Notes: generated by a model not told the origin, from the sequence alone. Positions 1 to 64,000 are shown, numbered from the stretch's first letter. The stretch: DNA of 64,000 nt from Acidobacteriota bacterium (GCA_016870995.1 VFZU01000010.1:1-64000); one strand, 5' to 3'. Translations and numbers: made by a program.

Positions 1-69
1 CTTGTTCGTGCTCGCCCCAGCTTCCAGGATCCGCGCGATCTCTTCATTGCTGTACCGCTTCTTCTTCAT
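1..69 (-). CDS. IS3-type transposase OrfA, N-terminus only
   Basis: This is the first 23 codons of a gene that runs off the left edge of the window. It reads MKKKRYSNEEIARILEAGAS, which resembles the start of IS3-family OrfA proteins: a basic start, then an (E/N)E-I-x-x-I-L helix opening a helix-turn-helix that binds the insertion sequence ends. A strong ribosome binding site (AAGGAGA) sits just upstream of the ATG. OrfA is normally expressed with OrfB by frameshifting to give the active transposase. The gene starts about 60 bases beyond the broken end of the ABC permease, which suits an element inserted there. The fragment is too short for a firm family call. Confidence 0.5.
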   Translation of the reverse strand, partial: MKKKRYSNEEIARILEAGASTNK

Positions 70-130
70 TGATCTCTCCTTTCCTCTTGAAAGATCCTAT
101 GATTTCCGCTGGTACGATTTTAGGGCGTCA
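1..130 (-). mobile_element. Probable left end of an insertion sequence
   Basis: Read on the minus strand, the DNA from 130 onward begins TGACGCCCTAAAATCG and leads into the strong ribosome binding site and the transposase-like ORF. A TGA-initial terminus is common for IS3-family elements. In the repaired reading frame of the neighbouring permease this TGA is the stop codon, so the element may have cut the permease and supplied its stop. The other end lies outside the window, so the inverted repeat and target duplication cannot be seen. Confidence 0.33.
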
Positions 131-1127
131 GGTCACAAGCAGGCTCGCCACCACGCAACCCAATATCGCGCCGGCAAAAAAAGCATTCCGGCCTCTCCAA
201 GAATCAGAAACAGAATCCCACCATTGGTGAAGCCGAGAGTCTTCATCAAACCGACTTGTTTGACGCGCTCGCGCACGGCCATCGCCATCGTGTTGGCGGA
301 AACAAGCAGAATCGTAAACGTCACGGCACCACAGATCGAAAGCAAGAAAACCTTTACATTGCCGAGAAACGAGACGAAGCTGAGGGTAAACGCCGCCTCG
401 GTTTCGGTCCGTGTTTGGACCGGCGCGTTTTGAAACATCGCATCGACATCACGCTGAATGGACGAGACCACATCCGTCGAACTGGCAAGAATGTTGAACG
501 TCCCCGCAAAATCTCGCCTGCCAGCAGGGAGGCTTGATAAAGGTACTCGTTGTTGAAGAACAAGGTTTCATCCGCGAGCGGATCGTCGAAGATACCTCGG
601 ACATTCAGCTCCATATTGCCCGGAAAAATGTCACCCTTCAACGTGATGCGATCTCCGAGCTTGATGTCGAGCTTGTTCGCGAGTCTGCTCCCGATGATGC
701 AGGCTGTGCGCTCTTTCAAGAAAGCCTGTTTCTGTTCAGGAGCAACCTCAAGATCGATCTGAACTTTGAAGAAGTCTTCAGGCTCGACAGCAAATCGTGC
801 GAGGTTGTTGCGCTGATCGGCGGTTTGATCCTTGTAAGTTCCGCCGTACCACATTGAAATGTAAAGGTCCTTGACGCCAGCGACACTGCGGATTTTCTGC
901 TTGTAGGATGCAGGCATGATCACTGTCAACGAAATGCGGTTGCGAGTGATCAGGCGCAACGCTTGCGCGGCCGTGGGGTCTGAGAAGTAAAACGCGTTGT
1001 ACATCGCAAACAAAACTCCCAGCAACGTGAACGACATCGTGACACTCAGTACAGTCAGGATGCTGCGCCGCTTGCTGCGAAGAGTGTTCTTGAAAATCAA
1101 CGGCAACAATCGCAACATGCTCTCCAT
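128..1127 (-). pseudogene. ABC transporter permease (FtsX/MacB type), frameshifted and truncated
   Basis: The first 190 or so residues form a normal MacB/FtsX-type permease N-terminus: a membrane helix at about residues 17-40, then an extracytoplasmic MacB-like periplasmic domain. Near base 520 the frame is lost; the next frame continues with RRDFAGTFNIL, a long helix and the second membrane segment (VFLLSICGAVTFTILL), then the conserved cytoplasmic stretch RERVKQVGLMKTLGF. A second shift lies in a run of seven T near base 190. After it the protein would end ASLLVT, before the last membrane helix of the family. Such permeases export or extract substrates with a separate ATPase, which is not seen here. 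Two shifts plus a lost C-terminus beside a transposase indicate a dead gene, although the poly-T shift alone could be a sequence error. Confidence 0.75.
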
Positions 1128-1160
1128 TCTGGACGCAACCCTTCGCCGTTTGTTCGTTAA

Positions 1161-1400
1161 TTATTCAATATCATTCCAGCCACCCCAGCCTTTCGTCTTA
1201 AAGCGCCAAAACAGATGTAGACCGATGCCTGTCGCGATTGCAGCTGCAAAAAAGAGTCCGAACCACTCCCAATCCCGAAGCATCCAGGCGGTTATTGCAA
1301 TCAGAATTCACTTGATGAGGCGAAACCTGACGCTTTGCGCTTTGGTTGAAAACGCAACGCGAAACTCCCGTCGCAGAAGATCGATCACTGCCATCGCCAT
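1161..1400 (-). pseudogene. Small membrane protein with in-frame TGA
   Basis: Not in the ORF track. Read from the ATG at 1400, the frame gives MAMAVIDLLRREFRVAFSTK and continues to RFRLIK, then TGA at 1310-1308, then ILIAITAWMLRDWEWFGLFF, a second hydrophobic stretch (AAIATGIGLHLFW) and a Trp/Gly-rich end (KGWGGWNDIE). Both halves are in one frame and together look like an 80-residue protein with a basic N-terminus and one or two membrane helices. A Trp codon TGG changed to TGA would explain the stop. It lies between the DUF6544-like gene (6 bases after its stop) and the broken permease, on the same strand. Function unknown. Confidence 0.55.
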
Positions 1401-1406
1401 TCAAGC

Positions 1407-2231
1407 TTAACGCTCCCGGTAAATGGCCTTTGAGATCGTGGCCCGGAAGAACTCACTGAACTTGGGTGTGCCGTATTGCCAGCCAGCGCGAATCTTCGTC
1501 GGGACATTTCGACCTTCGAAAGTTTTTCGCTCGTCTACCAGCACACCGAACGGATGCAGGGCATAGGAACCACCATCAGGATTACCCCAACGGTCAAAGA
1601 CAATGACTTGGTCAGCTGTATTCGTAGCGGGCATCCATGCATCTCGTTCTGCTTCATAGCGACCCAGTGCAGAGCGAGTTACATCTGGCCCATCGTCTTT
1701 GGCAACAGGAATCAAACCAAAGATGCGCCATTCCATCTTTCCCGACCCGTTGACCAATTCATCGGCACCGACAACCGGCAATCCATACATGCTGGCTGTG
1801 CCAGCCCAGATCATTCCGCATTCGGCTGTGATGACCTGCTCGGCAACGAAGGGATGCCAGGCCCCAATCAAGATCTCCCCTTGCATCGTAAGCCGAACTG
1901 CAGGCCCGGCCCAAAGCCGTTCGAGCCCTGCATTACCATCTGCAGGCACATCGCCGGGGTAACGTACAGCCCCGCAGGCAAGCAACAACAAAAGGAGGTT
2001 GGCGCCGATACCGAGTTTGGCCTCAGACAATTCAAACAGCCAGGCAATCGTAGACAAAACCACCAGAATCGGCAGCGCAGAGAGCCACCAATCCAGTCGC
2101 AGCATGATGCCAAAAGCCAGCGCGAAAAAGCACAGTAAAAGCAAAATCCACACCCAGCGCTGCGCCATGCGATTGCCGGCCAGGTGGCACACCGCATGGA
2201 TGAGCGTGACGGCGATCAAGGCAAACCGCAT
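1407..2231 (-). CDS. DUF6544-like membrane protein, possibly shortened
   Basis: The predicted product has 274 residues. Three or four hydrophobic helices occupy roughly the first 90 residues, followed by a soluble domain with LTMQGEILIGAWHPFVAEQV and, near the end, RWGNPDG, HPFGVLVDERKTFEGRNVPT and RAGWQYGT, strings I associate with DUF6544 proteins. In that family I expect about 50 more residues between the GR-x-x-AE helix and RWGNPDG, so there may be an in-frame deletion around the DAWMPATNTADQ segment. The ORF track starts further upstream, but the ATG at 2231 has GGAGG eight bases ahead and opens straight into the first membrane helix. Function unknown. Confidence 0.6.
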   Translation of the reverse strand: MRFALIAVTLIHAVCHLAGNRMAQRWVWILLLLCFFALAFGIMLRLDWWLSALPILVVLSTIAWLFELSEAKLGIGANLLLLLLACGAVRYPGDVPADGNAGLERLWAGPAVRLTMQGEILIGAWHPFVAEQVITAECGMIWAGTASMYGLPVVGADELVNGSGKMEWRIFGLIPVAKDDGPDVTRSALGRYEAERDAWMPATNTADQVIVFDRWGNPDGGSYALHPFGVLVDERKTFEGRNVPTKIRAGWQYGTPKFSEFFRATISKAIYRER

Positions 2232-2346
2232 AGAAAGACCTCCAAGAATCAATTTTGCATTTTGCCTGCCAATCAGAAGTGGATTGCATGCATCATTCTG
2301 AGCCATGAACTTTGCGTCATTTCGCTCATTCTGCCCGAAATAACAC

Positions 2347-2383
2347 TTGACAGTATCAATGATTTAAAGCACATTGTAATACA
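2347..2383 (+). promoter_or_regulatory. Candidate promoter and operator of the PadR gene
   Basis: A consensus -35 box TTGACA lies at 2347-2352. A short palindrome TGTAATACA follows at 2375-2383, directly before the PadR start codon. PadR proteins commonly repress their own promoters by binding short inverted repeats near the start. No good -10 box at normal spacing is visible, so this is only a suggestion. Confidence 0.28.
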
Positions 2384-2387
2384 TAAT

Positions 2388-2738
2388 ATGCTTGGTGAAT
2401 TCGAATACTGCGTGATTGCCGCATGCCAACAATTGGGCGAAGCCGCCTATGGAGCGGCCATAGCGGCACGAATTGAGCAGACCACGGGACGAAACTGTTC
2501 CGCTGGCGCTTTGTACCTCACCCTGGACCGGCTGGAGTCGAAAGGACTGATTCGCACTCACCTTGGAGAACCGACACAAGAGCGAGGAGGCCGCGCCAAG
2601 CGGATGGTGATCGTGACGGCAGAGGGCATCAAATCGGCAGCGGAGTTCTACAAAGCAATCACCAAGATTTCCAAAGGGATCCGATGGGAGGTGAGCACAC
2701 ATGCAAATTGCAATCTGGTTGCTGACCAAGCTATTTAG
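2388..2738 (+). CDS. PadR-family transcriptional regulator
   Basis: The product has 116 residues. The N-terminal winged helix shows the PadR pattern: LGEFEYCVIAACQQLGEAAY, then IAARIEQTTGRNCSAGALYL and TLDRLESKGLIRTHLGEPTQ, followed by the basic wing ERGGRAKR. Proteins of this type repress their own operon and respond to ligands or to an accessory membrane protein. The ATG at 2388 was chosen because the conserved LGEFE begins right after it; the longer ORF upstream has no family similarity. The last 38 bases overlap the next gene, and the C-terminal tail after KISKG looks unlike the family, so the tail may have grown by loss of an earlier stop. Confidence 0.85.
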   Translation: MLGEFEYCVIAACQQLGEAAYGAAIAARIEQTTGRNCSAGALYLTLDRLESKGLIRTHLGEPTQERGGRAKRMVIVTAEGIKSAAEFYKAITKISKGIRWEVSTHANCNLVADQAI

Positions 2739-3408
2739 TGATCTACTGACCAGCGATTCTGAGCGTGAGGCGATCCTTGGAGATTTCGAGGAGCGGCACC
2801 TCAAGGGCACTTGGCGCGCACTCGGTGAGACGCTTCGATTGGTGATGATCCGCCAGGCCCAACTTTGGAAGACGTGGCAACCCTGGCTTCTCTTTCTGGT
2901 TCTCCTGCTGCCGATAAACGCCGTTCAGCAAGCATGCGGTTCCATTCTAGAGGTGCTCTTCATGCAGCCGCTGGGCAGCCAGAGCATTCGCATGACTGTG
3001 CTTTTTGCTGCAATTCTGACCATCACGCTGGGTTGGCGCGGCGGGTTTTGCGCTGCACGGCTTGGCGGGCTTTCCCGGTGGAGTGTACTCTTCGTCGTGC
3101 TTGCCACCTCGCAACTCGCAATTTGGCGAGCGGAACCGACAGTGAGAGCTTGGTTCCTGATTACGACTGGCTTGCTCACCGGCTTGCCGACGCTGCTGGG
3201 AGCATGGCGAGCGAGTTCGCCAAGCCCCTTGGACACATCATCCCGGTTGCTGCTTTTTTCGGTGCAAGTGATGGAATATTGTGGGCTCTTCCTGGCCGCT
3301 CAGCCGTCCCAATCTACCGTTCCGCAGGACCCAATTTTGATCCCCGTACTGCTTTGGCCTATGGCGCTTCCGCTGCTTTATCGAGCTTCAATCCGCACCA
3401 CACAGTGA
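2701..3408 (+). CDS. Membrane protein with permease-prefix-like N-terminus
   Basis: The protein has 235 residues. The N-terminus carries SEREAILGDFEERH, the pattern I know from the short permease-prefix domain (type 2) found in acidobacterial transporters and in partners of PadR regulators. After it come about six hydrophobic helices (for example WLLFLVLLLPINAV and MTVLFAAILTITLGW) and a short basic tail. A GGGAGG ribosome binding site precedes the ATG, and the start overlaps the PadR gene by 38 bases, so the two are translated together. No ATP-binding or MacB permease gene follows, so it is an orphan partner. It may act as membrane sensor or anchor for PadR; that role is inferred. Confidence 0.6.
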   Translation: MQIAIWLLTKLFSDLLTSDSEREAILGDFEERHLKGTWRALGETLRLVMIRQAQLWKTWQPWLLFLVLLLPINAVQQACGSILEVLFMQPLGSQSIRMTVLFAAILTITLGWRGGFCAARLGGLSRWSVLFVVLATSQLAIWRAEPTVRAWFLITTGLLTGLPTLLGAWRASSPSPLDTSSRLLLFSVQVMEYCGLFLAAQPSQSTVPQDPILIPVLLWPMALPLLYRASIRTTQ

Positions 3409-3448
3409 ATTTGGATGTAGTCTGTTAGACACTCAGAAGAGATTTGTT

Positions 3449-5470
3449 ATGAGCGTCAAACACACCCCCTACGTACCCGAACACATGAAGATGAAGGAGT
3501 TCAGCTGGGCTGCCCTCATTCTTGGCCTTGTCATGACTGTGGTGCTTGGCGCGGCGAATGCCTACCTTGGCTTGCGCGCGGGAATCACGATTGCTGCAAC
3601 GTACCCCGCGGCCGTGATTGGTATGGCGGTGATCCGTATGTGGCGCGGCACGATCCTCGAAGAGAACATTGCTCGCACGGCGGGATCAATTGGCGAAAGC
3701 GTTGCCGCCGGGGCCATCTTCACCTTGCCGGCATTTGTGATCGCCAGGGTATGGCCCAGCTTCTCGGGGCCGGATGCTTACTGGAAGTCAACCGTGCTCA
3801 TGATTATCGGCAGCCTGTTGGGCGTGCTGTTTGTGAGCCTCGTGCGCCGCGCGCTCGTTGAAGACCCTGAACTACCCTTTCCGGAATCCGTGGCTGCCAG
3901 CGAAATCCACAAGGCCGGTCAGCAAGGCTCAGGCGCGGCCAAGTACCTGTTCTGGAATATCGGTACCGGCGGTCTGATCTACATCCTTGGTGTCTTGAAG
4001 GTCTTCGCCGTAGACAAAGAATTCTTCCTGAAGGTCGGCGAGCTCGGCAAGAGCCTTCTGCGCCTTGGCCCGTCGGGGAGTACACAAACCGTTCCCGTCG
4101 GTGCAACCACCATGGTGGCGGCTCCAACCGTGAGCCCCGCCTATATTGGAGTCGGCTACATCATCGGGCCCAAGCTCGCGGCCTTGCAGTTCTCTGGCGG
4201 CGTCATCGCCTGGGGCATCTTTGTCCCGCTGATCCTATACATCCTCGGCCCGAACATCCAGCAATACCTTCCAGCCAATTCGACCGACGAAAGCTGGGCT
4301 GGGCTGGCTGCTGCAGTTTGGCGCTATATCGTTCGTCCGATCGCGATCGGCGGCATGTTGGTTGGCGCCGCATTCACAATGTTCAAAATGCGCAAGAACC
4401 TCGGTGTAGGCCTGACCCGCGCATTCGGCGAGCTCACCGGCCCCAAGATCGACATCGAAAAGCTCAATCGTACAGAGCGCTACATGAGTTCCAAAGTTGT
4501 TCTGATGCTGATCGGAGTTCTGTTCGCGATCATGTGCGTCCTCTACACCTATCTCGCCGACTCCATCGGTGGCGGCATCACCGCAGCAATTGTGATGTTG
4601 ATCGTGGGTTTCTTCTTCGCTACGATCTCCGGCTTCCTCGTCGGAGTGATCGGCTCTTCGAACAATCCGATCTCAGGCCTCACGCTTTCTACGCTGATCA
4701 TCGCCGCACTTTTGATGGTGGCGCTGGGCGTAACGGGCCCACAGGGCGTGACCGCAGTGTTGGGAGTAGCCAGCGTTGTCTGCGTCAGCTCCGCAGTTGC
4801 CGGCGAACTGCTCCAGGATTTCAAAGTCGGCTGGTTGCTCGGCGGCACGCCTCGCACGATTCAGCTCGTTGAACTCGTCGCAGTCGTCGTCGCCAGCGCA
4901 GCCATGTACTGGCCGCTCTGGATCTTGAACGAAGGCAATCTCAAGGCCGGTGGTCTCGGCTTCGGCGACAAAGCGCTTCCCGCGCCGCAAGCCGGACTGA
5001 TGGCGTCCCTCGCTCAAGGTATAGTCGGCGGCGAGATGGCATGGCCGCTCATCATTGCCGGCATCTTCTTCGGTATCGTGCTCATTATGGTGCAGGTGAA
5101 GAGCCCGATGCTGGTCTCGGTTGGGATGTACCTGCCCTTTGCCACCACCTTCGCAATCTTCATCGGTGGCTTGGTGCGCTGGTTGAGTGACTCGATGGCG
5201 GAACGTCGGGGCCTGAACGAAGCGCAACGGGCTCGCGTCGAAAATGCCGGAGTTCTTGTTTCCTCGGGTCTCATCGCGGGAGAAGCACTCTGCGGCCTGA
5301 TCACCGCATACTTCGCCTGGCGTGAGATCAAAACCTGGGAGTTCTCAGCCGACCCCAGCTTTGCTCTTGGCATGCTCGTGATCGCTCTGCTGGGCTTCCT
5401 GTTGATCCGAATTCCTTTGAGTGCTGCGGGTCGCCCGGATGAGCCTGCGCCTCCGACGGCTATGATGTAG
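3449..5470 (+). CDS. OPT-family oligopeptide transporter
   Basis: A 673-residue polytopic membrane protein. The start (KEFSWAALILGLVMTVVLGA then NAYLGLRAGITIAATYPAAV) and the later SSNNPISGLTLSTLI and GPKLAALQFSGG segments are characteristic of prokaryotic oligopeptide transporter (OPT) proteins. They import small peptides or metal-chelate compounds with protons across the inner membrane. Length and the number of hydrophobic segments (about 14-16) match the family. The stop is followed after two bases by the TTG start of the spermidine-synthase-like gene, so both probably share a transcript with the HEAT-repeat gene beyond. The substrate cannot be read from the sequence. Confidence 0.9.
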   Translation: MSVKHTPYVPEHMKMKEFSWAALILGLVMTVVLGAANAYLGLRAGITIAATYPAAVIGMAVIRMWRGTILEENIARTAGSIGESVAAGAIFTLPAFVIARVWPSFSGPDAYWKSTVLMIIGSLLGVLFVSLVRRALVEDPELPFPESVAASEIHKAGQQGSGAAKYLFWNIGTGGLIYILGVLKVFAVDKEFFLKVGELGKSLLRLGPSGSTQTVPVGATTMVAAPTVSPAYIGVGYIIGPKLAALQFSGGVIAWGIFVPLILYILGPNIQQYLPANSTDESWAGLAAAVWRYIVRPIAIGGMLVGAAFTMFKMRKNLGVGLTRAFGELTGPKIDIEKLNRTERYMSSKVVLMLIGVLFAIMCVLYTYLADSIGGGITAAIVMLIVGFFFATISGFLVGVIGSSNNPISGLTLSTLIIAALLMVALGVTGPQGVTAVLGVASVVCVSSAVAGELLQDFKVGWLLGGTPRTIQLVELVAVVVASAAMYWPLWILNEGNLKAGGLGFGDKALPAPQAGLMASLAQGIVGGEMAWPLIIAGIFFGIVLIMVQVKSPMLVSVGMYLPFATTFAIFIGGLVRWLSDSMAERRGLNEAQRARVENAGVLVSSGLIAGEALCGLITAYFAWREIKTWEFSADPSFALGMLVIALLGFLLIRIPLSAAGRPDEPAPPTAMM

Positions 5471-5472
5471 AG

Positions 5473-7839
5473 TTGACAAGAATTTCCACCTCGAACCCGG
5501 CGCCCCGCGCCGCTAACTGGTCCACCATCTACACGGGTGTGGCCCTCACAACGATGGCGACACTGTTGATGGAGCTAACGCTCACCCGCATCTACAGCGT
5601 CATTTTCTACTACCACTTCGCGTTTCTGGCAATTTCTGTAGCCCTCTTTGGTCTCGGAGCTGGGGGTGTCTTCTCTTATGTGGTTAATGGCTGGCAGGGA
5701 ACGCTGTACCAGAAGCTGGGTCGCCTTGCGGCTCTCAATAGCGTCTCCGTGGTTGCCTCGCTCGTCTTTCTGCTAACGCGGCAAGGAAACCCCGGCAATC
5801 TTGAGCTCGTAGTGATCTACTTCTTTTCGGCGCTGCCGTTTCTGTTGGCTGGCGCGATCGTCTCGCTGGTCATTTCAGAAACGATCGAACGCGTCGAGCG
5901 TGTCTACTTCTTCGATCTGATTGGCGCCGCAGCGGGCTGTTTGCTGCTGATCCCGCTGCTCGATACCTTCGGCGGGCCAAACACGGTGATCGCCGTGGCT
6001 GTTCTATTCGCCGCCACCTCTGCAATCTGGTACAACCTGGCCCGCGAATTCTCTGGTCGTGTCGCAGCTGTCGCTCTGGCGCTGGCTCTCACCGCGCTGT
6101 TCGTCTTCAATATTCGTCTCAATTGGATCGACATCCGCTACGCAAAGGGCATGACTCTAGCCAACGAGCAATTCGTCAAGTGGAATAGCTTCTCCCGCAT
6201 CGCTGTCTCCAAAGAGGGTGGCACAAACTTGCCGAACATCGTCATCGACGCCGACGCAGCGACGGGCATCTTCACGCAGAACCACAACACGATGTCTGAG
6301 GCCTCGCGCAAGAGCATCCTCAATGGCGGCCCCGGCTTACCTTACAAGTTGAAGCCAGGTGCCAAGGCGCTGATCATTGGTCCCGGTGGCGGCTGGGACG
6401 TTTCTCGCGCCCTCGCCAGCGGCAGCAAGGACATTACCGGTGTTGAAATCAATCCGATCATCGCTACCACCGTCATGCGCGAGAAGTTCCCGAACCTCAG
6501 CCACAATTTGTACCTCCGGCCGGAGATACGGATCCAGGTGGAGGATGGTCGAAGCTTCGTTCGCCGTAGCCCAGAGAAATATCAGGTGATCCAGGCGACG
6601 CTGGTCGACACCTGGGCTTCCACGGCAGCCGGAGCCTTCAGCCTCAGCGAGAACAACCTCTACACTTCAGATGCTTTCTACGATTACCTCAGCCACCTGA
6701 GCGACGACGGCATTCTCGCCTTCACTCGCTGGGGCTTTGATCCTCCTCGTGAATCTCTGCGCCTTCTCTCGATCACAATCGAAGCATTGGAGCGGCTGGG
6801 TGAGCGTAATCCCGCTCAGCACGTCATCGTCGCCCGCGAAGGGTCCAATCAGATCAAAGGCTGGGGCGCCACCGATACGGTGATTTTCTCGCGCAAACCC
6901 ATGTCTGGCGCCTTTGTGCAGCAGGCCATTGCGTCGATGAAAGAGAGCAATATGGAGGTGATCTACGTACCGGGCACAGATCGCCGCACCCCATTTCAGG
7001 AGCTCCTCACCACGGTGGATCGCGAGACCTTCTTTGCGAACTATCAATACAACGTGACTTCCGTCAACGACAATCGCCCCTTCTTCTTCTATACCGTCCA
7101 GCCCAAGGACATTTGGAACTTCCTCTTCACAGATTCCAAAGAGAATGCCGATTACAAGATCAACCGTGCCGTGCCAATGCTGTTTGGAGTCCTGTTGGTT
7201 AGCTTGGTTGCCACGCTTGTGACGCTTTTGCTTCCTCCTCTCGTACTCGGTCAGCGATTACCTCAGGATCGGCGGCTACGTCTCTTTCTGCTCTACTTCG
7301 TCTGCCTCGGCGCGGGCTACATCATGATCCAGGTGTCATTGATTCAAAAGTTTGTCCTGCTGCTCGGACATCCTACCTATGCCCTCACGGTCATCATTTT
7401 CTCGATGCTGATTTCCAGTGGCCTCGGCAGTTTCTACTCGAAGCGAATCGTGAATAACAATGCCGAACGACTCAGAATCGTTTTGCTTCTCATCGTGATC
7501 CTGGTGCCGGTACTTGGTTTCTTTGCCGGGCTGGTTAGCGATCTCGGGCCTGCCTGGCCGCTACCGCTCAAGATGGCCGTTTCTGTGCTGCTCATTGCCC
7601 CGCTAGGCTTCCTGATGGGCATTCCCTTCCCCACGGGCCTCGGCACGCTGGAGAGCTGGGAAAAGTCTGCCGTCCGTTGGGGCTGGTCGATGAATGCGGC
7701 ATCGAGTGTGCTGGGCTCAGCCCTGGCGATCTTCTTCGCGATCTACCTCGGCCTTTATCAAACCCTCGTGCTTGGCGGCCTCCTGTATCTCGTGGCCGCA
7801 TGGATTTACCGGTCAACTTATGAGCAAGCACGCTCTTGA
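5473..7839 (+). CDS. Membrane-bound spermidine synthase-like protein
   Basis: A 788-residue protein with three parts. About six membrane helices come first (from TLLMELTLTRIYSVIFYYHF to about residue 220). A Rossmann methyltransferase-like domain of the spermidine/spermine synthase fold follows, with the glycine loop LIIGPGGGWDVSRAL at about residue 300 and the acidic GVEINP after the second strand. Six or more helices close the protein (about 570-788). Soluble polyamine synthases transfer aminopropyl groups from decarboxylated S-adenosylmethionine; the long membrane-embedded versions in acidobacteria have no established substrate. The start is TTG two bases after the OPT stop. An alternative ATG at 5554 would remove 27 residues. 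The gene overlaps the HEAT protein start by 20 bases. Confidence 0.8.
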   Translation: MTRISTSNPAPRAANWSTIYTGVALTTMATLLMELTLTRIYSVIFYYHFAFLAISVALFGLGAGGVFSYVVNGWQGTLYQKLGRLAALNSVSVVASLVFLLTRQGNPGNLELVVIYFFSALPFLLAGAIVSLVISETIERVERVYFFDLIGAAAGCLLLIPLLDTFGGPNTVIAVAVLFAATSAIWYNLAREFSGRVAAVALALALTALFVFNIRLNWIDIRYAKGMTLANEQFVKWNSFSRIAVSKEGGTNLPNIVIDADAATGIFTQNHNTMSEASRKSILNGGPGLPYKLKPGAKALIIGPGGGWDVSRALASGSKDITGVEINPIIATTVMREKFPNLSHNLYLRPEIRIQVEDGRSFVRRSPEKYQVIQATLVDTWASTAAGAFSLSENNLYTSDAFYDYLSHLSDDGILAFTRWGFDPPRESLRLLSITIEALERLGERNPAQHVIVAREGSNQIKGWGATDTVIFSRKPMSGAFVQQAIASMKESNMEVIYVPGTDRRTPFQELLTTVDRETFFANYQYNVTSVNDNRPFFFYTVQPKDIWNFLFTDSKENADYKINRAVPMLFGVLLVSLVATLVTLLLPPLVLGQRLPQDRRLRLFLLYFVCLGAGYIMIQVSLIQKFVLLLGHPTYALTVIIFSMLISSGLGSFYSKRIVNNNAERLRIVLLLIVILVPVLGFFAGLVSDLGPAWPLPLKMAVSVLLIAPLGFLMGIPFPTGLGTLESWEKSAVRWGWSMNAASSVLGSALAIFFAIYLGLYQTLVLGGLLYLVAAWIYRSTYEQARS

Positions 7840-8770
7840 GAAAAAACTGGAAGCACTATCGGTGCTGGGCGTCGAGGCGCTGCCAAAAGCTCTGGCTGAC
7901 AAGAACAATTTCTACGTTGGCAAAGCAGCCAAACGCGCGGCACAACTGAACGCAACCAGCTTGATTCCAAATCTGCTCGCTGCCTTCGATCGATTCTTCG
8001 AAGGTGGGGCTGAAGTTGATCCCAAGTGTTGGGCCAAATTGGGCATCATGGATGCGTTGTATCAATTGAACTGCCAGGAACCTGCTCCATACTTGAGAGC
8101 TTTCCATTGCGTTCAGATGGAACCTGTCTGGGGTGGAAAAGAAGATACCGCCGCCCCGGTGCGTGCTATGGCCGCGCTCGCCCTTATCGACACCAACCTC
8201 GATCCGATTCAGTTGCTTCGTGCTCTGGTAAATGGTCTACACGATGTCGACCAGCAGGTCCGCATCGAGACCGTGCGCGCCCTTGTAAGGCTCGGCCGCT
8301 GGGAAGGCGAATTGCTCATGCGCCAAAAGGTCCTTACTGGAGATGCCTCGCCTGAGGTCTTGGGGGCACTCTACAGCGCCATCCTTGAACTGGATCAATC
8401 TGGGTCGATCGGCTTCGTCAAACAGTTTTTGCAAAGCGAGGATGAGGCCGCCCAACTTGAGGCCGCCGCCTCCCTTGCCCAATCCCGTCACCTCGAAGCG
8501 TTTGAAGCCGCCAAAAATCTCTGGCCCAGAATTTTGACCCGAAATCTTCGCCGCACCATTGTCATCGCCATGGGAGCTTCGCCTCTCGATGAGGCGAGGG
8601 TTTTTCTTTTGGAGCTTTTGCGAAAAGAAGCAGATGAGACAGCAGCCTGGGCGCTCACTGCGCTGGCATCAAGCAGGCATCGGATGGAACTGCGCGACGA
8701 AATCGCAACGCTCGTTTCAGATCGTTCCGACAGGCAGTTGTCTCAGGTGTTTCGTGAAGAATACGGCTAG
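7820..8770 (+). CDS. HEAT-repeat protein
   Basis: A 316-residue soluble, helix-rich protein starting MSKHALEKKLEALSVLGVEA. It contains repeated pairs of helices typical of HEAT/PBS-lyase-type repeats, for example VRAMAALALIDTNLDPIQLL, QQVRIETVRALVRLGRW and EAAQLEAAASLAQSRHLEAF. Such proteins are scaffolds for protein-protein contacts. No signal peptide is seen. The ATG at 7820 lies inside the end of the upstream gene (20-base overlap), showing translational coupling to the spermidine-synthase-like protein; the longer ORF start in the track is a read-through of that gene. The stop overlaps that of the GH88 gene on the other strand by a few bases. A partner role for the membrane enzyme is inferred from the overlap only. 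Confidence 0.7.
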   Translation: MSKHALEKKLEALSVLGVEALPKALADKNNFYVGKAAKRAAQLNATSLIPNLLAAFDRFFEGGAEVDPKCWAKLGIMDALYQLNCQEPAPYLRAFHCVQMEPVWGGKEDTAAPVRAMAALALIDTNLDPIQLLRALVNGLHDVDQQVRIETVRALVRLGRWEGELLMRQKVLTGDASPEVLGALYSAILELDQSGSIGFVKQFLQSEDEAAQLEAAASLAQSRHLEAFEAAKNLWPRILTRNLRRTIVIAMGASPLDEARVFLLELLRKEADETAAWALTALASSRHRMELRDEIATLVSDRSDRQLSQVFREEYG

Positions 8771-9885
8771 TGCCGCAGGATTCGCTCCAGAGCCTCTACA
8801 AAGAAGTAATCGCCCCACACGGCGCTCTCATTGATCCCTAGACCACGATGCATGTGATAGAGCGAGCCCTGCAGGATGCCCTGCCAGCCCGGGGTCTCTT
8901 TACTCAGATATTCATCGCAAAGCGTGCGTAGAATCCGCACTGCAGTCATGTAGTAGAAGTGTCCCTTTACGGGATCCTGAATCAGCCGTGACAGGCGGAT
9001 TAGAGCAGAGGCCATGATTGCCGCCGCGCTGGTATCTACCAGCTTGCGGAACTCAAGTGGTGCGCGGAAATCCCAAGGTGGAATGCCGTCACCGTTGGCG
9101 TGCGTCACATAATAATCGGCACAAGCTTCGGATGTGGCGAGAAACCGCGGATCGCGCGAGTACTCATAACAAATGCTGAAGCCATAGGTAGCCCAAGCGA
9201 GGCCGCGCGACCAGCAGGAATCGCGTCGATACCCTTGATGGGTGGATTGCTCAAGAAACTCGCCAGAATCCGTGTCAAACAAACCTTCTTGAGCGCAGGA
9301 CCCATCGCCGCGGATCAGATTCTTGCGCACCGTCAGCGCGTGGCGCAAGGCAATCTCTCGCAACCGCTTATCTCCGGTTTCGCGTGCGGCGTAAAAAACG
9401 ATTCCAACGTTCATCATGCTATCAATGAACAAAGAGTTTGGGGCAACGAAGCTCCGCAGGTAGCCGCCCTTTTCCTGGTAGCGCTGCGCCAGCGTGTTGC
9501 CGGCGGTGACGAGCACCTCTTTAAGCGCGGGATCCCGTTCCATCGACAGCCAGCGATAGTACGTCGAAAAATAGAGAAACCCTTGATCGAACACTTCTCG
9601 GTCCGTCTTGCGCGACTCGAGAGGTGTCGTGTACTCGACTGCCTTCGACTTCCAGAACTGCAACGTTTCACCCTTCGTGTGGCGCGCGAACGTCCACATC
9701 ATGCCCGGGAAAAAACCATCGCACCAATGCGACCAGGCTTCGCCCTCGTGCTTCCACTTGCCATCTTTCGTGTAGAGCGGGTAGAAGCCGGGATGGCTCT
9801 GAATCAGATCGCGAACCTGTTGTTGCGAAAAAGCGAGTGCGTCTTCAAAGCGCGCACGGTCGGTAGGAAGCTCAAATTGAATCAA
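8767..9885 (-). CDS. Glycoside hydrolase family 88 (unsaturated glucuronyl hydrolase)
   Basis: The product has 372 residues and fits the alpha6/alpha6-barrel unsaturated uronyl hydrolases. Recognisable family strings are HWCDGFFPGMMWTFARHT, SLFIDSMMNVGIVFYAARET, and HQGYRRDSCWSRGLAWATYG, where the Asp-containing segments line the active site. These enzymes hydrate the 4,5-double bond of oligosaccharides made by polysaccharide lyases, releasing the unsaturated uronic acid. No signal peptide is visible, so it probably works on imported oligosaccharides in the cytoplasm. There is no lyase or transporter next to it; it stands alone, 19 bases downstream of the secreted protein gene on the same strand. 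Confidence 0.85.
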   Translation of the reverse strand: MIQFELPTDRARFEDALAFSQQQVRDLIQSHPGFYPLYTKDGKWKHEGEAWSHWCDGFFPGMMWTFARHTKGETLQFWKSKAVEYTTPLESRKTDREVFDQGFLYFSTYYRWLSMERDPALKEVLVTAGNTLAQRYQEKGGYLRSFVAPNSLFIDSMMNVGIVFYAARETGDKRLREIALRHALTVRKNLIRGDGSCAQEGLFDTDSGEFLEQSTHQGYRRDSCWSRGLAWATYGFSICYEYSRDPRFLATSEACADYYVTHANGDGIPPWDFRAPLEFRKLVDTSAAAIMASALIRLSRLIQDPVKGHFYYMTAVRILRTLCDEYLSKETPGWQGILQGSLYHMHRGLGINESAVWGDYFFVEALERILRH

Positions 9886-9904
9886 CGGTGTATCCTTCGT
9901 TACG

Positions 9905-11143
9905 TCACTTCTGAGTCTGCCATATCGTGGTGAAGCCGCGCGGCAACTTCAAATGCTTGCGGTAAACCAGAAAGCCATTCGTGTCCGTATCAAGCACTGT
10001 ATACTCGCGCACCACCTTATCTTGAACGGTTGCTCCGGGCGGCGGACCCGCAGGCGATTCGGCACGCACCAGGCGCAATCGGAGGGAGGAATTCCAGTCT
10101 GCTCCAATCAGTTCATCGAACTGAAGCGTCACGTTGAAAATTGACTCATTGCCGGGCGCATAATGCTCCAGTCGGAGAATGCGGCCTTTCGCAATACTTC
10201 CCTTTTCGGCAAGCACCTTTTTGCCAACCTTGATGTCGCGCCGAAGAGTTGCCTTTATGGCATCGCCCACTGCGTGTTCGCCATGCGCAATCTCTTGCTC
10301 GAGCGCCAGCTCAATCTCGGTGTAAGGTTCGAAAACAAGCTCACGTGAAGCCTTAGGTCCAGACGCGGTGCTATCGGATACATCCTCGAAACTCAATGTG
10401 CTTTCGCCTGAGTATTGCTTGCAGCGGCTGAGCCGGGTCCGGTTTATGGCCAACCGGCCGGTGTCATCGATCAACCGGATCACGCTCCTTAAGGGCAGCA
10501 AAGCGTCGGTTGATCCAATTTTTAAAGTCTGATACTCCATCAAATTCGATGCATTTCTTATCTCGATCTCGGGAGGGATGTCATCCGTCTCGATCGAAAT
10601 GCGCAGCAGTTCGAAGTTGTCTTTGCGGGCCCAGATGCTGCCGTGATAAGCCACCACTGCACCAATGTTCTTCTTTGGGTTGCGCAACTCATACCCGCTG
10701 CGCAAATTTGGTGTGACATAGTCGAAGCGGAGCACACGTTGTCCTTCGAGATCTACTTCACCGCCACCCCTGAACATGGTGCCATCCCCGAGAAAGATCG
10801 ACCGCGCGTGCAGCGTGAATTCCCCTGTCGAAAACGCCCCCGTTGTGACGAGACTTCGTAGTTCCGAATCTTCAAACTGCGAAGATCCAGGCCAGCCGAA
10901 TATTTCCTTGCCCGCGACGTAGCCCACTTCAAGCCGCAAAACGTCGATCAGTGATTCTTGTTCCGCGCCCGGGAACTTCTGGTACCTTTCTACCGTTTGC
11001 AGGCACGTGTAGTTCGGCATGTTGTCGAGATGACGCTTGATCGCCTGACGAATACGGGACATTCGCAGAATGTCCTCTTGCTGTAACGATTGAGCCAGCA
11101 GTGCAGGTAAAAAAATGCAGACCAGCGCAGTCCGTGCGATCAT
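9905..11143 (-). CDS. Secreted protein of unknown function
   Basis: A 412-residue protein with a signal peptide (MIARTALVCIFLPALLAQS). The mature part opens with a helical segment, then DNMPNYTCLQTVERYQKFPG and a region with VLRLEVGYVAGKEIFGWPG. I associate this pattern with a group of exported acidobacterial proteins of no known role. The C-terminal half looks beta-rich (VGKKVLAEKGSIAKGRILRL). No catalytic motif is recognised. It is divergent from the CDGSH gene, with 14 bases between the start codons, so their promoters overlap each other's coding sequence. Confidence 0.55.
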   Translation of the reverse strand: MIARTALVCIFLPALLAQSLQQEDILRMSRIRQAIKRHLDNMPNYTCLQTVERYQKFPGAEQESLIDVLRLEVGYVAGKEIFGWPGSSQFEDSELRSLVTTGAFSTGEFTLHARSIFLGDGTMFRGGGEVDLEGQRVLRFDYVTPNLRSGYELRNPKKNIGAVVAYHGSIWARKDNFELLRISIETDDIPPEIEIRNASNLMEYQTLKIGSTDALLPLRSVIRLIDDTGRLAINRTRLSRCKQYSGESTLSFEDVSDSTASGPKASRELVFEPYTEIELALEQEIAHGEHAVGDAIKATLRRDIKVGKKVLAEKGSIAKGRILRLEHYAPGNESIFNVTLQFDELIGADWNSSLRLRLVRAESPAGPPPGATVQDKVVREYTVLDTDTNGFLVYRKHLKLPRGFTTIWQTQK

Positions 11144-11157
11144 CTCTTCTTCAGCTT

Positions 11158-11388
11158 ATGTCAACCAAAGTTACGATTTTCAACAACGGACCCATTCGCA
11201 TCGAAGGGGAATTCCACATTGTGGACGCAGAAGGCAATCAATACGATCTGGCCGGACGCACCGCCATTGGCCTTTGCCGATGCGGTCTCTCCAACAACAA
11301 GCCCTTCTGTGACGGTACCCACGGCAAGCAGAGCTTTGACAGCGCTTGTAAGGCCTTTGCCTTGCCTGCCCCCAAACCGAAAGTTTAA
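11158..11388 (+). CDS. CDGSH-type iron-sulfur protein
   Basis: A small protein of 76 residues. It contains CRCGLSNNKPFCDGTH, which matches the CDGSH signature C-x-C-x(2)-(S/T)-x(3)-P-x-C-D-G-(S/A/T)-H. The three Cys and one His bind a labile [2Fe-2S] cluster. The N-terminal part (NNGPIRIEGEFHIVDAEGN) is the beta strand region usual in bacterial members. These proteins act in iron-sulfur or redox homeostasis; the exact role is not known. The ORF track starts 19 codons earlier, but the ATG at 11158 gives the usual short form. The stop is immediately next to the hpt stop on the other strand. Confidence 0.88.
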   Translation: MSTKVTIFNNGPIRIEGEFHIVDAEGNQYDLAGRTAIGLCRCGLSNNKPFCDGTHGKQSFDSACKAFALPAPKPKV

Positions 11389-11928
11389 CTAGCTCTCAAG
11401 CACACGGATGTCTTTGAGATTTCGGTAGTCTTCCGCGTAATCGAGCCCGTAGCCAACCACGAACTCATCCGGAATCTCAAAGCCACAATAATTCACCTTG
11501 ATTGGCCGCATGCGACGCTCGGGCTTGTCAAGGAATGCCGCGATGCGAATGGATCGCGGCCGACGCTGGCTCAACAAATGCACCAGGTAGGTCAGGGTCA
11601 CGCCGCTGTCTACGATATCTTCCACCACCAGAACGTCCATCCCCTCAATGCTCACGTCGAGATCCTTGGTGAGCTTTACTTCCCCGGATGTCGACTTAGC
11701 GTTGCCATAGCTGGCAATCCCCATAAAATCCACGCGCGTGGGTTTCTCGATCACGCGAGCCAGGTCGGACATAAAGATGAAGGCGCCCTTCAGGATGCCG
11801 ATCATCAAAATCGGCCCCTGGTAATCAGCGCTGATCTGCTTGCCCAGCTCTTCAATGCGGGCCTTAATCTTGTCGGCGGGAACCAGCACGCGCAGGTTCG
11901 CCGGAGGTGCAACTACAGGTTCAGACAT
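11389..11928 (-). CDS. hpt: Hypoxanthine phosphoribosyltransferase
   Basis: A 179-residue enzyme that joins hypoxanthine or guanine to PRPP to give IMP or GMP in purine salvage. The PRPP loop VLVVEDIVDSGVTL is typical, with the acidic pair preceding the phosphate-binding DSGVT. The other active-site regions are present: the flexible-loop region around VDFMGIASYGNAKSTSGEV, and IPDEFVVGYGLDYAEDYRNL near the C-terminus, where the DEFVVGYGLDY string is diagnostic for bacterial Hpt. Length matches the family. It stands downstream of the M15-like gene on the same strand, 26 bases away. In many bacteria hpt sits with tilS and ftsH, which is not the case here. Confidence 0.93.
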   Translation of the reverse strand: MSEPVVAPPANLRVLVPADKIKARIEELGKQISADYQGPILMIGILKGAFIFMSDLARVIEKPTRVDFMGIASYGNAKSTSGEVKLTKDLDVSIEGMDVLVVEDIVDSGVTLTYLVHLLSQRRPRSIRIAAFLDKPERRMRPIKVNYCGFEIPDEFVVGYGLDYAEDYRNLKDIRVLES

Positions 11929-11954
11929 CGTTACTCCTTCTCAAGTTGGAGATC

Positions 11955-12803
11955 CTAGTTTAGACTGCCGCCGCTATGCGTGTCTGCATGTTTCAATCTT
12001 GAGCTGGGTAACCCAATATGAATGTGCGGCGCGGTGCTCTTGCCGGGGATCATGGCTCGCAGCGCAATATACGGCACCTGCAGCGCCTTCAACTGATTCC
12101 TGAGCCATTCGCCTTCTTCGTCGTCGGGATTGACGCCCACGTCTACGCGCCCTGAATGATCGAAGCCAAGCATCGTGTGCAGTGCGCTTTGTCCCCGCGC
12201 ACTGATCGGCAGCGGTTTGCCAAATTGCTTTTCAAATGCCGCTTCGACGTACTTCAGATGCGCATCCTTGAAGACGCCGCTTCCGGTAAACGTTTCTACC
12301 ACCGGCTTGGGCTCATCCGCTTCCTGGGGCTCGGCCGCGAAAAGCTCTTCGATCTTTGCCATGTTCAACAGATCTTCAAACATCTTTGCCCGGCTCTCGG
12401 CCAGTTGCAGCCCCAAACGGCGATCGGCGAGTTGACGCTCGATATCGTCCACCTGACCCTTTGAGATCACGCCCTGATCTACCAGAGCCCTCTGGCCTTC
12501 GTACTGCCGGGCCACTCGCTCTACTCTGCGACCAGCGGCATCTACGAGCTCTTTCGCCTGGCTTTCGCTCAATTCCTCAACTCCGATGCGGCCGTAGAGC
12601 AAACGCCGCAAGGTATCCTCATCCCGTGCATCGGAAAGCTTGTCCTCGGCCAATTGCAGACGGGCCCGCGAAACGGCACCAATGGATGCAAGTTCCTTTA
12701 TAAGTTCGAGTTCAAAGCGCGCTTTCTCGACGGCTGGTGGCTCGGCCGCCCATCCGACAATTGAAACCGCAACCATTGCGACACACAAAAAGCTTTGACG
12801 CAC
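11955..12803 (-). CDS. Exported coiled-coil protein with M15-peptidase-like C-terminus
   Basis: From the GTG at 12803 the protein has 282 residues and begins with a signal peptide (VRQSFLCVAMVAVSIVGWAA). Residues about 25-170 are long amphipathic helices rich in Arg, Glu, Leu and Gln, resembling efflux-protein hairpins. The C-terminal 90 residues contain SARGQSALHTMLGFDHSGRV, PDDEEGEWLRNQL and APHIHIG. This arrangement of His and Asp resembles the zinc site of M15-type peptidases, though I cannot confirm all ligands. A peptidoglycan-related role is inferred. The start is uncertain: the ATG at 12863 would overlap the divergent rsfS start, and no clear ribosome binding site marks any option. 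Confidence 0.5.
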   Translation of the reverse strand: MRQSFLCVAMVAVSIVGWAAEPPAVEKARFELELIKELASIGAVSRARLQLAEDKLSDARDEDTLRRLLYGRIGVEELSESQAKELVDAAGRRVERVARQYEGQRALVDQGVISKGQVDDIERQLADRRLGLQLAESRAKMFEDLLNMAKIEELFAAEPQEADEPKPVVETFTGSGVFKDAHLKYVEAAFEKQFGKPLPISARGQSALHTMLGFDHSGRVDVGVNPDDEEGEWLRNQLKALQVPYIALRAMIPGKSTAPHIHIGLPSSRLKHADTHSGGSLN

Positions 12804-12855
12804 TTCTATTAGTGTAGTATTCTTCCGCTCAAGAGCCCCTTTACGTGGAGCACAT

Positions 12856-13239
12856 TTGAGCAATACTTTAACAATACTTCCCCCTGAGATTCTGGCGGCC
12901 TACCGCGCCGCCGATTCGAAAAAAGCCCTCGATTTGAAGGTCCTCGACCTTCAGGAAGTATCCAGCTTTACGGATTACTTCTTCATCTGTTCCGGAACCA
13001 ACCCCAGACAAAACCATGCGATCAGCGACGAGATCGGCGAGCAGCTCGCCCAGCTCGGATACAAGCCCGTCAGCACGGAAGGCTATGAATCAGCCAACTG
13101 GATATTGATGGACTACGGCGATTTTCTGATCCATATTTTCAGCGAGGAAGCCCGCAGCTTCTACGATCTGGAAAGGCTTTGGGGCATGGCCCCCACGGTT
13201 TCTGTGCCGGCTGCTGAAGTCGGGATCGGCGCGGCTTAA
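12856..13239 (+). CDS. rsfS: Ribosomal silencing factor RsfS
   Basis: A 127-residue protein of the RsfS/Iojap family. The diagnostic core is present: ALDLKVLDLQEVSSFTDYFF followed by ICSGTNPRQNHAISDEI, then the C-terminal WILMDYGDFLIHIF and YDLERLW. RsfS binds ribosomal protein L14 on the 50S subunit and blocks subunit joining during starvation. The start codon is TTG, with GGAG ahead at normal spacing; no upstream ATG fits. The gene is usually next to nadD, but here it is convergent with the nicotinamidase gene (stop codons overlap by four bases), so an NAD link is kept only in the wider neighbourhood. Confidence 0.92.
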   Translation: MSNTLTILPPEILAAYRAADSKKALDLKVLDLQEVSSFTDYFFICSGTNPRQNHAISDEIGEQLAQLGYKPVSTEGYESANWILMDYGDFLIHIFSEEARSFYDLERLWGMAPTVSVPAAEVGIGAA

Positions 13240-13745
13240 CCGATACGGCCACCTCGCGCTCGCACCTCTTCAAAGAAGAGGTCACGGGCGGTTGCGCTCA
13301 GTTCCTTCGCGGCATCCGCTGCAATTTGTACTCGTATGCCGCGATCCATTAGTCCTCGTGCTGCATGCAGCACGCACAGTTCTGTCACAACGCCATAGAC
13401 AATCGCATCCGTGATTTCATGCGCTTTCAGCAGCGCCTCCATCTTCGGATTCGTAAAGCAATCCAACTGCTGCTTCTCAATCAAAATCGCCCCGTCCGTG
13501 ATCGTCTCAGCCGCCTTGCGTTGCCCGAGGCTCCCTGCGACGCAGTGGTGCGGCCAACTCTGAAATTCAACGTCATTCTCGCTGTGCGCATCCGTGGTTG
13601 CGATCAGTAAATGCCCGCCAGCCATTGCTTGCCGGTTGAGTTCGCCCACGCGGCTTAAGATCCGCTCCGCACCGGGCACATAGAGGGACCCAGCCGGAAA
13701 CACGAAATCGATCTGCGTATCCACGTCGATGTAAGCGGTTTTCAT
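13236..13745 (-). CDS. pncA: Nicotinamidase / isochorismatase-family hydrolase
   Basis: A 169-residue hydrolase of the isochorismatase fold. The catalytic Asp lies in AYIDVDTQIDFVFPAGSLYV at about residue 9, the Lys in the middle (ILIEKQQLDCF), and the Cys in VYGVVTELCVLHAARGL at about residue 128, completing the Asp-Lys-Cys triad. Metal-binding residues would be in DTQ and the TTDAHSEND segment, where the usual D-x-H is replaced by DAHSEND. Such enzymes convert nicotinamide to nicotinate. The assignment to PncA rests on the adjacent nicotinate phosphoribosyltransferase gene nine bases upstream on the same strand; together they form the Preiss-Handler salvage route to NAD. Confidence 0.8.
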   Translation of the reverse strand: MKTAYIDVDTQIDFVFPAGSLYVPGAERILSRVGELNRQAMAGGHLLIATTDAHSENDVEFQSWPHHCVAGSLGQRKAAETITDGAILIEKQQLDCFTNPKMEALLKAHEITDAIVYGVVTELCVLHAARGLMDRGIRVQIAADAAKELSATARDLFFEEVRARGGRIG

Positions 13746-13754
13746 CTACAGTTT

Positions 13755-15008
13755 CTATGACGCGGCAAGTGCACTCAGGGATGCGCTCAATTCCACCTTG
13801 CGCGCACTTCCATATACCGCGATTTGTCCTCGAGCGTATTCGCGAATTCTCGTCAGGTTCTTCTCGTCGACAATCGCCTGTCCACTCGCCACCACTTGCT
13901 TGAGCAGCGGCTCTCCGCCCACGTTCTCACCGTGAAGCCCCACCACATCGCGATCCGCAAAACGGTACACCTGCTTGGCTCCGGGCAAAGTCTGCTTACC
14001 CTCACTTCGCTTGGAGGCATGACGTCCTTCGATCTCGACCAGCTTGTAAACGGCCGACACTGCTGGGGCATCAAAGCTGGTCGCCAGGCTCGTCCCAACC
14101 CCGAAAACATCAATCGGCGCACCGCCACTGACAAGAGCGGCAATGGTATCTTCGTCGAGATCGTTGGTGGCCATAATCTTTACGGCCTGCATCCCGGCTG
14201 CGTCCAGCAGTGCCCGTACTTCCCGCGATAGTTTCATGAGGTCCCCGCTGTCCAGCCTCACGCCCCATAAGGGCTGGCCCGCTTCGATCGCATGGCGGGC
14301 GCCCTCAATTGTGTCGTAGGTATCGATCAACTGCACGCTGCGCTCACCCAGCAGTTCTTGCAGTTTGCGAAATGCCTCCATCTCACTGGCGAAACTCAAT
14401 ACCCAGCTATGGGCCGATGTGCCGAATACCGGCACTGCAAAACGAATGCCCGCCTCTACATTGCTTGTTCCCACGCAGCCCGCCACATACGCCGCGCGTC
14501 CGGCGAGGCATCCTGCCTCCGGCGCATGAGCCCGGCGCGAGCCAAACTCAACCACATCGCGGCCGCCTGCGGCTTTCAGAATGCGCGCTGCCTTGCTTGC
14601 AATCACTGTTTGAAATCCAAGTGTACTGAGCAGGTAAGTCTCGGGAATCTGGCCCTCGATGAGCGGTGCCCGCAATCGCATTAACGGCTCACGAGCAAAC
14701 ATCACCGTCCCCTCTGGGACGGCGAATACATCCCCGCTAAAGCGAAACTCAGCCAGATAATCCCAGAACCCTTTGGGCGCGTTCGTGAACTGGCCAAGAC
14801 TCTTGAGGTAGTCGATCTCCCTGCGCTCAAAACGCAGCTCGGTTAGGTAATCGATAGCTTGCGAAAGCCCACACACCACAAGGAAATCCCGCCTTGGAGG
14901 CAGGCGTCGCACAAACAACTCGAAGGTCGCTGATTCCTGCGACTTGCCGGCCATCCAGTAGCCAGCCGCCATTGTTAGCTGATAGAGATCCGTATAAAGC
15001 GCGCGCAA
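13755..15008 (-). CDS. pncB: Nicotinate phosphoribosyltransferase
   Basis: A 417-residue enzyme that makes nicotinate mononucleotide from nicotinate and PRPP, using ATP. The N-terminus (LYTDLYQLTMAAGYW) is characteristic. Conserved internal segments are VVEFGSRRAHAPEAG, CVGTSNVEAGIRFAVPVFGT followed by SAHSWV, LIDTYDT, GVRLDSGDL and KIMATNDLDE. Start is TTG at 15008, 15 bases after the DUF4340 stop; an internal Met at residue 13 would remove the conserved DLYQLT, so TTG is preferred. It is followed by the nicotinamidase gene, giving a two-gene NAD salvage unit. Confidence 0.92.
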   Translation of the reverse strand: MRALYTDLYQLTMAAGYWMAGKSQESATFELFVRRLPPRRDFLVVCGLSQAIDYLTELRFERREIDYLKSLGQFTNAPKGFWDYLAEFRFSGDVFAVPEGTVMFAREPLMRLRAPLIEGQIPETYLLSTLGFQTVIASKAARILKAAGGRDVVEFGSRRAHAPEAGCLAGRAAYVAGCVGTSNVEAGIRFAVPVFGTSAHSWVLSFASEMEAFRKLQELLGERSVQLIDTYDTIEGARHAIEAGQPLWGVRLDSGDLMKLSREVRALLDAAGMQAVKIMATNDLDEDTIAALVSGGAPIDVFGVGTSLATSFDAPAVSAVYKLVEIEGRHASKRSEGKQTLPGAKQVYRFADRDVVGLHGENVGGEPLLKQVVASGQAIVDEKNLTRIREYARGQIAVYGSARKVELSASLSALAAS

Positions 15009-15023
15009 ATTTCGAGCTTACCG

Positions 15024-16346
15024 CTATTTCTTTGCGGCGCCGGCCTCTTTGATTTTTCCCACAGCTGCTTCCAGCTCGGCAAACGCCTTGGGGTCCACTT
15101 CGTAGTCACCCGTTTCACCCTGCCGGCGCACGTAATGAAAGTTGCCGACCTTGGAGACCATCAATTTCTCCACCGTCTTGCCATCCCGCTGCGTCAGCGT
15201 CACTGTGAACGTTGGTTTGTTAAAGCCCTTATCGACAAATGTCATTGCCGACAATCCACGCAGGCCCTGTAGAAACTCTGTCACCGTCGCCGGATCTGCC
15301 TTCTTGCCATTCCAGATCCAGTCTTCTCCCTTGCGCTCAAGCACGCTCGACTTGCCACCAGCATCGACCTGAATCCGCGTTGGATCTTCGAACCCGAAGT
15401 CCATCAGCTTTTTGTTGCGGTAATCTTCGAGACCCTTGTCGAAAATCTTTGCGAGATCTTCGCTCACCTTGTGAATCCCTTCGACGGTGCTCGACTTGGC
15501 GAGGTACTCGTTGTCCTTGGTCTTGCGAACCTCAAGAGTCTTCGTGCCCGCGCCATCGGTGAGCTTCAAAGTTCCCGCAGCAGTTGCTGTGGCAAATCCA
15601 GCAGCGTACTTCTTCGCCGCATCCTCGGCCAGGGAAGGGTCAAACTTTGCTTCCCTTACTTTGCTCAACGCCTCATCTACTACCACTGCTTCGGTGCGGT
15701 ATGGCTGCGGTTTCACCAGGCCCCAGGCTCCCTTGCTGTTCTTACCGAATTCAAAAGAATCCTGCTTACGTACCACCTCAAGCCGGGCCAGCTTTGCATC
15801 GTCAATGATCACCAACCGCTTGTCGCGCAGATCGTTGACGCTCTTGTCGAAACCGACCTTGAAGGTTTGCGCGATTGCGAACACCTTCTTTTCGTTGGGC
15901 CGCCGGGCATAGAACTTGAAGCCCACCGGAGCTTGATCTCCCACAAGCAACTGCTGCGTCTTGCCGGTCTTGTCCTTCAACGTCAGAGTGAACTGCGCTG
16001 GTTCGAGGCCATATTGAATCAGGTCTGTTGCATTCTCTTCTACGACCTGATCGGCGGAGATGGTCGACACATTGGTAACAACATCCATTGCATCTTGCGA
16101 GCTGGTAGGTACCGAGGGACTCATCACCATTTCCCAGTTGCCGCTGCCGCTGTTCTTGCGCAACACAAGCGGCTCCTCGCCCTTGCGAGCCACAGTCACC
16201 TCAACCAGATCGGCCTGCAACAACGTCACCAGTTGTTCGAGCTTCTCCGTCTTGGTCGTGCTCTCCGGGTTCTTGTTCGTATACCAAACTCCACCCGCCA
16301 GCACGGCCAAAACACTTACCGCAATCATCAATCCGCGCATCTGCAT
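15024..16346 (-). CDS. DUF4340-domain protein of an ABC export operon
   Basis: A 440-residue protein anchored by one N-terminal membrane helix (MRGLMIAVSVLAVLAGGVWY). The rest is periplasmic and made of repeats typical of DUF4340: a strand-rich unit with WGLVKPQPYRTEA, another around WEMVMSPSVPTSS, and a last WIWNGKKADPATV. DUF4340 proteins appear at the end of Gld-like ABC-2 operons and have no known biochemical activity. The ATG at 16346 has GGAGG ahead and removes the overlap that the longer ORF has with the GldG-like gene upstream. It is the last gene of the four-gene operon. Confidence 0.8.
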   Translation of the reverse strand: MQMRGLMIAVSVLAVLAGGVWYTNKNPESTTKTEKLEQLVTLLQADLVEVTVARKGEEPLVLRKNSGSGNWEMVMSPSVPTSSQDAMDVVTNVSTISADQVVEENATDLIQYGLEPAQFTLTLKDKTGKTQQLLVGDQAPVGFKFYARRPNEKKVFAIAQTFKVGFDKSVNDLRDKRLVIIDDAKLARLEVVRKQDSFEFGKNSKGAWGLVKPQPYRTEAVVVDEALSKVREAKFDPSLAEDAAKKYAAGFATATAAGTLKLTDGAGTKTLEVRKTKDNEYLAKSSTVEGIHKVSEDLAKIFDKGLEDYRNKKLMDFGFEDPTRIQVDAGGKSSVLERKGEDWIWNGKKADPATVTEFLQGLRGLSAMTFVDKGFNKPTFTVTLTQRDGKTVEKLMVSKVGNFHYVRRQGETGDYEVDPKAFAELEAAVGKIKEAGAAKK

Positions 16347-16362
16347 CGCCGTCGTTCCTCCA

Positions 16363-17715
16363 TTAGCGGCGCTTGCGCCAGACCATGATTCCGGCGCCAA
16401 ACGCGATCAGCGGCAGCACAAACTGGCTCACCGCGATGACCGTGTTCATCTGGCCTTGCTCCAACTGGATACGGCGATCTTCTGGATCTTTGGGCCGGAT
16501 CGAGATCAGATCTTCGTCCGCGCTCAACCAGGCCAACATGTTCAGGAACAGATCGGCATTGCCGTAGAGCTGGATGCTCCCGTTGTCGATGAAGCTCGAA
16601 TTGCCAACGACGACAAAGCGGCCGTCCTTGTTTTCCTGGCCAGTCTTGTAGCTGCCCGCTACTGCCATTGGAAATGGCCCGCGCTTATCCTTCTCGGGGT
16701 TCGGGTCAATCTCGGCCTTGCTCAAATCGGTTAGCGCAAAGCTCGAAGACATCGACGAGAACAGTTTTTCCACCGTCGTCTTGTCGCCGTTCTTGGCATC
16801 GAGCGACCGCGGGAACGCCATTACAACGGGCCGCCCTGACATCTCACGTACAATCGGATGCGATTCGAACTTGTTGGCCAACACAGCGCCACCCATCATC
16901 TGGCCCACGCGGCTCAAGTCCACCACCAGATCCTTGTTGAGCGTCACGCCCCAACCTGCCAATACATTGGCCAGCTCTTTGTTTTCGGCGATCTTCAGCT
17001 TCGCCACGTTGAAAGGAGGATCGAGCAAGAACATTGCCTTGCCGCCGCTCTCCACGTGCTTTTTCAAGCCTTCCACTGCCGCCTGCGGGTAGTCGAACTT
17101 AGGCCCTGGAACTACCAGCACGGTGCAGCTGGATGGGATATCCGCCTTCTCCAACAGATTCAAAGTTTGTGTCCTGTAGTTATCTCGCTCAACGGTTTCC
17201 TTGACGGCCGTGTAGCCGTCGCGGGCGTTCTTGTCGAGCTCTTTTTCGCCACCACCCTGAGCGAAGCAGACTGTCCGCTCCGTCCCCTTGAGCACGCGCA
17301 CTAGGGCGCTGGTGATCTGCTCTTCGGAAAGGCTCTTGGCTTCTTCCCGCTTCTTGTCGGCTTCGACGATAATCGTGCCCAAATTCGTGATGCCTGCCGC
17401 GCGCGCCAATGCCGGCTTCTTGATCGCATCGACGTATTCCACCTTGAGCTTCGGGTTCAAAATCGTGTACTGCCCGAGCAAATCCTTGGCTTGCGTGAAG
17501 CCCTCCTGGTTATCCCAGTAGGTGATCGAGACATCCTTCGAAAGTCCCTTGACGATTTTGATCGTCTGGTCCGACAGGCTGTAGCGCTTGTTCGAGGTTG
17601 TGTCGAACGTCTTGTTGTTCTTGTTCGCCAGGTAGTTCGCCGTGCCTAGCACCGCGAGAATCACCACTACATAAACGGTCGAGTAGAGGCTGTATTTTTG
17701 TTGACGTGAATTCAT
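16363..17715 (-). CDS. GldG-like ABC transporter auxiliary protein
   Basis: A 450-residue protein with one membrane helix at each end: STVYVVVILAVLGTANYLAN near the N-terminus and FVLPLIAFGAGIMVWRKRR at the C-terminus. The large loop begins with TSNKRYSLSDQTIKIVKGLS and contains VTYWD-like strands, the FAQGGGEKEL segment and the strand-turn GKAMFLLDPPF. This fits the GldG/ABC-type auxiliary family (ABC_transp_aux), named after a gliding gene of Bacteroidetes but widespread in non-gliding bacteria. Substrate unknown. It lies between the ABC-2 permease (18 bases upstream) and the DUF4340 protein (16 bases downstream). Confidence 0.82.
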   Translation of the reverse strand: MNSRQQKYSLYSTVYVVVILAVLGTANYLANKNNKTFDTTSNKRYSLSDQTIKIVKGLSKDVSITYWDNQEGFTQAKDLLGQYTILNPKLKVEYVDAIKKPALARAAGITNLGTIIVEADKKREEAKSLSEEQITSALVRVLKGTERTVCFAQGGGEKELDKNARDGYTAVKETVERDNYRTQTLNLLEKADIPSSCTVLVVPGPKFDYPQAAVEGLKKHVESGGKAMFLLDPPFNVAKLKIAENKELANVLAGWGVTLNKDLVVDLSRVGQMMGGAVLANKFESHPIVREMSGRPVVMAFPRSLDAKNGDKTTVEKLFSSMSSSFALTDLSKAEIDPNPEKDKRGPFPMAVAGSYKTGQENKDGRFVVVGNSSFIDNGSIQLYGNADLFLNMLAWLSADEDLISIRPKDPEDRRIQLEQGQMNTVIAVSQFVLPLIAFGAGIMVWRKRR

Positions 17716-17733
17716 GGCTGGTTCGTAGTCTCC

Positions 17734-18501
17734 TTAGCCCCGGTACCGCAATGACTCAAGCGAACGGGCCGTCAGGAACAACCCAAGAAAACTGACACTC
17801 AGATAGTAAAGCGTGTCCTTCAGGTCGATCACCCCTTTGATGAACGACTCGTTGTGGCGCAATAGGGACACATAGGTCAGCACTTCAGTCAGCATGTTCT
17901 GATCCATGTTCGACATCCACTCGAACACCCACAACAACAGCAGCAGCACAAACGTGCTGAACGCGGCTGCGATCTGATTGCTCGTCACTGAAGACAAGAA
18001 CATCCCTAGCGCCAACATCGCCGCACCCTGTAGCAACAGGCCAAGATAGCCTACCGCCAGCGGCTTCCAATCCGGCTTACCGTAAGCAAACAGGAACACC
18101 AGGTTCAGGCCCGAGAACAACAGCAGGCTCGCATACATGCCCACTGCCCCGACCCACTTGCCCAACAGAATTTCCCAGTCCTTGAGTGGCGAGGTCAGCA
18201 GCAGCTCCATCGTGCCGCGGCTCTTCTCTTCAGCGAACAGGCGCATCGTCAACATCGGAATCATGAACAAGCACAACACCCCGCAGTTCCCCAGCAGGTT
18301 GCGGATTACCAGTTCGTTCAGGTTCATCGGCATGGTTCGCCCGGTCATCTGCGCTTGCATGCTGGCTCTCACAAAGAAATACACAAGCGACCAGAAGAAA
18401 TACCCGAACATAGCCGCATACGCACCGATCAGCACATAGGCGATCGGCGATTGAAAATATGCGTTCAACTCTTTGCGCGCAATCGTCAAAACGTTTCTCA
18501 T
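17734..18501 (-). CDS. ABC-2 type permease (GldF-like)
   Basis: A 255-residue membrane protein with six hydrophobic helices. The start MRNVLTIARKELNAYFQSPI and the strings MIPMLTMRLFAEEKSRGTME and LLLTSPLKDWEILLGKW are typical of ABC-2/NosY/GldF permeases. The EEKSRGT-x-E-LLLTSP segment is the coupling helix region that meets the ATPase. Its start overlaps the ATPase stop by four bases, and the GldG-like gene follows, so the three proteins should form one transporter. Confidence 0.88.
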   Translation of the reverse strand: MRNVLTIARKELNAYFQSPIAYVLIGAYAAMFGYFFWSLVYFFVRASMQAQMTGRTMPMNLNELVIRNLLGNCGVLCLFMIPMLTMRLFAEEKSRGTMELLLTSPLKDWEILLGKWVGAVGMYASLLLFSGLNLVFLFAYGKPDWKPLAVGYLGLLLQGAAMLALGMFLSSVTSNQIAAAFSTFVLLLLLWVFEWMSNMDQNMLTEVLTYVSLLRHNESFIKGVIDLKDTLYYLSVSFLGLFLTARSLESLRYRG

Positions 18502-19445
18502 TGCCCGACTTCCTCCGCCGCGGCCGTCAGCCGCAGGAACATATCATCCAGACTCACCGCCGCCGCATCGAGGCGGTACAAATTCCAACCTTTGCCCAAT
18601 ACGATCTGTGCCAGCTTGGGCCGCAAATCCGCATCAGTAGCCGTATCCACATCCACGCGCCACAAGCCTCCGTCATCACTTGCAGTGACGGCTGTTACCC
18701 CTTCAATGCCCTCAAAAGGTGCCGTGATTTCATCGCTTGAGCTCGCGCCCTCCGGCACCGACACTTCAAGTACTGCGCCATTGCGCCGCGTCAGATCATC
18801 CAGACGTCCGCTGGTTGCGATCTTGCCCTTGTTGATGATCACCAGCGACTCGCACATCGCCTTCACTTCCTGCAAGATGTGCGTGCTCAACACGATCGTG
18901 TGATCGCCAGCGAGGCTCTTGATCAGGTCGCGTGTTTCGATAATCTGCTTCGGGTCGAAGCCACTGGTGGGTTCGTCCAGAATCAGCACATCCGGGTTGT
19001 GGATGATCGCCTGCGCCAAGCCCACACGCTGCCGGTAACCCTTGGAGAGTTTGCCGATCAACTTGCTCCATACGTCCTTCACAAAACAGCGGGTGGCTAC
19101 TTCCTGGCTTCGCGCCAGCACGTCTTTTTCCGCCACACCCTTGATCCGGGCGACAAACTGCAGATACTCGCCCACTTCCATATCCGGATACACGGGGGGC
19201 GTCTCGGGCAGGTAGCCAATTCGCTTCTTCACTTCAAGCGGCTGCTTGATCACATCAAATCCTGCGATCGTCGCCGTGCCCTCCGTGGGAGGCATAAAAC
19301 ACGTCAACATACGCATCGTCGTCGTTTTTCCCGCGCCATTCGGCCCGAGAAAACCCACGATCTGCCCCTTCTCGACAGAGAAGGAAACATGATCGACCGC
19401 GACGTTGCGCGCATAGCGCTTCGTCAATCCTTCGACCTGAATCAT
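18498..19445 (-). CDS. ABC transporter ATP-binding protein (GldA-like)
   Basis: A 315-residue ATPase. Walker A is GPNGAGKTTTMRML (about residues 35-48), the signature motif is LSKGYRQRVGLAQAII with Lys in place of the usual second Gly, and Walker B is VLILDEPTSGFDP followed by the switch His in LSTHILQEV. The C-terminal 90 residues form a separate small domain of the DUF4162 type. It energises the ABC-2 permease encoded next. A promoter should lie in the long intergenic region upstream; the start has AAAGGC ahead. Confidence 0.92.
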   Translation of the reverse strand: MIQVEGLTKRYARNVAVDHVSFSVEKGQIVGFLGPNGAGKTTTMRMLTCFMPPTEGTATIAGFDVIKQPLEVKKRIGYLPETPPVYPDMEVGEYLQFVARIKGVAEKDVLARSQEVATRCFVKDVWSKLIGKLSKGYRQRVGLAQAIIHNPDVLILDEPTSGFDPKQIIETRDLIKSLAGDHTIVLSTHILQEVKAMCESLVIINKGKIATSGRLDDLTRRNGAVLEVSVPEGASSSDEITAPFEGIEGVTAVTASDDGGLWRVDVDTATDADLRPKLAQIVLGKGWNLYRLDAAAVSLDDMFLRLTAAAEEVGQ

Positions 19446-19791
19446 AAACTGATTTGCCTTTTAACTTTTAGGGTGAACCTTTATCATATCCAAGCGGGGC
19501 CAAACCCGATGCCGGTTTCCGGCAGTGACGCAAATGGTGGATAGAGCCCGGGGAACCACGCCTCCAAAGCGTCGATCGGGCATGCCAGCCGTAGCGGTCC
19601 ACGAGTCGACTCCGACCCTAAGACGCGCATCGCCACCAAACGTGAGACGATTTCCCAAGTTTGACTCGCGCGAAAGCTCATACGCTACGCTTTCGGTAGC
19701 TGCCTTGCCCCGCTTTCGATCGCAGCGTCGCCGCAGGTTTCTGTGCCGGGATTCCCGCCGCTTTTTGTTCCGCCGCCGCAATGCCTCTAAG

Positions 19792-19812
19792 TTGTTCTTA
19801 AGAAAAGAACAA
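19792..19812. repeat. Inverted repeat, 8-bp stem
   Basis: TTGTTCTT and its exact complement AAGAACAA flank a five-base loop. It sits two bases from the larger palindrome that follows. On the minus strand it comes after the fabI hairpin, so it may be part of a double terminator or a protein binding site. Confidence 0.5.
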
Positions 19813-19814
19813 GA

Positions 19815-19840
19815 CGGCACAATAGATATCTACTGTGCCG
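19815..19840 (-). terminator. 26-nt near-perfect palindrome downstream of fabI
   Basis: The arms CGGCACA and TGTGCCG surround the perfect palindrome TAGATATCTA; only one pair in the whole 26 bases is mismatched. On the minus strand it lies 37 bases after the fabI stop and is followed by GTCTTGTTCTTTTCTT, a T-rich run, so it may be a factor-independent terminator. A dimeric regulator site is the alternative, because the symmetry continues through the centre where a terminator would have a loop. Confidence 0.45.
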
Positions 19841-19876
19841 CCCTTGATGCCGCTTTTTGTACCGGTCTTCCAGCAA

Positions 19877-20653
19877 CTATTCTGGCGTCGGCAAACCCAT
19901 CACCTTGAAGCCCGCATCGACATAGATCACATTGCCCGTGACGCCGCGTCCGAGATGGCTGCCAAGAAACGCTGCCGTATCCCCAACCTCGGCCGTTTCG
20001 GTGTTCTTGCGTAGTGGTGAGACCGCTGCCACGCCGTCCAGAATCTTCGAAAATCCACTGATTCCGCGCGCGCTTGCCGTCTTGATCGGCCCGGCTGAGA
20101 TCGCGTTCACGCGAATGCCCTTCGGCCCCAGCTCGCTCGCCAGATACCGCACGCAGGCCTCAAGCGCCGCTTTGGCCACGCCCATCACGTTGTAATTCGG
20201 GATCACGCGCTCGCTGCCCAGATAGGTCAGCGTCATGATTGCCCCACCTTCGGTCATCAACGGCGAAAGCGCCCGCGACACACTCACCAGTGAGTAGCTC
20301 GACACCTCCAAAGCCAACGCATAGCCGTCTTTGGACGTTTCAAGAAATGGTCGGCTCAAGTCGTCGCGGTTCGCAAATGCGATCGAATGGACGATGGCAT
20401 CGAGCCTTTCGCCCTTAAGCGCCTCAACCAGCGCCGCAAGCTCCTCATCTTTGGTGACATCGCAATTCAACACGAGCGATGCGCCCAGTTCCTGCCCCAG
20501 CTCTTCGACGGTCGCCTTTTGCCGCTCGCCCTGATAGGTCAAAATCAGGCGTGCTCCTTCCCGCCGGTAGCTCTCGGCTATCGCATACGCAATGCTCCAC
20601 TTATTGGCAACACCCAGGATGATCGCCGTCTTTCCGGCAAGAAGTTGAGACAT
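19877..20653 (-). CDS. fabI: Enoyl-[acyl-carrier-protein] reductase (NADH), FabI
   Basis: A 258-residue short-chain dehydrogenase that performs the last reduction of each fatty acid elongation cycle, and the target of triclosan-type inhibitors. Evidence: the FabI version of the nucleotide loop (GVANKWSIAYAIAESY), IVHSIAFAN, the sequence LTYLGSERVIPNYNVMGVAK with the catalytic Tyr-x6-Lys pair, and the substrate-loop region RVNAISAGPIKTASARGISG. Length is normal. The gene is alone on the minus strand with a hairpin after it. Its start is divergent from superoxide dismutase, 48 bases away. Confidence 0.95.
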   Translation of the reverse strand: MSQLLAGKTAIILGVANKWSIAYAIAESYRREGARLILTYQGERQKATVEELGQELGASLVLNCDVTKDEELAALVEALKGERLDAIVHSIAFANRDDLSRPFLETSKDGYALALEVSSYSLVSVSRALSPLMTEGGAIMTLTYLGSERVIPNYNVMGVAKAALEACVRYLASELGPKGIRVNAISAGPIKTASARGISGFSKILDGVAAVSPLRKNTETAEVGDTAAFLGSHLGRGVTGNVIYVDAGFKVMGLPTPE

Positions 20654-20701
20654 AAACCATATTGTGTCATCTAAACTGGGGAAAGGAACATCCGAACATT
20701 T

Positions 20702-21310
20702 ATGGCATTCTCACTTCCCGCACTTCCCTACGCGCACGACGCGCTCGAACCGCACATCGATACCGCCACGATGGAGATCCATCACGGCAAGCATCATAAC
20801 GCTTATGTCACCAATCTGAACAAGGCCCTTGAGTCAGCCCCCGAGCTGGCTGGCAAGACGATTGAAGAACTGCTGGCCAATAACCTCGCCATCGTTCCCG
20901 ATGCCATCAAAGCCCCCGTTCGCAACAACGGTGGAGGCCACTACAACCATTCCCTCTTCTGGACCATCCTCGGCCCTGGTGCCGGTGGCACCCCGGTTGG
21001 CAAGCTCGCCGACGCCATCAACGAGACCTTCGGTTCTTTCGATGCTTTCAAAGAAAAGTTCGCCGCCGCCGCTACCACCCGCTTCGGTTCTGGTTGGGCC
21101 TGGCTGTCGAAGACCGCCGACGGCAAGCTTGAGATCAGCTCGACGCCCAACCAGGACAATCCGTTCATGGAAGGTAAGCACCCCATCATCGGCCTCGACG
21201 TTTGGGAGCACGCCTACTACCTGAAGTATCAGAATCGCCGCCCTGACTACATCTCCTCCTGGTGGAATGTTGTCAATTGGGTCGAAGCCGATACCCGCTT
21301 CAACGGCTAA
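20702..21310 (+). CDS. sodB: Superoxide dismutase (Fe/Mn type)
   Basis: A 202-residue cytoplasmic enzyme that dismutes superoxide. The N-terminus [20 protein letters not shown] contains the first metal His, followed by the motif [17 protein letters not shown] with the second. The Asp and third His are in [20 protein letters not shown], the classical signature DVWEHAYY. The [14 protein letters not shown] segment is present. I cannot safely tell Fe from Mn by eye; the gene symbol is given for the family. There is no signal peptide. A perfect terminator hairpin follows. Confidence 0.93.
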
Positions 21311-21332
21311 GCACTTACGATTCCAACAAAAG

Positions 21333-21355
21333 GCCCGCCGCAAGGCGGGCTTTTT
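21333..21355 (+). terminator. Factor-independent terminator after superoxide dismutase
   Basis: A perfect seven-base stem GCCCGCC/GGCGGGC with loop GCAA is followed directly by TTTTT. It lies 22 bases after the superoxide dismutase stop and 18 bases before the next start, separating that gene from the polyamine ABC operon. Confidence 0.92.
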
Positions 21356-21373
21356 ACGTTACGATGCGATTCA

Positions 21374-22336
21374 ATGACCGATGTCCTCACGCTCACTGGC
21401 GTATCGAAAGTCTTCCCCTCGCACAGAGCTGTCGACAACGTAAACCTCACGATCCCGCCGGGCGAGTTCCACGCCCTGGTTGGCCCTTCCGGCTGCGGCA
21501 AAACCACAACTCTCCGCATGGTTGCCGGCTTTGAGATCCCCACGGAAGGGAACATCCTTCTCGAGGGCGCAAATGTCGCGAGCCTCCCTCCCTACGCACG
21601 CAACGTCTCCACCGTTTTTCAAAACTACGCTCTCTTCCCGCATCTCACGATCCGCCAGAATGTCGAATTCGGCCTCAAGCGCAAATCGGATCCCGGCAAC
21701 ATCCCCGCCAAAGTCGCCGAGGTTCTCGACCTCGTCCAACTCACCGGCAAGGAAGACCGGCTGCCCTCCCAGCTCTCTGGTGGCGAGAAACAGAGAGCTG
21801 CGCTGGCCCGTTCCCTTGCTCTCGCGCCCGCCGTCCTGCTACTCGATGAACCTCTCAGCGCCCTCGATCCGAACCTTCGCAAGCAAGTCCGCCTCGAGCT
21901 CAAAGCTCTCCAGCGCCGAGTCGGCATCACGTTTCTCATGGTCACCCACGACCAGGAAGAAGCCCTCACTCTCGCCGACCGCATCACGGTGATGAACAAA
22001 GGCAAGGTCGAACAAACCGGCACGCCTCATGAGATCTACCTCAAACCCCGCACGCCCTTCGTCGCGCAATTTCTTGGCGCCATGAACTGGCTCAATGGTT
22101 TCGGCCTTCGTCCCGAAGCCACACGCATTACTCCGCTTGAGCCTCCCTCGGGCGTCCCCTCGGTTCGAGCCACCGTGCTCGATTCCACATTTCTAGGCAA
22201 CTGCATCCATGTTCTCGCCGAAATGCCCAATGGCGAAACCATCACTGTCGAAGTCTCCCGCTTTGAAGGCACGCACAAACAAGGCGACCGCGTTCAGCTT
22301 TGGTGGAATCCCGAAGACGAGTTGCGCTTCTCATGA
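21374..22336 (+). CDS. potA: Polyamine-type ABC transporter ATPase
   Basis: A 320-residue ATPase of the spermidine/putrescine importer class. Walker A is GPSGCGKTTTLRMVAGFE, the signature is QLSGGEKQRAALARSLA, and Walker B is LLLDEPLSALDP, followed by the switch His in MVTHDQEEAL. The C-terminal 80 residues form a TOBE-like regulatory domain, shorter than in E. coli PotA. The family includes other importers (Fe3+, thiamine), so the substrate rests on the partner genes. The stop overlaps the next start (ATGA). It is first in the operon, right after a terminator. Confidence 0.88.
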   Translation: MTDVLTLTGVSKVFPSHRAVDNVNLTIPPGEFHALVGPSGCGKTTTLRMVAGFEIPTEGNILLEGANVASLPPYARNVSTVFQNYALFPHLTIRQNVEFGLKRKSDPGNIPAKVAEVLDLVQLTGKEDRLPSQLSGGEKQRAALARSLALAPAVLLLDEPLSALDPNLRKQVRLELKALQRRVGITFLMVTHDQEEALTLADRITVMNKGKVEQTGTPHEIYLKPRTPFVAQFLGAMNWLNGFGLRPEATRITPLEPPSGVPSVRATVLDSTFLGNCIHVLAEMPNGETITVEVSRFEGTHKQGDRVQLWWNPEDELRFS

Positions 22337-23157
22337 CCCTGCGACGCATCTTCCTCGCTCCCGCCGCGCTCGTCACGATCGCCCTCTTTCTGGTGCCCAT
22401 GGCGATCGTTCTCGCCTACAGCCTGATGACCCGTGGGCCCTATGGAGGCCAGGGCATGCCCTGGACACTGGAGAACTACCAGCGCTTTTTCGATCCTCTC
22501 TATGGCGAGATTCTTTTGCGATCCTTCTGGATTGCCGGCGAAACCACGATCCTCTGCCTGGTTCTTGGCTTCCCCCTGGCTTGGTTCCTATCGCGCTCCG
22601 GCAAGCGCCGCGACCTTTACCTCCAACTCGTCATGCTCCCCTTCTGGACCAGCTTCCTGGTCCGCACCTACGCCTGGGTCTTCCTGCTTCGTGACACCGG
22701 CTTGTTCAATACCATCCTGCTCTCGCTCGACCTCATCACCGAACCGATCCCACTGCTTTACAACCACGGTGCAGTCCTGCTCGGCCTTGTCTATTGCAGT
22801 TTGCCTCTCGCAATCCTGCCCATTTACTCCACACTCGAACGTCTCGACTACGCCCTTGTCGAAGCCGCCGCCGACTTGGGCGCTAAACCCTTCGAGACCT
22901 TTCGAAAAATCGTGATCCCGGTCTCCGCGCCAGGCCTCCGTGCCGCTGCCTTTCTCACCTTTGTCCCTTCCCTTGGTACCTATCTCACAAGCGACCTCCT
23001 CGGTGGCGGCAGCACGATCCTGATCGGCAATCTCGTTCAGAACCAATTCACCACCGCGCGCGATTGGCCCTTCGGTGCCGCCGCTTCGCTGATCCTGATG
23101 GCGATCGTTCTGATCGGCCTGGTGGTCGTCACCCGCAACAATGAGGACATCCTGTGA
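22333..23157 (+). CDS. potB: Polyamine-type ABC transporter permease (PotB-like)
   Basis: A 274-residue permease with six membrane helices. The conserved coupling segment VEAAADLGAKPFETFRKIVI followed by PVSAPGL is the EAA motif that contacts the ATPase. N-terminal strings such as VPMAIVLAYSLMTRGPYGG match PotB-type subunits. The ATG at 22333 overlaps the ATPase stop by four bases; the ORF track's earlier start is read-through. The stop overlaps the GTG start of the second permease. Confidence 0.88.
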   Translation: MTLRRIFLAPAALVTIALFLVPMAIVLAYSLMTRGPYGGQGMPWTLENYQRFFDPLYGEILLRSFWIAGETTILCLVLGFPLAWFLSRSGKRRDLYLQLVMLPFWTSFLVRTYAWVFLLRDTGLFNTILLSLDLITEPIPLLYNHGAVLLGLVYCSLPLAILPIYSTLERLDYALVEAAADLGAKPFETFRKIVIPVSAPGLRAAAFLTFVPSLGTYLTSDLLGGGSTILIGNLVQNQFTTARDWPFGAAASLILMAIVLIGLVVVTRNNEDIL

Positions 23158-23918
23158 GGCCCACCGCACTCGGGCTTTACGCCACCGCCATCTACGCTTT
23201 TCTCCACTTGCCGCTGCTTGTCCTCGCAGTTTTCAGCTTCAACTCGTCGCGCCTCACCCATTGGGAGAGCTTCTCCCTCATCTGGTACAAAACCGCCCTC
23301 GGTGACCCAGCTCTGATGGAGGCCACCTTCAACAGTCTTGTCATAGCCGCCTTCGCCACCGTGCTCTCTACCTCCATTGGCACTCTTGCCGCGTACGGCC
23401 TCTGGAAGAAGAAAGCCCGCTGGCTCACTGCGTCGCTCTCGGTGTCGTTGGTCACACCGGAAATAGTCACCGCCGTCTCCCTGCTTGCGCTCTTCCAAAT
23501 CCTGTTCCGCGTGCTGCGTCTCCAACTTGGCATGCACACTGTTGTACTCGCTCACGTCAGCTTCTGCCTTGTCTACGTCGTCATGGTCGTCCTCGCCCGT
23601 CTTCGAACCATGGATGTAAGCTTTGAAGAAGCCGCTGCTGACCTTGGTGCTACCCCCTGGCAGGCCTTCTGCTACGTTACGTTGCCAATGCTGAAACCCG
23701 GCATCATCGCCGCAGCACTTTTGGCTTTCACCACGTCTCTCGACGACTACGTCATTACTTCGCTCGTTGCTGGCGTCGACAGCGAAACACTGCCCATGAT
23801 CATTTACGGTATGGCTCGCCGCGGCGTAAATCCAGCTGTCAATGCAATCTCAACGATCATCGTTTTTGGCCTGGGCATTTTGATTGTGATCAGTCAACGA
23901 CTGGAGCAACAGAAATGA
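23154..23918 (+). CDS. potC: Polyamine-type ABC transporter permease (PotC-like)
   Basis: A 254-residue permease with six helices. The opening YAFLHLPLLVLAVFSFNSSR is typical of PotC proteins, and FEEAAADLGATPWQAFCYVT followed by LPMLKPGI is the EAA coupling motif. TTSLDDYVITSLVAG is another conserved PotC string. The start is GTG, overlapping the PotB stop by four bases; the stop overlaps the binding-protein start in the same way. The four genes are thus translationally coupled. Confidence 0.9.
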   Translation: MRPTALGLYATAIYAFLHLPLLVLAVFSFNSSRLTHWESFSLIWYKTALGDPALMEATFNSLVIAAFATVLSTSIGTLAAYGLWKKKARWLTASLSVSLVTPEIVTAVSLLALFQILFRVLRLQLGMHTVVLAHVSFCLVYVVMVVLARLRTMDVSFEEAAADLGATPWQAFCYVTLPMLKPGIIAAALLAFTTSLDDYVITSLVAGVDSETLPMIIYGMARRGVNPAVNAISTIIVFGLGILIVISQRLEQQK

Positions 23919-24886
23919 ACCGCCGCCATTTCTTCCTTGCACTCTCAGGCCTTGCGGGTTGCACCCGCAATTCGCGGCCTCGTCTGAACGTCATCAACTA
24001 CTCGGACTACATCGCCAAAGACACCATCCCAAACTTCGAGCGCGAATTCAACGTCGATGTCCGCTACTCCGCCGTCATCGAAGGCAGCGAAGAGACCATT
24101 GCCAAAACCATGTCGGGCAATTCGGGCTGGGATGTCGTTTTCCCTGAAAATCGCCTGGTTTTCCCGATGCAAGAAATGAGCCTCCTTGCACCTCTTGATC
24201 ATTCCCGCCTTACAAATCTCAATCAGCTCAGCGCTCGCTTTCGCAATCCCAACTGGGACCGTGACCTCCGCTGGAGTGTTCCTTACCTGTGGTCCTGTTG
24301 CGGCATCCTCTGCCCACGTGCGGCTTCCATCACGAGTTGGCGGAATCTCTGGAACGAGCAATACCGTGGAAAAATCACCATGCTGGATGAGCCCAGTGAA
24401 GTCTTCGCCGCCTGCCTCAAGGTCCTTGGCCATTCCATCAACACCGACGATCCCGTTCAACTCCGCGCAGCGCAGAAGCTCGCCATCGACCAAAAGCGCT
24501 ACCTCCGCGCCTACCTCAACACAGAAGTACGCGACCAGGTTGCCTCGGGCGACGTCCAGGCGGCGCAACTCTGGCAAGGCAGCGCCCAACTCACCATCGA
24601 CAGCGCACCTCGGCTCCACTTCGTTCACCCAAGCGAGGGATATAGCCTTTACTGTGACTGCGTTGCGATTCTTGCGGAATCAAAGCGCCAGGACCTCGCC
24701 CACGAGTTCTTAAACTATCTTTATCGCCCCGCCGTCGCCGCCGCCAACTCCAGAGCCAGCCGCGCCTCCAGTCCTTGTACCAACACGAATGAATCCGTCC
24801 TCGCGAGCGGCGAATGGTTCCGCACTTCTTCAGGCCCCACCCAGCGTCTCCGCGACCGTCTCTGGACTGAGATAAAGTCCGCCTAG
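23915..24886 (+). CDS. potD: Polyamine-type ABC transporter substrate-binding lipoprotein (PotD-like)
   Basis: A 323-residue substrate-binding protein. The N-terminus MNRRHFFLALSGLAGC ends in a lipobox (LAGC), so it should be a lipoprotein on the outer face of the inner membrane. NVINYSDYIAKDTIPNFERE and GWDVVFPENRLV match the start of PotD/PotF proteins, where the NW/NYSDY strand forms part of the polyamine site. VPYLWSCCGILC corresponds to the PotD VPY-x-WGTTGI stretch, with Cys pairs in place of Gly/Thr. This change near the ligand pocket makes the exact polyamine uncertain. Confidence 0.82.
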   Translation: MNRRHFFLALSGLAGCTRNSRPRLNVINYSDYIAKDTIPNFEREFNVDVRYSAVIEGSEETIAKTMSGNSGWDVVFPENRLVFPMQEMSLLAPLDHSRLTNLNQLSARFRNPNWDRDLRWSVPYLWSCCGILCPRAASITSWRNLWNEQYRGKITMLDEPSEVFAACLKVLGHSINTDDPVQLRAAQKLAIDQKRYLRAYLNTEVRDQVASGDVQAAQLWQGSAQLTIDSAPRLHFVHPSEGYSLYCDCVAILAESKRQDLAHEFLNYLYRPAVAAANSRASRASSPCTNTNESVLASGEWFRTSSGPTQRLRDRLWTEIKSA

Positions 24887-24990
24887 CATCTCCTAAGCCC
24901 TTCCATAGTTCGAGAACTCGTCTTAGATCTTCCATCGCTCTTAAGCTTTTCAGCGATCGCCCGGTGCATTGCGAGACTCCGCGAGTCGAT

Positions 24991-25004
24991 TCGGCCATGG
25001 CCGA
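24991..25004. repeat. 14-nt perfect palindrome between convergent genes
   Basis: TCGGCCATGGCCGA is a perfect palindrome midway between the end of the binding-protein gene and the end of the hypothetical gene on the other strand. No T run follows on either side, so terminator function is doubtful. The rest of the 128-bp gap shows nothing else. Confidence 0.3.
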
Positions 25005-25014
25005 CCAATGCCCG

Positions 25015-25389
25015 CTAAGCCTCATTGACGACGGTGGCAAGCATCTCAACCCTCTTGGGCAAAGTAGATTGAACGTGCAAGCAGCCGTGGTGGTCAAAAT
25101 CGATTCGCGTTCCTTCCGGTCGCAATTCGAAGTGCAGGTCGAATTCACCAACACATGCTTTTTCAGCCTGCGCGATTACTTTCATCCAACGCACCATTTC
25201 TTCTACGGGTACCTCATCGGGATTCCATTTCTGCTCCAGCGGAGTTCTTGAAACGAACCCGACTGAAGCCCAGAAGGACTTCATGCCCTCAGCGGTCAAA
25301 CGCATTTGCAACCCTATCGCAATCTTGAGTAGCCGTTCTTCCTCAAAAGGGCCCATCCAGATTTCAGAATCCACAGATTCAATATACAT
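25015..25389 (-). CDS. Hypothetical protein, 124 residues
   Basis: Not recognised. The protein begins MYIESVDSEIWMGPFEEERL and continues with alternating helices and strands, including VEEMVRWMKVIAQAEKACVG and FDLHFELRPEGTRIDFDHHG. The ATG at 25389 has GAAGG just ahead, and the family-like amino acid composition starts only there, so the longer ORF in the track is over-extended. No signal peptide, membrane helix or catalytic motif is seen. It is divergent from the BON-domain gene, with 112 bases between. Confidence 0.5.
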   Translation of the reverse strand: MYIESVDSEIWMGPFEEERLLKIAIGLQMRLTAEGMKSFWASVGFVSRTPLEQKWNPDEVPVEEMVRWMKVIAQAEKACVGEFDLHFELRPEGTRIDFDHHGCLHVQSTLPKRVEMLATVVNEA

Positions 25390-25501
25390 ACCTTCACCCA
25401 ATCGAGCCTTCGGACAGCATGCCAAACATCCATTCCGATTTTCGAAACGTTCTATAAAGTGCCCGCATCCAAACGGGCAGGTAGTTAGAAAGGCCAAGAA
25501 A

Positions 25502-26035
25502 ATGAAAAACACAATTTTCAGTGCAGTATTTGCAACTCTCCTGGCCACCACTCCTCTTGTGAGCGCGAGCGTACCGGCCCCGCAAACAGAAGAGCAGCGG
25601 CTGGCCAAACAGGTTCGTCACGAGCTCATCACACTTCCGTTCTACGGTGTATTCGATAACCTCGCCTATTCCATGGACGGTCGCAAAGTCACCTTGATTG
25701 GACAGGTCACCCGGCCTGTACTTGCTTCCTCTGCCGCCAATGTCGTCAAGTCGATCCCTGGCGTCGAAGAAGTTGTCAACAACATCGAAGTGCTTCCCTT
25801 GTCGCCCAATGACGACCGCCTCCGCATCGCGCTCTATCGCACAATCTTCAGTCAGGCCTCGCTTGGCCGCTACACCCTGGGCGCCAACCCTCCGGTGCGC
25901 ATTCTCGTCAAGAACGGTAACGTAACGCTCGCTGGCGTTGTTCTCAACGAAATGGACAAGAATCTGGCCGGGCTCTTCGCGAATCAGGTCAATGGCGTCT
26001 TCACCGTCACCAATAACCTGACCACCGAGAAGTAA
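25502..26035 (+). CDS. Periplasmic BON-domain protein
   Basis: A 177-residue exported protein with a signal peptide (MKNTIFSAVFATLLATTPLV). The mature part holds two BON domains of about 65 residues. The first runs from VRHELITLPFYGVFDNLAYS to VVKSIPGVEEVVNNIEVLPL; the second runs from LRIALYRTIFSQASLGRYTL through VKNGNVTLAGVVLNEMDKNL. BON domains bind phospholipid membranes and occur in stress proteins such as OsmY. The ATG at 25502 starts the signal peptide; the ORF track's earlier start is spurious. A strong terminator hairpin lies 64 bases after the stop. Confidence 0.85.
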   Translation: MKNTIFSAVFATLLATTPLVSASVPAPQTEEQRLAKQVRHELITLPFYGVFDNLAYSMDGRKVTLIGQVTRPVLASSAANVVKSIPGVEEVVNNIEVLPLSPNDDRLRIALYRTIFSQASLGRYTLGANPPVRILVKNGNVTLAGVVLNEMDKNLAGLFANQVNGVFTVTNNLTTEK

Positions 26036-26059
26036 ATCCTGACAACCCAAATAGGGCGC

Positions 26060-26770
26060 ATGAGATCAGGTTTGTTTCCAACTCCTTGTTTGATACCAGA
26101 GCCCGCGCACATCCTCCTGCGCGGGCTCCTTTTTCTGTTTGCGATTTCGACCAACGCCGAGACGCTAGTCCTTGGCCTCGCAGGCGGTTGGGAAGATCCC
26201 CACGCCCCGTGGTCGATCACACGCCGTATCGCCAATCGTCTCGAACCCACCCACCCCAACGTTCATTTCGAGACGCTAGGTAATCACGATCTCAAAGCTG
26301 CCCGCAAGCTGATCTTTCAAACCCTCGATCAAGATCGCGACGGCAAGCTCAGTAAGGCCGAGCGCGATGATGCGCAGCTCATCCTTTACGGCCAATCGCT
26401 CGGCGGCTCAGCCACCATCCGCTTATGTCGCTGGCTCAAAAAGCAGGAAGTCCCGGTCCGGCTCACAGTGCAAATCGATAGTGTCGGCTTACGCGACGGC
26501 AAAATCCCGAGTAATGTTCGCGAAGCTGCCAACCTCTACCAGCACGACCTCGGCCCCATCCGCGGTCAATCCACGATCCGCCCTGAAGACCCCAAGCGCA
26601 CAGTCATCCTTGGCAATTGGCGCTACACCTATCCGAAAGACAAGATCCTCGATACGACCAAGATGCCGTTGGCACATCGCATCATTCTCAACCCGCACCT
26701 CAAAATGGAGTTCGATCCCGAAGTCATCGCAAAGGTGGCGGATCTGATCGCAACCTCTCTCAGCCATTAA
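26060..26770 (+). CDS. Alpha/beta hydrolase-like protein with EF-hand loop
   Basis: A 236-residue protein, probably exported (signal-like stretch LLRGLLFLFAISTNA). A calcium-loop pattern DQDRDGKLSKAE lies directly ahead of LILYGQSLGGSATIRL, whose GQSLG is a serine nucleophile elbow. Later segments (VRLTVQIDSVGLRDGKIPSN, RTVILGNWRYTYP) fit an alpha/beta hydrolase core. I recall related acidobacterial proteins with the same Asp-rich loop before the elbow, but know no substrate. The start is uncertain: the terminator-like hairpin lies inside the first 25 codons from the ATG at 26060, so a later non-ATG start could be right. Confidence 0.55.
   Translation: MRSGLFPTPCLIPEPAHILLRGLLFLFAISTNAETLVLGLAGGWEDPHAPWSITRRIANRLEPTHPNVHFETLGNHDLKAARKLIFQTLDQDRDGKLSKAERDDAQLILYGQSLGGSATIRLCRWLKKQEVPVRLTVQIDSVGLRDGKIPSNVREAANLYQHDLGPIRGQSTIRPEDPKRTVILGNWRYTYPKDKILDTTKMPLAHRIILNPHLKMEFDPEVIAKVADLIATSLSH
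26100..26135 (+). terminator. Strong terminator hairpin within the 5' end of a gene
   Basis: GAGCCCGCGCA pairs perfectly over 11 bases with TGCGCGGGCTC around an eight-base loop, and TTTTT follows one base later. It would end the BON-domain transcript. It also lies in the signal-peptide region of the next ORF, so it could act there as an attenuator. Confidence 0.8.
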
Positions 26771-26797
26771 GGGTCTTTTGGTGCAACATCTCAATTT

Positions 26798-27736
26798 ATG
26801 GCTGATCCCCTTCGATATTTTTACGACGCCAAACAGCGAGAATTGGCCGATCAAATCTGGACGATCGCTGCCACCAAAACCACTTTCTACACAACGGTCT
26901 GCTCGATGAATCGCTACTGGTTCAATTCATCGGACGCAAGACGCCTACTCCATGCCAAGGACTAGACCACATATTGGCGGCAGGATGGAGGGCCCGAAGA
27001 CAACGAAGCCGTGAATCGTCAGTTAGGCAAAGACAAGAATTACTACTCAGGCGAATGCATTGCTGATGTAGAGCATTTCTTTGTCGCCGCATTCATGGAA
27101 GTTGCTATCAGTCCTTCACTCACACAGGTCGGTATCCTTGGATGGGAAGTCTTTGATATCACGCTCAAGCGCCCCGTTCTCAAGGCAATGGAAGCAGATA
27201 TACATGGACGCGATGTGACAACTGCTTTCTTGGGCGGCTTTCACAAAGGCTTTGACGGGTGGCTTAAGTCAGCCAAATGGAATGGTGGCCAAGCGATTCG
27301 CGCGCAATCCGGTATCGCCTTCGGTGCCGAAATTATAGAAGGGCACACGATCTTGCCCCTCGAGCCCTCCATGGGCATTGCCCGTGCGACAGTGGCTCTT
27401 CGCGATGCGGTGAATTTCGTAGAAAAAGTCCTGGCTTCACCTCCTCCGCCCCGCCTTGACTCTGCACCCATTGGCATTTGTCCGATCCCTCCCAAACCCG
27501 GAGTCCCCGATAAAGAATTCAAACTGGATTTCAACGACCCCAAACGCCGCTCGCTGTCCGCTGTTTCCATGGCTGTTTACAACACCTTCGACTTATGGCC
27601 TCTGATCTGGTGGCACAACCCCAGCTTGGCTGCCAATCCGAATAGGCTCAAAGGTCTCACCCATGTCCGCTACCGAGAGCTATCCACATACACGCAGGCC
27701 GACATCGCCGCCGCAAAGGCCGCAGCGCCTTCTTAG
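26798..27736 (+). pseudogene. Unknown gene interrupted by in-frame TAG
   Basis: Reading from the ATG at 26798 gives MADPLRYFYDAKQRELADQI and 35 more residues, then TAG at 26963. The same frame continues TTYWRQDGGPEDNEAVNRQL and stays open to 27736, about 313 codons in all. The ORF track shows only the second part from an internal GTG. Segments such as HFFVAAFMEVAISPSLTQVG, LGGFHKGFDGWLKSAKWNGG and a proline-rich SPPPPRLDSAP are protein-like, but I do not recognise the family. The TAG could be a mutated CAG, a sequence error, or the end of one small ORF with a second gene starting later. No signal peptide is visible. Confidence 0.45.
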
Positions 27737-27750
27737 AAGAAGTACCCTCT

Positions 27751-29121
27751 TTAGACCTGCACTTTTTTCCAGCGACCCATCTTGAAGGCAACGATGCCGC
27801 ACACCGCTAGCAAACTCTCGGTCATCGTCACAGTTGCGAACACGCCGTTTGGCCCCCATTGTCCAGCTAGATAGTGGGCCATTGGCAATTGAAACAACCA
27901 GTAACAAAACACATTGATCATCGTGGGCGTAATTGTGTCCCCTGCTCCATTGAAGGCCTGCACCAGCACCAGCCCATAGGCGTACAGAAGGTACCCGTAA
28001 GAGATTAGTCGCAGCGCACTCTTGCCCACTTCCACAACAGCAGCTTCATTTGTGAAGATGCGGATCAACGGCTCTGAGAAGAAGATAAACCCTACGCTGA
28101 CGAGCCCCAGGAAGATCATGTTGTAGAACCCACACAGCCACGCCGCCCGCTCGCTCCGCTCCGGTTTCCCTGCCCCCAGGTTCTGCCCCATCAGCGTGGC
28201 AGCAGCTCCACCCAATCCCCAACTCGGCAGAATCGTGAAGATGATAATCCGGATCGCGATTGTGTACCCTGCGGTTGCCGTACTGCCAAACTGCGCCACA
28301 ATCCGACTCAGCATCAGCCAGCTTGCCGTTCCAATCAGATACTGCACCATCGCTGGGAAGCTCACCTTCAGCATGTCCCAGATCAACTCCAGATTGGGCC
28401 GTAGATGCCACAGCCTCATCTGCCATCGCTCTCCGGGTTGAAATAACTGGTAGAACTGATAGCAAACGCCGACACTTCGCCCAATCGTCGTCGCCACAGC
28501 CGAGCCAGCAACCCCCATTGCAGGAAACGGTCCCCACCCGAAGATCAGACAAGGGTCGAGAACCAGATTTACCCCATTGGCAATCCACAACACCCGCATC
28601 GCAATCGCCGCATCGCCGGCCCCGCGAAAAATCGCATTGATCAAGAAGATCAGAATGATCGAATAGGTGCCCCCGAACATGATCGTCGTATAGCCATAGC
28701 CGCTTTCGACAACCGCCATATCGGGTGACATCCAGCCGAGCATTGTCTTGGCGCACAGCGCTGCTGGCAAACCCATTGCCACGCTGAAAAACAACCCAAT
28801 CAGAATCGCCTGACCCGCCGAAGCACTCGCACCCTCGGGATCTTTTTCCCCAATCCGCCGCGCGACAAATGCAGTCGCCCCAGCGCACAAACCCATCGCC
28901 ACCCCAAAGACGATTGTTTCCATCGCCTCCGTCAAGCCAACTGTTGCCACGGCGGCCGGGCCCAGCCCGGCCACCCAGAACACATTCACGATGACGAACA
29001 AGCTCTCCATCGAGAGCTCCAGCACCATCGGGATCGCGAGCAATGCAATCGCCCGCTTCAAGCTTCCCTCAGTGAAGTCCTGATCGCTGCCCCTCAGGGC
29101 TTCCTTGAGGGTTTCGATCAA
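27751..29121 (-). CDS. MATE-family efflux transporter
   Basis: A 456-residue membrane protein with twelve hydrophobic helices in two similar halves. The opening [20 protein letters not shown] and [20 protein letters not shown] matches the conserved start of MATE proteins. The second half has [20 protein letters not shown] and [20 protein letters not shown], where the [17 protein letters not shown] loop is diagnostic. These antiporters export drugs or metabolites in exchange for Na+ or H+. Its start overlaps the typA stop by four bases, so the two are cotranscribed; I see no functional reason for the link. Confidence 0.92.
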
Positions 29122-30917
29122 CGCTGATTTGCCTTTAGAATTTTCTTACGCAACCGGATCGACTTCGGCGTGATCTCGACAAATTCATCGATCTCGATGA
29201 ATTCGATCGCGAGTTCTAGCGTCATGATCTTCGGCGGCACCAGGCGAATCGCATCGTCCGCCGACGAGCTACGCATGTTCGTCAGCTTCTTTTCACGCAC
29301 GATGTTCACGTTCAAATCGGAATCACGCGAGTTCTCGCCAACGATCATGCCTTCGTACACTTCCTGCCCGGGCGACATAAAAATCTCGCCGCGCTCCTGC
29401 AGGCCGTTGATCGCAAATGCCGTCGTCACGCCAGCGCGATCGGAAATCAACACACCCGTCGGGCGCATGGGAATGTCGCCCTGCCAATCCATGTAGCCAT
29501 TGAATAGCGAGTTCATAATCGCGGTTCCACGAGTCTCCGTCAGCATCTCGTTGCGAATCCCAATCAACCCGCGCGACGGCACCTGGAACTCAAGCCGCAC
29601 GCGACCCGAGCCATGGTTGACCATCTTCATCATCTTGCCCTTGCGGTAGCCCATCTTCTCGATCACCACGCCAATAAAGGCTTCCGAGCAATCGATCAAC
29701 AGGATTTCTTGCGGTTCCTTGAGCACGCCATCGATTTCCTTGGTTACGATTTCGGGCTTCGATACCTGCAGTTCATAACCTTCGCGCCGCATCGTTTCGA
29801 TCAGAATTGCCAATTGCAATTCACCGCGGCCCATCACCTTCATGCTGTCGGGCGAGCCGGTGTCTTCCACCTTCAGCGCCACGTTCGTGAGCAGTTCCTT
29901 CTCGAGGCGGTCCTTCAAATTGCGCGAGGTCACCAATGAACCTTCGCGACCCACAAAGGGAGACGTGTTGATCGTAAACGTCATCGCAATTGTCGGCTCG
30001 TCGATGTGGATCTTCGGCAGCGGCTTCGGGTTTTCAACTTCCGTAACCGTCTCGCCGATCGTGATTCCTTCCACGCCAGCAATCGAAATGATGTCGCCGG
30101 GATAAGCTTCCGTCTCATCCATGCGCTTCAGGCCTTCGAAGCTGTACATCTTCGTGATGCGTGTCTTTTGCAGGCTGCCATCGATCTTGGCGATGTTCAC
30201 TTCCTGGCCGTGCTTCAGAGTTCCGTTGAACACGCGCCCAACTCCCAAGCGGCCCAGGTAGTCGGAATAATCGAGGTTGGCGATCAGCATCTGCAACGGA
30301 GCCTCGGCCGATCCCTTCGGCGGCGGGATGTGTTTGATGATCGTTTCAAACAAAGGCTCGAGAGTCGTTGCCTCTTCCTCCATGCTCATCTTGGCGACAC
30401 CCTGCTTGCCAATCGCGTACACCACAGGAAACTCTAATTGATGCTCCTGAGCATCAAGGTCAATAAACAGGTCGTAGACTTCGTTCAGCACTTCCTGCAC
30501 TCGTGCATCCGGCCGGTCGATCTTGTTGATCACGACGATCGGAGTCAGATGCGCTTCAAGAGCTTTCGACAGCACGTAGCGCGTTTGCGGCAACGGACCT
30601 TCACTTGCGTCGACCAGCAGCATGACGCCGTCAACCATCTTGAGCGCCCGCTCTACTTCTCCACCGAAGTCGCTGTGGCCCGGGGTGTCGCAGATGTTGA
30701 TCTTGACGCCCTTGTAGCGGATCCCGGTGATCTTGGCGAGAATCGTGATGCCACGTTCGCGCTCCAGATCATTCGAATCCATGACGCGATCCTTCAATTC
30801 TTCGTTCGAGCGGAAGATGCCGCTCTGCCGCAGCATGGTGTCGACCAGCGTCGTCTTTCCATGGTCTACGTGCGCAACAATAGCGATGTTTCTTACTTTG
30901 TCAGGTGAAAAAGGCAT
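29118..30917 (-). CDS. typA: Translational GTPase TypA/BipA
   Basis: A 599-residue ribosome-binding GTPase that aids 50S assembly and stress adaptation. The GTP-binding motifs are visible: [12 protein letters not shown] (G1), RGITILAK (G2), [12 protein letters not shown] (G3) and NKIDRPDAR (G4). Then come the EF-G-like domains II, III and V, and the TypA-specific C-terminal region, with [12 protein letters not shown]-like and [16 protein letters not shown] segments that identify BipA rather than LepA or EF-G. Length is normal. It shares its transcript with the downstream MATE gene and is divergent from der, 48 bases away. Confidence 0.96.
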
Positions 30918-30965
30918 GAGAGGGGTAATCTATAGAATCGCACGTTACTGCTACCCTAGGGGTGG

Positions 30966-32366
30966 ATGGCTCAAACCACGAACTCTTCCACGGTCGTCAT
31001 CGTTGGCCGGCCCAACGTGGGGAAGTCGACTCTCTTCAACGCAATCACTGGCACCCGCCGCTCCATCGTGGGCGACGAGCCAGGTATCACGCGTGACCGC
31101 ATTCGCGGCGTCGGCAAGTATCGCAACCGTCATTTTGAGGTCATCGATACTGGCGGCATCATTCCCAACGACGATGATCTGATTCCCGCCAATATCCTCA
31201 AGCAAGCTAGAAAAGCCTTTGAGGAAGCCTCTCAAATCGTCTTCGTAATCGACGGCCGCACCGAAATCACCGCTGCCGATCGCGACTTGGCACAGATGCT
31301 GCGCCGCCTTGGCAAGCCGATTACTCTTGCCGTCAACAAGATCGACGTCGAGAAGCGGGAGATCCTAACCAGCGACTTCCACGTCCTCGGGCTCGATCCT
31401 GTCATCTCGATTTCCGCCGAGCATCGCATTGGCATCGACAACCTTCTCGAGCACATCACTGCCGATTTCCCCGAAGGCCCTGTTGAAGACGAGAAGCCCG
31501 CCAAGCGCCCGATCAAGATCGCCATCATCGGTCGGCCCAACGTCGGCAAATCTACACTACTCAATTCCCTCACCGGCACCGAGCGCGCCATCGTCTCCCC
31601 CGTCGCCGGCACCACGCGCGACGCCGTAGACGAAACCATCACGCTCGGCGATCAGGACTTCGTCTTCGTCGACACCGCCGGTATCCGCCGCAAGGGCAAG
31701 ACCACCGAAATGGCTGAGAAGCTCAGCGTCATGATGGCTCGTCGCCACATCAACATGGCCCACATCGTCATTGTTGTCATCGACGCTCTTGAAGGCCCCA
31801 CTGCTCAGGACGCGCACATCGCCGGCTACGCTCACGAAGAAGGCCGTCCCGTCATCATCGTTGTCAATAAATGGGACGCTCACCCGACGCGCAAGACGAC
31901 TCCATTTACTGAAGCCGTCCGCGACACGATGAAGTTTCTCGAGTATGCCCCCATCGAGTTCATCTCCGCCTCCAAAGGCACCAACGTCAAGCGCCTCTAC
32001 AAGTTGATTGAAAGTGCGCAAGAGGCGATGAACAAGCGCGTCTCCACGGGCGAACTCAACCGCTTCGTCGACTACATCACCCATGAAACCAACATGAAGG
32101 TGAAGTACATTACGCAGGCCAGTGTGCGGCCTCCCACATTTGTCGTATTCACCGACAAATCCAAGCCTCTGCACTTTTCCGATGAGCGCTTCCTGATCAA
32201 TCAGATCCGTAAGCACTTCCAGTTCGGCCCCACGCCCATCGCCATCAAGGCCAAGTCCACTCCGGGCCGTGGCCGTAAAGACGAGGACGGCAAGCCAAAA
32301 TCAAAGGCAGCCAAGTCGAAGGCCAGCCCTCCTCGCAACGCCGCAAAAAACGCGTCTAAGCAATAA
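30966..32366 (+). CDS. der: Ribosome biogenesis GTPase Der
   Basis: A 466-residue protein with the tandem GTPase domains unique to Der/EngA. The first G1 motif is GRPNVGKSTLFNAITGTRRS (about residues 14-33), followed by DTGGI and NKIDV; the second G1 is GRPNVGKSTLLNSLTGTERA at about residue 188, followed by DTAGIRRKGK and NKWD. A KH-like C-terminal domain follows (TQASVRPPTFVVFTDKSKPL), and the end is a Lys/Ala-rich tail of about 35 residues (KSKAAKSKASPPRN). Der acts in maturation of the 50S subunit. The last 11 bases overlap the convergent U32-like gene. Confidence 0.96.
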   Translation: MAQTTNSSTVVIVGRPNVGKSTLFNAITGTRRSIVGDEPGITRDRIRGVGKYRNRHFEVIDTGGIIPNDDDLIPANILKQARKAFEEASQIVFVIDGRTEITAADRDLAQMLRRLGKPITLAVNKIDVEKREILTSDFHVLGLDPVISISAEHRIGIDNLLEHITADFPEGPVEDEKPAKRPIKIAIIGRPNVGKSTLLNSLTGTERAIVSPVAGTTRDAVDETITLGDQDFVFVDTAGIRRKGKTTEMAEKLSVMMARRHINMAHIVIVVIDALEGPTAQDAHIAGYAHEEGRPVIIVVNKWDAHPTRKTTPFTEAVRDTMKFLEYAPIEFISASKGTNVKRLYKLIESAQEAMNKRVSTGELNRFVDYITHETNMKVKYITQASVRPPTFVVFTDKSKPLHFSDERFLINQIRKHFQFGPTPIAIKAKSTPGRGRKDEDGKPKSKAAKSKASPPRNAAKNASKQ

Positions 32367-33222
32367 AGCCCATCGCCAATTCGGCGCGCCGGACGCGCTC
32401 TCGCGTCAGCGCAATTGCCGTGTTTTCGATGTGCGTCCCATAGGGATAAATGTCCGGCGAGTTCCGCAGCCCAAACTTCAGATAAATTGGGGCCGCCACG
32501 CGAATCAGTTCCGGGATCTCGTAATAGCGTAGGAACCCGCCGATGTTATCCGGCGCTTCCACATAGAAGTCGATCGGTGCATCGACAGCCGCACGGATTG
32601 CTGCAATTTGCGGAATCGATAGATCGCTCGGAATATTGATTGTCGTCGCACCAAGATCTTCCACCAGCCGCGCCGACGCCGGGTTGCAAGGTGCCATCAT
32701 CACGCTTGTCTTGATGATCAGATCGGCAGGCAAATCGCCTCGCTTCTTGGCCTCTCCCATCACCATCAAATTCCCCAAATCGCTCACCAAAATACTGCGC
32801 ACTCCCAATCGCACCGCGCGCAAAACATCTTCCATCGCAAACGCCAGTTGATCCGCGCCTCGCAAGCTCAGTCCTAACGTCCTGCCTGCCGGGGAGAACA
32901 CCTGCGCCCCCACGTCAAATGTTGCCCTTGGACCTACAAACAGATTCACTTCGATCGAGTGCTCCTGCCCCAGCCGCACCATTTCCAGAATCTCGTCATC
33001 GGTCAGCAGCATGATGCCACTCCCCTGGCTGATGCGATCCACCGGCACCTTGCGCCGCGCCGCTTCTTCAATCACCACCGCCAGCGCCTTTGGACCCTCG
33101 GTCGATGGAATCTCAATCTTCCACGCCTTGCCGTCTGCAAATCGCTTCTGAGAAGCGGGAGCCGCTACCGGGTCGCCATCCGGCAATCCCTGAGCCGCAA
33201 GAATCTTCTTTGCTTCGTTCAT
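32356..33222 (-). CDS. U32-like TIM-barrel protein
   Basis: A 288-residue protein that appears to be a TIM barrel. Strand-helix units can be followed: WKIEIPSTEGPKALAVVIEE, HSIEVNLFVGPRATFD, VRSILVSDLGNLMVMGEAKK, LIIKTSVMMAPCNPASARLV and DAPIDFYVEAPDNIGGFLRY. The arrangement, and the phrase about an evenly spaced S-D-L-G strand, resembles peptidase U32/YhbU-type proteins. The U32 Cys-containing signature is missing and the protein is shorter than collagenase-like members. Radical or tRNA/ubiquinone-hydroxylating partners of U32 proteins are not nearby. Treat the activity as unknown. Confidence 0.42.
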   Translation of the reverse strand: MNEAKKILAAQGLPDGDPVAAPASQKRFADGKAWKIEIPSTEGPKALAVVIEEAARRKVPVDRISQGSGIMLLTDDEILEMVRLGQEHSIEVNLFVGPRATFDVGAQVFSPAGRTLGLSLRGADQLAFAMEDVLRAVRLGVRSILVSDLGNLMVMGEAKKRGDLPADLIIKTSVMMAPCNPASARLVEDLGATTINIPSDLSIPQIAAIRAAVDAPIDFYVEAPDNIGGFLRYYEIPELIRVAAPIYLKFGLRNSPDIYPYGTHIENTAIALTRERVRRAELAMGFIA

Positions 33223-33235
33223 TGCGAACCTTATT

Positions 33236-34405
33236 CTATGCTGCCCGCTTCAGCGGCTCCGTTCCCTCGTTGAGTATGTCGAGGTAGCGCTGGTAGCAAT
33301 ACACCTGATACCGCTCCTTGCCACTGATCTCGCATAACACTTCTTCCTCAATCATAGTTGCGATCTGCTTGCTCACGCCCGGCCCGGTGAGGTCCATCGC
33401 CTTGGCCAACTTGGGTGCCTGCCAGATTGGCCTTTGCCTCAACAACTCATGCATGCGCAGTAAAGTACTCGACGATCGCCGATGCGTCTCAAGCCGCTTA
33501 CGATCCGCTTCGAACAAAGCCACCAATCGCCGCGCTTTCGAATACGCGTTCTCCGCCGTTGAGGCAATGCCCTCCAGATAGAAAGCCAGCCAGCCTTCCC
33601 AATCACCATCTACGCGAACTGCCTGGAGCAGTCCATAGTAGCGATCGCGATTCTGCTTGAAGAACAGGCTCAGGTACAAAATCGGCTCATGAATCACACC
33701 TTGCGAACAAAGCATCAGTGTGATCAACTGCCGGCCCAGCCTTGCATTGCCATCGAGAAACGAATGGATGCTTTCAAACTGAACATGCGCCATGCCTGCT
33801 CGAATCAGCGGTGGCACGCCGGGTTGCTCCGCATGGATAAAACGCTCCAGCGCGTCCAGGCATTCCAGCATCTCCTCTGGTGGCGGCGGAACATAGATTG
33901 CATTCCTTGGCATGGTCCCGCCGATCCAGTTTTGGCTCGTACGAAACTCACCTGGCTGCTTCTCGCTACCCCGGCCGCGCTGCAGCAATCGCGCGTGCAT
34001 CTCGCGGAGCAATCGCAGCGACAGCGGCAGGCTATGCCTCATCCGTTCGACGCCATGAAAGAGCGCTCCGACGTAATTCGACACTTCTTCTACATCCTCT
34101 TCCGGCACTCCGGGCGCTTGTTCGTTCTCAAACATCAACAAGTCCGCGACCGATGACTGCGTGCCTTCAATCTGCGAAGACAACACTGCCTCCTTGCGCA
34201 CGTAGTGATAGATGAAGAGTGGCAGATCGGGCAACAATAGCCCAAGTGCGTCCAGCCGGCCCAGTGCCAAATTCGCTCTCTTATACAGCTCCAAATCCTG
34301 CCCCAACTCCACCGGCGGCACCGGTGGCAGAGGGTTCGGAGCGAACGCCCTGACCTCTTCGTTGCCAAATCGGGTGACTTTATACCTGCCCGTGCAACCT
34401 CTCAT
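33236..34405 (-). CDS. Fic-family protein with C-terminal winged helix
   Basis: A 389-residue protein. The N-terminal Fic_N-like part contains the inhibitory-helix pattern SSQIEGTQSS at about residue 77. The Fic motif reads HSFLDGNARLGRQL at about residue 211, close to the consensus HPFx(D/E)GN(G/K)R; Ser replaces Pro and Ala replaces the last Gly. The C-terminal 90 residues look like a winged helix (PKLAKAMDLTGPGVSKQIAT). Fic proteins usually transfer AMP from ATP to a target protein, and those with an intact inhibitory Glu keep themselves inactive. The HTH end suggests control of its own promoter, which carries a palindrome. No obvious partner antitoxin is adjacent. Substrate unknown. Confidence 0.85.
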   Translation of the reverse strand: MRGCTGRYKVTRFGNEEVRAFAPNPLPPVPPVELGQDLELYKRANLALGRLDALGLLLPDLPLFIYHYVRKEAVLSSQIEGTQSSVADLLMFENEQAPGVPEEDVEEVSNYVGALFHGVERMRHSLPLSLRLLREMHARLLQRGRGSEKQPGEFRTSQNWIGGTMPRNAIYVPPPPEEMLECLDALERFIHAEQPGVPPLIRAGMAHVQFESIHSFLDGNARLGRQLITLMLCSQGVIHEPILYLSLFFKQNRDRYYGLLQAVRVDGDWEGWLAFYLEGIASTAENAYSKARRLVALFEADRKRLETHRRSSSTLLRMHELLRQRPIWQAPKLAKAMDLTGPGVSKQIATMIEEEVLCEISGKERYQVYCYQRYLDILNEGTEPLKRAA

Positions 34406-34415
34406 AAGCTCAGTT

Positions 34416-34437
34416 TAAGGAAACTTTCGTTTCCTTA
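34416..34437. promoter_or_regulatory. Palindrome upstream of the Fic gene
   Basis: TAAGGAAAC and its exact complement GTTTCCTTA are separated by four bases, 10 bases upstream of the Fic start codon. The half-site TTTCCTTA recurs at about 34509-34516 and related CCTTAA and TAAG strings lie between. A helix-turn-helix regulator, possibly the Fic protein itself, could bind here; inferred from position only. Confidence 0.4.
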
Positions 34438-34608
34438 TCAATCCATAAGAAAACTTTGAAGATCCAAACTATCCTTAAGTCAACTACCAGGCCTCTAAGG
34501 CAACTCGCCTTTCCTTAACGTCCCTGAACCTACACACCCACTTTCGTTATCATGAGATGTGGCGTGCATGCGTGCGATTTCGCGCTTCCACGCCCCAAAA
34601 GTACCTAC

Positions 34609-37600
34609 ATGTCTGAATCACGAGAAGCAGCCCCTGCATCGCTCAACGACTGGCTCGCCCAAGAGCTGTACCAGGAATACCTGAACAATCGCAGTGCCGT
34701 CGACGCCGCCTGGAAAGGCATGTTCGACGAAGACTCCACGCCCAAATCCAATGGAGTGTCGCACACACAGAAAGAAGTCCCCGTAGTGGAATCCAAACCC
34801 GCCCCACCCGCAGCCCCAGCCCCGTCTGCACCCCCGGCCGCAACACCCTCTTCCTCAAGCGATCTCATTGCTCGCGCCTCAGCACCCCCCAAAGAACTCG
34901 GCCCCGCCGAGCAATTGGTTCCTTTGCGCGGTACAGCCGCCCGCATTGCCGAGAACATGAATCTCTCGCTCGCCGTGCCCACGGCGACCAGCCAACGCTC
35001 GATCCCTGTCAAAGTGATCGATGAGAACCGCACCCTCATCAATCAATCCCGCACGATGGCTGGTAAAAGCAAGATCTCCTATACCCACATCATCGCCTTC
35101 GCCATCAACAAGGCCCTCGCCACCTTCCCGAACGTCAACAACGCTTACGCTGAATCCGACGGCCAACCCTTCCGCTGGGTCAAGGGCCAGATCAACCTCG
35201 GCATCGCCATCGACGTCGCTGGCAAAGACGGCACTCGCTCCCTCGTCGTCCCCAACATCAAGAACACGGGCCAGATGAACTTTGCCCAGTTCCTCGCCGC
35301 CTTCGACGACCTCGTTAAGAAGGGCCGCAACGGCAAGCTCGCCCTCCCCGATTTCCAGGGCACAACCATCTCGCTCACCAACCCCGGCACTGTCGGCACG
35401 CTCGGCTCTGTGCCGCGCCTCATGCCCGGCCAAGGCGCCATCATTGCCACCGGTGCCATCGATTACCCGGCTGAATACCAGGGCGTCCGCCCCGAGACCC
35501 GGTCTGCTCTTGGCCTCAGCAAGGTCATGATGATGAGCTGCACCTACGATCACCGCGTCATTCAAGGCGCTGAGAGCGGCATGTTCCTCGCTCGCCTGCA
35601 GGATCTCCTCAACGGTGGCGACAATTTCTACGAGCAGATCTTTGCCGACCTCCGCCTGCCCTTCCGTCCGGTCGCCTGGCAGACAGATCGTGCTCCCATC
35701 GCTCTCCCCGGCAAGGTCAGCAGCGAATCTGCCAAAGAAGCTGCTGTCCTGCAACTCATCCACGCCTATCGCGTGCGTGGTCACTTGATCGCCGATCTGA
35801 ACCCGCTCGGCATCGAGCCGCAGTACCACCCCGAACTCGACCCCGCGACTTACGGCCTCTCCATCTGGGATCTCGACCGCGAGTTCATCACCGGCAACCT
35901 CGGTGCTTCCACCGGTCTCGGAGAAGTTCCTGGCGTCAGCACTCTTCGCGAAACTCTCGAAACCCTTCGCCGCACTTATTGCCACAAGGTCGGCGTCGAG
36001 TACATGCACATCCAGTACCCCGATCAGAAGGCGTGGCTGCAGCACCGCATGGAACCCCCCTCGAGCCATGCCCCGCTCGATGAGGCCACCCGCCGCCGCA
36101 TCCTGGAACGCATCCTGCAAGCTGAGCTGTTCGAACAATTCCTTCACACCCGCTTCGTTGGCCAGAAGCGCTTCTCGCTCGAAGGTGGTGAAACCGCCGT
36201 CGCCATCCTCGATGAAATCATCGAGCGCGCCGCCAACTCAAGCGTCCACGAGATCGTCATCGGTATGGCGCATCGCGGTCGCCTCACCGTCCTTGCCAAC
36301 ACCGTCGGCAAGCGCATGGCACAGATCTTCTCCGAGTTCGAAGGCAACATCGACCCCAACTCGACGCAAGGCTCCGGCGACGTCAAGTACCACCTCGGAG
36401 CATCGAGCGTCCGTACTTCTTCAAAAGGCAAAGAAGTCGTCGTTAGCCTCGCTCCCAACCCGAGCCACCTCGAAGCCGTCAACCCCGTTGTCGAGGGCAT
36501 CGTGCGTCCCAAGCAGGAGCGCCTCGGCGACGCAAAGCGCGAGCGCGTCATCCCGGTTCTCATCCATGGCGACGCCGCCTTCGCAGGTCAGGGCGTTGTG
36601 ATGGAAACCCTCAATCTTTCACAGCTCGAAGGCTACACCACCGGCGGCACGATCCATCTGGTCATCAACAACCAGATCGGCTTTACCACCAACCCTGAGA
36701 GCGCACGTTCCTCCAGCTACTGCACCGACATTGCCCGTATGGTGCAAGCCCCGATTTTCCACGTCAACGGCGACGATCCGGAAGCCTGCTTCCGCATTGC
36801 CCAGATCGCTTTCGACTTCCGCCAGGAATTCAAGCGCGATGTCGTCATCGACATGATCTGCTATCGCAAGCACGGCCATAACGAGGGCGACGATCCCTCT
36901 TACACTCAGCCGCTGATGTACAAGCTCATCAAGAACCATCCCTCGGTCGCCAACCAGTACAGCGACCGTCTGGTTCGCGAAAGCCTGCTGAGTGCGGCCG
37001 AGCTCGACGCCGTCAAGAAACGCATCACCGCACGCATGGACGAAGGCTACCAGGCTGCGCAAACCAACGCCGAAAAGTTCGAAACCGTCGAGATGACCAG
37101 CTACGAGCAATCGGCCATCCAGCCCGTCAACTCTGGCAGCACAGCCATCGATAAGGCTACGCTCGACAAGATCATCAACGGCTATCTCAGTGTTCCCGAA
37201 GGATTCACGGTCCACCCCAAGCTAAAGACCAACACTCTCGACAAGCGTCGCGAAGTTATCTTTGGCGCACCCCTCGACTGGGCTACCGCCGAAATGGTTG
37301 CCTTTGGCAGCCTCGTACTCGAAGGCACACCCGTCCGTCTCAGCGGCCAGGATTGCCCTCGTGGCACCTTCTCTCAACGCCACCTCGAACTTGTCGATTA
37401 CGAAACTGGCAAGAGGTACCTCCCGCTCCAGCATCTTTCCCCCGATCAGGCCAAATTTGAAGCCGTCGACTCATCATTGAGCGAGTACGCCGTGATTGGC
37501 TTCGAGTTCGGCTACAGTGTCGCGGATCCTCTGACCCTCGTTCTTTGGGAAGCCCAGTTTGGCGACTTCGTCAACGGCGCCCAGATCATGATCGACCAGT

Positions 37601-38370
37601 TCATCGCCGCTGCTGAGTCCAAGTGGGGTCAGCCCAGCGGTCTTGTCCTCCTTTTACCTCACGGCTATGAAGGCCAGGGCCCCGAACATTCGAGCGCCCG
37701 CATGGAACGCTTCCTTCAACTCTGCGCTGAAGAGAACATGATCGTTGCCAACTGCACGACCTCGGCAAACTACTTCCATCTCCTCCGTCGCCAGATGTAC
37801 GGTGGTGAAGATCGTCGCGGCCTCCGCAAGCCGCTCATTGTCTTTACGCCCAAGGCCAATCTTCGCAATCCCGCTGCCGCCAGCTCCGTTGAAGAATTCA
37901 CGCAAGGTGCCTTCCGCGAAGTCATTGGTGATTCCAACGCCGAAGCCGGCTCCCGAATCACGCGCGTCCTCGTCTGCTCCGGCAAGGTCTACTTCGACCT
38001 CGTCAAGGCGCGTGAAGAACGCAACGCCGACCACGTCGCTATTGTCCGTCTCGAACAGCTATATCCCTTCCCCGCCGACCAGTTGAGCGACATGCTCCAG
38101 CGTTACTCTCCCTCGGCTGAGATCATCTGGGTTCAGGAAGAACCGCGAAATATGGGTGCCTGGCGTTTCGTCCAGGAACAGCTTTACTTCGTTCTCAACT
38201 CGAGCCGCCGCACAGTCCACTATGCCGGCCGACCCGAGGCTGCATCGACCGCCACTGGTTCCTCCAAGCAACATGCCAAAGAACTCGCTGAATTCATCGA
38301 CGCCGCGTTTTCTCAGACCGCCCAGCTTCGACCGCGTCGCGTTAAGCTGGTTGCGCGACGCAAAAAATGA
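34609..38370 (+). CDS. kgd: Fused 2-oxoglutarate dehydrogenase E2-E1 protein (Kgd type)
   Basis: A 1253-residue fusion. After a short N-terminal helix (LNDWLAQELYQEYLNNRSAV) and an Ala/Pro linker (about 60-105), the E2o succinyltransferase catalytic domain spans about 105-365 and ends with the active-site motif DHRVIQGAESGMFL. The thiamine-diphosphate E1o dehydrogenase follows to the end, with MAHRGRLTVLANTVGK, IHGDAAFAGQGVVMETLN and ITNPEH-like loops. No lipoyl domain is present, so lipoate must come from another E2. This order is that of actinobacterial Kgd (OdhA). It carries out oxidative decarboxylation of 2-oxoglutarate in the TCA cycle. The ORF track starts 19 codons earlier; ATG 34609 begins the conserved part. 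The stop overlaps the next start (ATGA). Confidence 0.93.
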   Translation: MSESREAAPASLNDWLAQELYQEYLNNRSAVDAAWKGMFDEDSTPKSNGVSHTQKEVPVVESKPAPPAAPAPSAPPAATPSSSSDLIARASAPPKELGPAEQLVPLRGTAARIAENMNLSLAVPTATSQRSIPVKVIDENRTLINQSRTMAGKSKISYTHIIAFAINKALATFPNVNNAYAESDGQPFRWVKGQINLGIAIDVAGKDGTRSLVVPNIKNTGQMNFAQFLAAFDDLVKKGRNGKLALPDFQGTTISLTNPGTVGTLGSVPRLMPGQGAIIATGAIDYPAEYQGVRPETRSALGLSKVMMMSCTYDHRVIQGAESGMFLARLQDLLNGGDNFYEQIFADLRLPFRPVAWQTDRAPIALPGKVSSESAKEAAVLQLIHAYRVRGHLIADLNPLGIEPQYHPELDPATYGLSIWDLDREFITGNLGASTGLGEVPGVSTLRETLETLRRTYCHKVGVEYMHIQYPDQKAWLQHRMEPPSSHAPLDEATRRRILERILQAELFEQFLHTRFVGQKRFSLEGGETAVAILDEIIERAANSSVHEIVIGMAHRGRLTVLANTVGKRMAQIFSEFEGNIDPNSTQGSGDVKYHLGASSVRTSSKGKEVVVSLAPNPSHLEAVNPVVEGIVRPKQERLGDAKRERVIPVLIHGDAAFAGQGVVMETLNLSQLEGYTTGGTIHLVINNQIGFTTNPESARSSSYCTDIARMVQAPIFHVNGDDPEACFRIAQIAFDFRQEFKRDVVIDMICYRKHGHNEGDDPSYTQPLMYKLIKNHPSVANQYSDRLVRESLLSAAELDAVKKRITARMDEGYQAAQTNAEKFETVEMTSYEQSAIQPVNSGSTAIDKATLDKIINGYLSVPEGFTVHPKLKTNTLDKRREVIFGAPLDWATAEMVAFGSLVLEGTPVRLSGQDCPRGTFSQRHLELVDYETGKRYLPLQHLSPDQAKFEAVDSSLSEYAVIGFEFGYSVADPLTLVLWEAQFGDFVNGAQIMIDQFIAAAESKWGQPSGLVLLLPHGYEGQGPEHSSARMERFLQLCAEENMIVANCTTSANYFHLLRRQMYGGEDRRGLRKPLIVFTPKANLRNPAAASSVEEFTQGAFREVIGDSNAEAGSRITRVLVCSGKVYFDLVKAREERNADHVAIVRLEQLYPFPADQLSDMLQRYSPSAEIIWVQEEPRNMGAWRFVQEQLYFVLNSSRRTVHYAGRPEAASTATGSSKQHAKELAEFIDAAFSQTAQLRPRRVKLVARRKK

Positions 38371-38942
38371 ATGAATATCCCGATTGGGTAGAAGTTCTCC
38401 GATACATCGGTCTCGATCCCGTCACTGTCTGGATTGAATACCGCACCGCTCTTTACGTCAGCCTGGTACTTCTTGCCGTTGGGCTGGTCGGCGGTATTTA
38501 CGCGCTCTCCATCCGCTTGCGCGGCTTCATCGCCAACTACAAGCACAGCTTCGCCGACCGCATGTCTTTTCATCGCTCGGTCTTCGAGCTCGAAGAAAAG
38601 TATCACGAACCTCTGCTCACAGCCCTCAATAACGAGCCGCTGGTCTACGTCATCCCCGCCATTGCCGCCTCCGACGTCGCTGGCTTTCACAAATCCGTCG
38701 GCCACATCCTACTCACCAAAACCCGCCTGATCTTTGCCTCAGCGGGCAAGAAGATCGAGTACCCCATCGACGCCTTCAACGACGCCAACGTCCGCGACGG
38801 CAACAAACACATGGAACTCAAGCTCATCTTCGAAAAGAGCAAGCCTATCTTCCATCTCCTTGGCATCAGTCGCGACCATGCCCAGGAGCTCTTCATGAAG
38901 ATGCACGCCTTCCGCGTTGCCATCAAGGAATCCCAGGCATAA
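38367..38942 (+). CDS. Membrane-anchored protein coupled to Kgd
   Basis: A 191-residue protein with one membrane helix (LYVSLVLLAVGLVGGIYALS) at about residues 29-48, after a short Trp/Tyr-rich N-terminus. The remaining 140 residues look like a beta-rich cytoplasmic domain: KSVGHILLTKTRLIFASAGK, YPIDAFNDANVRDGNKHM and KLIFEKSKPIFHLLGIS fit a PH/GRAM-like barrel ended by a helix. Not recognised as a named family. The start overlaps the dehydrogenase stop by four bases, so the two proteins are translated together. It may tether or regulate the complex; this is inferred from the overlap. Confidence 0.55.
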   Translation: MNEYPDWVEVLRYIGLDPVTVWIEYRTALYVSLVLLAVGLVGGIYALSIRLRGFIANYKHSFADRMSFHRSVFELEEKYHEPLLTALNNEPLVYVIPAIAASDVAGFHKSVGHILLTKTRLIFASAGKKIEYPIDAFNDANVRDGNKHMELKLIFEKSKPIFHLLGISRDHAQELFMKMHAFRVAIKESQA

Positions 38943-39005
38943 GCCTTCTGGCTGGTATCAAGCGGTTGCCTTCACGCATTTAGGGATCAACTACTCCATT
39001 CGTGG

Positions 39006-39051
39006 GACGGACGGGTCGCATGTTATCGCGACCGCTCAGAGAGCCCCCGTC
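39006..39051 (+). promoter_or_regulatory. Nested hairpin ahead of the secreted-protein gene run
   Basis: GGTCGC pairs with GCGACC around an eight-base loop, and an outer arm GACGG pairs with CCGTC. The structure ends 14 bases before the start of the beta-propeller gene and could hide or shape its ribosome binding region. I see no match to a named riboswitch; the GGGACG string recalls the c-di-GMP-I class but the rest of that core is absent. Confidence 0.3.
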
Positions 39052-39065
39052 GAAAGGCATACGAA

Positions 39066-40019
39066 ATGATCCCTCGCCTGATAGTAAGCCTTACAATTAC
39101 CTGTGCAATCAATGCCCAGGTATTGTATGTCTCAAGCCTGACCACCAACAGCGCCACAACGATTACCGTCTTGAACGCCGCGAACGGCGCACGATTGGCG
39201 CAAACTCCCGCTCGTGCCGGAGGGCTGGCAGTTACCGCCGATGGCCGCACTTTTTTTGCGACGGACGCAAATGGCTTAAGCGTGGCCGCCTATACAGGAG
39301 CCACCGTCCAGTTATTGGCCACAGCCGCGACCGGCGGCAGTCCTGTAGCCGTTGCAGTCGCTCCCAATGGCGCTCGTATCTACGTTGCCGCCGCAGGCGG
39401 TGGCAATGTATCGGTGCACGACGCCCGCACGCTGTTGTTGGTTGGTTCAGTAACGGCTGGATTCTCTCCCACAGCCATCGCGGTACATCCTGACAATAGC
39501 CGCTTCCATGTCGCAAATAGCAGCAACCGGGAAATCGCAGTTTTCGACGCCACCTAGTTTCGGCTGATCAAGCGCCTCAGAACCAGTGGCGGCCCGGTGG
39601 CGCTCGCTTTCCTCAATGACCGAACCCTGCTCGCGCTCGATTCCGGCGCTGAAGCTGTGGTCCGGATCGATACACGCGAGGACACTATCGAAGGCAGCTT
39701 CCTGGTCGGTCCAGAACCGGTAGCGATGGCACTAGCGACTAACGGCCGTGTCCTGGTATCCAACTCAAGCGACTCGAAACTGCGCGTCTTTAACGGTGCT
39801 ACCGGGCAGGCCTTGAACACCATCAATTTGCCCGTTTGCCGCTGGGGACGCTGCTCCGTCATGTCGCTCGCAACTGATGGCGATACCGTCTATGCCGCCG
39901 ACTCGAATCAACAAGAGGTCTTTGCCGCAAGTATCTCTTCTGGCGAAATCAAGTCCACTTATCCGGTGCCCGCCGGCCCTCGCTGGCTCGCCGTCGCACC
40001 CGCCCCTCCCGCGAATTAA
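39066..40019 (+). pseudogene. Secreted YVTN-type beta-propeller with in-frame TAG
   Basis: The frame opens with a signal peptide (MIPRLIVSLTITCAINAQ) and propeller repeats: SPVAVAVAPNGARIYVAAAG and SPTAIAVHPDNSRFHVANSS. It meets TAG at 39555 (after VFDAT) and continues in the same frame with FRLIKRLRTSGGPVALAFLN, more repeats and a normal end at 40019. One CAG-to-TAG change would account for it. The whole would be 317 residues with about six or seven blades. Such exported propellers often bind or carry redox or cell-surface partners. The gene heads a run of exported proteins, with 21 bases to the next. Confidence 0.7.
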
Positions 40020-40040
40020 CTGGCGCAATGGAAACCCATC

Positions 40041-41678
40041 ATGAACCGTCTCATTAGCTACTTCTTTCTAATTGGCGCGAGTATCGGCTTCGCTCAGACG
40101 CCTCCCACGGCGGATCCCACACGTCTCGGCCCGCTCGAAGTGAATGGTGCGGAATACCGCATGAATAGCATTCATGTGCGCGGCATTCCCTGGGCTACAG
40201 ACGTTTGGGGCACCGTGTTTTTTCCGAAAGACCTCTCTCGTAGTCCCTACCCATCAGTCATTCTTCTCCACGGCAACTCAGCCATTTGCAGGATTCCCAA
40301 CACCCGCACGACCGCTGGTTCACTCATCCCGCCAGCCTGTCCGCAGGGTACAGTTCAGATCCCGAACCACGCCGGTTACGACTATATTGCCGGCCACCTC
40401 GCCAGCCATGGTTACATCGTTGCCTCGATCAACGCCAACTCCATCAACGCGCGCGCCAACGCGATTTCCGAACGGGGACGCTTAGTGCAGGAGCACCTTC
40501 GATTTTGGGAGAAATGGAACAGTGAGACGGGTGCAGAGCCCTTTGGCCGCACCTTTGCTGGACGCGTTGACTTAACCCGAATTGGTTTATGGGGACACAG
40601 CAGAGGCGGCGAAGGCGTCCGCGCTGCGTATGAGTTCAATCGTCAGGAGCGGCGTCCCTTTGCCATCAAAGCTCTGATGGAGTTAGGCCCGGTGGACTTT
40701 GGTGCTTTCAACGTTGCCAGCGCCAATCCTGTATTCAACGTCGACAACGTACCCTTCAGTGTCTTGCTTCCTGTCTGCGATCGCGATGTGAGCGACACCA
40801 GCGGCATGCGCGCCTTTGATCGCGGCGTTCGTTTGCCAGAATCGAACCCCTCCCCCAAATCGCAGATCTATCTCTGGGGCTCCAATCACAACTTCTCGAA
40901 CCTGGAATGGAATCCCGAAGACCCGCTCTTGCGCTGCATCGACTACCCGGTGATCACTACCCGCGAAGAACAGGTTGATATGGTCCAGGTCTACACCATG
41001 GGCTTTTTCCGCACCTACCTGGGTGGTGAAAACTTCCGTTCCCTATTCTCTGGCGACGCTCCACCGCCACCTCAGGTTTGGGCCCAGACCACCCTTTCCT
41101 ATCAGGAATCAGCCAGCAGTATCCTCTCTGTTGAGGGCTTCTCGACCGAAGGCTCGCCCAAGTTGAATAACCTGGGCGGTGACACTACGATTAGCAATGC
41201 GAGGTTCATCGTTTGCGGCAGCAATTGTAATGAAGAGCTGCCGGGAGACTGGTACCACGACAACATTGTCCGGGCGGCCCGCCTTGAATGGCCCGTGCCC
41301 GGCTTTGCCATGCCCACGATCAGCATGGGGCTTGGTAAAGACGGATTGCCAAGGGACATTTCCACCTATACTCACTTCGCTTTCCGCGCCGCGGCGCGCT
41401 TCAGTCCTTCGAATCCATTCGGCTTCGCCAGCCAGTCTGTCTCGGTTCGGCTCGTCGATTTCGACGGTAAATTGTCCATCGTAAAAGCAAGCGGCGATGC
41501 GCAGAGAATTCCCTATCCGACAGGATCCACCTTCCGTCGCTCCGTGTTGAAGACGGTCCGCGTGCCTTTGTCGGGCTTCCAGGGTATCGATCTCAAGCGA
41601 GTCGCGCGGGCAGAGATTTTGCTCGACGGCCAGCCCACTGGTTCGCTGTACCTTACCGAAGTTTATTTCACAAATTAA
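40041..41678 (+). CDS. Exported alpha/beta hydrolase
   Basis: A 545-residue protein with a signal peptide (MNRLISYFFLIGASIGFAQ). An alpha/beta hydrolase core occupies about 60-330: the strand and oxyanion region PSVILLHGNSAICR, YDYIAGHLASHGYIVASINA, and the nucleophile elbow WGHSRGGEG (G-x-S-x-G). These features recall the chlorophyllase/PET-hydrolase-like group. The acid and His are less certain (GSNHNFSNLE near residue 290 is a candidate). The last 200 residues are a beta-rich module with SVRLVDFDGKLSI and FQGIDLKRVARAEI, like a carbohydrate-binding or galactose-binding fold. Substrate unknown. It belongs to the exported-protein run. Confidence 0.68.
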   Translation: MNRLISYFFLIGASIGFAQTPPTADPTRLGPLEVNGAEYRMNSIHVRGIPWATDVWGTVFFPKDLSRSPYPSVILLHGNSAICRIPNTRTTAGSLIPPACPQGTVQIPNHAGYDYIAGHLASHGYIVASINANSINARANAISERGRLVQEHLRFWEKWNSETGAEPFGRTFAGRVDLTRIGLWGHSRGGEGVRAAYEFNRQERRPFAIKALMELGPVDFGAFNVASANPVFNVDNVPFSVLLPVCDRDVSDTSGMRAFDRGVRLPESNPSPKSQIYLWGSNHNFSNLEWNPEDPLLRCIDYPVITTREEQVDMVQVYTMGFFRTYLGGENFRSLFSGDAPPPPQVWAQTTLSYQESASSILSVEGFSTEGSPKLNNLGGDTTISNARFIVCGSNCNEELPGDWYHDNIVRAARLEWPVPGFAMPTISMGLGKDGLPRDISTYTHFAFRAAARFSPSNPFGFASQSVSVRLVDFDGKLSIVKASGDAQRIPYPTGSTFRRSVLKTVRVPLSGFQGIDLKRVARAEILLDGQPTGSLYLTEVYFTN

Positions 41679-41697
41679 GCCGAGGAGCCGCTCATTT

Positions 41698-42060
41698 ATG
41701 CACCGCCGTCAATTATTCACCTTACTGGCCCCCGCCCTTCTCCTGCGGGCCTCTGAAGCCAGGATTCGAGTACGGATTCAGGCAACTCGCAAGGGTAAGT
41801 CCGCGGCCGCGAACGATTCGCGTTCCCTCGAGATTGTCCTTATCTCCAACGAACCCTTTCCAATCCGCGCTCTCGACCCTGTGCTGAAGGTGGGAGATGT
41901 TTATCTCGACAACTATCGTTTCTCCGGCGAACACAATGAGATCCTGACCTTCTTCACTCTTGGTAACGAAGACCTGCGACCCGGATCGCTCATGGTCCTT
42001 CAGTACGGCAACGACCGCCCCAGCCGGAATGAAGTCGGCAATTTCAGTGCGCCCCAATAG
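41698..42060 (+). CDS. Small exported protein, unknown
   Basis: A 120-residue protein with a signal peptide (MHRRQLFTLLAPALLLRASE), possibly Tat-like because of the paired Arg. The mature part looks like one beta sandwich (LEIVLISNEPFPIRALDPVL, GSLMVLQYGNDRPS). I do not recognise it. It starts 19 bases after the hydrolase stop and an AGGAG site precedes it, so it is likely cotranscribed with the hydrolase. Confidence 0.55.
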   Translation: MHRRQLFTLLAPALLLRASEARIRVRIQATRKGKSAAANDSRSLEIVLISNEPFPIRALDPVLKVGDVYLDNYRFSGEHNEILTFFTLGNEDLRPGSLMVLQYGNDRPSRNEVGNFSAPQ

Positions 42061-42150
42061 CCGCTAAGCTGCGTTCCCCGAAGGAAAATTCAAAAAAAAC
42101 TCGGCCCTGTTTTCCTGCTGCTTCCGCGATTGCTCATATCGAGGTTCGAT

Positions 42151-43644
42151 ATGCGTCAATTCTTAATACTCCTCCTCCTCGCCGCCACTTGCGGCTTCTC
42201 TCAGCCAGCCGCCGTTCAGGTCGCCAGCTACTTCTTCCAGAACAACTTCAACGCCCAGCGTGGAGCAGCCGAGCCCATCACGCCCGTCGATCCCACCAGC
42301 ACCAGTCGCTTTATCACCGACACCGTCTTCGGCCAATCCCGCACTGTCTATGAAATCCGCGAAGCTCCTACTCCGAAACTGAACCAGGGCGGCCTCACCT
42401 TCACCGCTGGCAACCGCATCACTCGTGACACCTACACCGTCGAAATGGTCTTCTCCATCCAGAGCGCCAGCGGCTGGCGTCGCATTTTCGATTGCAATGT
42501 CCGCCGCTCTAGCGAAGGCCTGTACATCGACCCCAGCGGCTTCCTCAACTATTTTTCCGGTGCCAGCTCCACCGGCAACGATCGCATCGCTGTTGGCACC
42601 TACTATCACGTCGTCATCGTCAAGCGACCCCGCGAGATGTACCTCTACCTCAACGGCGCTCTCGTCGCCTCGGCTACCAATGTCGTGATCGGCGAAATCA
42701 ACTCCGAATACAACCCTAACAACATCCTCAACTTCCTGCTCGACGACAGCGAATCCATCGAGTGGACCCCCGCTCGCATCGCCCTCTTCCGCGTCTACTC
42801 CGGCAACCTCACCGCCGCACAGGTCCGCGAAATCTGGGCCTCTCCCTTCACCTCCACCGTTGGCCAGCCCGCTCCCGGCTTCCAAAGCTCTGGCATCGTC
42901 AATAGCGCATCCTATGCTTCCGCCAACGCCATCTCTCCCGGCGGCTTCTTCTCCATCTTCGGCACCGATCTCGCCGATACCACCGGCGACTGGGGCCAAT
43001 CCTTCACCAACAACACCGCCCCCCGCCGCCTCAACAACGTCCGCGTCCTCATCAACAATCAGGAATCCTTCGTCGTCTTCACCAGCCTCGGCCAGGTGAA
43101 CGCTCTCGCCCCAGACAATCTCCCCGACGGCCCGGTCACAGTCGTCGTTGAAAACGGCAACCTCCGCAGCACCACCGTTCAAAGCACTTCCCGCTCGGTC
43201 AATCCCGCTGTCTTCCGCTTCAACGCGCAGAACAACCGCTTCCTCGCCTCCACCGCTAATGACGGCAGCGCCTACATCGCCCCCGCGAATCTCTTCGGTA
43301 CTGGCGGCGCACTCAACGGCCTCGCGGTCCGCCCCGCCCGTCCCGGCGAGTTCATCGTCCTTTACGCCACAGGCCTCGGCCCCACCACTCCGGCCGTCCC
43401 CGCCGGCCAGATCCCGCCCACGCGAACCGGCGGCTACCCGCTTACCAACACCTCCGAGATCCGCCTCACACTCAATGGTCAAACTACCACTGTTCGTCCC
43501 GTCTACGCCGGCCTCTCGGCTTTTCCGGGCTTGATCCAGGTCGTCTTCCAAGTGCCTGAAGTAGCCAACGGTGAATATGAAACGGTGATCCTGGTAGGCG
43601 GGCAATCTTCGCCCTCTGCGGCCTTCCTGCCCATAGCCAGATAA
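42151..43644 (+). CDS. Exported LamG-like protein with Solibacter-type C-terminal domain
   Basis: A 497-residue secreted protein. After the signal peptide (MRQFLILLLLAATCGFS) the first half is a concanavalin-type (LamG-like) beta sandwich, with TYTVEMVFSIQSASGWRRIF and TYYHVVIVKRPREMYLYLNG as typical strands. The second half, from SGIVNSASYASANAISPGGF through LADTTGDW, VRVLINNQESFVVFTSLGQV, NALAPDNLPDGPVTVVV and VLYATGLGPTTPAVPAG, matches the repeat I know as TIGR03437, abundant in Solibacter and its relatives. Function unknown; surface adhesion or glycan binding is a guess. The ATG at 42151 starts the signal peptide better than the track's 42130. Confidence 0.82.
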   Translation: MRQFLILLLLAATCGFSQPAAVQVASYFFQNNFNAQRGAAEPITPVDPTSTSRFITDTVFGQSRTVYEIREAPTPKLNQGGLTFTAGNRITRDTYTVEMVFSIQSASGWRRIFDCNVRRSSEGLYIDPSGFLNYFSGASSTGNDRIAVGTYYHVVIVKRPREMYLYLNGALVASATNVVIGEINSEYNPNNILNFLLDDSESIEWTPARIALFRVYSGNLTAAQVREIWASPFTSTVGQPAPGFQSSGIVNSASYASANAISPGGFFSIFGTDLADTTGDWGQSFTNNTAPRRLNNVRVLINNQESFVVFTSLGQVNALAPDNLPDGPVTVVVENGNLRSTTVQSTSRSVNPAVFRFNAQNNRFLASTANDGSAYIAPANLFGTGGALNGLAVRPARPGEFIVLYATGLGPTTPAVPAGQIPPTRTGGYPLTNTSEIRLTLNGQTTTVRPVYAGLSAFPGLIQVVFQVPEVANGEYETVILVGGQSSPSAAFLPIAR

Positions 43645-43655
43645 ACTAATGGAGG

Positions 43656-44257
43656 ATGGATGCCTCCGGGGACGTAACTACTCTTCTCAACTCATGGCGT
43701 GATGGCGACCAGGATGCGCTCGGTCGCCTCATGACCATCGTGTATGAACAGCTGCGCAACATCGCCCATCTCCACATATCTCGCGAATCCCCGGGCCAAA
43801 CATCCAGGCCACGGCTCTCGTTCACGAGGCCTACCTCAAGCTAGCCGATCAACGCCGTGTCAACTTCGAAAATCGAAGCCACTTCTTCGCTGTCGCCGCG
43901 AAGATTATCCGCCGTATTCTTATCGATCGAGCTCGACATCGCCTTTCGGCCAAGCGCGACGCCAACCTCAACACCCCCCTTGATCTCCTCCCCCAGTTGC
44001 AGGCTCCCGAACTCCAGGCCGTCGATTCTTCAACTCTCCTGGATCTGGACATAGCTCTCGATCAGCTCGAAGCCCGCTATCCCAAAATCGCCAAACTCGT
44101 CGAACTCCGCTACTTCGCCGGCCTCACCATCGAGGAAACCGCCGAAGTCCTAGACCTCTCCCCAACCACCGTTAAGCGAGACTGGCTCACCGCGAAGGCG
44201 ATGTTGGCCCGCTCGATCCAGTCCGGCCCAGTCGCTGCGCCGCCACATCCGCTCTAG
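43656..44257 (+). pseudogene. ECF sigma factor, one-base frameshift
   Basis: Region 2 begins in the first frame with LLNSWRDGDQDALGRLMTIV and YEQLRNIAHLHISRESPGQT. One base then appears to be missing near 43800. The next frame continues IQATALVHEAYLKLADQRRV and NFENRSHFFAVAAKIIRRIL, as expected for acidobacterial ECF sigma factors, and ends with a good region 4 (YFAGLTIEETAEVLDLSPTT then VKRDWLTAKAML). Repairing the frame gives about 200 residues, a normal length. It is convergent with the Ser/Thr kinase gene and overlaps it by 71 bases, a pairing common in acidobacteria. An assembly error cannot be excluded. Confidence 0.8.
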
Positions 44258-46505
44258 CCTTTATGAAAGCTCTTCCCGCTTCTACCCCCAGCCCTCTTTC
44301 ATAAGCTGTCTTCGCCTCCGCCCGCCGCCCAAGCTTCCACAACACATCCCCGCGCAGCAACTCCACCTGGTGTACCAACTCAGGAATCATACGGTTCTGC
44401 TTGGCATCTGGATCCATCGGCTCCAAGATTTCAGAAGCCTCGTCGAGCAGGACTCTGCTCTCATTCCACAGCTTCTGATCCTCTAGCATTCCTGCCTTGC
44501 GATACATCGCGCTGACAAGAGCCAGCTTGCTTTGTTGATCCTTGCCTCTCCCAGTCGCCAGCGCGCGTCGTAGATCGAGTGCGCTATCCATCTCAGCGCT
44601 AGCTTCCGCCAGCTTTCCCTGCCTCTGCAAAGCCCAAGCGATATCCACATGGCAAGTAGATTCTCCCATCCGGTCCTTTCCTTCGCGGTGAAGCGCGAGC
44701 GCCTTGCGGTACCACTCAACCCCCACTCCGTAATTGCCCAGCACCCCCTCCACCGCACCCAGTCGCTTATACGCATAAGCCTGAAACGGCCGCAACTTCG
44801 GCTCCCCAGGATGCTTCTCTCCCAGCTCTACAAATCCTTCTGCCACAACACGCAAGACCGCTCGCACTGGTTCGAATTCCTGCTTCTCCACGAGAGGTTC
44901 CAGCTGCGTAATCCGCGAAGTCAGCCAGCGTGTGCTGGCCATGAAGTCCTTTGGATTCTCTTTCGAATCCAGCTCATAAAGAACCAAAGCTCTCCGGTAA
45001 GCCGTCTGCGCACCCGCTGGATCTTTCATCCTCGTGCAACCATCTCCCACCCCATCGAGCGCTTTCGCCAGACGCAATCGAATTTCCCGGTCCCGCGGTG
45101 CTCGCGCCGCCAACCTCTCCAGAATCACTACCGCTTTGCGAAAGCTCACTTGCGCATCACCAAAATGGCCCAGCGACTCGGCATTCCTCACCAACGTCCC
45201 TTGTACGTTGCCGACCTTTAAATACGAATCCGCCAGATCTTTTTGCAACCCTATATCTGCCGATTCGTCCTTCGAAAGTTGATCTAGATACTCAAGTGCC
45301 CGCGACACAATCAGCTTTCGGCTTTCGAGCGTCCCTGGCACTTTGCTCACCTCATCGTGGATCTCGAACAGCAAACTCCGCGCTAGCCCCCGCACCTGTT
45401 CGAACCGCAGCGCCGCATTGCGAGCCTCCCAGTACGCCTTACCGAATCCCGCAGCTATTAACAGACACACCACCAGCGCCACCCTCTGCCGCACTGCAAA
45501 CTTCCACGCGCGATACCCCCACGTCGCCTCCACTGCTCGCACTGGCTCCCCGCGACTGTACCTTCCTAAATCCTCCCGCAATGCCAGCACACTCTCATAG
45601 CGATCCCCGGGCTTCTCGGCCATCGCCTTCAGCACAATGCTCGCCAACTCTGTCGGCAACTCCGGCCGTGCAAGCACCTCTCGGCTCGCCCCTTCGAACG
45701 GATTCCTGCCCGTCAACACCTCATACATCACCACACCCAGCGAATAGATATCGGTCGAGGCCGTCAGCGTTTCTCCCCGCAACTGTTCCGGGCTCGCATA
45801 CTTCGGCGTCAACCGCGCCGCCACTGTCTGGCCCTCTTCATCCGCCGCCTTACTGATCCCAAAATCGATCAACTTCAACACGCCCTCTTCGCTCACCAGC
45901 ACGTTCGATGGCTTCAGATCGCGGTGCGCGATCAACGCCCGGTGCGCCGCCTCTACCGCTTCGCAGAGCTTCCCGATCAGCGCCAGCTTCTCATCAAGCC
46001 CCTTTCCCATGGTGTAAACATGCAGCGGCACACCCTTCACCAGCTCCATCACCAGATAGGCTTGTCCGCTGGTTGTGATCCCCGTATCGAGCAGCCGCGC
46101 GATCCCCGGATGCTCCAGCCGCCCCAGCAGCCGTGCCTCTCTCTCGATCTCCACCGAACTCAACCCCGCCCGATGCCAGATCTTCACCGCTACTCTCTGC
46201 TCGGTCCCCAACTCAAGCGTCCTCACCGCCTCATAGACGCTACCCATTCCCCCCTCGCCAATCTTGCGTTCTAACCGGCAATTTCCCACCTTCGCGCCCA
46301 GCAATGGATCTGCCATCGCTCCGAGCTGCAACCCCACTCCTCGCTCCAGATACTCCAGCTCTCCCGCTTCCAACAGCGACATAACCTCTGCCCTCAGCCC
46401 AGGGTCCGTCGTGTTCGCCACAACAAACTGCACCCGCTCTCCCTCAGGCCTCTCCATGGCCTTCTCAAGCAGCGCCGATACATCCTCCCATTCGTCCATA
46501 TTCAT
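44187..46505 (-). CDS. Ser/Thr protein kinase with membrane helix and TPR-like tail
   Basis: A kinase of about 772 residues. The glycine loop is IGEGGMGSVYEAV, the catalytic Lys is in RVAVKIWHRAG, the catalytic loop reads IAHRDLKPSNVLVSEEG, and DFGISK is the metal-binding DFG. The kinase spans about residues 65-325. One membrane helix (VALVVCLLIAAGFGKAYW) at about 345 separates it from the tail, where TPR-like helix pairs such as ADIGLQKDLADSYLKVGNVQ and GDAQVSFRKAVVILERLAAR repeat. It resembles the large bacterial Hanks kinases of acidobacteria and planctomycetes. Start is uncertain between GTG 46517 and ATG 46505. It probably signals with the adjacent sigma factor, whose gene is frameshifted here. 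Confidence 0.88.
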   Translation of the reverse strand: MNMDEWEDVSALLEKAMERPEGERVQFVVANTTDPGLRAEVMSLLEAGELEYLERGVGLQLGAMADPLLGAKVGNCRLERKIGEGGMGSVYEAVRTLELGTEQRVAVKIWHRAGLSSVEIEREARLLGRLEHPGIARLLDTGITTSGQAYLVMELVKGVPLHVYTMGKGLDEKLALIGKLCEAVEAAHRALIAHRDLKPSNVLVSEEGVLKLIDFGISKAADEEGQTVAARLTPKYASPEQLRGETLTASTDIYSLGVVMYEVLTGRNPFEGASREVLARPELPTELASIVLKAMAEKPGDRYESVLALREDLGRYSRGEPVRAVEATWGYRAWKFAVRQRVALVVCLLIAAGFGKAYWEARNAALRFEQVRGLARSLLFEIHDEVSKVPGTLESRKLIVSRALEYLDQLSKDESADIGLQKDLADSYLKVGNVQGTLVRNAESLGHFGDAQVSFRKAVVILERLAARAPRDREIRLRLAKALDGVGDGCTRMKDPAGAQTAYRRALVLYELDSKENPKDFMASTRWLTSRITQLEPLVEKQEFEPVRAVLRVVAEGFVELGEKHPGEPKLRPFQAYAYKRLGAVEGVLGNYGVGVEWYRKALALHREGKDRMGESTCHVDIAWALQRQGKLAEASAEMDSALDLRRALATGRGKDQQSKLALVSAMYRKAGMLEDQKLWNESRVLLDEASEILEPMDPDAKQNRMIPELVHQVELLRGDVLWKLGRRAEAKTAYERGLGVEAGRAFIKARADVAAQRLGRTGSSGPTSPSR

Positions 46506-46676
46506 GCTTTGTATCACTTTTTAGCATGACTTCTCAAAACAGAACAGCACTGCGGCCCTGCCAGTAACCATGCCGTCGTAGGAGAAAGGCACAACACCTT
46601 GTTGGAGTTATAACGCCCAACTGCCTTCACAAGTTAACGCCACCAGAAAACCTCAGCGACGCCGCACAACACAACT

Positions 46677-46694
46677 GGTTCCTCCCGAGGAACC
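46677..46694 (-). terminator. Hairpin after the TPR gene
   Basis: GGTTCCT and AGGAACC pair around a four-base loop, a few bases beyond the TPR-protein stop on the minus strand. The following bases are only mildly T-rich (AGTTGTGTT), so termination would be weak or factor-aided. The remainder of the 180-bp gap to the kinase start shows no other feature. Confidence 0.4.
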
Positions 46695-46698
46695 CCGG

Positions 46699-48639
46699 CT
46701 ACTTTTGCCTCATTCGCAACATCTCGAGCGCCCGCACGATTTCAATATCTCCCGGCTTACGTTCCCGCGACTTGCGCAACATCACTTCCGCTTGCGTCAG
46801 GTCACCGCTGCGTGCCAGCACTAGTCCGAGATTCTTTTCGAGATCAGCTTGCGCCCGGCACTCTCCGCACAACTCGATCGCTTCCCGCAGACGCTCCACG
46901 GCTCGCGGCCAATCATTCACAGCCGCCGCGCTCAGGCCGAAATTGCCAAGCGATTCAGCCTGCTCGGCCACCTGCCGCGACGCCGTCAATCCCGCCAGCC
47001 GAGCCCTGTATTCTGACGCCCGCTTCGCATCCACCTTCTGCAATTGCCGCGACAACGCGTACAGAGCCTCATGATGGTCCGCCCGTACCGTCAACAATTT
47101 CTCCCACGCCGCAATCGCTTCGGCAACACGGCCAAGCTGCACGCAAATTTGCCCCTTCAGAAACAACCCCTCTTGATGCATTGGCTCGCGTCGCAGCAAC
47201 TGCTCCGCAATGGCGAGCCCTTTCTCCGGCTGCTCAAGATTCCGGTGGCTCGCCGCCAGCAAATACCAACCATGCGCCAGCTTCTCGTCCGCTTTCACCG
47301 ACGCCTCGAGATGCGGCATGGCGGCCTCAAACTGTTTCTGGTCAAACAAAACCCGCCCCAGGTTGTATCTCGCTGCGGAACTCGCAGGAGCCAAAGCAAC
47401 CGCTTGATCAAAAGCCGCCCGCGCCCCCTCCAGGTCATACTGATCGGCCCGCGCGATTCCTAGATTTAAATGCGCCTCGGCCGACCCCGGCTCGATCTCC
47501 ACAACACGGGCAAACAGCGCCACTGCTTCTTTCCACTGGTTCAGCCGGCCCGCCACCATCGCCATCGCACTCAGCACGCGCGCCTGTCTCGGCATCAATC
47601 GATTCGCCTCGACCAGGTCCTTTTGCGCATCCCGGAATCGACCCTGGCTCGCCCGCATCAAGCCGAGGTTCAACCACGCTAGACCCGACTTCGGATCCAG
47701 TTCCGTAGCCCGGCGAAACTGTTGCTCGGCTTCCACAAAGCGGTTCATCTGGCCCAGCAGCACCCCATAATCGATGCGAGCTTCTGCAATGTCCCCGGCT
47801 TGCTTGAAGGCATTCTCCGCGCCAGTGCGATCCCCGCTTCGCAACCGTGCGAGCGCTAGCTGATACTGCGTCACGCCAGCAGCCGTATCGGTCGCCTGGC
47901 GCCGGCTCTCCTGCACCACACGCAACTCGGCGGCCGCCTTCTCTGGCTCTCCCAATTGTCGGTACGCCTGCGCCAATTGAAATCGCGTTTCCGCCACGGG
48001 ATTCAAATCACGCGATTTTTCAAGCACCCCTCGCGCCTCGGCTGCTTTGCCCTGCCGCAACAGAACGAAACCCAACTGGTAGTGCGCGTCCGCATGACGC
48101 GGTCCCACAAGAACTGCTTTTCTCAATTCGGTCTCTGCTTCCGCGTACCGTTCGAGCCCGCGCAGGGCAAGCCCCTTCAGGTAAGCGGGTTCCAGTGATT
48201 CCGGTCCGCGATACTGCCGCAACACCGCCAATCCGCTCTCGTAATCTTTCGCGGCTACCAAGGTCCGGCCAAGGGCGAGAATCGTGTCCTGCTGGCCGGG
48301 CTTCAATCGTAAGGATTCTCTATATGCCGCGGCAGCCTCGGCAAAACGGCCCACAAGCCCATAAGCGCGCCCCAGGCCTGTATGCACTGGCTCAGCTTGT
48401 GCGTTCAACGCGCGGCCCCGTTCTAGCACCGAAACAGCCTTCACCCCTTGCCCCATCTCCGTGTATACGAAGCCCAGCGCCAGATAATGCCCAAGCTCAT
48501 TCGGCTCAGCCGCGAGTGCCCGCTCAAGCAACGGCGCGGCCGCTGGGAATCTCTCTTCGAGAATCAGCTGCCGCGCCTGTTCGCGTAATTCAAGTGGAGT
48601 CTGGCCAAAAACCAGAAGCAGTACTGCCAGCTTCATCAA
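46699..48639 (-). CDS. Exported TPR-repeat protein
   Basis: A 646-residue protein with a signal-like start (MMKLAVLLLVFGQT) and then continuous tetratricopeptide repeats to the end. Consensus helix pairs are clear, for example AEPNELGHYLALGFVYTEMG, AEPVHTGLGRAYGLVGRFAE, PKSGLAWLNLGLMRASQGRF and PGSAEAHLNLGIARADQYDL; I estimate 14-16 repeats. TPR proteins scaffold complexes. The start overlaps the stop of the upstream TonB-receptor gene (TGATG), so both are made together. It may assist assembly or substrate handling at the outer membrane receptor; inferred from the overlap. Confidence 0.85.
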   Translation of the reverse strand: MMKLAVLLLVFGQTPLELREQARQLILEERFPAAAPLLERALAAEPNELGHYLALGFVYTEMGQGVKAVSVLERGRALNAQAEPVHTGLGRAYGLVGRFAEAAAAYRESLRLKPGQQDTILALGRTLVAAKDYESGLAVLRQYRGPESLEPAYLKGLALRGLERYAEAETELRKAVLVGPRHADAHYQLGFVLLRQGKAAEARGVLEKSRDLNPVAETRFQLAQAYRQLGEPEKAAAELRVVQESRRQATDTAAGVTQYQLALARLRSGDRTGAENAFKQAGDIAEARIDYGVLLGQMNRFVEAEQQFRRATELDPKSGLAWLNLGLMRASQGRFRDAQKDLVEANRLMPRQARVLSAMAMVAGRLNQWKEAVALFARVVEIEPGSAEAHLNLGIARADQYDLEGARAAFDQAVALAPASSAARYNLGRVLFDQKQFEAAMPHLEASVKADEKLAHGWYLLAASHRNLEQPEKGLAIAEQLLRREPMHQEGLFLKGQICVQLGRVAEAIAAWEKLLTVRADHHEALYALSRQLQKVDAKRASEYRARLAGLTASRQVAEQAESLGNFGLSAAAVNDWPRAVERLREAIELCGECRAQADLEKNLGLVLARSGDLTQAEVMLRKSRERKPGDIEIVRALEMLRMRQK

Positions 48640-51600
48640 AAGACGAATCTAGCACCCAACTGCAGCTGGCGTGGCTGGTTCGCCGTGCCGGTGACGAGGC
48701 CAAACAGCTGCGAGTTCGACAAATTGCCGTTGGGAGACGCATAGACCGGGTGGTTCAACATATTGAAGCCTTCAAACCGGAACTCAAGTCGCCGGCCTTC
48801 CCCGAGGAACTTCAAGGGGAATTCACGGAACAGCGAAATGTCAAAGTTCTCCCAGCCATCCGACCGCATACGGAAGCGTCCAGAGTTGCCGAAGGTGAAC
48901 GGAGTCGGCGACTCCACAAGCGAAGTATCGAACCAACGGCCAGTAGTCGGGTTCGACAACTTGGGATTGCCGAGGAAGTTCAACCGCAGGTAGTTGGAGT
49001 TGCCCGTATTCGCCAGGTCACCATTGATCTGCAGGTTATAGGGCTGGCCAGAGCTCAACCGCACAATCCCGTTCATGCGCCAACCACCGATCAGGTAATC
49101 GAGTGCATTGCCGGTCTGGAAAGACTTGCCGCGTCCGAAGGGCAGGTCGTAGACGAAGTTCATCGTCGCCACATGCGTCAGGTCGAAGCCCGACACACTG
49201 CGGTCATTGTTGAACGTATAGGGGTTCTGAACCGAGCAGCCTTCAACGCCATACCAGCCCGAGCAAGCGATGTCGATCGACTTCGAGTAGGTGTAGTTGA
49301 TCATGTACGCAAAACCGTTGCGGAACTTCTTGTCGAGCAGAACCTGCAGCGCGTGATAGTTGCCTCGGCCCCAGCTACGGTCATAGTAGGTCGGCCGGAT
49401 GTAGGGGAACGGAGCACGTTGGCGGAAGTTGCCCGGTCCTGGAGTGGTGGCGACGTTGTAGAAGCCGCCGATATCGAGACGGCGCGATCCGGAACCGACA
49501 TAGTTCACCGTCACGACGGTGTCGTTAGAAATCTGGTGCTGCACACCAAAGTTCCACTGCATCGAGTAAGGGTTGCGGAAGTTCGGGTCCATGTACCATT
49601 GCACCTGCTCGAAAGGCGTAGCCTGAGGCAGTGCTCCCGAGGGGAACGGATTCAATCCGCTGAAGCTTGGCGTCGGCTGTGCCGCTGTCGGGTTGTTGAG
49701 GTTTTCCTGCAGTTGCTCGCCCACACTCGGCCACTGCGCCGAATAGTTCTGAGCGGTCTGCACAACCGCGGCGTAGTTGTCGAAGAAGATACCGAACGAA
49801 GAGCGGATGGCGGTACGTTGGGCGAGCCGGTAGGCGAAGCCAATCCGCGGCTGCCAGTTATCGCTGGTGTTTCGGTATAGTTTCCCGTTCTGGGAAACTT
49901 CGACGTTCGCTGGCAGGCGGCCACCCGGAACGCAGGGCGCGCGGCGGAGTTCCTCGCACGAGCCAGGCTGCTTCTGGATAATGTAGACGCCACGCTGCAT
50001 GTCGTAGCCACCGGTGAAGATATTGTCGTTACCTTCCTGGCCGAGAGCAGGAATGAAGGTCTTGTCGTAGCGCAAACCAAGGTTAACGGTGAGGTTCTGA
50101 TTTACCTTCCACTGATCCTGGACGAAGAATGCCATATGGCCACCGCGGCGAACCGTAGTGGCACGGTTACGATAGCCGGCGGCATCTGGCACATTCAGCA
50201 GGAAGCTGGCCAACTGACTGCCGCTGTTACCAGGGCTGAGCGGATTCGACGTCTGCAGCGGGCGAAAAGTCGCACTCGCGTTGCGGGGCGAGCCGAAGAA
50301 GTCCATGTTGTTCCACTCGCCACCCATCTTGATCTGATGGCTGCCCTTGATTTTCGTGAGCGAAGCCTTGTACTGCCAGACGTCTGAAGGACGATTGAGG
50401 GACAGGGATTCGGCACCTGCAACCCAGCCGTCGATATTGAGCGCTGGCATGAGTGTTTGACCATCGAGGAAGCTGCAGCAGAACAGGTTGTTGTAACCAA
50501 CGTTGCGTGCGAAATCGGCCGGTAGGCTGCGGAAGCGGTTACCGTTGTTGTCTGTATTTACAAGACGGCCAAATTGGGCTTGCAACACGGTGGAGGGGCT
50601 AAAGGTGTGCACCCAGCTCGTGCCGACATTGAAGGCATTGAATTCACGGAAGCTCGCAAGAATCGGACGACCGCCGGACGCCGTCTGGTCGAGCATCGAA
50701 TGGCTAAAGCGGAAGAATACATTGTCCTTCGGGCCAATCACTCGATCCACGCGGAAGCTGTATTCCTCTTGGTTCTGACTGAAGGCAGAGGGGTCCAGCG
50801 CATTGCGGTCTGCGGTGATCGGAGCGCCGCCTGCTGGGAAAGTTGTACGCGCATAAAGCAGAGTGCCGGGGTTGATCCGGCTGGCCGGGATGATATTGCC
50901 GGCGAAGGGATCACGAATGAAGCCCACCCCGTTCGGGTTGGCTCGCGTTGTGGAGGGGTCGTAGATTTGCCGTGTTTCATCGCTCAGGTTGCCTCCAAGG
51001 TTTGCCGCAGTCGGCACGCGGAACAAAGCGTTGTTCGCGCGGCGGAAGCGCCAGCCCTGATAGCTGCCATGGAAGAACGTGTTGTTGCGGCCGTTCAGGA
51101 GTTTCGGGATCAACACCGGCCCGCCCACAGCAAAGCCAAACTGGTTCTGACGGAAGGGAGTAACCGCGGGAAGGAAGGTATTGCGAGCGTCAAATTCGCT
51201 GTTGCGCACATATTCCCAGGCCGAACCGTGCAACTGGTTTGTGCCGCTCATCGTTGCGACGTTCACAACACCGCCAAGCACACCACCAAACTCTGCCTGG
51301 TCGTTGTGGCTTTGAACCTTGAACTCGGCAATAGCGTCGACGATCGGATTAACCGCCGGCGTGGAGAGCATCAGGCCCTGGTTCGTGATGCCGTCCAGCG
51401 TCCAGAAATTGGAGCGGTTGGTCTGCCCGTTAATCGCCGGGAAGATAAAAGCGCCGATACCGGGGTGGGCGAAGCCGGAACCATTGTTCTGCGAAACGCT
51501 GACGGGTGCAACCCCTGGTGTCAAAGAAAGCAGCTGTGTGAAGTTGCGGCCATTCAACGGGAGGTCTACCACCTGTTGTCGCGCCACAACAGCACCGATT

Positions 51601-51992
51601 TCAGATGTGGAAGCCTGAACTTCCGCACCGATGGCCTCAACGTTGATCGACTGGTCCACCGAACCAATCTCCATCACGATATCGATCGTGGCAGTCTGAT
51701 TGACTGCGAGTGTGAACTGGCTCAATTTGTTCGTGCGAAAGCCAGCTTTTGTGACTTCAAGGGTGTACTGTCCAGGAATAATATTCAGAAAAGCGTAGTA
51801 ACCACTTTCATTGCTTGCCGTGCGCGCTTCCACCGACGTCGCGGTGTTGCGAATCACAAGATTCGCACCAGGAATCACGCTCCCGGAAGAATCCCTCAAG
51901 GTTCCGTTGATTGTGGCTGAGGAGGCCTGCGCATATATTGCCGATGCGCTAGCGAAACAGAGCGCAAGTGCGCATACAAGTGTTCGATTCAT
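48636..51992 (-). CDS. Oar-like TonB-dependent receptor
   Basis: An outer membrane protein of about 1118 residues. Order of parts: signal peptide (MNRTLVCALALCFASASAIY), carboxypeptidase-regulatory-like Ig domain (TINGTLRDSSGSVIPGANLV to about residue 105), plug domain (VVDLPLNGRNFTQLLSLTPG is the standard acidobacterial plug motif), then a long beta barrel. It ends in the aromatic LGARFVF. The ATG at 51992 is chosen because an AAGGAG site precedes it and the signal peptide begins there. Oar-type proteins are abundant in acidobacteria and take up large ligands with TonB energy. It is cotranscribed with the TPR protein and divergent from the cytochrome cassette, with 74 bases between starts. 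Confidence 0.92.
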   Translation of the reverse strand: MNRTLVCALALCFASASAIYAQASSATINGTLRDSSGSVIPGANLVIRNTATSVEARTASNESGYYAFLNIIPGQYTLEVTKAGFRTNKLSQFTLAVNQTATIDIVMEIGSVDQSINVEAIGAEVQASTSEIGAVVARQQVVDLPLNGRNFTQLLSLTPGVAPVSVSQNNGSGFAHPGIGAFIFPAINGQTNRSNFWTLDGITNQGLMLSTPAVNPIVDAIAEFKVQSHNDQAEFGGVLGGVVNVATMSGTNQLHGSAWEYVRNSEFDARNTFLPAVTPFRQNQFGFAVGGPVLIPKLLNGRNNTFFHGSYQGWRFRRANNALFRVPTAANLGGNLSDETRQIYDPSTTRANPNGVGFIRDPFAGNIIPASRINPGTLLYARTTFPAGGAPITADRNALDPSAFSQNQEEYSFRVDRVIGPKDNVFFRFSHSMLDQTASGGRPILASFREFNAFNVGTSWVHTFSPSTVLQAQFGRLVNTDNNGNRFRSLPADFARNVGYNNLFCCSFLDGQTLMPALNIDGWVAGAESLSLNRPSDVWQYKASLTKIKGSHQIKMGGEWNNMDFFGSPRNASATFRPLQTSNPLSPGNSGSQLASFLLNVPDAAGYRNRATTVRRGGHMAFFVQDQWKVNQNLTVNLGLRYDKTFIPALGQEGNDNIFTGGYDMQRGVYIIQKQPGSCEELRRAPCVPGGRLPANVEVSQNGKLYRNTSDNWQPRIGFAYRLAQRTAIRSSFGIFFDNYAAVVQTAQNYSAQWPSVGEQLQENLNNPTAAQPTPSFSGLNPFPSGALPQATPFEQVQWYMDPNFRNPYSMQWNFGVQHQISNDTVVTVNYVGSGSRRLDIGGFYNVATTPGPGNFRQRAPFPYIRPTYYDRSWGRGNYHALQVLLDKKFRNGFAYMINYTYSKSIDIACSGWYGVEGCSVQNPYTFNNDRSVSGFDLTHVATMNFVYDLPFGRGKSFQTGNALDYLIGGWRMNGIVRLSSGQPYNLQINGDLANTGNSNYLRLNFLGNPKLSNPTTGRWFDTSLVESPTPFTFGNSGRFRMRSDGWENFDISLFREFPLKFLGEGRRLEFRFEGFNMLNHPVYASPNGNLSNSQLFGLVTGTANQPRQLQLGARFVF

Positions 51993-52066
51993 AAAAACTT
52001 GACTCCTTCTGAATTCCGAATTGGCGAAATTATATCCCAAGCAAATATCGACTTCAAGGATAGAAT

Positions 52067-53425
52067 TTGAAATACTCTCTCTGGGTCATTGGCATGGAAT
52101 CGTTACTCTTTGCCCTGTATCTACTGGGTTATGACGCCATCACGGATCTGAAGTCGATCCGAGATTCGGCAGATGCGCTAACTCGCCGAAGTCGTGTAAA
52201 CGAGTTCTTGAAGCGGTATCCGGAATCAGAACACCGGGCTGCTGTGTATGAAGCGGGAGCGCTCGCCTGCTTTGAATTGAGCGACACGGCAACGGGGCTC
52301 TACATGGCGCGCCAGTCGCTGGAAGTCTATCCGGAGAACCCTCTACTCACGAGTACGATGGCTGCTGTCTTGCGAAATCGAGGCGACGAGAAAGGGGCTC
52401 GCGAGTATGCGTCGCTGGCGCGGCGATACCTCAACTTGTTCCGTCCCAAGCATTGGGAAGCTCTACGGCCCAGCATGGAGGCAACGATTGAGAAGATCCT
52501 TGGGCCCGCCCCACCCCGGCAAACCCCAGTCGCCGGGCAGTATGCCGGAACCGCATCATGCCGGGGTTGCCATAAGCTGGAGTTCGATGCGTGGGGGCAA
52601 ACGGGCATGGCGAAGATGTTTCGCCCTGAGAACTCAGCCAAGCGGGAATACGTTGAGATCGGATTACGCCGCTATCCCGTGGATGCGCGGATCGGTTCCA
52701 AGTGGCAGGAGGCTTACGCGACGAAAGCCCCCGATGGAAAGCTTCACGTACTGCCTCTGCAATTCAATAAGTTGCTCGGCAAATGGGTGAATTACTGGCG
52801 CATGATCGACCCGCCGCACTTGGACCGCGGCGACCCGAATCTGTTCCATCAATTCCGCGAGGTGACGGAGTATCAGACAAATTGTGCGCCTTGCCATACC
52901 AGCCAGTGGGGACCTAAGGAATCGAAAGAGCCGGGGATCAATTGCGAAATGTGTCATGGGCCGGGCCTGGAGCATAGCCGCGGCAAACCGCTGCGAAAGC
53001 TGAGCGCGGAAGAATCGGTGGCAGTCTGCGCCCAGTGTCATGCGCAATCGGCGATAAGAACGATCCGTGCGGAGTTTCCCCCGCGCTATGAGCGCCGCCC
53101 GTACACAGACTTCGCACAGAACACATTTCATCCTAACGGCCGCTTCAAAGAGACGACTTTTCTCGTGGAAGCCTTTGAACGCAGCGCATGTTACCGAAAG
53201 GGAAATGCAACTTGCGCCTCCTGCCATGACCCGCACCCTAAGAACGGCAAGGTAAATCAGAAGGGACTGAAGTACGCCATCGACGATGACGCGATGTGCA
53301 CACAGTGCCACAAACAGAAGCACGATGAAAGCGCGCGCTGTGTGGAATGCCACATGCCGAAGACCATGAACGCCCTGCTGTTTGTCGCGAGAACGCACCA
53401 GATCGAGAAGCGGCCCTTGAAGTAA
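52067..53425 (+). CDS. Heptaheme cytochrome c with TPR-like N-terminus
   Basis: A 452-residue protein, likely membrane-anchored by the hydrophobic start (VIGMESLLFALYLLGYD). Residues about 30-140 look like TPR helices (EHRAAVYEAGALACFELSDT, ENPLLTSTMAAVLRNRGDEK). Seven CxxCH heme sites follow, from CRGCH near residue 165: CAPCH, CEMCH (in the NCEMCHGPG string), CAQCH, CASCH, CTQCH and CVECH near residue 425. ASCHDPH and VECHMPK are typical of multiheme cytochromes of the c554/NrfA-like group. Start is TTG with AAGGA ahead; ATG 52094 is an alternative. It opens the plus-strand cassette and sits 27 bases from the PSD1 gene. Confidence 0.85.
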   Translation: MKYSLWVIGMESLLFALYLLGYDAITDLKSIRDSADALTRRSRVNEFLKRYPESEHRAAVYEAGALACFELSDTATGLYMARQSLEVYPENPLLTSTMAAVLRNRGDEKGAREYASLARRYLNLFRPKHWEALRPSMEATIEKILGPAPPRQTPVAGQYAGTASCRGCHKLEFDAWGQTGMAKMFRPENSAKREYVEIGLRRYPVDARIGSKWQEAYATKAPDGKLHVLPLQFNKLLGKWVNYWRMIDPPHLDRGDPNLFHQFREVTEYQTNCAPCHTSQWGPKESKEPGINCEMCHGPGLEHSRGKPLRKLSAEESVAVCAQCHAQSAIRTIRAEFPPRYERRPYTDFAQNTFHPNGRFKETTFLVEAFERSACYRKGNATCASCHDPHPKNGKVNQKGLKYAIDDDAMCTQCHKQKHDESARCVECHMPKTMNALLFVARTHQIEKRPLK

Positions 53426-53452
53426 AAACAACAATGTGATAATTACTGCTTC

Positions 53453-55795
53453 ATGATTGCTGGGTTAATAGTGGCAACGCTGCTGTTCGGGCAGGACGCG
53501 CAAGAGATTCTCTCGCGAAACTGCCTCGCTTGCCACGGTGCAGCGCGGATGGGCAATGTGGATCTGCGAACGCTGAAGAGCGGCGATCCCCTCCTGAGCA
53601 AAGTGGCACACATGGTTACCAGCAAGGCCATGCCGCCCGGCAAGAAGGGTTTAAGCGAGTCAGAGATCAGCACGATCTCCGCATGGGTCAAGGCAGGCGC
53701 ACCAGGACTCGACAAGCCGCTCGAAGTCAAAAGCAACTGGTGGTCGTTTCAACCGTTAAAGCGGCCAGCTTTGCCGGTTGGTGTTGGAAACCCGGTTGAT
53801 CTGTTTGTGCGAGAGAAGTGGAAACAGGCCGGGCTGAAGCCCGTGCGCCCCGCGACAAAGCGCGAGTTGTTGCGCAGGGTGAGCTTCGCGCTCTCGGGCT
53901 TACCACCGACGGAAAAAGAGCTGGCCGAGTTCGAGCAGGACCGCCGGCCGGACGCATACGCAAGGCAGGTGGACCGCTTGCTGGCAAGCCCACAATACGG
54001 AGAACGATGGGGAAGGCATTGGCTCGATGTCGTGCGGTATGCGGACACGGGAGGATTTGAGACAGACATCTACTTCCCCAATGCGTGGCGCTATCGGGAT
54101 TATGTGATCCGGAGCCTGAATCAGGACAAATCCTACAAGCAGTTTGTGCAAGAGCAAATTGCGGGCGACGAACTGTTCCCGACGGACCTCGATCTCGATG
54201 GCGGATTCCAGATTGCGCCCCAAAAACTTTCAAGACTGGACGCAAGCATTGCAACAGGGCTATACACGATTGGCCCCGTCTACCATGAGGCTGCCCTGTT
54301 TGGCGGGCAGGTGCGCTACGAGTGGCTCACCGATGCGGTCGACACAACGGGGGAAGCGTTTCTGGGTTTAACGCTCGGCTGCTCCCGCTGCCACAACCAT
54401 AAATTTGATCCGCTCACGCAAAAGGACTATCACGCGATGATGGCCGTGTTTGCGGCAAGCGAGGAAAAAGAGATCCCGGTGGTAAGCCGGTTTGCCACGT
54501 TCGGATTCAAGTCGGGGTATCCGAGCTGGATCCGGGTGGAGGAGTTGAAGGGCGCCATACAAAGGATTGACCAGGGGGCGAGGAAGCGGGTTGTCGATTC
54601 GATGCGCAAGCGATTCAGCGCCCAGGAGCTGGCCGCCTATGACACGCCGGTGGAGAAGCGAACACTGGAACAGCGCAACACCGCAGCCCGCGTGGAGGCG
54701 GCGATGACGCAGGCGGGGCTGCAGGAAAACGCAGAAGGCAAGCAAGCCGACATTCCGCTGACCGAAGCGGAGAGCAAAGAGCGAGAACGCCTGGTTGTGG
54801 AACTGGGCCGGGCGACGCTCAAGGCGAACCCCGTGCCGCAAACAGCAACCGTCTTGGGAGCCGCGCCTGTCACGCCGAAGGTGTACCTGACGCACCGCGG
54901 AGACTGGCGCAGCAAGGGCGAAGAAGTCGGCCCTGGCGTACCTGCTGTGCTGTCAAGGGGAGTCCAGATGGATGCGGCCAGCGCGAGGCGCTCGGCCTTG
55001 GCCAAGTGGATCGGCAGCGAAGAGAATCCGCTCACGGCGCGCGTGATGGTGAACCGCGTCTGGCACTGGCACTTCGGCAAGGGAATCGTCGCGAGTCCAA
55101 ACGACTTCGGCCGGCAGGGCGAAGAACCGACGCACCCGCAACTGCTGGACTGGCTGGCGGCCGAGTTTATGGAATCGGGCTGGAGCCTGAAGAAACTGCA
55201 CCGCACGATTCTGCTGTCTGAGACCTACCAGTTGAGCAGCGAAGCGAACGAAGCCAATTTGAAGATCGACGCCAACAACCGCTACTTGTGGCGGATGAAC
55301 CGGCAGCGGCTAGATGCCGAAACATTACGGGACGCCGTACTCGCCGTGAGTGGGGAGCTGAACTTGAAAATGGGCGGTCGGCCGGTGGTATCGAAACTGA
55401 GCCCGGAAGAGTACACGGTGATGTGGGCGCGCAACCAGTGGCCCGAGTCGCTCGATGAACGCGAGCAGGCTCGGCGAAGCGTTTACCTCTATGTGAAACG
55501 CACCTTTCCCCTGCCCATGTTCACAACCTTCGATGCGCCTGACACATCCCAAAGTTGCTCACGGCGGGAGAATACAACCGTCGCGCCGCAGGCATTGACG
55601 CTTATGAACGGCGAGTTCATGGTGCGTGAAGCGAACAAGTTGGCGGCCAAGGCCGGAGACGCAGAAGGGTTGTGGCGGAGGGTCTTCGGTCGCGCGCCCA
55701 CGGCAGCGGAGCGGGAGCAGGCGGGGCGCCTGAAGGACCTCGAACAGATGGCGCTGGTATTGCTAAACACGAACGAGTTTCTCTATGTGGACTGA
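53453..55795 (+). CDS. PSD1/planctomycete cytochrome C-domain protein
   Basis: A 780-residue exported protein. After the signal sequence there is a heme site (CLACHG, about residue 24) in a planctomycete-type cytochrome domain, with MTSKAMPPGKKGLSESEI-like spacing after it. The DUF1549 region contains LLASPQYGERWGRHWLDVVR and YADTGGFE; then the DUF1553 region carries NPLTARVMVNRVWHWHFGKG, PSPNDFG-like IVASPNDFGRQGEEPTHPQL and LDWLAAEFMESGWSLKKLHR. This architecture is widespread in planctomycetes and some acidobacteria, always with a DUF1501 partner, and its chemistry is undefined. It overlaps or nearly touches the DUF1501 gene. Confidence 0.92.
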   Translation: MIAGLIVATLLFGQDAQEILSRNCLACHGAARMGNVDLRTLKSGDPLLSKVAHMVTSKAMPPGKKGLSESEISTISAWVKAGAPGLDKPLEVKSNWWSFQPLKRPALPVGVGNPVDLFVREKWKQAGLKPVRPATKRELLRRVSFALSGLPPTEKELAEFEQDRRPDAYARQVDRLLASPQYGERWGRHWLDVVRYADTGGFETDIYFPNAWRYRDYVIRSLNQDKSYKQFVQEQIAGDELFPTDLDLDGGFQIAPQKLSRLDASIATGLYTIGPVYHEAALFGGQVRYEWLTDAVDTTGEAFLGLTLGCSRCHNHKFDPLTQKDYHAMMAVFAASEEKEIPVVSRFATFGFKSGYPSWIRVEELKGAIQRIDQGARKRVVDSMRKRFSAQELAAYDTPVEKRTLEQRNTAARVEAAMTQAGLQENAEGKQADIPLTEAESKERERLVVELGRATLKANPVPQTATVLGAAPVTPKVYLTHRGDWRSKGEEVGPGVPAVLSRGVQMDAASARRSALAKWIGSEENPLTARVMVNRVWHWHFGKGIVASPNDFGRQGEEPTHPQLLDWLAAEFMESGWSLKKLHRTILLSETYQLSSEANEANLKIDANNRYLWRMNRQRLDAETLRDAVLAVSGELNLKMGGRPVVSKLSPEEYTVMWARNQWPESLDEREQARRSVYLYVKRTFPLPMFTTFDAPDTSQSCSRRENTTVAPQALTLMNGEFMVREANKLAAKAGDAEGLWRRVFGRAPTAAEREQAGRLKDLEQMALVLLNTNEFLYVD

Positions 55796-55808
55796 TTGCC
55801 CGAAATCG

Positions 55809-57221
55809 ATGGCGGCGCACTCGCGCCGGGACTTTCTGACGCGAAGTGCGCTGGGCTTCGGTGCGCTGGCGGCGAACGCTATGGCAAACCCCTATGCCAG
55901 GCGCAGCCCTCACTTTGCGGCCAAAGGCAAGAGCGTGATCTTCCTGTTCATGCATGGAGGGCCAAGCCACTTGGACACGTTTGACCCAAAGCCGGAACTG
56001 CAGCGGCTCGACGGGCAACCGATCCCGAAGAGCTTTGGCAAGGTCGACTTCCAGTTCTCGAATATGGAAAAGACGCCGCTCATGGGCTCACCGCGCAAGT
56101 TCAAGAAGCGAGGGCAGTCAGGGCTCGAGATCTCAGACCTGTTTGAGCATACGGCGGCGCACGCCGATGACCTATCGGTGATCCGGTCCTGCCATCATGA
56201 CGGCTTCACCCACGTGACGGGGCAAACATGGATGAACACCGGTTGGGGGCGTGTGGGGCGGCCGAGCGTGGGCTCGTGGGTCGTATACGGACTCGGGAAC
56301 GAAAGTGAGAATCTACCTGCTTATGTGGTGATGCTCGACGGAGGTATCAAGGCGGGTGCCCCCGCTTATGGAGCTGGATTTCTACCAGCGGCCTATCAGG
56401 GAACAGTGCTGCGCAGCGAAGGGCCACCAATCCTGAACATCAAACGGCCGGAGGGAATCTCGGGCAAAGAGCAGGAAACCATGCTGTCGGTATTGCGCGA
56501 CATGAATGAAGCGCACCGGGCTCCGCGGGCCGACGATACAGAACTGGCGGCAAGGATGGCGAGCTATGAGTTGGCGTTCAAGATGCAGATGTCAGTACCC
56601 GAGGTAACGGCTCTCGAACGCGAGACTGAGGCAACCAAAAAACTCTACGGCCTCGACGACCCGATGACGGCGGAGTTCGGTACGCAGTGCCTGATGGCGC
56701 GCCGCATGGTGGAGAAGGGCGTGCGCTTTGTGCAACTGTATTCTGGCGGAAAGAAGGGTGCCGAGGTGGGCTGGGATGGACACAACGAGTGTGACCAGAA
56801 CCACGAGTTTATGGCCCGCAAGGTGGACAAACCGATTGCCGGGTTGCTGGCAGACCTGAAGTCGCGCGGCCTGCTTGAGAGCACTGTCGTGTTCTGGGGC
56901 GGAGATTTTGGCAGAACGCCATTTACCGATGGCGCCGAGGGCGGCAGCGGCAACCGCAACGGGCGCGACCACAACCCTTATGGCTTCACGGTATGGCTGG
57001 CGGGCGGAGGTGTGAAGGGCGGTCAGGTCATCGGCTCCACGGATGAGATCGGCCTCAAGGCGCAGGAGGACAAGGTGGACATGCATGACCTGCATGCCGG
57101 GCTCTTGGGGCTGCTGGGGCTCGACCACAAGAAGCTGACCTATCCTTTCCAGGGCAGAGAATTCCGGCTGACGGATGTCGGGGGAGAAGGCAATCTGCTA
57201 AAACGATTGAGGAATGGATAA
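55809..57221 (+). CDS. DUF1501 protein with Tat signal
   Basis: A 470-residue protein whose N-terminus (MAAHSRRDFLTRSALGFGAL) is a Tat signal, so it is folded and cofactor-loaded before export. The body contains SVIFLFMHGGPSHLDTFDPK, FGTQCLMARRMVEKGVRFVQ, WDGHNECDQNHEFMARKVDK, STVVFWGGDFGRTPFTDG and RDHNPYGFTVWLAGGGVKGG. These are the DUF1501 strings, related to the alkaline-phosphatase/sulfatase fold, with Asp/His metal ligands. The role with the PSD1 partner is unknown. GTG 55785 would be 24 bases earlier and overlap the PSD1 stop; I prefer ATG 55809. The end overlaps the next start by eight bases. Confidence 0.9.
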   Translation: MAAHSRRDFLTRSALGFGALAANAMANPYARRSPHFAAKGKSVIFLFMHGGPSHLDTFDPKPELQRLDGQPIPKSFGKVDFQFSNMEKTPLMGSPRKFKKRGQSGLEISDLFEHTAAHADDLSVIRSCHHDGFTHVTGQTWMNTGWGRVGRPSVGSWVVYGLGNESENLPAYVVMLDGGIKAGAPAYGAGFLPAAYQGTVLRSEGPPILNIKRPEGISGKEQETMLSVLRDMNEAHRAPRADDTELAARMASYELAFKMQMSVPEVTALERETEATKKLYGLDDPMTAEFGTQCLMARRMVEKGVRFVQLYSGGKKGAEVGWDGHNECDQNHEFMARKVDKPIAGLLADLKSRGLLESTVVFWGGDFGRTPFTDGAEGGSGNRNGRDHNPYGFTVWLAGGGVKGGQVIGSTDEIGLKAQEDKVDMHDLHAGLLGLLGLDHKKLTYPFQGREFRLTDVGGEGNLLKRLRNG

Positions 57222-58962
57222 AACATCCAGGCGGAGTTGGTTGAGCCTGTTGGGCGCGTCATGGGCGGCGAAGGCGCAAGGCGTATCGTCACGCGTGGCG
57301 CGGCCGCAGCAACGCGGGAAGCCTTCCGGATTGCCGTTTCACTCAAAGCTGACCGATATCGCCAAACAGGCGGGTTTGCTCGAGCGTTGCACCTATGGTG
57401 GAGAAACCGCCAAGCAGTATCTGCTCGAGACGATCGGTTGTGGCGTAGCGTTTGTTGACTACGACAACGACGGATGGCTGGATATTTTCCTGCTCAACGG
57501 CACTCTGCTCGAAGGATCGAACGCGACAAACCGCTTGTACCGCAACAACCGGGATGGCACCTTCACAGACGTCACCAAAGCCTCGGGGCTGGAGCGAACC
57601 GGGTGGGCTTCGGCGGTCTGCGCCGGAGATTACAACAACGACGGATGGACGGACCTGTTTGTGACCTACTGGGGTCAGAACGTGCTGTACCGCAACAATG
57701 GCAACGGAACCTTCAGCGATGTCACCAAGCAGGCGGGCCTGATCGAGGCAAAGCGGCGCTGGGGTGCAGGCTGTACATTTGTTGACTATGACCGTGACGG
57801 GCATCTCGATCTTTTTGTCTCGAACTACGTCGACTTCGACCCGGAGAAGGTGCCAAAACCAGGGCAAAACTCTTTCTGCAACTGGAAGGGAGTACCGGTA
57901 AATTGCGGTCCGCGGGGGCTGACCCCCGGCTACCATTCGCTCTACCGGAATCGAGGTGATGGAACGTTTGAAGACGTGAGCGCAAAGTCTGGTGTGGCGA
58001 AGGCGCGTGGCAGCTATGGGATGACGGCGGTGGCGGCGGACTTCGACAACGACGGCTGGCCGGACATCTACGTCGCTTGCGACTCAACGTCGAGCTTTCT
58101 GTTCCGCAACAAGCATGACGGTACGTTTGAAGAGGTGGGGCTTGAGCGCGGCGTGGCCGTGAATGAAGACGGGATGGAGCAGGCGGGCATGGGAGTGGGC
58201 GTCGGAGACTTTGACCTCGACGGGAACCTCGATATCTTCAAGACGCACTTTGCGGACGATTCGAACATTCTGTACCGCAATGACGGCAAGGCGAACTTCG
58301 AGGACGTGACGACACGCAGCGGAGTTGGCGTCGAGACCCGCTATGTGAGTTGGGGCGCGGGCATTGTGGACCTCGACAACGACGGGCAACTAGATCTGTT
58401 TTTCGTGACTGGCAATGTCTACCCGGAGATTGAAGCGAAGCTGCCCGCCTACCCGTTCAAGACCCCGCGCGCAGTGTTTCGCAATCTGGGAGGCGGCAAG
58501 TTCGAAGAGTTGTTGGATCAGGCCGGGCTAGGAGTGAGCGAGGCGCACTCAAGCCGCGGCTGTGCGTTCGGGGACTTCGATAACGATGGCGACATAGATG
58601 TCGTGGTAGTGAATCTCCATGAGCCGCCAAGCCTTTTGCGCAACGATGTCACCAGCAACGGGAACTGGTTGAAGGTCAAGCTCGAAGGAGTGAAATCGAA
58701 CCGCAGCGCGATTGGGGCCCGAGTGACGTTGCTCTATGGAGGAAAGAAACAGGCACAGGAGGTGATGAGCCAGGGGAGTTTTTATTCCGTCAATGACTTC
58801 CGGCTGCACTTTGGTCTCGGGGCGGTGGACATCGTCGACATAGAGGTGCGTTGGCCCAACGGCGGGCTTGCCCGGTTTCCCAAGGTAGCGGCGGGACAAC
58901 TGATCGAGATCAAAGAGGGTGCGGGAATCGTAAAGGCGACGCCTTGGAAGAAGAAGGGCTAA
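57214..58962 (+). CDS. CRTAC1-like FG-GAP propeller with ASPIC/UnbV domain
   Basis: A 582-residue protein with a short Tat- or Sec-like start (TSRRSWLSLLGASWAAKAQG). Seven calcium-loop repeats of the FG-GAP/VCBS propeller are visible: DYDNDGWLDIF, DYNNDGWTDLF, DYDRDGHLDLF, DFDNDGWPDIY, DFDLDGNLDIF, DLDNDGQLDLF and DFDNDGDIDVV. The C-terminus, with NWLKVKLEGVKSNRSAIGAR and VEIEVRWPNGG-like IVDIEVRWPNGGLARFP, is the ASPIC/UnbV domain. Such proteins are surface-exposed in planctomycetes and acidobacteria. The start overlaps DUF1501 by eight bases; the second cytochrome follows after three bases. Confidence 0.93.
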   Translation: MDKTSRRSWLSLLGASWAAKAQGVSSRVARPQQRGKPSGLPFHSKLTDIAKQAGLLERCTYGGETAKQYLLETIGCGVAFVDYDNDGWLDIFLLNGTLLEGSNATNRLYRNNRDGTFTDVTKASGLERTGWASAVCAGDYNNDGWTDLFVTYWGQNVLYRNNGNGTFSDVTKQAGLIEAKRRWGAGCTFVDYDRDGHLDLFVSNYVDFDPEKVPKPGQNSFCNWKGVPVNCGPRGLTPGYHSLYRNRGDGTFEDVSAKSGVAKARGSYGMTAVAADFDNDGWPDIYVACDSTSSFLFRNKHDGTFEEVGLERGVAVNEDGMEQAGMGVGVGDFDLDGNLDIFKTHFADDSNILYRNDGKANFEDVTTRSGVGVETRYVSWGAGIVDLDNDGQLDLFFVTGNVYPEIEAKLPAYPFKTPRAVFRNLGGGKFEELLDQAGLGVSEAHSSRGCAFGDFDNDGDIDVVVVNLHEPPSLLRNDVTSNGNWLKVKLEGVKSNRSAIGARVTLLYGGKKQAQEVMSQGSFYSVNDFRLHFGLGAVDIVDIEVRWPNGGLARFPKVAAGQLIEIKEGAGIVKATPWKKKG

Positions 58963-58965
58963 GCG

Positions 58966-60507
58966 ATGTTGTATGCACTGATGGTAATGAGCTTGGTTGG
59001 GCAAGAGTACGTGGGCTCGACCGCTTGTGCGCCCTGCCATCGCGCCATCAGTGAACACTGGAAAAAGACGGCCATGGGGCGCAGCATGAGCCCCGCGGCA
59101 GAGCACCTTGGCAAAGTAGCCAGCGTGGTTGTGGTGGGCGCGGAAAAACTCAGGCGCGAGTTTCGCGTCGAGGTCGAGAACGGACTGATGAAGCAGGAGG
59201 AAGCCGGCGAGGGCTTTCGCAATGAACATATCGTGCGTTGGGCAATTGGGTCGGGTGTAAACGGCCACAGCTTTGTGGTGGAGCGTGGCGACCATCTCTT
59301 TCAGGCGCCGCTTTCCTTTTACTCGCGCGTGGGCCAATGGGGGCTGTCCCCTGGGTATGAGTTTGCGGACTATGGCTTCAACCGGCCGATCGCCGCAGGC
59401 TGCATCCACTGCCACAGCGGACACCCGCGCACGGTGGCGAACACAAGCGGAAAGTATGAGTCGCCTGCCTTTGCCGAGTTGGCGATTGGCTGTGAAAGCT
59501 GCCATGGGCCGGGACGGAAGCACGTGACGGCGCGCGGGGCCAAAGGCAGCATCGTGAACCCGAAGAAGCTGGAGCGGGAAAGGGCCGACGAGATTTGCAT
59601 GCGCTGCCACCAGGGTGGCGATGCGCGCGTGCTGATGCCCGGCAAGACTGAGGGAGATTTCCGCCCCGGGCAGGCGCTGGCCGAGACAGTCGCGATCTTC
59701 CGGCTACCAAGGCAGAAGGATACAGATCTCTTGGAGCATCACGAATCGATGCGCTTGAGCGAGTGTTACCAGCGGAGCGGGACGATGACCTGCCAGAGTT
59801 GTCACAACCCGCATGAAGTGAAGACCGACCACCGGGCGAAATGCTTGAGCTGTCACACCGGCAGTCTGGGCGAAAGGCACCCGGCTCGAGATAGCGATTG
59901 CCTGAGCTGCCACATGCCGAAGCGGGAAGTGGGTGTGATTGCCCACTCCGCGCTGACGAACCACCGGATACCGCGGCGGCCTGATGCGAAGGTGGCACTT
60001 GAGACCGGCGAAGAACTCGTCGCTATCAACCAACCGCGAAAGCCATGGGGGGCGCTGATCGAGATGCAGGCTTACGGGATCGTGGCCGAGAAGGGTCCGC
60101 AATGGATGCGGAAGTTTGAAGAGCGCCTTCTCGAGGCAGCGAAGGAGAAGCCCGAAGAAGCAGTGGTGCTGGCGACGCTGGGAAGACGGTCACTGCGGGA
60201 GAAAAACTACCCGCAAGCGATCGGGCAATTACAGCAAGCCCTACAGCGCGGTTGGAAAGTAGCGACCACTTATGAAGACTTGGGCGAAGCGCTAGGACGG
60301 GCAGGCCAGGGAGAGCGGGCTATTGCCACCTTGCGCGAAGGGATCGCGGTGGCACCCTTTCATCCGGTCTTGTACAAGTCGCTGGCGTTGCGACTGATCC
60401 AGGCGCAGCGGTTTGCGGAAGCAAAGGAGACGCTCACCAAATACGTCGAGCTTTTCCCGGAGGATGATTTCGTCAGGCGACTTCTGAAGCAGGTATCAGG
60501 GGGATAG
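58966..60507 (+). CDS. Heptaheme cytochrome c with C-terminal TPR
   Basis: A 513-residue protein. Seven CxxCH sites lie in the first 330 residues: CAPCH, CIHCH, CESCH (in GCESCHGPG), CMRCH, CQSCH, CLSCH and CLSCH. From about residue 375 TPR helices follow (KPEEAVVLATLGRRSLREKN, ATTYEDLGEALGRAGQGERA). The N-terminus (MLYALMVMSLVGQEYVGSTA) is a very short signal-like stretch. It is clearly related to the cytochrome gene on the other strand, sharing LSFYSRVGQWGLSPGYEF-type and SECYQRSG-type segments. Start is three bases after the CRTAC1 stop. The last 12 bases overlap that convergent gene. Confidence 0.9.
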   Translation: MLYALMVMSLVGQEYVGSTACAPCHRAISEHWKKTAMGRSMSPAAEHLGKVASVVVVGAEKLRREFRVEVENGLMKQEEAGEGFRNEHIVRWAIGSGVNGHSFVVERGDHLFQAPLSFYSRVGQWGLSPGYEFADYGFNRPIAAGCIHCHSGHPRTVANTSGKYESPAFAELAIGCESCHGPGRKHVTARGAKGSIVNPKKLERERADEICMRCHQGGDARVLMPGKTEGDFRPGQALAETVAIFRLPRQKDTDLLEHHESMRLSECYQRSGTMTCQSCHNPHEVKTDHRAKCLSCHTGSLGERHPARDSDCLSCHMPKREVGVIAHSALTNHRIPRRPDAKVALETGEELVAINQPRKPWGALIEMQAYGIVAEKGPQWMRKFEERLLEAAKEKPEEAVVLATLGRRSLREKNYPQAIGQLQQALQRGWKVATTYEDLGEALGRAGQGERAIATLREGIAVAPFHPVLYKSLALRLIQAQRFAEAKETLTKYVELFPEDDFVRRLLKQVSGG

Positions 60508-61908
60508 CAGCGCTTCGCGAGCAAGAAGATTCTGCGGAGCGAGTTGCAGCAGACGCTCAAGAATTGTGCGACGCTGCGCGGGTTGGCACTCGGTTAGCAA
60601 GAAGTATGCGCGCGGAGAAAGCGGCTCCAGAGAAATCGCTTTTTCCAGTTGTGCGATCGCCGAACCAGTATCGCCAAGGCTGCGTTCCACCACGGCGAGC
60701 TTTTCCCGCAACGGGGCATCGTTCGGACGGAGGGCAACAGCGGAGCGCAGGAGCTTGCGCGCGTCCACCTTTTGATCTTTCAGAAAGAGAACCATGCCGA
60801 GTGCGGTGAGTACTTCAGGGTCGCGCTCAAGCCGGTTGATGAGACCAGCAAGGCGGCGGTAGCCGCTTTGAATCATTTCCGGAGAGTTATCCCGCTCGCC
60901 AATTTCAATCGAGGCAAGGCCAAGCGCCCGCTCCCGCTCCAAGGGAGTGCCCGCGTCTCGCCACACGCGGAGTTGGACTGTCGTGTTGCTAGCCGCTTGC
61001 GGGCGCGACTGGATGCGGTGATCGGTGAACGCGGAGTGGCCTCCGTCAGAAGCGGGTCGGCGGGGCATGTGGCACGAAGTACATTCGGCGGGGGCGGCAG
61101 GATGGGCCGAAGAGAGCGTGGCGTGGCAAGAGCGGCAGGTGGATGTGATGTTCACTGGCTCGCCGTGCACAGAATGACAAGAGCCGCACCAGAGCTTACC
61201 GGAAGATTGACGCGAGCATTCGCTAAGGCTGAGCTGTTCGACATGGCTTACGACCCGGAGATCCTGGCGAGGACGGTCATAGACGATGGTGAGAGCGCCG
61301 ATACGGGTTTCGCCAGTCAGGTGGCAACGCTCGCACACGACTTCGCGCGCTGCGGTCGTGAGCCGGACGGGATTGGAGATGTTCGCACGCGAGGGCCGTG
61401 CGAGGTGAGCGGCCGAGTTGCCATGACACTGGTCGCAAGAGATGGGTTGAGGGTCGGCGGCGTTGCCGTTAGAGTGGCAATCGAGGCATTGTGCCGTCAC
61501 GCGGCGATCAAAGTCGAGGCGGGGGTGGCGTTCGTAGCCAGGCGCAACGGCCCAGACCTGCTTGTCACGATACAAAGCCGCCGGGGATTGAAAGAGAGTG
61601 TTGCCGACACGCACGAGGAAGCCCGCGGCGTGAGACCCCGAGCCGATGCGGTAAGCGATGGGGTATTCGGCGGAGATCTTGCCACGCTCGATGCGGTGCC
61701 ACAGGCGGCCGTCGCGCGCAAACGACTGCACGATGGAACCAGAGGCGGCATGAACAAAGGACCCAGCGGGCAAAACAGAGGCGGGTGCGATGGCATTACC
61801 CATCGGAGTGAGACCAAAGGCCTTGACTTGCGCAGGATGGCAAGATTGGCAAGGGTGGGCCGCAAGGAGCGGGAGAGCGGCGAAGATAAAGCAGGCGCTC
61901 CAAATCAT
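60496..61908 (-). CDS. Heptaheme cytochrome c with C-terminal TPR (paralog)
   Basis: About 470 residues. Signal peptide MIWSACFIFAALPLLAA, then seven heme sites: CQSCH, CLDCH, CDQCH, CERCH, CGSCH, CRSCH and CTSCH, then TPR helices (PEVLTALGMVLFLKDQKVDA, APLREKLAVVERSLGDTGSA). It aligns in order with the cytochrome on the plus strand next to it: LFQSPAALYRDKQVWAVAPG here against LFQAPLSFYSRVGQWGLSPG there, and LSECSRQSSGKLWCGSCH against LSECYQRSGTMTCQSCH. The two are paralogs placed tail to tail. The ATG at 61908 is preferred over the longer ORF. The gene is divergent from alpha-L-fucosidase. Confidence 0.9.
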   Translation of the reverse strand: MIWSACFIFAALPLLAAHPCQSCHPAQVKAFGLTPMGNAIAPASVLPAGSFVHAASGSIVQSFARDGRLWHRIERGKISAEYPIAYRIGSGSHAAGFLVRVGNTLFQSPAALYRDKQVWAVAPGYERHPRLDFDRRVTAQCLDCHSNGNAADPQPISCDQCHGNSAAHLARPSRANISNPVRLTTAAREVVCERCHLTGETRIGALTIVYDRPRQDLRVVSHVEQLSLSECSRQSSGKLWCGSCHSVHGEPVNITSTCRSCHATLSSAHPAAPAECTSCHMPRRPASDGGHSAFTDHRIQSRPQAASNTTVQLRVWRDAGTPLERERALGLASIEIGERDNSPEMIQSGYRRLAGLINRLERDPEVLTALGMVLFLKDQKVDARKLLRSAVALRPNDAPLREKLAVVERSLGDTGSAIAQLEKAISLEPLSPRAYFLLTECQPAQRRTILERLLQLAPQNLLAREALLSP

Positions 61909-61947
61909 GCCATGACAATCATATCTGTTTGTGATAGACACTCAAGC

Positions 61948-63363
61948 ATGCGAAGACGAGAATTCCTTTCCGTGGTGCCCTCAGGCATGGCGATGGCACA
62001 GTTTGGCGAGATGGGCCCGCCGGCGAAATACGAGGCAAACTTGGATTCGCTCAAGCGTCACCCGCTGCCGAAATGGTTTGGGGATGCGAAGCTGGGCATC
62101 TTCATCCACTGGGGTTTGTATTCCGTGCCGGCTTGGGCGCAGCCGAGCGGGGAGTTGGGCAAGGTCGACTGGTCGAAGTGGTTTTACCAGAATCCCTACG
62201 CGGAATGGTATTTGAATTCGATCCGACTCAAGGAGTCTTTGGCCTACGCGCATCATGCGAAGACCTATGGGGCCGACTATGACTACTACCGGTTCGCCGA
62301 GACCTTCACTAAGGAGAGCCAACGGTGGAACCCGGAGGAATGGGCCGGGCTGTTCAAGGATGTGGGGGCGCGTTATGTGGTGCTGACGACGAAGCACCAC
62401 GACGGGTTTACCTTGTGGCCATCGAAGGTGAAGAATCCCGTCAAGGCGGACCTGCCGACGATCGGCAGGGACCTCGTCGGGGAATTGACCGGAGCGGTGC
62501 GTAAGGCGGGGATGAAGATGGGGCTCTACTATTCAGGGGGCCTCGACTGGACGTTTGAAGCCCGGCCAGTGCGGACGATGATGGATGTGCGCACCACCGT
62601 CGTGCAGACGCAACAGTATGCCGACTATGCCGATGCGCACTGGTATGAGTTGATGGACCGCTATCAGCCGGCCGTGTTGTGGAACGACATCGGCTATCCA
62701 CGTGCGGGCAAGATCGAGAAAATCTTTGCCGACTTCTACAACCGAGACAAAGAGGGTCTCATCAACAACCGCTTCGGGCGGGACCACTTTGACTTCACGA
62801 CGCCCGAGTACTCCCGCTACGACACGATCGTCGAGAAGAAATGGGAGTCCTGCCGCGGACTCGGCTTCAGCTTCGGCTACAACCAGATTGAGGGGCCAGA
62901 ACACGTTTTGGCAAGCGACAAGCTGGTCGAGCTGTTTGTCGACATTGTCAGCAAGAACGGAAACCTGTTGCTCAACATCGGACCAAAACCGGACGGAAGT
63001 ATCAGTGCGATTCAGCAGGACCGGCTCAAGGCGCTCGGAGGTTGGTTGAAGGTGCACGGGGAAGGCTTGTTTGATTCAAAGCCCTGGATCCGTGCGGCGG
63101 CGCGCGAGACGGATGCCGACGTGCGCTTCACGCGCAAAGGCGATGCCGTCTTTGCGTATCTGCTGAAGCAGACAACGGGCAACGAGTTGCGCGTGCCGCG
63201 CGTGATGGCCGCGGAGGGCACGAAGGTAACCAAGCTCGGCGAGGCAGGGACGCTCGAGTGGCATCAGGCTGGTCCGGACCTCATCGTGAAGACGCAACAC
63301 CGGGGATCGCTGGCGGGAGCGCTGAAGATCACCCCGGCACCCTATCAACTAGTCCGGGACTAA
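61948..63363 (+). CDS. Alpha-L-fucosidase, GH29
   Basis: A 471-residue exported enzyme. The N-terminus MRRREFLSVVPSGMAMAQ is a Tat-type signal. The GH29 core starts with PKWFGDAKLGIFIHWGLYSV and PAWAQP, continues WAGLFKDVGARYVVLTTKHH followed by DGFTLWPSKV, and has the nucleophile segment VLWNDIGYP at about residue 242. LLLNIGPKPDGSI near the end is also typical. It removes alpha-linked fucose from glycans. The ORF track extends 1.3 kb upstream through the cytochrome region; that part is a shadow, and ATG 61948 gives the signal peptide. The sulfatase gene follows after 56 bases. Confidence 0.93.
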   Translation: MRRREFLSVVPSGMAMAQFGEMGPPAKYEANLDSLKRHPLPKWFGDAKLGIFIHWGLYSVPAWAQPSGELGKVDWSKWFYQNPYAEWYLNSIRLKESLAYAHHAKTYGADYDYYRFAETFTKESQRWNPEEWAGLFKDVGARYVVLTTKHHDGFTLWPSKVKNPVKADLPTIGRDLVGELTGAVRKAGMKMGLYYSGGLDWTFEARPVRTMMDVRTTVVQTQQYADYADAHWYELMDRYQPAVLWNDIGYPRAGKIEKIFADFYNRDKEGLINNRFGRDHFDFTTPEYSRYDTIVEKKWESCRGLGFSFGYNQIEGPEHVLASDKLVELFVDIVSKNGNLLLNIGPKPDGSISAIQQDRLKALGGWLKVHGEGLFDSKPWIRAAARETDADVRFTRKGDAVFAYLLKQTTGNELRVPRVMAAEGTKVTKLGEAGTLEWHQAGPDLIVKTQHRGSLAGALKITPAPYQLVRD

Positions 63364-63419
63364 TCAGCGGGCTTGTCCGCAGCAACAGTCACACTCCGCC
63401 GATGATAGAATTTGTGCCC

Positions 63420-64000
63420 ATGAAGCAGAATCGTGGTTTGGCGAGACGACAGTTCCTGGCAACGCTGTCGGCGTTGACCCTCCCCTTTCAGGCACAGGCA
63501 GCAAGGCCGAAGAACCGCCCCAACATCGTCGTCATCCTTGCCGATGACTTGGGCTATGGAGATGTGGGTGCGTACAACTCTGATTCGCGGATCCCAACCC
63601 CGAACATGGATCGGCTGGCCCGCGAAGGCGTGCGCTTCGTCGACGCCCACACACCCTGTGGCGTCTGCTCGCCGACACGCTTTGGCCTGTTGACCGGTTG
63701 TTATCCCTGGCGCACGGAGCTGAAGTCGCAGGTGCTTTGGCCTTGGGACAAACCTCTCATCGACGAAAAGCGTTTGACGATGGGCAAAATGTTGCAGAGC
63801 ATGGGCTACGCAACTGCGGCATTCGGCAAGTGGCACCTCGGTTGGGATTGGGCGACCACCGACGGATCGAAGGTGAATGATCAGGTGCGCATCGGCGATC
63901 CTCAGCGCGAAATCCGCAACGCCTTCGCCCCAAAGGTGCAGTTCGACAAGCCCATTAAGTCGGGCCCAACCAGCCGCGGCTTCGATCATTACTTTGGTGT
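63420..64000 (+). CDS. Arylsulfatase, N-terminal part
   Basis: Missed by the ORF track because it runs off the window end. The first 193 codons show a Tat- or Sec-type signal (ARRQFLATLSALTLPFQAQA), then RPNIVVILADDLGYGDVGAY with the metal-binding Asp pair, and TPCGVCSPTRFGLLTG, where C-x-P-x-R is the sulfatase signature whose Cys (residue 83) is converted to formylglycine. LDRL-type PTPNMDRLAREGVRF and TAAFGKWHLG-like ATAAFGKWHLGW support this. The enzyme removes sulfate esters. It follows the alpha-L-fucosidase on the same strand, suggesting attack on sulfated fucose-containing glycans. Confidence 0.92.
   Translation, partial: MKQNRGLARRQFLATLSALTLPFQAQAARPKNRPNIVVILADDLGYGDVGAYNSDSRIPTPNMDRLAREGVRFVDAHTPCGVCSPTRFGLLTGCYPWRTELKSQVLWPWDKPLIDEKRLTMGKMLQSMGYATAAFGKWHLGWDWATTDGSKVNDQVRIGDPQREIRNAFAPKVQFDKPIKSGPTSRGFDHYFG

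Follow-up and report, generated by a model that had tools for sequence, protein, structure and literature searches.

A conserved Oar-receptor and multiheme-cytochrome cassette of Bryobacterales, with a probably recruited PSD1-DUF1501 pair and a possible link to fucose-containing glycans

Gene pairs encoding a PSCyt2-PSD1 protein followed by a DUF1501 protein have been described in Planctomycetes and Verrucomicrobia, and in Verrucomicrobia PSCyt genes have been found beside sulfatases (PMC5615132). A pair with the same PSCyt2 plus PSD1 then DUF1501 domain architecture lies in the window analysed here, a 64,000-nucleotide stretch from an Acidobacteriota bacterium (VFZU01000010.1:1-64000), but it is inserted into a multiheme-Oar operon, whereas the majority of such pairs in this genome stand alone. 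The locus also resembles TonB-receptor PULs of the SusCD type in that a barrel receptor is accompanied by a partner gene, a fucosidase and a sulfatase are located alongside, and sugar-acid dehydratase, permease and SDR genes occur in some relatives of the cassette; the outer-membrane receptor and the glycan-active enzymes by which a PUL is recognized are both present in the window. However, the receptor is of the Oar type (PF25183), a TPR protein takes the place of SusD (a Pfam scan matched no SusD-like family among the cassette proteins), and the cassette incorporates a CRTAC1 propeller together with three multiheme cytochromes. Clusters of hydrazine-synthase (HZS) homologues flanked by CRTAC1 are known as well, including that of Paludibaculum fermentans (PMC12758564), and they share with the cassette the presence of CRTAC1 beside multiheme genes with c554-type domains, also in Bryobacterales. 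Nevertheless, the cassette carries a receptor operon instead of HZS genes, and neither HZS alpha nor HZS beta-gamma homologues were found among its proteins in Pfam and NCBIfam scans. OcwA-type terminal reductases, represented by the PDB entry 6i5b that was identified as OcwA from PMC6703420, are similar to the first cytochrome of the cassette, HEPa, over part of its heme domain. In contrast to them, HEPa, HEPb and HEPc have TPR domains, a beta-rich insert and 7-8 hemes, and GH29 and sulfatase genes lie nearby. No published description of the cassette itself was found in the open literature searched.

The initial annotation had proposed seven genes in two divergent, tightly packed groups, and open reading frames were found exactly at the positions it gave, with the named domains confirmed by Pfam (Table 1). 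Several of its figures required revision. The gaps between reading frames range from -11 (PSD1/DUF1501) to +27 rather than from -8 to 27. With Oar and HEPa starting at their likely ATG codons (51992 and 52094), the divergent spacer measures about 100 bp instead of 26; it was read by eye, and no operator is claimed in it. The cytochromes had been credited with 14 hemes and PSD1 with one; however, PSD1 contains one CxxCH motif at residues 24-28 and another at 310-314, each of which is maintained in the PSD1 alignment, and a third heptaheme gene had been missed, HEPc, which is convergent with HEPb and overlaps it by 12 nt, so that the cassette holds 3x7 + 2 = 23 CxxCH motifs. The start of the TPR gene overlaps the end of the Oar gene, and orthologues of the TPR protein in the cassette loci are 46-79% identical. 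A Ser/Thr kinase gene adjoins the TPR gene in the window.

Table 1. Features of the cassette and its neighbours, with positions counted from the first nucleotide of the window.
Feature	Position	Strand	Description
TPR protein	46699..48636	-	646 aa (longest ORF); Pfam TPR; second gene of Oar operon
Oar-like outer-membrane receptor	48636..51992	-	Pfam PF25183 barrel + CarboxypepD_reg
Divergent intergenic region, common to both operons	51993..52093	.	Starts chosen by homology
HEPa (first heptaheme)	52094..53425	+	TPR-like helical N-terminus + 7 CxxCH
PSCyt2-PSD1 protein	53453..55795	+	Pfam PSCyt2 + PSD1; two CxxCH; optional member, probably recruited
DUF1501 protein	55785..57221	+	Pfam DUF1501; twin-arginine-type N-terminus; probably recruited together with PSD1
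CRTAC1-type propeller	57214..58962	+	Pfam FG-GAP + UnbV_ASPIC; twin-arginine-type N-terminus
HEPb	58966..60507	+	7 CxxCH + C-terminal TPR
HEPc	60496..61908 (ORF 60496-61941)	-	7 CxxCH + C-terminal TPR
GH29 alpha-L-fucosidase	61948..63363	+	Divergent from HEPc, ~40 bp apart
S1-type sulfatase, CSPTR motif	63420..64000, runs to ~64964 of contig	+	56 nt after GH29

At the level of synteny, the order TPR-Oar, divergent HEPa-PSD1-DUF1501-CRTAC1-HEPb and convergent HEPc recurs across genera. It is found in full at L147/L167 (Bryobacter sp. CoA8 C33, from the genus of the window), L148/L169 (where two additional small ORFs and a 1142-aa ORF are located between Oar and HEPa), L151/L171, L155/L172, L176 and L177, and the cassettes of L168, L173 and L174 are broken off by contig ends. 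Overlaps between genes recur in several genomes too (1-4 nt for Oar/TPR, 8 nt for DUF1501/CRTAC1 and 12-15 nt for the convergent HEPb/HEPc). Co-inheritance was followed in 150 genomes of the order. The Oar receptor, whose barrel matches PF25183 with E=8.5e-206 and in which the Pfam scan gave no match to a Plug domain, has orthologues of 78-93% identity in exactly the 12 relatives that carry full HEPa orthologues; the next-best Oar in the order is 58% identical, and the congeners G018 and G049 have neither an Oar nor a HEPa orthologue. Both genes are on one contig in 10 of these 12 relatives and on separate contigs in G070 and G105, whose assemblies are fragmented. Oar orthologues score 2046-2425 bits, and the paralogues that the window genome encodes score at most 388; this genome (215 contigs, 5.72 Mb) contains 65-66 Oar-like barrels and 12 UnbV_ASPIC genes. 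Since the same order is maintained in other genera and orthologues score far above the genome's own paralogues, the arrangement of the cassette goes beyond chance. The proximity of CRTAC1 and Oar genes within the window genome was also considered as support and discarded as unconvincing, being weak by gene (P=0.017) and weaker by cluster (P=0.12). Oar, at 79-93% identity across genera, is the most conserved member of the cassette, HEPa descending to 50-57% in the same comparisons; surface receptors do not usually behave in this way, which hints that Oar may have a constant ligand or partner. The cassette is a real, conserved and co-inherited cell-envelope unit of Bryobacterales and other Acidobacteria, and its usual content is an Oar transporter, a TPR partner, HEPa, HEPb and HEPc and, usually, a CRTAC1 propeller. 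The earlier idea of one exported system with an outer-membrane receptor consequently holds for the co-inherited and syntenic core of receptor, TPR protein and cytochromes and does not extend to PSD1-DUF1501, as related genomes keep receptor and cytochromes together and the pair apart.

The PSD1-DUF1501 pair, to which a central role had been assigned, does not belong to this core. In G057, G094 and G105, HEPa is directly followed by CRTAC1 and HEPb, and a DUF1501 gene that is 83% identical lies, with its PSD1, on another contig. Similarly, G124, G056 and G133 combine a cassette without the pair and a stand-alone pair (77%) on another contig, and in G097 the pair is present (86%) and a full HEPa orthologue is absent. 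Stand-alone orthologous pairs exist in at least 9 genomes of the order, and the window genome encodes 43 DUF1501 genes and about 38 PSD1-DUF1501 pairs, among which only that of the window adjoins CRTAC1 and heptaheme genes. Trees of DUF1501 and of PSD1 each place the copies from cassettes, together with that of G097, in a supported group that is nested within a grade of stand-alone pairs; the HEPa tree unites the PSD1-bearing cassettes of the window's kind in one clade with a support of 99. These nested trees and the single HEPa clade point to a single recruitment of PSD1-DUF1501. In the simplest history, an old free-standing pair would have entered the operon once and been kept afterwards, and the situation in G097 would derive from one later loss of the surrounding cassette or from an exit of the pair.

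The abundance of such pairs, both stand-alone in the order and away from heptaheme and CRTAC1 genes in the window genome, also fits the alternative that the functional unit is restricted to Oar-TPR-HEPa-HEPb-HEPc(-CRTAC1), and that PSD1-DUF1501 is independent and happens to share a promoter in one lineage. However, within the clade the pair has not shifted from its interior place in any of the six complete cassettes (the truncated ones agree as far as they reach), PSD1 identity across the clade cassettes is 69-85%, and the reading frames overlap their neighbours in several of them. A neutral co-location would be expected to decay, and the maintenance of this interior position therefore argues against it, so that independence of the pair is possible although doubtful. 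Regarding the proteins themselves, an AlphaFold model of PSD1 from 10 sequences reached a mean pLDDT of only 42, too low to assign a fold. For DUF1501, which may adopt an alkaline-phosphatase fold, comparison with solved structures yielded only lipoteichoic acid synthase 2 as a weak hit (E=0.007) and insignificant sulfatase matches, a weak support for that fold. The two DUF1501 genes not accompanied by PSD1 have DUF1800 genes immediately upstream; a relationship between PSD1 and DUF1800 was considered and rejected (hhalign probability of 0.1%, with only 2 DUF1800 rows).

The three multiheme cytochromes are built on a common plan. HEPb and HEPc are homologous (32% identity), the HEPa profile aligns with the HEPb/HEPc profile at 99.9% probability, and all of them display an N-terminal heme motif, an IGSG/IGSK insert between hemes 1 and 2 that is beta-rich in the HEPa model, and six further heme motifs. 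HEPa has eight heme motifs in most relatives, and the clade of the window lacks the C-terminal one (seven motifs); HEPb-like cytochromes are only a handful in the window genome. With 3x7 CxxCH motifs and Sec-type N-termini read by eye, these proteins have the features of exported multiheme c-type cytochromes. More broadly, as judged by eye from their N-termini, the TPR and PSD1 proteins, like the cytochromes, appear to be exported by the Sec route, and DUF1501, CRTAC1 and GH29 by the twin-arginine route. HEPb and HEPc conserve six non-motif histidines (186, 258, 283, 305, 327 and 333) plus Met37 for seven hemes, and probably harbor six bis-His hemes and one His-Met or open heme. In HEPa just three non-motif histidines are invariant, against seven or eight hemes, and Met181 and Met184 are invariant as well, so that several of its hemes must have other coordination, as occurs in OcwA, where heme coordination is mixed (PMC6703420). 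The predicted model of HEPa is of moderate quality (pLDDT 73) and has a helical TPR-like N-terminus, and a Foldseek search with it against the PDB returned TPR matches only.

The best PDB matches of the HEPa profile are 6i5b (526 aa), 6qvm (multiheme cytochrome cf), MccA and cytochrome c554. Given that these closest solved relatives are respiratory, and that one member of the order reduces Fe(III) and is rich in multiheme cytochromes (PMC8407742), the cytochromes might instead constitute an extracellular or terminal reductase system for metals, humics or soluble oxyanions, with Oar as or near its outer-membrane conduit and GH29 as an incidental neighbor. This reading is unlikely. The match to 6i5b is confined to a portion of the heme domain (60 bits across ~155 profile positions). 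In the cassette, a porin-cytochrome conduit could not be identified: the sole barrel is the Oar-type PF25183, Pfam gave no MtrB-like porin family match, and no obvious lipobox or lipoprotein signal was seen by eye in the proteins; moreover, GH29, sulfatase and fucose-catabolism-type genes recur around the HEPa family. A ligand-sensing or signalling unit, in which Oar would act with CRTAC1 as adhesin or receptor, the cytochromes would report redox state and GH29 would be a bystander, is highly unlikely in spite of the binding modules that FG-GAP/CRTAC1 propellers and TPR proteins represent and of the kinase gene beside the TPR gene, since in Bryobacter CoA8 it is a DUF1552 gene, and no kinase, that adjoins the TPR gene, and 21-23 heme motifs would be costly for a sensor.

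The GH29 and sulfatase neighbours, overlooked in the initial annotation, are the only functional hint that the locus offers. The GH29 protein contains the sequence LWNDIGYP, which resembles the GH29 nucleophile motif, and the CSPTR motif of the sulfatase is of the CxPxR type. Only 3 GH29 genes are present in the 5.72 Mb of the window genome. GH29 genes occur no more than 10 kb away at 20 of 80 HEPa-family loci, and sulfatase genes at 14. GH29 density around the HEPa family is ~25 per Mb versus 0.5 per Mb in the background, roughly a 50-fold difference that is approximate because the background (61 genes in ~123 Mb from 21 relatives) does not correspond to the same genome set; in addition, GH29-positive loci are partly related, and the enrichment therefore reflects fewer independent events than loci. 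At L224 a GH29-RhaT-MR_MLE-SDR-solute-binding-protein cluster abuts HEPa-CRTAC1-HEPb-TPR-Oar, at L191 MR_MLE-GH29-GH29 abuts HEPb-HEPa-CRTAC1, and in the L206-L244 clade a sulfatase gene overlaps HEPa, mostly by 4 nt. Fucose-catabolism-type genes are found near some HEPa-family loci; the oxidative L-fucose/L-rhamnose route draws on the families Amidohydrolase_2, MR_MLE, SDR and RhaT. Full-cassette loci with GH29 nearby are only the window and L167 (Bryobacter CoA8), which limits the extension of a fucoside substrate to the whole cassette clade. GH29 is not linked to the cassette in G089, G032 and G020, and in G061 a sulfatase gene beside GH29 was looked for and not found.

The interpretation that we favour is that of an exported electron-transfer, possibly catalytic, assembly that would be tied to glycan processing and Oar-mediated uptake. 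The use of a fucose-containing, possibly sulfated glycan is the most likely task of the cassette and its exported multiheme module, a proposal to which we attribute about an even chance. In this scheme, whose electron direction, redox chemistry and substrate we infer, GH29 and the sulfatase would take off fucose and sulfate and the Oar receptor would bring the oligosaccharide in, while CRTAC1 and the TPR domains would keep the cytochromes close to the substrate, either in the periplasm or at the outer membrane. The glycan or its sugars would undergo an oxidative step, and the hemes would relay the electrons from it to the respiratory chain. The cytochromes may form a redox chain with PSD1, feeding the receptor or fed by it, and the di-heme PSD1 and DUF1501, a possible metal hydrolase of presumed alkaline-phosphatase fold, might contribute one extra processing step in the recruiting lineage. 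It is somewhat unlikely, when taken as a whole, that a dedicated Acidobacteria multiheme assembly docked to an Oar-type transporter and CRTAC1 oxidises fucosylated or sulfated glycans in the envelope and delivers the electrons to respiration, as a redox-coupled PUL into which PSD1-DUF1501 can plug.

Some Planctomycetes, Verrucomicrobia and Acidobacteria encode PSD1/DUF1501 proteins and TPR-multiheme cytochromes in large numbers, and to our knowledge no substrate is known for them. A formerly free-standing pair that has moved into a receptor-cytochrome operon near a fucosidase and a sulfatase offers for them a specific class of substrates that can be tested and a delimited group of partners. 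These results suggest that a group of Bryobacterales links its use of fucose-containing sugars to a redox machine; if true, glycan uptake would be coupled to exported electron transfer in these soil bacteria.

In the genome carrying the window, 65-66 Oar-like receptors (PF25183 barrels) are encoded across 5.7 Mb. Some 10-30 kb past the window, a second Oar cluster (C10:74.7-95 kb; loci L062 and L063) contains two such receptors together with several CRTAC1/UnbV and TPR proteins, and no heptaheme gene is found within it. In L174, one of the cassettes cut short by contig ends, the Oar gene (6400-9764) is divided into two ORFs, 8919-9764 and 6400-8856, possibly as a result of a frameshift or an assembly error.

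At the level of heme content, alignment of HEPa, the first multiheme cytochrome of the cassette, with its relatives reveals that an eighth, C-terminal CxxCH is missing from the clade formed by the window protein (52094-53425) and L167-L170, and is present in the remaining aligned homologues. A separate clade (L206, L208, L212, L213, L215, L219, L223, L226, L228 and L244) is characterized by a sulfatase gene located directly 5' of an octaheme HEPa homologue, the two genes overlapping by 4 nt in most of these loci.

Two further genes of the window are listed below with the DUF1501 genes lacking PSD1.

Additional features of the window and of its genome
Feature	Location	Description
Fic/DOC family protein	window 33236-34405	
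1272-aa single ORF	window 34552-38370	2-oxoacid dehydrogenase acyltransferase domain fused to 2-oxoglutarate dehydrogenase E1/transketolase parts
PSD1-less DUF1501 genes	contigs C43 and C47 (L112, L114)	DUF1800-preceded

Since both of these PSD1-less genes directly follow a DUF1800 gene located 5' of them, every examined DUF1501 of this genome seems to have either PSD1 or DUF1800 as a partner.
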